In this document: positions 1 through 20,001 of the stretch, in pieces
Layout of the letters: each line of letters opens with the position of its first letter
Numbering within the stretch: position 1 is the stretch's first letter
Virus record (IMG/VR): IMGVR_UViG_3300033145_000929
Coordinates: 1 to 20,001 of that record
From: a virus
Length of the DNA: 20,001 nt
Reading direction: 5' to 3' (one strand)
Translations under genes and position numbers: made by a program
Notes under the pieces: generated by a model
Told to the model about the DNA's origin: nothing
Database searches by the model: none
The model's input: the letters and a program-made list of their open reading frames with translations, nothing else

Positions 1-136
1 CATCCTGGCCACGATAAACCGTGTAGCAGCCAGCAATACGAGGCCAGAACCAGCCTAACGTCAAAACCGTGCCAAGCTTAAAGGCATTGGCGGTCATGCC
101 GGCGAACAGAGCATCTTTCAAGAACTTTACATCCAT
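1..136 (-). CDS. Partial protein running off the left edge, unknown function
   Basis: An open frame reads leftward from an ATG at 136 to the window edge without a stop, giving 45 residues. The start overlaps the stop of the upstream gene in a TGATG arrangement, which suggests translational coupling within the tail-fibre-like operon. The visible part begins MDVKFLKDALF and has a moderately hydrophobic stretch at residues 20-38 (LGTVLTLGWFWPRIAG region). Nothing here identifies a family. By position it belongs to the virion-surface gene group. Its C-terminus and length cannot be seen. Confidence 0.55.
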   Translation of the reverse strand, partial: MDVKFLKDALFAGMTANAFKLGTVLTLGWFWPRIAGCYTVYRGQD

Positions 137-603
137 CAGCTCGGCGTCCTCGTAATTGTCGACTCGCCATCGGTCGGCGTGTGCGTCAGGAGGGGCGTCG
201 CCCCGTCATTGTCATAATAAACAACGGCACCTGTACTTTTGGTTTGGACAGCTTTATTTACAATCACCTTCGACGCTTTTGCATCAGAGCGGTTTTCAAT
301 CGAAAACGTTGCAAGAACGGCATTAACTGTTTGGCCGTCAATAACCGCCCCGTCCAGCCACACTTCGTAATCGTATCCAGGCTGGTAATTAACGTGAGCA
401 CTTGTGTCGATTATACATTCGTGAAGTCCCGTGTCGGGGGTGTCTTTGTTATCTGTTATACCGGCTGCAATTTCCGTGCCACCGCTGCGGCGTATCTTAA
501 CAGTTCCGTCAGTCGCCCGCGTGATACTTGCACCATCCCTGTTATTGGTAGACCACCCAAAAGTGACGGTCGCGTCTTCTGCAATATCGCCCAAGTATTT
601 CAT
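136..603 (-). CDS. Probable virion surface or tail-associated protein, 155 aa
   Basis: This 155-residue protein is rich in T, D, G and V, has no membrane segment, and looks like an all-beta structural protein. The N-terminus (residues 1-100) has alternating polar and hydrophobic strands, with DGTVKIRRSGGTEI and YDYEVWLDGAVIDGQ as representative pieces. This resembles beta-sandwich fibre or baseplate proteins, but I cannot name a family. The start ATG overlaps the stop of the LamG-like gene (ATGA), and its own stop overlaps the next start, so three genes are tightly coupled. A GAAAGGG ribosome site lies about 8 nt upstream. The structural role is inferred from neighbours and composition. Confidence 0.6.
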   Translation of the reverse strand: MKYLGDIAEDATVTFGWSTNNRDGASITRATDGTVKIRRSGGTEIAAGITDNKDTPDTGLHECIIDTSAHVNYQPGYDYEVWLDGAVIDGQTVNAVLATFSIENRSDAKASKVIVNKAVQTKSTGAVVYYDNDGATPLLTHTPTDGESTITRTPS

Positions 604-1760
604 GTAACCAGCCCTTTCCCAATTAAACTATTTCTTGCCAATGACCCACCGACCAAAGGACGAACCCCACACAAGATTTCTCGACCATTACTCTCATTCC
701 GGAGCCAGAGAATTTCTTCCTCTGATAATTTATCATTAAAGACCATCATAGAATCAAGCAAACCTAAGAAATAACTGCTTGCTCCATAAGTACCAAAATA
801 TGCCGTTCCCCCATTTGAAATATCGCCAGTTACCGAGGAAATATCAAGATGATTATCTTCGTCAGCACCATCCAAGTATCCTCGAATCTCATCATTAGCT
901 ACATCTACAACCATAACAATATAATGCCAATTTCCGCCTGCTATATTTGTCTTGATTATATCCTTATTAGTTGCCATATTGACACCATCACCATAAAAAC
1001 ATCGGATTCCACCACTATCGTGCATATGAATTTCAAAACCTCTGGTACCAGACCTCTTATGATAAATTCTCCTTCCTGCTGTCAGGGAACTTGTGTTTAT
1101 TAAAAAACAAAACGTAAACGGTGAACTGCCATCAAAATCTAAGTCAGCGGGCGTTCCAAGATTTACACTTCCCGCCCCGCCAAATGTACCACATCGACCT
1201 ATCTTACCTTCGGCTGTTGTAGCATCACCAACTCGTACACCGTGATTATTATGGCCAGAACTATCTATGACCTCGTCTGCATCGCCTGCCCAACTTGCCT
1301 CATTCATTCGCCATAAGCCAACACAATTAGCATATCCAGGCGGTGTCGGTACAACCTGGTAAAGTTCTACCTCAAAAACTTGTATACCACCTTCAGCCGC
1401 TCCAGAACCCAAATATGTAAAGGCCACTCTAACTGCTGTAACTTGGTTCAATGGTATTGCATATTCGTTCCAAGCATATCCGTCCATCCCAGACCCAAAA
1501 TAAACATTGTGCCAAGCATCTTCATAATAGGCATCAACGTTTATTGCAAAGCCTGCGTCATCAACCCAAGTAGGTTTTATACGTATATTATTGCACCAAG
1601 TTGGAGAAATTGTTACCACAAGTGGGTCGGTCTCTGTCAACTCAAAAGGGTTTGCAACATATGCAAATGTAGCATCAGGGTTACCATCAATGGCGAACCC
1701 TGGAAAAGACCAACCTCCACCAGTACCGTCCGTTCCAGTTGGTGTAACCCATCCACTCAT
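600..1760 (-). CDS. LamG-like adhesin, candidate receptor-binding tail protein
   Basis: This 386-residue protein appears to have two carbohydrate-binding-like parts. Residues about 15-135 look like a discoidin-type (F5/F8 C) beta-sandwich, with DGNPDATFAYV near the start and a closing VFEVELYQV strand. Residues about 145-360 match the LamG/concanavalin-like pattern: CVGLWRMNE, then DSSGHNNHG, then SPFTFCFLINTSS, then WHYIVMVVD, DEIRGYLDG and a final LLDSMMVFNDKLSEEEI. Such domains bind sugars or cell-surface ligands and occur in phage fibres. The ATG overlaps the upstream stop (TAATG). The base composition looks more AT-rich than in the adjoining genes, which fits recent exchange of a host-range module. 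The receptor-binding role is an inference; the LamG-like fold is the firmer part. Confidence 0.72.
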   Translation of the reverse strand: MSGWVTPTGTDGTGGGWSFPGFAIDGNPDATFAYVANPFELTETDPLVVTISPTWCNNIRIKPTWVDDAGFAINVDAYYEDAWHNVYFGSGMDGYAWNEYAIPLNQVTAVRVAFTYLGSGAAEGGIQVFEVELYQVVPTPPGYANCVGLWRMNEASWAGDADEVIDSSGHNNHGVRVGDATTAEGKIGRCGTFGGAGSVNLGTPADLDFDGSSPFTFCFLINTSSLTAGRRIYHKRSGTRGFEIHMHDSGGIRCFYGDGVNMATNKDIIKTNIAGGNWHYIVMVVDVANDEIRGYLDGADEDNHLDISSVTGDISNGGTAYFGTYGASSYFLGLLDSMMVFNDKLSEEEILWLRNESNGREILCGVRPLVGGSLARNSLIGKGLVT

Positions 1761-2005
1761 TAGACATCTACCTCAAAGTTTAAGACCTCATTACCAAGAT
1801 TATCTCGAATAGCCTCGTCTGCTTCGTGGATTGCTAATACTTCTGCTGCCTTAACTGCTATTGCATCTTTGACTGCCTGTTTTGTAGTCGGCCAAGCAAC
1901 TTTCATCCCAAACGTAGGCCACGAAGGATATGCCGGAAACTTGACATCAAGGTATAAGAAGTCACCACGCTTACGAATCTGACTTCGCTGTACTTGTACT
2001 TGCAT
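1760..2005 (-). CDS. Small hypothetical protein, 81 aa
   Basis: The protein begins MQVQVQRSQIRKRGDFLYLDVKFPAYPSW, a beta-rich start, followed by a mostly helical C-terminal half (KQAVKDAIAVKAAEVLAIHEADEAI). The start is preceded by a GGAAAGGG ribosome site about 6 nt upstream. Its stop overlaps the start of the LamG-like adhesin (TAATG), so the two are probably translated together. A small fibre-assembly or connector protein would fit the position, but no family is recognised. Confidence 0.6.
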   Translation of the reverse strand: MQVQVQRSQIRKRGDFLYLDVKFPAYPSWPTFGMKVAWPTTKQAVKDAIAVKAAEVLAIHEADEAIRDNLGNEVLNFEVDV

Positions 2006-2083
2006 AGTTTTCCCTTTCCATAAGAGCAGAACATTTACACTTTTTTAGCCCAGGTAACTGTTAGTAATCACTGGTTGGCAGCT

Positions 2084-2473
2084 TTATGCGTCAGCAATTT
2101 TACCAAACACCTCAACCGTTGCAGTGCATGCACTGCCGGCAGCCGTTGTCACATCGATAACAAAAATCTCAGCGGCGGTGTACTCGACAATAGCCGGCGG
2201 CGTGGCGTTAGGTACCGGCTGGATTTTACCGGCCTTGCCTGCAGCACTAAGATTCGACAGTGTCTGTGAGCCGACGAAGTCTGTCTTGGCACCGCTCTGA
2301 CCAAATGTTACTACCGCATTGCCGGCGTCTGCGGATAAGTTCCGTATTTTTACGTGGTCCACAACCAACTTCTTGCCGGTCGGTACCGTGTACAAATTCG
2401 TGGAAGCTACGGCGTTAAGGTCCACCGAATCCACGGCGGCCAACATCATTACACCTTTTTCTTTTGAGTCCAT
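2084..2473 (-). CDS. Hypothetical structural protein, 129 aa
   Basis: The 129-residue product is beta-rich. It contains an ASTNLYTVPTGKKLVVDHVKI stretch (residues 23-43), then NAVVTFGQSGAKTDF, and ends with TAAEIFVIDVTTAAGSACTATVEVFG. The pattern of a short polar lead, a tTVPtGk turn and repeated strands is common in small phage head- or fibre-decorating beta-barrel proteins. That is a resemblance, not an identification. The start is well supported by AAGGAG about 8 nt upstream of ATG. It sits between two other putative virion genes on the same strand, 10 bp from the upstream one. Confidence 0.6.
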   Translation of the reverse strand: MDSKEKGVMMLAAVDSVDLNAVASTNLYTVPTGKKLVVDHVKIRNLSADAGNAVVTFGQSGAKTDFVGSQTLSNLSAAGKAGKIQPVPNATPPAIVEYTAAEIFVIDVTTAAGSACTATVEVFGKIADA

Positions 2474-2484
2474 TTACAAGCTCC

Positions 2485-3000
2485 TTAATAAGTCAAAACC
2501 TCGTTTTCGTATGTCAATACATCGCCTTCGTAGCATAAGATTTGCTCGGGCGTATAGTCCGGAATGTACTGCATGAATGTCTGGCCTCGCAGATCGCGGA
2601 CGGCGGTTATGTTGCCGTCGCTGTCGACGTCGATCTCGGCCAGCTTGATATGTTCGTAATCGGGCCATCCGGTACCGTCGATAGCACTGCCTATCGTATT
2701 GTCGGTATTCATCCAGATGTACGTAGTGTCGTTGTCGGTCGGATCGACTGCGCTGCCGGCGGTGTAAGTTTTAACCGTGCCTTTGAAAAGGTATTTGCCA
2801 CCTCGTACGTTAAAGGTAGTTGCTGAAGGGCAGTAAACGCCGAGGGCAGTTGCCCAGTTCAAAGCGTTAAGAATGCCCCATATCATCTGCTTGTGATCTG
2901 CGATAAAATTCTCATCGTTTTCGGGGACAAGTTCGAGCCCAAGGGTACTTAAAGTAGTGTCTATATCGGCCTCAGCCGGATAACCTCCTGTCATTGCCAT
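2485..3000 (-). CDS. Putative tail-fibre or virion-associated protein, 171 aa
   Basis: This 171-residue product has a helical N-terminus (residues 1-60, ADHKQMIWGILNALNWATAL) and a beta-rich middle (NVRGGKYLFKGTVKTYTAGSA, then DNDTTYIWMNTDNTIGSA). The middle is typical of phage fibre proteins that ask for a value, a display strand and a unit-like turn. The C-terminus ends in a short tandem repeat, YEGDVLTY followed by ENEVLTY. The start has a strong AAAGGAG site 8 nt before the ATG. No enzyme motif is visible. Assignment to the virion comes from composition and from its neighbours. Confidence 0.62.
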   Translation of the reverse strand: MAMTGGYPAEADIDTTLSTLGLELVPENDENFIADHKQMIWGILNALNWATALGVYCPSATTFNVRGGKYLFKGTVKTYTAGSAVDPTDNDTTYIWMNTDNTIGSAIDGTGWPDYEHIKLAEIDVDSDGNITAVRDLRGQTFMQYIPDYTPEQILCYEGDVLTYENEVLTY

Positions 3001-3015
3001 GATGTAACTCCTTTC

Positions 3016-3345
3016 TTAAATGTAGGCATTCTCGATTGCCTCGCTCTCCTTTAGTGGCTCCAGGTTAAGATCGTCTATCACAATTTGCATATTAAGTTTT
3101 AGTGCCATCACCACGAGTTGGGCAAGGGTCGGCAGTGCGTCCTTGTCTACCGGCCAGCCTGGCGGCAACTCAAAGCCGAGGCCAAGCAACCTGTAATCAG
3201 GACTATGGCCCCGCCTGTCCATCTGCGAAGCGATCTGATTGTAGAGTCTTAACCGGCATTCCGGTGCCAGGTCAAGACTTACGATCTCGAGCTCGTGTGG
3301 CAACGGCTTTAGCTCGCTTTGGTTTTTTCCTGAAGATTCTGTCAT
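3016..3345 (-). CDS. Hypothetical protein, 109 aa
   Basis: The 109-residue acidic protein contains SLDLAPECRLRLYNQIASQMDRRG and later GLGFELPPGWPVDKDALPTLAQLVVMAL; no family is recognised. It has no membrane helix and no metal-binding motif. The start at 3345 lies inside a shorter overlapping frame (3272-3400). This is the last gene of the small-gene block before the fibre-like genes, and is 15 bp upstream of the next start. It may belong to either group. Confidence 0.5.
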   Translation of the reverse strand: MTESSGKNQSELKPLPHELEIVSLDLAPECRLRLYNQIASQMDRRGHSPDYRLLGLGFELPPGWPVDKDALPTLAQLVVMALKLNMQIVIDDLNLEPLKESEAIENAYI

Positions 3346-3400
3346 AATTCTCGCCGTACTTTTTCCAGTCGACTTTGCGATATGTATCGCCTTTGCCCAT
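3272..3400 (-). CDS. Very small basic protein, 42 aa, overlapping the next gene
   Basis: A short frame reads from ATG 3400 to TGA 3272-3274 and overlaps the first 74 bases of the 109-aa gene in another frame. It starts MGKGDTYRKVDWKKYGENY and continues DRIF, followed by a lysine- and arginine-rich tail. A KVDxxKYxENYDRIF-like start of this type is, to my recollection, seen in small phage-encoded proteins of unknown role. An AAAAAGG site lies about 7 nt before the ATG. The upstream 59-aa frame ends 4 bases before this start. Both the compact spacing and the clean start favour a real gene, but its size leaves doubt. Confidence 0.45.
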   Translation of the reverse strand: MGKGDTYRKVDWKKYGENYDRIFRKKPKRAKAVATRARDRKS

Positions 3401-3404
3401 TCAG

Positions 3405-3584
3405 TTACCTTTTTCGCTTGCTCCGCCTTTTGCCCGTTTTCAAACGCGATACTGCGGCTGCAAGAGTCGCGTTATCATCCAGCATCTTAGACATCTGTTT
3501 ATTGCTAAGCTGTCTGGCCTTGGCTCGGATTCTGTTTAAGCCTTTGGTTGTCACTATATGTACCGGTAAAAAAAGTATCTTCAT
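3405..3584 (-). CDS. Small basic protein, 59 aa
   Basis: The frame runs from ATG 3584 to TAA 3405-3407 and begins MKILFLPVHIVTT, followed by a helical basic region (NRIRAKARQLSNKQMSKML) and a strongly basic C-terminus (GKRRSKRKR). It starts 9 bp after the stop of the 128-aa gene and ends 4 bp before the 42-aa gene, filling what would otherwise be a 250-bp gap in a tightly packed operon. The basic tail suggests nucleic acid contact, but no family is recognised. Confidence 0.42.
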   Translation of the reverse strand: MKILFLPVHIVTTKGLNRIRAKARQLSNKQMSKMLDDNATLAAAVSRLKTGKRRSKRKR

Positions 3585-3593
3585 TTTCCCAAC

Positions 3594-3980
3594 CTATGCC
3601 ATTGCCACGCTTGCGACCCCGCAGGAAACTCGCTCAGTAAACAGCATTCCCTGTCCGCGTGAATTAACTAACATCCTCTTTTGCCTGTGCGTTTTACCTA
3701 AAATCTGCTTTGCGTCAATCTGCCGACCTTCCAGGTAACCTTTGTACAACTCCGCATCGGTTGTCAGAAAATATCCGCCCTGGTTAGTCGCGACTATCAT
3801 CGAGCCGTTGACATCCCGCAGGTGTTTTATGATCGCCCGCACATGGCGACGCTGCGTTTCCCTGCAGCCGGCCAGGCCCAGCTCAGCCGCCAGGTCCGCC
3901 GCGACGATCGGCGAGTCCGCCGATTCGAGAATCCGCAAACACTCCGCCGCTTCGCAAGTTGTTATGTTCGGCTTAGTCAC
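3594..3980 (-). CDS. Putative winged-helix DNA-binding protein, 128 aa
   Basis: Residues 8-75 read like a winged helix: AAECLRILESADSP (helix 1), VAADLAAELGLAG (helix 2), RETQRRHVRAIIKHLRDV (recognition helix region), then NQGGYFLTTD, a typical wing strand. The C-terminal third (EGRQIDAKQILGKTHRQKRML) is basic and probably helical. The start is a GTG immediately after the upstream TGA, with an AGGTGG-like ribosome site. Proteins of this type are common as small regulators or replication helpers in phage early regions. The specific function is unknown. Confidence 0.58.
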   Translation of the reverse strand: MTKPNITTCEAAECLRILESADSPIVAADLAAELGLAGCRETQRRHVRAIIKHLRDVNGSMIVATNQGGYFLTTDAELYKGYLEGRQIDAKQILGKTHRQKRMLVNSRGQGMLFTERVSCGVASVAMA

Positions 3981-4202
3981 TCAATACCACCTGCCGCTTA
4001 AAATCGGATAATCATAATGTCGCCCTCTCGAACGAGAAACTACCCCTGCCCAGTAGCGTAATCTTTTCAATGTGCGTACTTGTGGCAATAGTCCATCGAG
4101 CTTTTCAACCGGCCAATAAAGAAGCTGGTAAAACCACTCACGCACCCCCCTTATCTTGTACAAGCACCATCCGCAAACAGCTCCACGCGGTAACCCGTTC
4201 AT
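3981..4202 (-). CDS. Hypothetical protein, 73 aa
   Basis: This 73-residue basic protein is rich in aromatic residues (GWCLYKIRGVREWFYQLLYWPVEK) and ends in RSRGRHYDYPILSGRWY. No domain is recognised. The start is supported by a very good GGAGGTGAATAA spacer just before the ATG, and it directly abuts the stop of the 121-aa gene. Its own stop abuts the GTG of the winged-helix gene. The continuous packing supports coding status. The ribosome site is part of the end of a short repeat tract that lies in the upstream gene. Confidence 0.5.
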   Translation of the reverse strand: MNGLPRGAVCGWCLYKIRGVREWFYQLLYWPVEKLDGLLPQVRTLKRLRYWAGVVSRSRGRHYDYPILSGRWY

Positions 4203-4568
4203 TTATTCACCTCCTAAATTCGTATCTCGTGATTCGTATTTCGTATCTCGGCTCGGAGCAGGCTCACCCGGAGGTCTAATTTCCAACAAGTATAATTTTT
4301 GCAATGCCCTGCCAATAGGAGTGCTGTAACCGAAGTCACCCGGAGCCCCAAAAGCCCCATGGATCTGCATCCTGAGTTCAACCTTTAATTGATCCGAGTA
4401 AGACTCCCCTTTGCGACTGTCGAGTAAAAAGGTGTTTATCCCGACCGCTCTTCTTGCAACCTTCGCCCAAAAATACGTCTCGCCGCATTCTTTTGTCTCT
4501 TCGCAAATAGCTGCATCAAGTTCTATAATAACCTTTGTAAATTTATCTACTGTTGTCTTTCCCATCAT
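4203..4568 (-). CDS. Hypothetical early-region protein, 121 aa
   Basis: The protein starts MMGKTTVDKFTKVIIELDAA and is predicted to be mainly helical through residue about 95, with YFWAKVARRAVGINTF and LKVELRMQIHGAFGAPGDFG as distinctive segments. No family is recognised. The last 20 residues are encoded by a degenerate tandem repeat (4219-4250) and read SRDTKYESRDTNLGGE, so the C-terminus looks like an added tail. It lies 30 bp after Gam in the leftward operon. The second of the two adjacent Met codons could be the start. Confidence 0.5.
   Translation of the reverse strand: MMGKTTVDKFTKVIIELDAAICEETKECGETYFWAKVARRAVGINTFLLDSRKGESYSDQLKVELRMQIHGAFGAPGDFGYSTPIGRALQKLYLLEIRPPGEPAPSRDTKYESRDTNLGGE
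4219..4250. repeat. Degenerate short tandem repeat (TACGA-type)
   Basis: On the minus strand the tract reads CGAGATACGA, AATACGAATC, ACGAGATACGAA: near-copies of ATACGA(R) with the 11-mer TTCGTATCTCG present twice on the plus strand (4220-4230 and 4240-4250). It forms the 3' end of the 121-aa gene and leads straight into the ribosome site of the next. A very similar tract is found at 18658-18690 on the other side of the window. Confidence 0.7.
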
Positions 4569-4598
4569 TCACCGCCTTTTCCGTATTCCTCTAACCTG

Positions 4599-5126
4599 TT
4601 ACTCCACGTAATCCACGGCTTCCGGTAAATCGGGGTCGACGAAAAACACCTCCTTGTGTTTTCGCGTCGCCCCTACCTTGGCCAGTTGCCCATCCGTGAG
4701 CCTGGCCAGAGCTTCTTTGTCCACCGTCTCTTTTGTATGGATAAATCCAGCCGCCCTGGCTTTGCTGAATACCTTTTTTATGAGATCGAGCGTGGTTTTC
4801 TTTACGCTGATAGCCGCCTTGCTTTTACGCCAGCCCAGGCAGCCAAAATTGAGTTTCCTGCTTTGGCTGTTTTTGAAGTCCCCCTTGTTGGCCGTGGCAA
4901 AGGCCTCGAGGCTTCGAGCGTAAAGTTTTATCGCTTCCTGGCATGGCTTGACAGTGCCGGCAAGCTCGGCCCTGGTCTCGTTGATATCATCGTTGGCTTT
5001 TTCTTCAGCAGCCTTTATCAGTAGTTGAAGATCGCCGATTTCCCGAATGTAATCATCGGCCTTTTCCCAACTGCCTACTGTCAAGACGCCTTTAGGCAAT
5101 TTGACTCGTCTTGTCCTCTTTGCCAT
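4599..5126 (-). CDS. gam: Gam-like host-nuclease inhibitor (Mu Gam family)
   Basis: Mu Gam binds double-stranded DNA ends as a Ku-like dimer and shields them from host exonucleases. This 175-residue protein has the expected length and layout: a basic N-terminus (KRTRRVKLPKGV), a long charged helical section (residues 22-60, IREIGDLQLLIKAAEEKANDD), a beta-rich core with KLNFGCLGWRKSKAAI, a helical KKTTLDLIKKVFSKARAAGF, and a closing KEVFFVDPDLPEAVD strand. The start is preceded by GGAGG about 8 nt upstream. It overlaps the end of the gp16-like gene by 35 bases. The neighbourhood of gp16-like and MuA/MuB genes strengthens the call. Confidence 0.82.
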   Translation of the reverse strand: MAKRTRRVKLPKGVLTVGSWEKADDYIREIGDLQLLIKAAEEKANDDINETRAELAGTVKPCQEAIKLYARSLEAFATANKGDFKNSQSRKLNFGCLGWRKSKAAISVKKTTLDLIKKVFSKARAAGFIHTKETVDKEALARLTDGQLAKVGATRKHKEVFFVDPDLPEAVDYVE

Positions 5127-5631
5127 CCGTAGCTACCTCCATGTCCTCTTTGATTTCCTGCAGGTTCGAATACTCTTTGCCTGTTTCGCGGCCGAGTATT
5201 GCCTTTAACGCCTCGATGGTTTTGTGTGCGAATTGGGGTGTAAGCGAGGCGACGTCTTTTATGAACCAACCATCCTTTTCGGTCATTCTTTTTATAAAGC
5301 CCTCGAGGTGTTCAACGCTCCAGCCCAGGTCCTCGGCTAAATGCCGTATCGCTGACTGCTGGGCAAAGCTGGCCAGCTCCCCTTGTTTAGCGACCCGCTG
5401 ACGATAATAGTCTTTGGGTTTGCCCGGCATTCGCCAGCCGTACGATTCGCATATAGCAAGCAGGTCTTCCATTTGCCAATTATTTAGCTGCCTGCAAGTT
5501 GTTACCTTACGGTCATCTGGCTGTTTGTACTGTCCGAGCAGCAGCCGGTACCTGCCGTCGAAGTTAGCAGTTCGCAAACCGGCCTTCCTAACGGCTGTTT
5601 GAATGAGCTTTATTTGGTTATTATTAAGCAT
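5092..5631 (-). CDS. Mu gp16-like protein (DUF1018 type)
   Basis: This 179-residue protein follows the gp16/DUF1018 pattern: IKLIQTAVRKAGL near the start, then YRLLLGQY, a TCRQLNNWQMEDLLAICES segment, and SYGWRMPGKPKDYY. In Mu-like phages this family sits between the transposition genes and late functions; its biochemical role is poorly defined. The second half (residues 85-150) has a helical QSAIRHLAEDLGWSVEHLEGF section and EALKAILGR. The start ATG directly follows the stop of the upstream 74-aa gene, and the 3' end overlaps gam. Confidence 0.78.
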   Translation of the reverse strand: MLNNNQIKLIQTAVRKAGLRTANFDGRYRLLLGQYKQPDDRKVTTCRQLNNWQMEDLLAICESYGWRMPGKPKDYYRQRVAKQGELASFAQQSAIRHLAEDLGWSVEHLEGFIKRMTEKDGWFIKDVASLTPQFAHKTIEALKAILGRETGKEYSNLQEIKEDMEVATDGKEDKTSQIA

Positions 5632-5856
5632 TTAATAAGCCTTTTTATGAGCTTTTTTGTGGTCCTTTTTACGAGCTTTTATCCTTGCCCACATCTCTTT
5701 GCATAACTGTTCTGTCGTGGTACAGCGGAGTATAAAACACAGATGCCACCTTTCGGCCATACCGCAGCAGGCCAGGTGTATTTTAAGTCCGCTGAGCATT
5801 TCGCACACCGGCACATCCAGATGCCAGTCAACTCTTTCTATTCCGGTTCCTATCAT
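5632..5856 (-). CDS. Hypothetical protein with basic tail, 74 aa
   Basis: The 74-residue product begins MIGTGIERVDWHLDVPVCEM and has three clustered cysteines (HLACCGM and ILRC), ending in a lysine- and histidine-rich tail (KARKKDHKKAHKKAY). The cysteines do not form a clear paired zinc motif. The start overlaps the stop of the XRE gene by 4 bases (ATGA), and the stop abuts the gp16-like start. Coding is likely from packing; the function is unknown. Confidence 0.5.
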   Translation of the reverse strand: MIGTGIERVDWHLDVPVCEMLSGLKIHLACCGMAERWHLCFILRCTTTEQLCKEMWARIKARKKDHKKAHKKAY

Positions 5857-6158
5857 TTCAGCTTTTCTTCTCTGTCAATAACGCTGGATACGTATTTATC
5901 AATATCAGGCACCAACTGCTGAACCAATTTTTTGTAAGCTGCCTGCTTCGACCGCCCTACCCCTGTTAGAAGCCAGTGCAGGTCAACTTCAAATTGCTCG
6001 GCTAAAGCAACGAACACTTTGACGGACGGCAAAGCTTTGTCTCTCTCGTACAAGCTGACCATCCTGCTGGACTTTATGCCTATCACTTTCGCTAATGACA
6101 CCTGTTTTAATCCGTGTCCTGTGCGAACTTTTTTTAATCTTTGCCCTATCGTTGTCAT
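5853..6158 (-). CDS. XRE/Cro-type helix-turn-helix regulator, 101 aa
   Basis: Residues 4-66 form a lambda-type HTH_3 domain: TIGQRLKKVRTGHGLKQVSLAKVIG, then SSRMVSLYERDKALPSVKVFVALAEQFEVDLHWLLTG. The LHWLLTG ending is characteristic of the family. The remainder is a short helical tail suited to dimerisation. It follows MuB by 1 bp, an unusual spot compared with Mu, where the ner regulator precedes A. It could tune early transcription from within the operon. Its operator is not identified. Confidence 0.82.
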   Translation of the reverse strand: MTTIGQRLKKVRTGHGLKQVSLAKVIGIKSSRMVSLYERDKALPSVKVFVALAEQFEVDLHWLLTGVGRSKQAAYKKLVQQLVPDIDKYVSSVIDREEKLK

Positions 6159-6159
6159 G

Positions 6160-7299
6160 CTATCCTGCCTGCTTCGCGGGTTGTTCTTTTTCTGTTTCCT
6201 CTTTACCGCCCTGCCTTACCGATATCGGGAGGTACGCCTTGACCGGCAAGCCAAGACATTCGATCGCACCAATGATTTGATCCACGCCGATCGGCTTTGA
6301 CTTATCGACATTCTTCGCAACGTGCAGCGTTGTGATAATACGATTGCAGGTCCGCAGCCGACCGGACTGCGGAGTCGAAGCGATGTTTTTCAACGCGGCG
6401 ACTGCGTTGGTTGCAAGACGAACCCCGCCATACTCAAACAGTTTTCGAATATCCATTGCTGTGTACAGCCCGCCGTCTCCGCCCTTGTGGGCCGCGAGCT
6501 CGTCCAGATTGAGAATGCAAAGCAACCGCGACCTGAACTGGTCGAGCGATTCAAAGCCTCGCCGAGTAGTCGGAAGCATAACGGTTTTGAGCAGATCCGA
6601 ATTGGCCGACAGGATAAGCGGACAACAACAGCGATCCACAATAACCGTCCGCAACTGGCTTAACTGCCTGACAGTTAGGGCAGAGGCCTCGTCAATCATT
6701 ACCACAACTTCCCTGTTCTGCAGATTAGTTATAATCCGCCGGGTAACATTATCCATTGACCCGGAAGTGTCAATCCCTATTTGCGCAGCAATCTCCGAGA
6801 ATACGCGTGTTGCGCTCATGGCGTTGTCGAGTACAATGTAAACAGTATTCTTATGGACCGCTGCGTATTCCCGCAGGCACACACTTTTACCGTGCCCGCT
6901 GTCACCTACGATAATAGATATCGCCCCTTCGGTTTCGTTGCTAAACGCCCTGGTCTGTTTGATTACAGTGTCGATACGCTTGGCAACATTCGTTTCCACG
7001 AACTCCCGTTTGCGAGCGTGCCTTGACCTGCGATCGACCGTGTTAATAAGGTCGGTAATTTTAATTATCAGCGTTCTGACATCACCTTTGTACTTATCGG
7101 CCAGGAACTGGCTTATAACAGAGGATGTAACGCCCACTTTTCTTGCGATTGTAGCCTGTATATAATCGTGCCGCTCCATAAAGAGTCGGAGCTTCTCGAC
7201 TGCCTGTTGGATATCAGCCTTTGTCATTTTTTCCGGAATCCTTTCACTAATCCACTGAGCATCCTGCTCAAGTCCCGTTTGGATGCTTCTGTCAGTCAT
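6160..7299 (-). CDS. MuB-like transposition-target ATPase
   Basis: MuB is an AAA+ ATPase that coats target DNA and activates the transposase. This 379-residue protein carries a lambda-like HTH at about 43-75 (IQATIARKVGVTSSVISQFL), a Walker A at 132-139 (GDSGHGKS), a Walker B at 198-205 (VVVMIDEA) and a sensor-like LILSANSD at 228-235, followed by a basic helical C-terminus. The length is somewhat greater than Mu B (312). It overlaps the 3' end of the transposase gene by 8 bases, the same A-then-B order as in Mu. The tail contains a KEETEKEQPAKQAG low-complexity end. Confidence 0.88.
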   Translation of the reverse strand: MTDRSIQTGLEQDAQWISERIPEKMTKADIQQAVEKLRLFMERHDYIQATIARKVGVTSSVISQFLADKYKGDVRTLIIKITDLINTVDRRSRHARKREFVETNVAKRIDTVIKQTRAFSNETEGAISIIVGDSGHGKSVCLREYAAVHKNTVYIVLDNAMSATRVFSEIAAQIGIDTSGSMDNVTRRIITNLQNREVVVMIDEASALTVRQLSQLRTVIVDRCCCPLILSANSDLLKTVMLPTTRRGFESLDQFRSRLLCILNLDELAAHKGGDGGLYTAMDIRKLFEYGGVRLATNAVAALKNIASTPQSGRLRTCNRIITTLHVAKNVDKSKPIGVDQIIGAIECLGLPVKAYLPISVRQGGKEETEKEQPAKQAG

Positions 7300-9211
7300 C
7301 GAATAATTTTAATTTCACTCCTTTGTTTTTCGGTATCATTGAATCGAAATCAACGTCCAGAACAGTACTAACCGATTCGCCCCCGGCGGCTTTTCTGACC
7401 GCCTTGACAGTCTCCTGCCTCGAATGCTCGGCTACCTGGCCATCCAGCGGGGTCCTTACGGGCCTGAGCGTCTGCATGGGTTGCTCTTTTGTTTCAGGCT
7501 TTTTGCGGCCTTCCTGCATCGCAGCGATTGTAAGTGACGTCAGGTCCATATTTGCTGTAAGCCGCGAATCGCGGAACGCCTTTGCTATTCGCAGGGCCTT
7601 CGATTTTTGTCGCATCGCCTCCCGTAACGATTCTTCGTCAACGCTGTCACCGTACTGGATAAGCCGGTTCTGCTCGGCCATTGTGATGAGCTTTAGTGTC
7701 ACTGCATCGTACACGTAGACCTTACGCAGATCGTCCGGATCGTAAGCGACCCTCACCCTTCTGTCGAAGCGGCTCAACACCTCCAGATCGTATTGGCCGT
7801 AGAACATACCTTTGAAACGGACTCCGTTTTTGCCGATCTTCAGTTCCTTACTCCAGCCGCGAGCTACCAGGTCAAGGACGCCATCCTGCAGTACTCTCCT
7901 CGAGCATCGAGCAGCGAAAACTTCCGCCGGCGACTTGCCGTTCATTCCGGACCCGCTGTGTGCGGTATTGTTGTAGGCGTCTATGTACTTATCCACCAGC
8001 TCCGTAAAGCTGTCCAAATCATAGGCTTCGTTTAAGGCCTTTTCGCTCTTGAGCAGATCGTTTAGGTAGTCGGGCTTGCGGTTGGTATCTTTGCCGCAAT
8101 ATGTTGCAAAAGACTTCGTGAACTGCTTATCCATCGTGTCAAACCAGCGTTCGATGTTTTTGGCTTGCGGATGGTAGGCTATGGCGAAGGACACTCCGAT
8201 GTCCATCATTGCGTATATCCCTGCAACCATCTGCTCGTCGAGGTATCCTGCCTTTAACGCCCTTCTTTTGGCCTTTGTTGTCCCTGTCCACATCTCGGAA
8301 TCGTAATCGCGGCCGTTGTCAATCTTGACCGAATCCGGCGGACCGTATTTGGCGATACCTCTTTTAGATGCCCGCAAAATCGTGGTCTGGTTAGGTGATA
8401 CTGAAATGTCACGGCCTACGATATTGCGGCTTCTCATATCCAGCCAGGCTGTAATCCACGGACGAAACCACCTGCCTCGATGCCGAATCCAGCAATTAAA
8501 CTGCGAGTGATCGCCGACCCATATTTGCCCGGGTGCAACGCTGTCGGGGTCTACCTGGACATAAGATGCACACTTCGCCTCATAAGCAGCCATCCCTTCG
8601 CGGAGTAATATCTGCGAGAACAGGGGTATCTGTGTCTGAACGTATTTGTACATAAAACGCAGCTGTGGAATCTGCCAGTTGCGTTTTTCGCTGGTATTGA
8701 TATAGCTTATGTTCTGCCAGCAGGTTTTAACGCTTCGGCGTTGCTGGGTAAGGTACATGCTCTTGAACATCTCGAAGGCTTCCGGCGATATAACCTGGCT
8801 GATGAACTTGCCGCCGCCCCGCGTATCGACCAGGCCTGCAAGCCCCTGCTCTCTATATTTTCCCACCCATCGCTGCAAGGTCCTCAAGCCTATTCCGTGA
8901 CGAGCCGCAAAAAGCTCAGCGGCCTTACACCTCTTTTCGATAGTTGCAGCAAACCGTTCGAAGTCCACCACTATACCTAATCGGCTGATTGCCTCTTTAC
9001 GCTTCTTTTCAGGTACGCCTCGTAATTCTCTTGATAGCTTTCCCCCCGGCTCGCTGCGAGCTAATCGCAGGTCGGCAGTTACCGGTATCTGCCAGTAGCT
9101 GCCGTTTTTTATCGCTCCCGGCAGTTCGCCGTCGATACACATCCGTCTGATGTGCCGCTTTGTACAGCCCATCAGCTCTGCCGCTTTTTCGATAGTTAGA
9201 TAGTCGCTCAT
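7292..9211 (-). CDS. MuA-like DDE transposase
   Basis: The transposase cuts and joins phage ends during integration and replicative transposition. In this 639-residue protein, residues 3-45 are a helix-turn-helix of the excisionase/MuA N-terminal kind (TIEKAAELMGCTKRHIRR), and 85-130 is a second HTH (GIGLRTLQRWVGKYREQG). The RNase H-like core carries the DDE triad at about D234 (WVGDHSQF), D298 (VKIDNGRDY) and E354 (KNIERWF). After that come a Mu-type beta-barrel region with YGQYDLEVLSRFDRRV and a basic C-terminal arm. Length is close to Mu A (663). Its ATG overlaps the upstream stop (ATGA). All catalytic residues appear intact. Confidence 0.93.
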   Translation of the reverse strand: MSDYLTIEKAAELMGCTKRHIRRMCIDGELPGAIKNGSYWQIPVTADLRLARSEPGGKLSRELRGVPEKKRKEAISRLGIVVDFERFAATIEKRCKAAELFAARHGIGLRTLQRWVGKYREQGLAGLVDTRGGGKFISQVISPEAFEMFKSMYLTQQRRSVKTCWQNISYINTSEKRNWQIPQLRFMYKYVQTQIPLFSQILLREGMAAYEAKCASYVQVDPDSVAPGQIWVGDHSQFNCWIRHRGRWFRPWITAWLDMRSRNIVGRDISVSPNQTTILRASKRGIAKYGPPDSVKIDNGRDYDSEMWTGTTKAKRRALKAGYLDEQMVAGIYAMMDIGVSFAIAYHPQAKNIERWFDTMDKQFTKSFATYCGKDTNRKPDYLNDLLKSEKALNEAYDLDSFTELVDKYIDAYNNTAHSGSGMNGKSPAEVFAARCSRRVLQDGVLDLVARGWSKELKIGKNGVRFKGMFYGQYDLEVLSRFDRRVRVAYDPDDLRKVYVYDAVTLKLITMAEQNRLIQYGDSVDEESLREAMRQKSKALRIAKAFRDSRLTANMDLTSLTIAAMQEGRKKPETKEQPMQTLRPVRTPLDGQVAEHSRQETVKAVRKAAGGESVSTVLDVDFDSMIPKNKGVKLKLFDD

Positions 9212-9654
9212 TCTTTGCTCATGAGTAGTTTATCGAGAATATTACAAGTATTGGCCAGTGCACTTTTCAGGCTATGCAGCAGGTTGATAGACTCTGCATC
9301 AAGGTTTATCTGTTTGTCGTAATCGCCGCCCGGCCCGAGGACTACAGGTGCCGGCTCGGGCAGTTCATTAACGATTATCCAGTCGCCGAAGGGTTTGCAA
9401 TTTTCATTGGAGACGAGCCTGTAAGTTTGATATTTGTGGATATGCCATTTGCCGTATTGCAGAAACTGTATCACCTGATGGCCCAACCCGCACTTGAAGC
9501 ACCATCCGAAATACGTCCTGATGGTCCGTCCGTATCTGTCAGTATGGCCCTGTTCCGGCATGGAAGGGTACGGTATAGAATTATAGCACTTCGGACAAAC
9601 CACGTCCGCAATAGTCTTCTGAAAGCCTTGCTGTATTTGATTCTCCGTCTCCAT
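9208..9654 (-). CDS. Zinc-motif protein at the head of the transposition operon, 148 aa
   Basis: From METENQIQQGF the protein has two CxxC pairs about 30 residues apart (CPKC and CFKC in GWCFKCGLG), suggesting a zinc ribbon. They are followed by a beta-rich KWHIHKYQTYRLV segment and a helical C-terminus (NLLHSLKSALANTCNILDKLL). No family name is certain. I chose ATG 9654 because it has an AAAGGA site and because the longer upstream extension would run through the tRNA-like element. The stop overlaps the MuA start. It could be a DNA-binding helper for transposition, but this is a guess from location. Confidence 0.6.
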   Translation of the reverse strand: METENQIQQGFQKTIADVVCPKCYNSIPYPSMPEQGHTDRYGRTIRTYFGWCFKCGLGHQVIQFLQYGKWHIHKYQTYRLVSNENCKPFGDWIIVNELPEPAPVVLGPGGDYDKQINLDAESINLLHSLKSALANTCNILDKLLMSKE

Positions 9655-9746
9655 ATTTAGCGTCCTTTTTTCTTTTCTCAGGAAGCAGCAGTCAGTTTGG
9701 AATAACTCCCTGTTCTGACTGCCGCCGACCCAAAGCTTTAGGCTAA

Positions 9747-9877
9747 TAGGGCAGGCGGGACTTGAACCCGCAAGGAGAGCAGCACTTATTGGCTTGCCTT
9801 TGGCTCTCATTGACAAGCCCTAAAGTGATGTTCACACTTTAGTGTTGCTGTGCATCTGCCAATTCTGCCACTGCCCT
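9747..9877 (-). tRNA. tRNA-like element with an abnormally long anticodon loop (tRNA-Leu-like arms)
   Basis: On the minus strand, 131 nt fold as a tRNA except in the middle. The 7-bp acceptor stem is AGGGCAG with CTGCCCT and discriminator A; no CCA is encoded. The D arm is GCA/TGC with an AATTGGCAGA loop, very like leucine tRNAs. The T arm is GCGGG/CCCGC with the canonical TTCAAGT loop. A possible anticodon stem is CAGCA/TGCTG, but the loop between is 60 nt and holds two further hairpins: CTAAAGTG/CACTTTAG with a 7-nt loop, and GGCTTG/CAAGCC. No anticodon with U33 can be assigned. It may be a degenerate tRNA, a tRNA with an insertion, or a tRNA-mimicking RNA. Confidence 0.55.
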
Positions 9878-9951
9878 TCTTAATTTTTCAATACAACTGT
9901 TCAGTACCCCCAGCTTTTCAGCTGCACCATGTCCTGATGCCCACCACGCCA

Positions 9952-10806
9952 TCAGCGTTTATTTGCTTTTTCGTTTTGTCTCCTGATATCATTCCAGTAA
10001 GTATCGGTACTTTTCTTTCGCCATCCGCGAGGCCCGCCGTTGAAAATCCGGCAGGCGATTTCTTCTTTATGTCTCTCCACCCACCTCGTGATATACAGCT
10101 TTGCGATATGCTTTGCCGTTTCGATGCTCTGTGTATCTGCGGTTGTATAATCCGTTCCGTAGTGACTATTGATATCATCGAGCACACCCTGCTGTATCTG
10201 CAGCGGGCCGTGCGACAGGCCGCCGTCTCCGTCCGGACAGGCTAATCTGCCGCTCGATTCGGCCTGCCAGATTTTCTCGACTGTCGCATCGAGCCAGTCG
10301 TAATATCGCAGCGGGCGGGCGTCCTGCCCACCCGCCGGGGTGATAGGATCAGGCGGCTGCCTGTTGGCTTCTGTGCAGCCGCTCCGGACGTGGTCGCAGC
10401 GGCTGCTGAAAGGAGAATCACCATGTGTAAGGTTATTGTCAGCCCCCACACACGGTGGGGGATTACTGTCAAAGGACCGCAGAACATCCGCCGTAGCATC
10501 CGTGCCTGCGGCCTCGCCGAGGAGGGTGATGAGCAACAGCCCCGTCAACAGGGCTGTTGCACAGAGATAGCCGCTCGTGGAGGAGGTTCTGGTATTCGAC
10601 CTACCGAACGGCTGAATTTTTTTCTTGTGGCATTCGCGGAGATGTTTTTTTACGATGCCGATATCATGACCGGACAACCAGTATATTAGCCCTAACCAAA
10701 ACAGTCGGCCGCCTATTTTTTTCTTGATTTTTCCTTGCATCGCTCTACAGTAATTCTTGGTATTCGACTTTTTATTGTCTCGGGCAAAATGCCCGTTTTC
10801 TTTCAA
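9952..10806 (-). CDS. Membrane-anchored lysozyme / lytic transglycosylase-like endolysin
   Basis: The C-terminal 115 residues look like a lysozyme-fold muramidase or SLT domain: DWLDATVEKIWQAESSG with candidate catalytic E183, then GGLSHGPLQIQ (197-205), AKHIAKLYITRW, and ACRIFNGGPRGW (251-262). It would cleave peptidoglycan at lysis. A hydrophobic segment at 80-97 (YLCATALLTGLLLITLLG) and a weaker one at 35-44 suggest a membrane anchor, with a Pro/Asp-rich linker at 110-165. The annotated ATG lies inside an inverted repeat, so an internal start such as Met23 (MQGKIKKKIG) is possible. It is on the early strand, away from the late genes. Confidence 0.72.
   Translation of the reverse strand: MKENGHFARDNKKSNTKNYCRAMQGKIKKKIGGRLFWLGLIYWLSGHDIGIVKKHLRECHKKKIQPFGRSNTRTSSTSGYLCATALLTGLLLITLLGEAAGTDATADVLRSFDSNPPPCVGADNNLTHGDSPFSSRCDHVRSGCTEANRQPPDPITPAGGQDARPLRYYDWLDATVEKIWQAESSGRLACPDGDGGLSHGPLQIQQGVLDDINSHYGTDYTTADTQSIETAKHIAKLYITRWVERHKEEIACRIFNGGPRGWRKKSTDTYWNDIRRQNEKANKR
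10779..10803 (+). terminator. Possible plus-strand terminator hairpin
   Basis: The sequence CGGGC AAAAT GCCCG is followed by TTTTCTTTC on the plus strand, the shape of an intrinsic terminator. No confident plus-strand gene ends here, so it may block antisense transcription. On the minus strand it overlaps the annotated start of the lysozyme gene. Confidence 0.35.
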
Positions 10807-10841
10807 TCCTGCGGGTCAGCCGCCCGCCGGAGCTATCAAAT

Positions 10842-11048
10842 TCAACCGGCCACGCTGGCCGGTTGTGAGTAATCGACTGTGATACCGTATTCGGCGAGAC
10901 GCTCATCGAGTTTTTCGTGAAGGAGTTTTCGGGCGGCTCCGGTAATATCGTCATAGAGGTAAGGAGCGATTGCATTGAGTTTTCGAATCAACAGTTCATC
11001 GACCTTGCGGTCGGAATTGAAATTTACGCATTTAACTAATTTGGCCAT
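10842..11048 (-). CDS. Small protein, possibly ribbon-helix-helix-like, 68 aa
   Basis: The 68-residue product begins with a strand-like AKLVKCVNFNS, followed by two predicted helices (KVDELLIRKLNAIAPYLY and GAARKLLHEKLDERLAEYG). A beta-alpha-alpha layout of this size would suit a ribbon-helix-helix DNA-binding dimer, but the sequence match is weak. It lies upstream of the lysozyme and downstream of the hairpin-rich non-coding region. No clear ribosome site is seen; a GAAAG lies about 9 nt before the ATG, behind a run of nine A residues. Confidence 0.45.
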   Translation of the reverse strand: MAKLVKCVNFNSDRKVDELLIRKLNAIAPYLYDDITGAARKLLHEKLDERLAEYGITVDYSQPASVAG

Positions 11049-11351
11049 ATTCGAACTTTCGTTTTTTTTTCAGAAAAATCTTGATTTTATCGGCTCCGGT
11101 CATATACTTTTACTTGGTATTTGACTTAACTGGCGGCTGTCGCCGATTCTTTTAAGCGATTGCAACGCCAACAGCTGCCTAAAATCTATTTTTAACCCCG
11201 ATAATCGGGGATTGTTTTCCGGTGTCCAACAAGACTTACGTCTGCCGAACACCAGCCTTAACGGGCGAGCGTCTTGGCTTATATCAGGCTAAAAAGCCTG
11301 TTTATTTTCAAACCTGCGTGGTTTCCGGCCACGCAGGGAAAATAATAAATA
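11049..11351. other. Non-coding, hairpin-rich region beside the regulatory switch
   Basis: No convincing gene is present in these 300 bases. Several inverted repeats are visible: CCCCGAT/ATCGGGG (11196-11210), GGTGT/ACACC bracketing AGAC/GTCT (about 11221-11255), CAGGCT/AGCCTG (11285-11300) and the 9-bp CCTGCGTGG/CCACGCAGG (11313-11337). A T-run of nine bases lies at 11062-11070. The region could hold terminators, a small RNA, or transposase/repressor binding sites comparable in role to the Mu internal enhancer. None of these is proven. Confidence 0.6.
11285..11309 (+). terminator. Hairpin with T-rich tail, possible plus-strand terminator
   Basis: CAGGCT AAAA AGCCTG is a perfect 6-bp stem with a 4-nt loop followed by TTTATTTTC on the plus strand. 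It could end a plus-strand transcript made from the non-coding region. No such transcript is otherwise visible. Confidence 0.35.
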
Positions 11352-11558
11352 TCAGTCAGGGACGCCCCCTGACTGAAGAACCTCAGTGTTTTCCGTATAG
11401 TTAGTTTCGTTTTGTGATGGTCGAGAATCAATGAAAGAGCGGACTATGTCCCGAATGGTTTCGCTAAATGACATACAGCTTCGGACTTTACCGTACGCTT
11501 TTATTTGCTCGTAAAGCCCAGGACTAAAATCGATTGTTTTTCTTATCTTTTGGTTCAT
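11352..11558 (-). CDS. Ribbon-helix-helix (Arc/CopG-like) regulator, 68 aa
   Basis: Starting at MNQKIRKTIDF the protein gives a beta strand (RKTIDFS) followed by helix PGLYEQIKAYGKV and helix SFSETIRDIVRSFIDSR, the ribbon-helix-helix plan used by Arc, Mnt and CopG repressors. Such dimers insert the strand into the DNA major groove. I placed the start at ATG 11558 because the domain begins right after it; a TTG at 11594 would add 12 residues and neither start has a good ribosome site. It is divergent from the XRE gene at 11683, as expected for paired lysis-lysogeny regulators. Confidence 0.68.
   Translation of the reverse strand: MNQKIRKTIDFSPGLYEQIKAYGKVRSCMSFSETIRDIVRSFIDSRPSQNETNYTENTEVLQSGGVPD
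11353..11375 (-). terminator. Terminator at the end of the ribbon-helix-helix gene
   Basis: CAGTCAGG/CCTGACTG is a perfect 8-bp stem with a 7-nt loop. On the minus strand it is followed by ATATTTATTATTTT, a T-rich tail. The hairpin overlaps the gene's stop codon and would end the short regulator transcript. Confidence 0.5.
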
Positions 11559-11628
11559 AGTCTGGCTTATTAAAAATTCGTTCTTACTTTTCAATCATAC
11601 TTATTGTCGGTAAATATGCAATATAACC

Positions 11629-11657
11629 TTTACTCTTTTTGTAATATTATGCATACT
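11629..11657 (+). promoter_or_regulatory. Candidate rightward promoter for the XRE repressor
   Basis: TTTACT at 11629-11634 and CATACT at 11652-11657 are spaced by 17 bases and would give a very short leader before the ATG at 11683. The match is only moderate. The site overlaps the stronger leftward promoter and includes related TATGCAATAT and TTATGCATAC sequences that could be operators. Confidence 0.33.
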
Positions 11658-11673
11658 TTTTAGGCACAGTCAA
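11644..11673 (-). promoter_or_regulatory. Sigma-70-type promoter for the leftward regulator
   Basis: On the minus strand TTGACT (11673-11668) is followed after 18 bases by TAATAT (11649-11644); CATAAT at 16-base spacing is an alternative. Transcription would start near 11637, about 80 bases before the chosen ATG of the RHH gene. It overlaps the candidate rightward promoter, so the two would compete. Confidence 0.55.
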
Positions 11674-11682
11674 GCACAAAAT

Positions 11683-12108
11683 ATGAAAAAAAGAAGAAAA
11701 AGCAAAAAAAAAGTTGTCAGCGGCAAAATAGCCCTAATTCCTGCTTATGACAGGTTTTGCAATCCTAATTATGATGATGAAATTTACAAATGGCAAGGCT
11801 GGGGTTTTGTTATTCGTCATCTTCGTGAATATACGAGTATGGATCAAGCCGTTTTTGGCCGTTTATTGCAAGGCTATACACGAGGTCAAATAAGTAGATA
11901 CGAAATAGAAGATACAGAACCGCCTATTGATTTCTGGGTTAAAATGATGCGTACGTTCGGGGTCAATATCAATTGGGTATACACCGGACAAGGTGAACCC
12001 TATATCCGCAAATTTCAAGATAGCGAGGAGAGACTGCGTTTTTTCGAGTGGGCACGGCTTATTAATGAAAAAGAAAACTTCTTGAAAGAATTAAAAGGCT
12101 GGCAATAG
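11683..12108 (+). CDS. XRE/CI-like repressor, 141 aa
   Basis: Residues about 41-106 hold an HTH_3 domain: GFVIRHLREYTSMDQAVFGRLL, then RGQISRYEIEDTEPPIDFWVKM and a closing FGVNINWVYTGQGEPY. The final NWVYTG is the usual end of the fold. The N-terminus is strongly basic (KKRRKSKKKVV), and the C-terminus is a helical tail with no peptidase motif, so it is not a LexA-type repressor. It faces away from the RHH gene, a phage-repressor arrangement. No Shine-Dalgarno sequence is evident upstream, which suits a short leader. This gene and the next are AT-rich relative to the flanks. Confidence 0.75.
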   Translation: MKKRRKSKKKVVSGKIALIPAYDRFCNPNYDDEIYKWQGWGFVIRHLREYTSMDQAVFGRLLQGYTRGQISRYEIEDTEPPIDFWVKMMRTFGVNINWVYTGQGEPYIRKFQDSEERLRFFEWARLINEKENFLKELKGWQ

Positions 12109-12110
12109 CG

Positions 12111-12626
12111 ATGGCACACCCCATACAGCGCAATTGCCCAAATTGTAGCAATATAATTCCGATACCCGCCCAGTACGTAGGCAGGGTTAAATGCCGCCAT
12201 TGTGGTCATATCTTCAAAACCAAAGGTCAATTACATGAGCAACGCAAATATATTCTCGAAAAGTTGGCCGATTTAGAAACCTCCGGCTTTCAATATGTCC
12301 GCTGGTTGGCTGCAAATGATGAGTATGTCTGCCCGCTCTGTGCCGAAAAAAACAAACGTCTATTCAAACCTGATGAAGTTAGACAGCTAATTCAAGGTAA
12401 GTTCTGTCAAGCCAAGGATTTCTGGCAGGGTTGCCGCTGTATAATCGGATCCGCCAAAAATCCCACAGAAGTTCTTAAAAAACCAAAAAGCAAGTCTCCC
12501 GTAAAAGTAGTTACAAGTGTCAAAACTGAAATCAGAAACAGAGAACCAACTACGCTTGTCCAGTTTGATCTTAAAGTGAATAAACGTCGACTCGCCAAGC
12601 TTAAGAAAAAATCTCAAAAAGAATAA
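12111..12626 (+). CDS. Zinc-ribbon protein with MuF-tail-like cysteine region, 171 aa
   Basis: Residues 9-31 form a CxxC-x15-CxxC ribbon (CPNC and CRHC). A second part, residues 58-111, reads GFQYVRWLAANDEYVCPLC, followed later by a GKFCQ segment and a GCRC ending. The order of a W..aNDE.vC..C segment and a terminal CRC resembles the C-terminal part of Mu F-like head-morphogenesis domains. The last 55 residues are very basic. It starts 2 bp after the XRE gene and probably shares its transcript. Function is unknown; DNA or RNA binding is a reasonable guess. Confidence 0.6.
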   Translation: MAHPIQRNCPNCSNIIPIPAQYVGRVKCRHCGHIFKTKGQLHEQRKYILEKLADLETSGFQYVRWLAANDEYVCPLCAEKNKRLFKPDEVRQLIQGKFCQAKDFWQGCRCIIGSAKNPTEVLKKPKSKSPVKVVTSVKTEIRNREPTTLVQFDLKVNKRRLAKLKKKSQKE

Positions 12627-12636
12627 ATTTTAGCCC

Positions 12637-12664
12637 TTGACACGGCTTTGCCGATAGGTATATT
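12637..12664 (+). promoter_or_regulatory. Sigma-70-type promoter for the rightward late block
   Basis: TTGACA (12637-12642) and TATATT (12659-12664) are separated by 16 bases. A start near 12671 would give a leader of about 160 bases before the CsrA-like gene. It is the best promoter match on the plus strand and stands at the head of the long rightward gene series. Confidence 0.55.
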
Positions 12665-12829
12665 TGAGAAAAACCAAATAGGCGAATGTTTCCGGCATTT
12701 GCCAAATGAGCTAATTTCACGCTCTCTGACTGTGGAACCTACAGGCAGAGGGCGTCTTTTTATGCGCCCGCCTGAAACTATAATCCGGAGTCCGGGATGG
12801 ACTTCTACAAAATGGAAGGGATGCCAAAA
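12665..12829 (+). promoter_or_regulatory. Structured leader with clustered GGA motifs
   Basis: The leader holds an interrupted hairpin, CAGGC-AGA-GGGCG pairing with CGCCC-GCCTG (about 12741-12773). It is followed by five GGA triplets at 12787, 12795, 12799, 12814 and 12819, the last two in the ribosome-binding region of the CsrA-like gene. GGA is the core of CsrA sites, so autogenous control is a plausible reading. Confidence 0.4.
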
Positions 12830-13018
12830 ATGAAAGCTAAACGACTTGTGCTTAGGTTACACAAAGGTGAACAAATTTCGTTAGGTATGAAAGGTCGGCC
12901 GGATGCTATAGGTACAATCAGGTTAGATGATTCATTCCATCTGCAAAATGCCAGACTTGTATTCGAGTATCCGCCTTCTGTCAGTATTTTAAGAAGCAAT
13001 GCTAAAATAAAAAAATAA
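12830..13018 (+). CDS. CsrA-like RNA-binding regulator, 62 aa
   Basis: The 62-residue product aligns by eye with CsrA/RsmA: RLVLRLHKGEQISLG matches the first strand and GE turn, and ARLVFEYPPSVSILR matches the VRIGVNAPKEVSVHR strand, with R42 at the position of the RNA-contacting Arg44. A 7-residue insertion sits between, and the usual T-R after the first strand is changed. CsrA dimers bind GGA motifs in mRNA leaders and block translation. I chose ATG 12830 because GGAAGGG lies 9 nt before it; in-frame ATGs at 12797 and 12821 are also possible. It is the first gene after the rightward promoter. Confidence 0.5.
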   Translation: MKAKRLVLRLHKGEQISLGMKGRPDAIGTIRLDDSFHLQNARLVFEYPPSVSILRSNAKIKK

Positions 13019-13075
13019 CAACAGGTACGGATGTCTGTTGAATGATTTCTTTAGATAGGCCATGGAGGTGCCAAA

Positions 13076-13594
13076 ATGAAAGTTAATACCCCTCAATCGT
13101 CAGTCGTCAATTACAAATCGTCAATTCTTAAAGGCTGTTTAACCGTACTTCTAATCGCCATTACACTGGCTTTTATGCTGGTCTTTGCCGGGTGTAATCC
13201 AGAAGACACCATCACGGCCATCCAGCAGGGTGCTGGCGAAGCTCACTATCAGGCGACTGATCCATGCAGCCCCGTTCAGGTTACCGCTCAGCAGTTAAAG
13301 CAGATGACCGATTCAGCCACAATACTGGTAACAACCGCCGCCGCCACAGTTGGCTTTCCTTATGCCAAAGCCATTCTTGGTGCATTGGCTGTTATTCAGG
13401 GTGTGCTCGCTTTGGTCCTCGGATGGCAAAAGAAACAAACCCAGACAGCTTTGGAGCAGGTGGTACTCGGCAATGAGGTACTCAAGAAAAAACTTCCTGA
13501 TTCTACCAATCAAATATTCAAAGATTCCCAAATTGCCCAGTCGCCGGCGACCCAAAAGCAGGTAGCTAAAATTCGCAAACAAGTTGCTGTTTAA
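13076..13594 (+). CDS. Lipoprotein with a second membrane segment, lysis-related candidate, 172 aa
   Basis: Residues 21-40 form a hydrophobic signal ending in a lipobox-like LVFAGC, so Cys40 may be lipid-modified. A second hydrophobic span at 93-117 (GFPYAKAILGALAVIQGVLA) follows, then a charged helical tail. One exported anchor plus one transmembrane segment could suit a holin or spanin-like lysis protein, but no family is recognised. The N-terminal extension (residues 7-18) is coded by a short degenerate repeat at 13095-13126. It is preceded by a GGAGG site 7 nt upstream and followed by another small membrane protein gene. Confidence 0.6.
   Translation: MKVNTPQSSVVNYKSSILKGCLTVLLIAITLAFMLVFAGCNPEDTITAIQQGAGEAHYQATDPCSPVQVTAQQLKQMTDSATILVTTAAATVGFPYAKAILGALAVIQGVLALVLGWQKKQTQTALEQVVLGNEVLKKKLPDSTNQIFKDSQIAQSPATQKQVAKIRKQVAV
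13095..13126. repeat. Degenerate short tandem repeat (ATCGTCA-type)
   Basis: The tract is built from near-copies of ATCGTCA: AATCGTCAGTCGTCAATT, then ACAAATCGTCAATT. It is in frame inside the N-terminal coding region of the lipoprotein gene. The style matches the TACGA-type tracts at 4219-4250 and 18658-18690, though the unit is different. Confidence 0.55.
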
Positions 13595-13615
13595 CAATTT
13601 CAGGAGAGTAGTTGC

Positions 13616-13963
13616 ATGAATTCTGCGATATTGCAAATTTTCGGCATTTTGCTAAGTGCTACAGCCACGCTTATCGGTGCCCTTGTACTGTGGAACCTCA
13701 AGGCTATCACAAAAAGACTCGAAGCAGTTGAGGCTGAGCAGAAAAAGCTCGCAACACGCAAAGAGACCTGTCAGCAGGAGTTTGTAGGCATCGGCCAGTT
13801 CCTGCGAGAATCAGGATACACACGCAAGCGGCTCGATGACACGGTCGAGGCCGTAAAGGGTATGTCGGCCAAGCTCGACGTGGTTTCACAATTGCCGCAG
13901 ATTGCCGGGCAAATTGCCAGCCAGACGGTCAAGGAAATGATGTCATACGTGAATAAAGGATAA
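13616..13963 (+). CDS. Small membrane protein with coiled-coil region, 115 aa
   Basis: An N-terminal transmembrane helix (residues 4-26, AILQIFGILLSATATLIGALV) is followed by a heptad-like helix (KAITKRLEAVEAEQKKLATRK), and a further helical part ends QIAGQIASQTVKEMMSY. The layout resembles DUF2730-like or Rz-like small proteins found before the gp26/gp27-type genes of Mu-like phages; the exact family is unsure. A CAGGAGAG site precedes the ATG by about 8 nt. It lies between the lipoprotein and a wHTH-like protein, which suggests a lysis or accessory role. Confidence 0.58.
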   Translation: MNSAILQIFGILLSATATLIGALVLWNLKAITKRLEAVEAEQKKLATRKETCQQEFVGIGQFLRESGYTRKRLDDTVEAVKGMSAKLDVVSQLPQIAGQIASQTVKEMMSYVNKG

Positions 13964-13967
13964 AAAA

Positions 13968-14276
13968 ATGGGGACTGAACCGGAAATACTAAAGATAAAA
14001 CTTGCACGCAAACGCATACTTAGCTTTCTCAATATGATGTATCCCACACCTCTGCAGGTCGGGACCATCTACGATTCGATTGGTTATATCGACTCGACTT
14101 ACGATATGCAGTTATTCCAAAAAGACCTGGCATACCTGAAAGCCAAGGACTGGATAGAGTTCGTTGATGAAAAAATCGGTGGAGCTGCTCGGTTCAAGAA
14201 TAAGGTCATCTGCCTGACGGCTACCGGCAAAGAGATAGCAGAGCAAACGCAGACCGACCCTGCGTTGGAGATATGA
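13968..14276 (+). CDS. Mu gp26-like / winged-helix-like protein, 102 aa
   Basis: The protein has a winged-helix pattern: KLARKRILSFLNMMYPTPL, then TIYDSIGYIDSTYDMQLFQ, LAYLKAKDWIEFVDE (recognition helix and strand), and KVICLTATGKEIAEQ (wing and final helix). Proteins of this size with the LT..G.ei..g ending are found immediately upstream of the gp27-like gene in many Mu-like phages. It may be a regulator or a packaging helper. The start has an AAAGGA site; the gap to the previous gene is 4 bp. Confidence 0.58.
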   Translation: MGTEPEILKIKLARKRILSFLNMMYPTPLQVGTIYDSIGYIDSTYDMQLFQKDLAYLKAKDWIEFVDEKIGGAARFKNKVICLTATGKEIAEQTQTDPALEI

Positions 14277-14280
14277 GCCG

Positions 14281-14469
14281 ATGGATTATAAATTTTACCC
14301 AAAACCTTTTGACGTCAATTCGCCGCCGCCGGGACCACCGAATCGCGACGGCCGTATATGGCCGTTTGCTGGTTGGGTAGAGACAAAGGATTCAAAAAAA
14401 CGTACCGCTGAATATCGACAAAGGCTTAACGAGTATGGACAAAATTTAGAGAAAGGACACTTAAAATGA
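14281..14469 (+). CDS. Small hypothetical protein, 62 aa
   Basis: The 62-residue product has a proline-rich front (FDVNSPPPGPPNRDGRIW) and a charged helical back (KKRTAEYRQRLNEYGQNLEK). No family is recognised. It starts 4 bp after the wHTH-like gene and overlaps the exported protein gene by 4 bases (ATGA), so translation is probably coupled. A GGAG lies about 12 nt upstream, a weak ribosome site. Confidence 0.5.
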   Translation: MDYKFYPKPFDVNSPPPGPPNRDGRIWPFAGWVETKDSKKRTAEYRQRLNEYGQNLEKGHLK

Positions 14470-15260
14470 AAAAGCTGATTCTACTAACGCTTCTGCTAAC
14501 ATCAATCTGTTATGCAACTGCCACTTTCACGGCATCCGAGAATTCATATTACGGCCGAACCTCGTCCGCAAAGAAGCTGACGGCAACTATCACACCTACT
14601 ACGGCGTCGGACGCCAACTCCAGCGATCGTGCAACTGCCGGCATTTACGGCATAGCCGACAGGATCACAATTGCAACTACGGGAACCGATACCGTCTTTG
14701 GAGTTATCGTCAAGGACGAAAACGCAATCACTATATTCTCGAAGTCCGATTGCAATACCGTCCAGACTCCGCTGTCTTATGCACTTTATGAAGATGACAC
14801 CGAAGGCAATCCGCACAAAGGCATTCCGGTCATGGGTCTTTTGTATTTTGACGCCAACGGCATTGCCTATACGAGTGAGCAGCAGACGGTACAGATAACC
14901 AGCGATGCAAACGACCCCTGCAGCGGCACGTTTGAATTGACTTACGATGATGTCAATACTACGCCGCTTGCTTATGACATTAACTCTGCCGGGCTCGAAG
15001 CTGCCCTCGATGCACTTTCATCTATAAACGATGTTACCGTGGAAGGCAACGACCTGCCCGGCGACACCAATGTTATGACGGTCACTTTTGGCGGAACGCA
15101 TTATGGGGCCGATCTCGAATCGATGACGACTGATGTCAGCAATCTCGCAGCCGATACCAATGATGCCACGATAACCGGTACCGTTACCGAGTCGGTAGCA
15201 GGCGATTACAACCTGGATACCATTACCGTAACTATTTATTACAGGGACGAAAGATACTGA
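14466..15260 (+). CDS. Exported beta-rich protein in the late block, 264 aa
   Basis: Residues 1-19 are a clear Sec signal peptide (KKLILLTLLLTSICYATA), so this product leaves the cytoplasm, unusual for a gene among packaging genes. Residues about 35-125 are beta-rich. Residues 150-230 contain a repeat-like unit, FELTYDDVNTTPLAYDINSAG followed by LEAALDALSSI and VMTVTFGG. That form resembles a beta domain common in large surface proteins of planctomycete-type bacteria and some phages. The start has AAAGGA 9 nt upstream. It could be a lysogenic-conversion surface protein or a virion part with an unexpected leader; neither is shown. Confidence 0.62.
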   Translation: MKKLILLTLLLTSICYATATFTASENSYYGRTSSAKKLTATITPTTASDANSSDRATAGIYGIADRITIATTGTDTVFGVIVKDENAITIFSKSDCNTVQTPLSYALYEDDTEGNPHKGIPVMGLLYFDANGIAYTSEQQTVQITSDANDPCSGTFELTYDDVNTTPLAYDINSAGLEAALDALSSINDVTVEGNDLPGDTNVMTVTFGGTHYGADLESMTTDVSNLAADTNDATITGTVTESVAGDYNLDTITVTIYYRDERY

Positions 15261-15266
15261 TCTGTC

Positions 15267-15869
15267 ATGAGCAAAAACAGAAGGACACACAGTTCTATCG
15301 ACAAGCTGCCGGCTGACTTGCGTGATACTTTGACTCGCATGATAGTCGACAACGAATGGCCGGACGACTTCGATTTTTCGTTCCATGAACCACGTCGTGT
15401 TGGTGAGGAGCGATACAATGGCAAACCTCGATACACCGACCTGCTTTTCTACTGTGCCCAAAAAAAATACAGGGTCTCCGAATCGGCGATAGGGCGATTC
15501 GGTATGAGAATGCGAATGCTGGCACGAATGAAAAATGCCGGTGTTGTTGTCCGCGACGTAATGCAGGACCTGACCGCCGAAAAAGCTTCCGAAACTCAGA
15601 AGGCCGTCGCTGAAATGATCACGGCGGTAACTATCGATTTTGTCAGCAGTAATGACAACTTCGACGCCAAAGAGATCAAAGATATCGCCCGTGCAATCAA
15701 GGACTGCACTCTGGTAAGTATCAATGCTGATAAGTATATCCGCGAGCAAGTGGGTAAAAAAGTACAGGCTGCTGCCGACTCGACAAAGAAGAAGCTTACC
15801 AAGGCCGGCGTTAATCGAAAACTTATACAGGAAATCATAGATGAGCATTTAGGAGTAGTGAAATCGTAA
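15267..15869 (+). CDS. DUF3486 (Mu gp27-like) protein, candidate small terminase
   Basis: The family sits directly before the Mu-type large terminase and is thought to act in DNA packaging. This 200-residue protein shows its pattern: SSIDKLPADLRDTLTRMI at the start, a middle segment with YRVSESAIGRFGMRMRML (an HTH-like unit), and long helices rich in Ala, Lys and Glu to the end. It lies right before the gp28-like terminase. The start codon is not preceded by a strong ribosome site. The 3' end overlaps the likely terminase start. Confidence 0.8.
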   Translation: MSKNRRTHSSIDKLPADLRDTLTRMIVDNEWPDDFDFSFHEPRRVGEERYNGKPRYTDLLFYCAQKKYRVSESAIGRFGMRMRMLARMKNAGVVVRDVMQDLTAEKASETQKAVAEMITAVTIDFVSSNDNFDAKEIKDIARAIKDCTLVSINADKYIREQVGKKVQAAADSTKKKLTKAGVNRKLIQEIIDEHLGVVKS

Positions 15870-17233
15870 AGAAAGCCGATACATTACCGCAAGGTTATTT
15901 CCTGCCATACCAGATTGCCTGGATACTCGATGAAAAGCAGGCAATGGTTTCAGAAAAAGCCCGTCGTGTCGGTATGACTTATGCTGACAGCTATAAGACC
16001 TGCAGAGATAGAAATAAAAACGATATCCGCCGCGATCTTTGGTTTAGTTCGGCGGACGAATCTGCTGCGTTTGAATATGCCCTTTACTGCAAGCAATGGT
16101 GCGAGCTGATGGAAATAGTTGTAAAAGAAGTTCTTGAACAGCTCGAGGACGAACAAGGATATAAATATAACAATTATGTTGTCGAATTCCCAGCCGGACA
16201 CCGTGTCAATTGTATGACCAGTAATCCCCGCCGATTCCGTTCCAAAGGCGGCGATGTGGTTCTCGATGAATTTGGCTGGCATGATAAGCCGGGCCCAATG
16301 CTCGATGCAGCTTTACCGACTACGACTTGGGGTTATAATATACGAATCCTCTCAACACATAACGGCGAAGAATCTGAATTTAATCGTATTATTGAATTGA
16401 CGAATCGTGTTTTGCGAGGTGAAGCGACTTTTGACGAGCTACATTCGCTGCATTGGTCCCTGCACAGAACCACAATTGTGGATGCCGTCAATCAGGGACT
16501 GGCGGAAAAGATTTACAATCTCGACCATATCGACCTCGAAGCCCGCGATAAATTCCTGGCTGAATGCCGTGCTCGTTGCCGTAATGAGGATGCCTGGAAC
16601 CAGGAATATATGTGCAAGCCTTCAACAGCACTAACGGCCCTCATACCTTATGAACTATATCAATCCTGCGAGGACCCGAGTTGCCTGCAGCCTCTTGTTC
16701 CACATACCGAAGACCGCCGCGAATATTTTCTCGGCGGCGATATCGGTCGCGAGAAGCACCTGACCGTCTTTTGGATTTGGGAGCGGGTCGGCGATGTTCT
16801 TGTCTGCCGGAAAATTGTCAAGCTGCACAAAACGCCTTATCACGTACAGGAACAATGTGCCGCTGACCTTTTGAGTAATCATAACATTTTGCGTGCGTGC
16901 CTCGACGCGACAGGTATAGGTGACATGCTTGTCGAGGCACTCCAAAATAAATTCGGTACATATCGCGTCGAGAAGATTAAATTCACCGGCCCAATTAAAG
17001 AGCACCTGGCATCCTTAGTACGAGGTCAGATGGAGGATAAAAGGCTAAGGGTTCCTGCTGGCCGTGCAATCAGGGAGAGTTTCCACTCTGTTCGCAAAAC
17101 AGTAACTGCTGCCGGCAACATTCGCTTTGATGCTGCCAGTACCGACGCAGGCCACGCCGATGAGTTCTGGGCTGCAGCAACGGGTCTCGAAGCTGCTCAA
17201 ACCGGCGTGATACCGCAATGTATATTACTTTAA
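15863..17233 (+). CDS. Mu gp28-like terminase large subunit
   Basis: The large terminase pumps DNA into the prohead and cuts it. Counting from ATG 15944, a Walker A-like KARRVGMTY lies at 5-13, Walker B VVLDEF at 105-110, and the coupling motif ILSTHNG at 135-141. The RNase H-like nuclease shows D266 (GGDIGR), D321 (CLDATG) and D406 (HADEFW). The family's usual N-terminal LPYQ motif is coded before 15944 (FLPYQIAWILDEKQ), and no ATG, GTG or TTG is in frame before it. AGGAG at 15851-15855 is well spaced for an ATC at 15863. I therefore propose ATC 15863 as start; ATG 15944 is the conventional choice. Confidence 0.85.
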   Translation: MVKKADTLPQGYFLPYQIAWILDEKQAMVSEKARRVGMTYADSYKTCRDRNKNDIRRDLWFSSADESAAFEYALYCKQWCELMEIVVKEVLEQLEDEQGYKYNNYVVEFPAGHRVNCMTSNPRRFRSKGGDVVLDEFGWHDKPGPMLDAALPTTTWGYNIRILSTHNGEESEFNRIIELTNRVLRGEATFDELHSLHWSLHRTTIVDAVNQGLAEKIYNLDHIDLEARDKFLAECRARCRNEDAWNQEYMCKPSTALTALIPYELYQSCEDPSCLQPLVPHTEDRREYFLGGDIGREKHLTVFWIWERVGDVLVCRKIVKLHKTPYHVQEQCAADLLSNHNILRACLDATGIGDMLVEALQNKFGTYRVEKIKFTGPIKEHLASLVRGQMEDKRLRVPAGRAIRESFHSVRKTVTAAGNIRFDAASTDAGHADEFWAAATGLEAAQTGVIPQCILL

Positions 17234-17242
17234 GGTATACAA

Positions 17243-19606
17243 ATGACAATAAAGCAAAAATTTGGTCGCTGGGTAGCTGAGAAAGCCTTCGGGCTTAGTC
17301 AACTGGCTCAGATGTGGCTGGCTGGTACGGACATACCGGACAGCAGCAAGAGCAAGCCGAACAAGCCTTATAAGCAGGTAACACTGGTCTATACCTGCGT
17401 TAATAAAAGTATTCGTTCTATAGCCGGCCTGCCGCTTGTGCTTTCGACTGTTGACGAAAAGCTAATCGAGTCCGGCCCTGCTTACGACTTATTGCTGAAC
17501 AATCCCGCTATGAGCTGGCAGCGGTTCGTCAGCCAGGCCATCGGCCATTACGCCTTGACCTGCGATGTATTCTTTATCTTTATTGATACAGATGGCACCC
17601 GGCCAAAAGAAATCCGGATAGTATCCGGCAAACAGATGCACCCTGTCACGCACGATCACTCGGCAAAAGGTGTGCTGCTTGGCTGGGAGTTTAGGGGTGT
17701 AAACGGAGAGCGAACAAGGTTCGGACTCGATGAGGTCTATCAATGGAAAAACTTCAATCCCTACGATCGCTTTCACGGCCTCGGTCCTGTCGAAGCCGCC
17801 CAACTCAATATCAACTACAGCTTCGCCGCCGACCTCTATAATTCATCAGCCCTGGCCAACGGTGCCGAGCCCGGTGCCGTCCTTACGTCTCAGGGGCGCC
17901 TTGACCGCGATCAGATAGAACTACTTCGCAGCCAGTTCGATTCACGACACAAAGGTGCCGGCCAGGCCAAACGGACGGCTGTGTTAACCGGCGGCATGGA
18001 TATAAAGTCAATCGCGATGAAGATGACCGATATGCAAGTCGCCAAGATTACGGCGATGAGCGACAACAAGATATGTTCGGCCTTCGGTGTACCTCCAGGC
18101 GTTGCAGGCCTGATTACCGAAGCCCAGTATTCGCACGGCCCGGCGATGCGAGATTTCATCTTCAATACTATCCTGCCGTTGGCCAAGCTCTTTGGCAGTG
18201 AAATCACAGCGGGAATACTTTCTAAATTCACAGGTGCGAAGTGGATATCAAATGACTTTCCACTCACTGATCCGAAAGATGCAAAATACTATTGCGGCAG
18301 TCGCAGCCGATCGTTGCGGACAAACAAATACTTCCGGCAGGCCCGAAGCGGAGCACTCGCCGCACAGAGAAAAGTTTTTGCCTGGCTCGATGCAAGCCAG
18401 CATCCGGTTGTCCAGGAGCATCAGCGTGAGACTGCCGAAAAGGTGCTTAAGTTTACCGAGGCCGGCGTCCCATTAAACGATCTTATCGAGACGCACGATC
18501 TGCCGTACGAACAGACCGAAGCCGGAAAACACTGGTGGGTCACAATGGGGCGGGTTCCAGCCAGTTATATTCTTGAAGCCGGAGTTGAAGGCATCACAGG
18601 ACCATCCCTGCCAGAAGGCGAGCCCGCCGGTGAAGATGAAGGCAAGTCCACTGATTCGACATACGAGATACGAGGTACGCAATACGAAACAAAAGCCGAT
18701 GAACAGCAGCGGCTGCGAGTATGGCGGAACTGGGTTATCTCGTGGGCCGGCCTCGAACGCGAGTACAGCGATACGATGCGTCAATACTTCCTGCGGCAGC
18801 AGCGGGTGCTAATCACCAAGCTCAAAAAGGCTTTGACTGATTTCGGTAAAAAAGATGTCACCAAAGACGATACCGACAGCATTGTCGCACGTATCGTTTT
18901 TGACTTGAGATTCGAGAACCAAAAAATCAAGGTCATCAATCATACATTCTTTGACAAGGGCAGTGAATTAGGTATTCGCCAAAGTCTGTCCGAGGTACTG
19001 GGATTGAGCGGTGACGAGCTCGCAAAGCAAGCTGACCAGGTCAAACGCTCTGCCGCTATAAAGAAATCGCTTATTACCTCATCTCATAAAATCACCAGTA
19101 TCAATGCTACTACGCAAAACACGATCGCCAAGCAGTTGCGCAGCGGCCTCGATAAAGGCGAGGGTCTTAACGAGCTCACAGGCCGTATCAAAAAAACACT
19201 CGGCTCTAACAGGGCCAGGGCTTTGAGTATCGCACGCACACAAGCAGCGGGGGCCGTTGACAGCGGTCGGCACGCGGGTATGAAAGCGGCCGGCGTGGAA
19301 TTGAAAGCCTGGATCACAAGCGGCGATGATAACGTTCGTAATACCCACAAAGCCGCCGGCGTTACTTACGCCAAGGGCATCTTTATCGACCAGGCATTTG
19401 AAGTGGGCGGCGAGTCGCTGATGTATCCGGGCGATCCTGCAGGCTCGGCTGCCAATATCATCAACTGCCGCTGCCTCGAGATAGCACGCAAGGCAGCCGG
19501 CAAAACATTCGACCTGACGTATTACGCTAACAAACAATTTTATTCTTATCCGGATATGCAAAAAGCACAAACCGAAATTAAGGACAACGAAAATGGAAAA
19601 GACTAA
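17243..19606 (+). CDS. Portal protein fused to MuF-like head-morphogenesis domain, 787 aa
   Basis: Residues 1-430 follow the HK97-type portal plan: VYTCVNKSIRSIAGLPL, YDLLLNNPAMSWQRF, YQWKNFNPYDRFHGLGPVE, then DNKICSAFGVPPGVAGL and a GVPLNDLIE segment. The portal forms the dodecameric gate at one capsid vertex. Residues about 490-787 are a second module ending in the classic MuF pattern: SIARTQAAGAVDSGRHAG, KAWITSGDDNVRNTH, GESLMYPGDPAGS and INCRCLEIAR. Portal and MuF are usually separate genes. The junction (residues 470-484) is coded by a short tandem repeat. It starts 9 bp after the terminase, with AAGG 9 nt upstream. Confidence 0.85.
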   Translation: MTIKQKFGRWVAEKAFGLSQLAQMWLAGTDIPDSSKSKPNKPYKQVTLVYTCVNKSIRSIAGLPLVLSTVDEKLIESGPAYDLLLNNPAMSWQRFVSQAIGHYALTCDVFFIFIDTDGTRPKEIRIVSGKQMHPVTHDHSAKGVLLGWEFRGVNGERTRFGLDEVYQWKNFNPYDRFHGLGPVEAAQLNINYSFAADLYNSSALANGAEPGAVLTSQGRLDRDQIELLRSQFDSRHKGAGQAKRTAVLTGGMDIKSIAMKMTDMQVAKITAMSDNKICSAFGVPPGVAGLITEAQYSHGPAMRDFIFNTILPLAKLFGSEITAGILSKFTGAKWISNDFPLTDPKDAKYYCGSRSRSLRTNKYFRQARSGALAAQRKVFAWLDASQHPVVQEHQRETAEKVLKFTEAGVPLNDLIETHDLPYEQTEAGKHWWVTMGRVPASYILEAGVEGITGPSLPEGEPAGEDEGKSTDSTYEIRGTQYETKADEQQRLRVWRNWVISWAGLEREYSDTMRQYFLRQQRVLITKLKKALTDFGKKDVTKDDTDSIVARIVFDLRFENQKIKVINHTFFDKGSELGIRQSLSEVLGLSGDELAKQADQVKRSAAIKKSLITSSHKITSINATTQNTIAKQLRSGLDKGEGLNELTGRIKKTLGSNRARALSIARTQAAGAVDSGRHAGMKAAGVELKAWITSGDDNVRNTHKAAGVTYAKGIFIDQAFEVGGESLMYPGDPAGSAANIINCRCLEIARKAAGKTFDLTYYANKQFYSYPDMQKAQTEIKDNENGKD
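18658..18690. repeat. Degenerate short tandem repeat (TACGA-type)
   Basis: The tract reads CGACATACGAGATACGAGG, TACGCAATACGAAAC: close to repeats of ATACGAG. It lies exactly at the portal-MuF junction and codes DSTYEIRGTQYETK. The same unit appears at 4219-4250. Confidence 0.7.
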
Positions 19607-20001
19607 ATTCTTTTTTGCCCAGGTTAAAAAAATAGACGAAGAATCCCGCACTCTTGACGCGATAGCTTCCACGAGTGACCTCGACAGACACAAAGATGTT
19701 GTACTGCCGAGTGCCTTCGAGAAAAGCCTCAAGCCCTTCAAGGACAATCCTGTCATCCTGGCCTGTCATCAGCATCGGCTCTCTACCGGTAATTCACCGG
19801 TGATCGGTTCGGCAATTCCTGACAGTATCAAAATAGCAGAGAAAAAAGTGCTCTTTACGATGCGATTTGCTAAGACCGACCTTGGCGAGGAATACTGGCA
19901 GCTCTACCGCGAGCGGCACATGCGTGCCTTTAGTATCGGCTTTATCCCGCTGGAATACGAAGACAAGAAAGATGAAAAGCTTGGCTGGATTCGCACTTAC
20001 A
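19593..20001 (+). CDS. HK97-family prohead protease (5' part)
   Basis: The frame opens at ATG 19593, overlaps the portal-MuF stop by 14 bases and stays open to the window edge (136 codons). It begins MEKTKFFFAQVKKIDEESRTL and has the family's core: DRHKDVVLPSAFEKSL, NPVILACHQH with candidate catalytic His59, GSAIPDS, and MRAFSIGFIP with candidate Ser114. The enzyme cleaves scaffold and capsid protein during head maturation. A major capsid gene should follow just beyond the right edge. The C-terminus is outside the window. Confidence 0.85.
   Translation, partial: MEKTKFFFAQVKKIDEESRTLDAIASTSDLDRHKDVVLPSAFEKSLKPFKDNPVILACHQHRLSTGNSPVIGSAIPDSIKIAEKKVLFTMRFAKTDLGEEYWQLYRERHMRAFSIGFIPLEYEDKKDEKLGWIRTY

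Follow-up and report, generated by a model that had tools for sequence, protein, structure and literature searches.

The bacterial Y RNA YrlA (PMC8394870, which cites Chen 2014 and Wang 2018) is a non-decoding RNA with a tRNA-like domain that is recognised by tRNA-modifying enzymes. The RNA element studied here, found in a 20,001-nt stretch of viral DNA (the window; IMG/VR record IMGVR_UViG_3300033145_000929, positions 1 to 20,001), resembles YrlA in being a non-decoding RNA with a tRNA-like domain and differs from it at its ends, which in YrlA form a basal stem that binds Ro60/Rsr and here form a plain acceptor stem. The YrlA model RF02553 gave no match to the window at E values up to 10, and no Ro60/TROVE gene (PF05731) was present in the record of the window or in that of its relative L003, both of which may be fragments. 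Likely Y RNAs have reportedly been seen near Ro60 in phages as well.

Phage T4 produces the stable RNAs C and D (species 1 and 2, NC_000866), which are 119-139 nt long and are encoded in its tRNA cluster. RNA C shares a 3' T arm with the window element but has neither a D arm nor a good acceptor stem, and it fails the body descriptor that the window element passes; the same descriptor recovers all 8 T4 tRNAs. tmRNA also has a tRNA-like body with a replaced anticodon arm. In contrast to tmRNA, the window element is far shorter, has a D stem and has a Leu-like rather than an Ala-like body, and neither Rfam nor ARAGORN found a tmRNA in it. tRNA genes with group I introns carry an insertion in the anticodon loop, as the element does, but the insert here is 61 nt long and without a catalytic core, no RF00028 match being found in the loop by the Rfam search. 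In the open-access literature we found no description of natural tRNA scaffolds or of phage tRNAs whose anticodon loop is enlarged, and the similarly altered tRNAs of many other phages appear to be undescribed.

Architecture of the element

The earlier note had placed the element at 9747-9877, on the strand that also encodes the transposition genes. This held, the strand being the minus strand, on which the following parts were recognised.

9747..9877, minus strand: tRNA-like RNA, whole element, 131 nt (sequence and cloverleaf parse)
9871..9877, minus strand: 5' strand of the acceptor stem, AGGGCAG, paired 7/7 with CUGCCCU at 9748-9754
9852..9868, minus strand: Leu-type D arm, GCA-GAAUUGGCAGA-UGC, with U8 and G9 before it and GG in its loop (cloverleaf parse)
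9846..9850, minus strand: 5' strand of the anticodon stem, CAGCA, paired 5/5 with UGCUG at 9780-9784
9785..9845, minus strand: 61 nt replacing the 7-nt anticodon loop (cloverleaf parse)
9820..9842, minus strand: loop hairpin 1, CUAAAGUG-UGAACAU-CACUUUAG, 8 bp with a 7-nt loop (parse)
9791..9819, minus strand: loop hairpin 2, GGCUUGUC...GGCAAGCC, 8 bp plus 2 bp (parse)
9772..9779, minus strand: variable region CUCUCCUU, 8 nt, without a class II variable arm (cloverleaf parse)
9755..9771, minus strand: T arm GCGGG-UUCAAGU-CCCGC, stem 5/5, canonical loop (parse; 13.3 bits to RF00005)

The element has the canonical 7-bp acceptor stem, U8, a D arm with GG, a T arm with GUUCRA and A73. Its 5' end is at 9877 and its discriminator A73 at 9747, A26 stands between the D arm and the anticodon stem, and no CCA is encoded. 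The cloverleaf parse thus bore out the earlier description of an intact acceptor stem, Leu-type D arm, T arm and discriminator A. The element lacks the canonical anticodon loop of 7 nt, and with it U33 and an anticodon. The anticodon arm had been thought to be replaced as a whole by a 60-nt region with two hairpins; the hairpins are there, but the anticodon stem is retained and the loop alone has been swapped, for 61 nt. Since two hairpins stand in place of the anticodon loop, the RNA is unable to read codons. By its sequence, the element is a genuine non-decoding tRNA-like RNA gene.

A strict descriptor of the body had a single match in the window and none in 300 dinucleotide shuffles, and a descriptor of the body plus anticodon stem matched once in the window, once in the relatives and not at all in shuffled sequence totalling 5,627 kb. 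Folding of the 131 nt, which had been suggested as a check, gave -48.5 kcal/mol for the cloverleaf versus -50.4 kcal/mol for the unconstrained minimum. A plus-strand reading, which gives a similar fold, was set aside because it is the minus strand that carries the T arm and every tRNA landmark. ARAGORN did not call the element in the window, and Rfam left it unmatched at the gathering threshold, RF00005 scoring 13.3 bits, on the T arm only, against a threshold of 29 bits. The element escapes these tools because the insert breaks the geometry that they expect.

Folded alone, the 61-nt loop reached -21.9 kcal/mol, versus -10.0 ± 2.6 kcal/mol for its shuffles (z = -4.65; 0/1000 as low). Its best antisense partner in the window scored 13.0, no better than those of shuffled loops (13-17).

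Gene neighbourhood, relatives and host

Three genes around the element are needed to describe its setting.

9952..10806, minus strand: transglycosylase-like gene, upstream of the element, 284 aa, recognised by its ESSG...GPLQI motif only
9208..9654, minus strand: small C4 (CxxC...CxxC) protein, 148 aa, first gene downstream of the element
7292..9211, minus strand: MuA-type DDE transposase (PF02914, 3.1e-12; PF09299, 3.4e-10; phrog_310)

The minus-strand operon runs from small ORFs (11594, 11048) through the transglycosylase-like gene, the tRNA-like RNA, the C4 gene and MuA to MuB, and a repressor-like HTH gene (11683) diverges from it. The element was said to lie directly upstream of the operon, 93 nt before its first gene. 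It does precede the C4-MuA genes, but the co-directional operon is longer than that and includes the transglycosylase-like gene upstream, which places the element in its interior; 92 nt separate the element from the ATG of the C4 gene (9654). A start of the C4 gene within the element, where its frame is open from 9816, was rejected because the ATG at 9654 has an AAGGA upstream of it and because the frame is not open through the L003 element. Pfam gave no match for the transglycosylase-like gene at 9952-10806; the C4 protein belongs to a family conserved among the MuA kin and matched nothing in Pfam or PHROGs.

The MuA of L003 is 61% identical to that of the window, and the two share their gene order (transglycosylase, 71-aa ORF, tRNA-like element, C4 gene, MuA in L003). 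The L003 element occupies the same gene interval with a different tRNA body and a 17-nt loop, and scores 43.7 bits with RF00005, above the gathering threshold. The 5' half of its body resembles a host tRNA-Arg, and the 3' half is 91% similar to a host gene that is a tRNA-Met according to ARAGORN. Compared in sequence, the two phages share the site of the element and not the element itself; since the L003 body is of another type, they may have acquired tRNA genes independently. Conservation in related phages, on which the earlier note would have had its proposal stand or fall, was half borne out: L003 was the one MuA relative of 15 with a clear element in the interval, and none was found in the other 14, two of which are truncated records. 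The element is therefore dispensable for this lineage. No closer relative emerged from a DNA search of 50,697 phage records, from searches with the C4 protein or from a gapped D plus T arm pattern run on viral contigs, and an L003-specific MuA search returned L003 alone.

ARAGORN makes a marginal tRNA-Leu(cag) call in a different MuA relative, within the early operon (L283:1497-1580); on rereading, this is a worn body with only 5 acceptor pairs and a loop of 14 nt. It was rejected as a third case, as it failed the body descriptor with those 5 pairs.

Relatives of MuA were present in two Planctomycetota MAGs and in five further genomes of the same class, which indicates a Planctomycetota host. 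The sequence data thus point to a transposing Mu-like phage of Planctomycetota. The D-arm sequence of the element is common to three tRNA-Leu genes of one Planctomycetota genome (host D arm, GGCGGAATTGGCAGACGC). All 15 pairs of its acceptor, D and T stems are intact and none is broken relative to host tRNA-Leu, while 8, 7 and 6 pairs, respectively, differ on both sides from those three genes; as the host genes are not orthologues, this comparison shows compatibility with pairing and not the path of change. A tRNA origin of the element is supported. Among 392 Planctomycetota genomes, there were 4 candidate matches to the pattern, at least 2 of which look like neighbouring tRNAs.

tRNA bodies without a regular anticodon arm in other viral contigs

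Viral contigs were scanned with two gapped patterns, Leu-type and class I. As the resulting sets are pattern-selected and cover the matches listed, we claim no frequency. In the Leu-type scan, 82/119 among the matches listed had at least 6/7 acceptor and at least 4/5 T pairs. A second Leu-type scan, over all loci and with a somewhat different D-arm pattern, gave at least 61 records in which a regular anticodon arm was missing. The window (L001) is one of them, which leaves at least 60 other distinct bodies, in unrelated viral contigs. Among the matches listed, these 60 comprise 38 distinct acceptor stems in which 264/266 cells are paired, versus 52% when one side is shuffled; the cut-off of at least 6/7 acceptor pairs inflates the former figure, whereas the two-sided variety seen at every position is not due to it. 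The class-I scan gave 98 passing records among the matches listed, or 97 once L009, the same contig as L003, is removed as a duplicate. A 5/5 anticodon stem with a loop of 14-44 nt was present in 29 of the 98 listed (28 distinct), versus 2.6% in shuffled cores. Excision could restore U33 in 9 of these 29 loops (again among the matches listed), so that some may be introns.

These viral RNAs have the same design as the window element, namely a body of canonical acceptor, D and T arms whose anticodon loop or arm has given way to 14-107 nt, although several of them, unlike the window element, lie within tRNA arrays. The window element shares with them the intact body and the lack of a regular anticodon arm. 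Its core, in contrast, has no sequence in common with theirs: its loop had 0 further matches in viral contigs and no homologue among the clustered cores, which gives no sign of shared descent. The cores of the other RNAs are themselves mostly unrelated and fold little better than their shuffles (median z -0.6 in the remaining population), so the strong loop fold of the window is not typical.

Two pairs of related cores speak for function at the sequence level. Those of L108 and L120 are about 97% identical, yet sit on the acceptor stems GTGTGAG/CTCACAC and AGTCAGG/CCTGACT, respectively. In L033 and L132, a core hairpin and a presumed 6-bp pseudoknot vary on both sides, as judged by eye from two sequences. 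The isolated Bacteroides phage BS-TP2 has an unannotated element of the L132 type.

Several further observations concern these contigs. The BS-TP2 element (L261:6001-6108; PQ571275 19550-19657) lies between DUF2303 and NinG/Rap genes. In L108, a group I intron (1522-1951, minus strand; 72 bits) holds the tRNA-like element, at 1606-1734, between its conserved parts; in L120, nearly the same core belongs to a free-standing element. Two of the Leu-type bodies that lack an anticodon arm, L110:5649-5763 and L060:971-1100, have a phage tmRNA gene nearby (L110 5872-6220 and L060 1258-1669, respectively). Among the 61 Leu-type records listed (L017-L136, and the window as one of them), the discriminator is mostly followed by a C-N-A trailer with N other than C (CAA 22, CTA 11, CGA 5, CCA 1). 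A loop motif near GCAYUUGCGUWUU recurs, by eye, in the enlarged anticodon loops of L055, L146, L171, L209 and L220. A viral family of 13 members (L138, L142, L144, L158, L164, L182, L201, L204, L206, L215, L228, L238 and L250) has a regular anticodon arm, with the loop CUUAUAC, and a long variable region that is unusual for a class-I D arm.

Proposed function and competing explanations

The element is most likely functional, to judge from its sequence. Its best explanation, which we hold to be just about probable, is a matured, non-decoding mimic RNA derived from tRNA-Leu and acting in trans, perhaps as a decoy or scaffold, and encoded by a Mu-like phage of Planctomycetota within its early operon. 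The 15/15 body pairs, the z of the loop, the synteny with L003, the failure of excision to give U33 in the window or L003, the viral RNAs of like design and the core pairs L108/L120 and L033/L132 all favour it; the lack of a loop homologue, the 14/15 MuA relatives without a clear element, the different type of the L003 body, the weak core folding of the other viral RNAs and the lack of an antisense partner in the window count against it. The element would be transcribed together with the early operon and matured by host enzymes as a tRNA is, with a 5' cut by RNase P, a 3' cut by RNase Z and addition of CCA. The resulting stable RNA, unable to decode because of the two-hairpin module where the anticodon loop was, would act in trans as a tRNA mimic. 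Its intact elbow and acceptor could be bound by host proteins that recognise tRNAs, such as a tRNA-targeting defence nuclease, a synthetase, a modification enzyme or EF-Tu, and the hairpin module might offer a new binding surface or simply do away with a cleavable anticodon. The RNA may also be charged: E. coli LeuRS depends little on the anticodon, and by analogy charging of the element is therefore possible. That it serves as a decoy, which the earlier note had proposed alongside a processed leader RNA, is a guess, and a rather doubtful one.

Alternatively, the fold might act in cis, as a target at which RNase P and RNase Z cut the early transcript between the transglycosylase-like gene and C4-MuA-MuB, the loop barring its use in translation. 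The co-directional position of the element inside the operon, in both the window and L003, agrees with such punctuation, as does the like element between co-directional replication genes of BS-TP2. Yet a structured 61-nt loop is not required for this purpose and most MuA kin have nothing at the site, which makes it unlikely, if still worth reckoning with.

We also considered that the element is a decaying, phage-borne tRNA-Leu gene with an insertion in its anticodon loop and no present function, which was one of the earlier proposals. Phages gain and lose tRNA genes, and the patchy presence among the MuA kin, the Leu-like D arm common to host genes and the worn L283 call in the same operon would fit this. 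A long-dead copy would, however, be expected to have broken pairs, and the element has none although 6-8 of 15 are changed on both sides, which argues that it is not simply decaying; the insert is itself structured beyond chance. We therefore regard decay as improbable.

A functional tRNA-Leu with a small intron would account for an insert at this point, the anticodon loop being where introns usually lie, next to an intact anticodon stem. At 61 nt, however, the insert is far too short for a group I intron, as had been recognised earlier, and has no Rfam intron match. No simple excision that leaves 7 nt yields U33, in the window or in L003, so that a cryptic intron is very unlikely, and realignment produced no regular anticodon; splicing of bulge-helix-bulge introns, moreover, is not known in bacteria. 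A DNA-level feature, with operator palindromes near an early promoter, or mere chance is hardly credible, since, for all that hairpin 1 is a perfect 8-bp palindrome and a weak promoter-like match overlaps the 5' end of the element, neither hairpin palindrome has a second copy in the window, promoter-like sites are near their shuffled expectation and the body was not reached in shuffles.

The matured mimic RNA proposed for the window could belong to a wider group. It is possible, and we put this forward tentatively, that the window element is one of a widespread and undescribed set of phage RNAs in which a tRNA body serves as a scaffold for processing and stability, or as a mimic, and carries exchangeable, fast-changing modules where the anticodon loop or arm would be, acting as decoys or effectors against defences of the host that depend on tRNAs. 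Annotation tools largely miss such genes: ARAGORN left most of the ones checked uncalled, and some register with Rfam only as weak tRNAs. The copy in BS-TP2 sits in an isolated phage, so the idea is open to experiment. Provided that they are stable, these RNAs would be a natural equivalent of the engineered tRNA scaffold, and phages would be using tRNA bodies beyond decoding.
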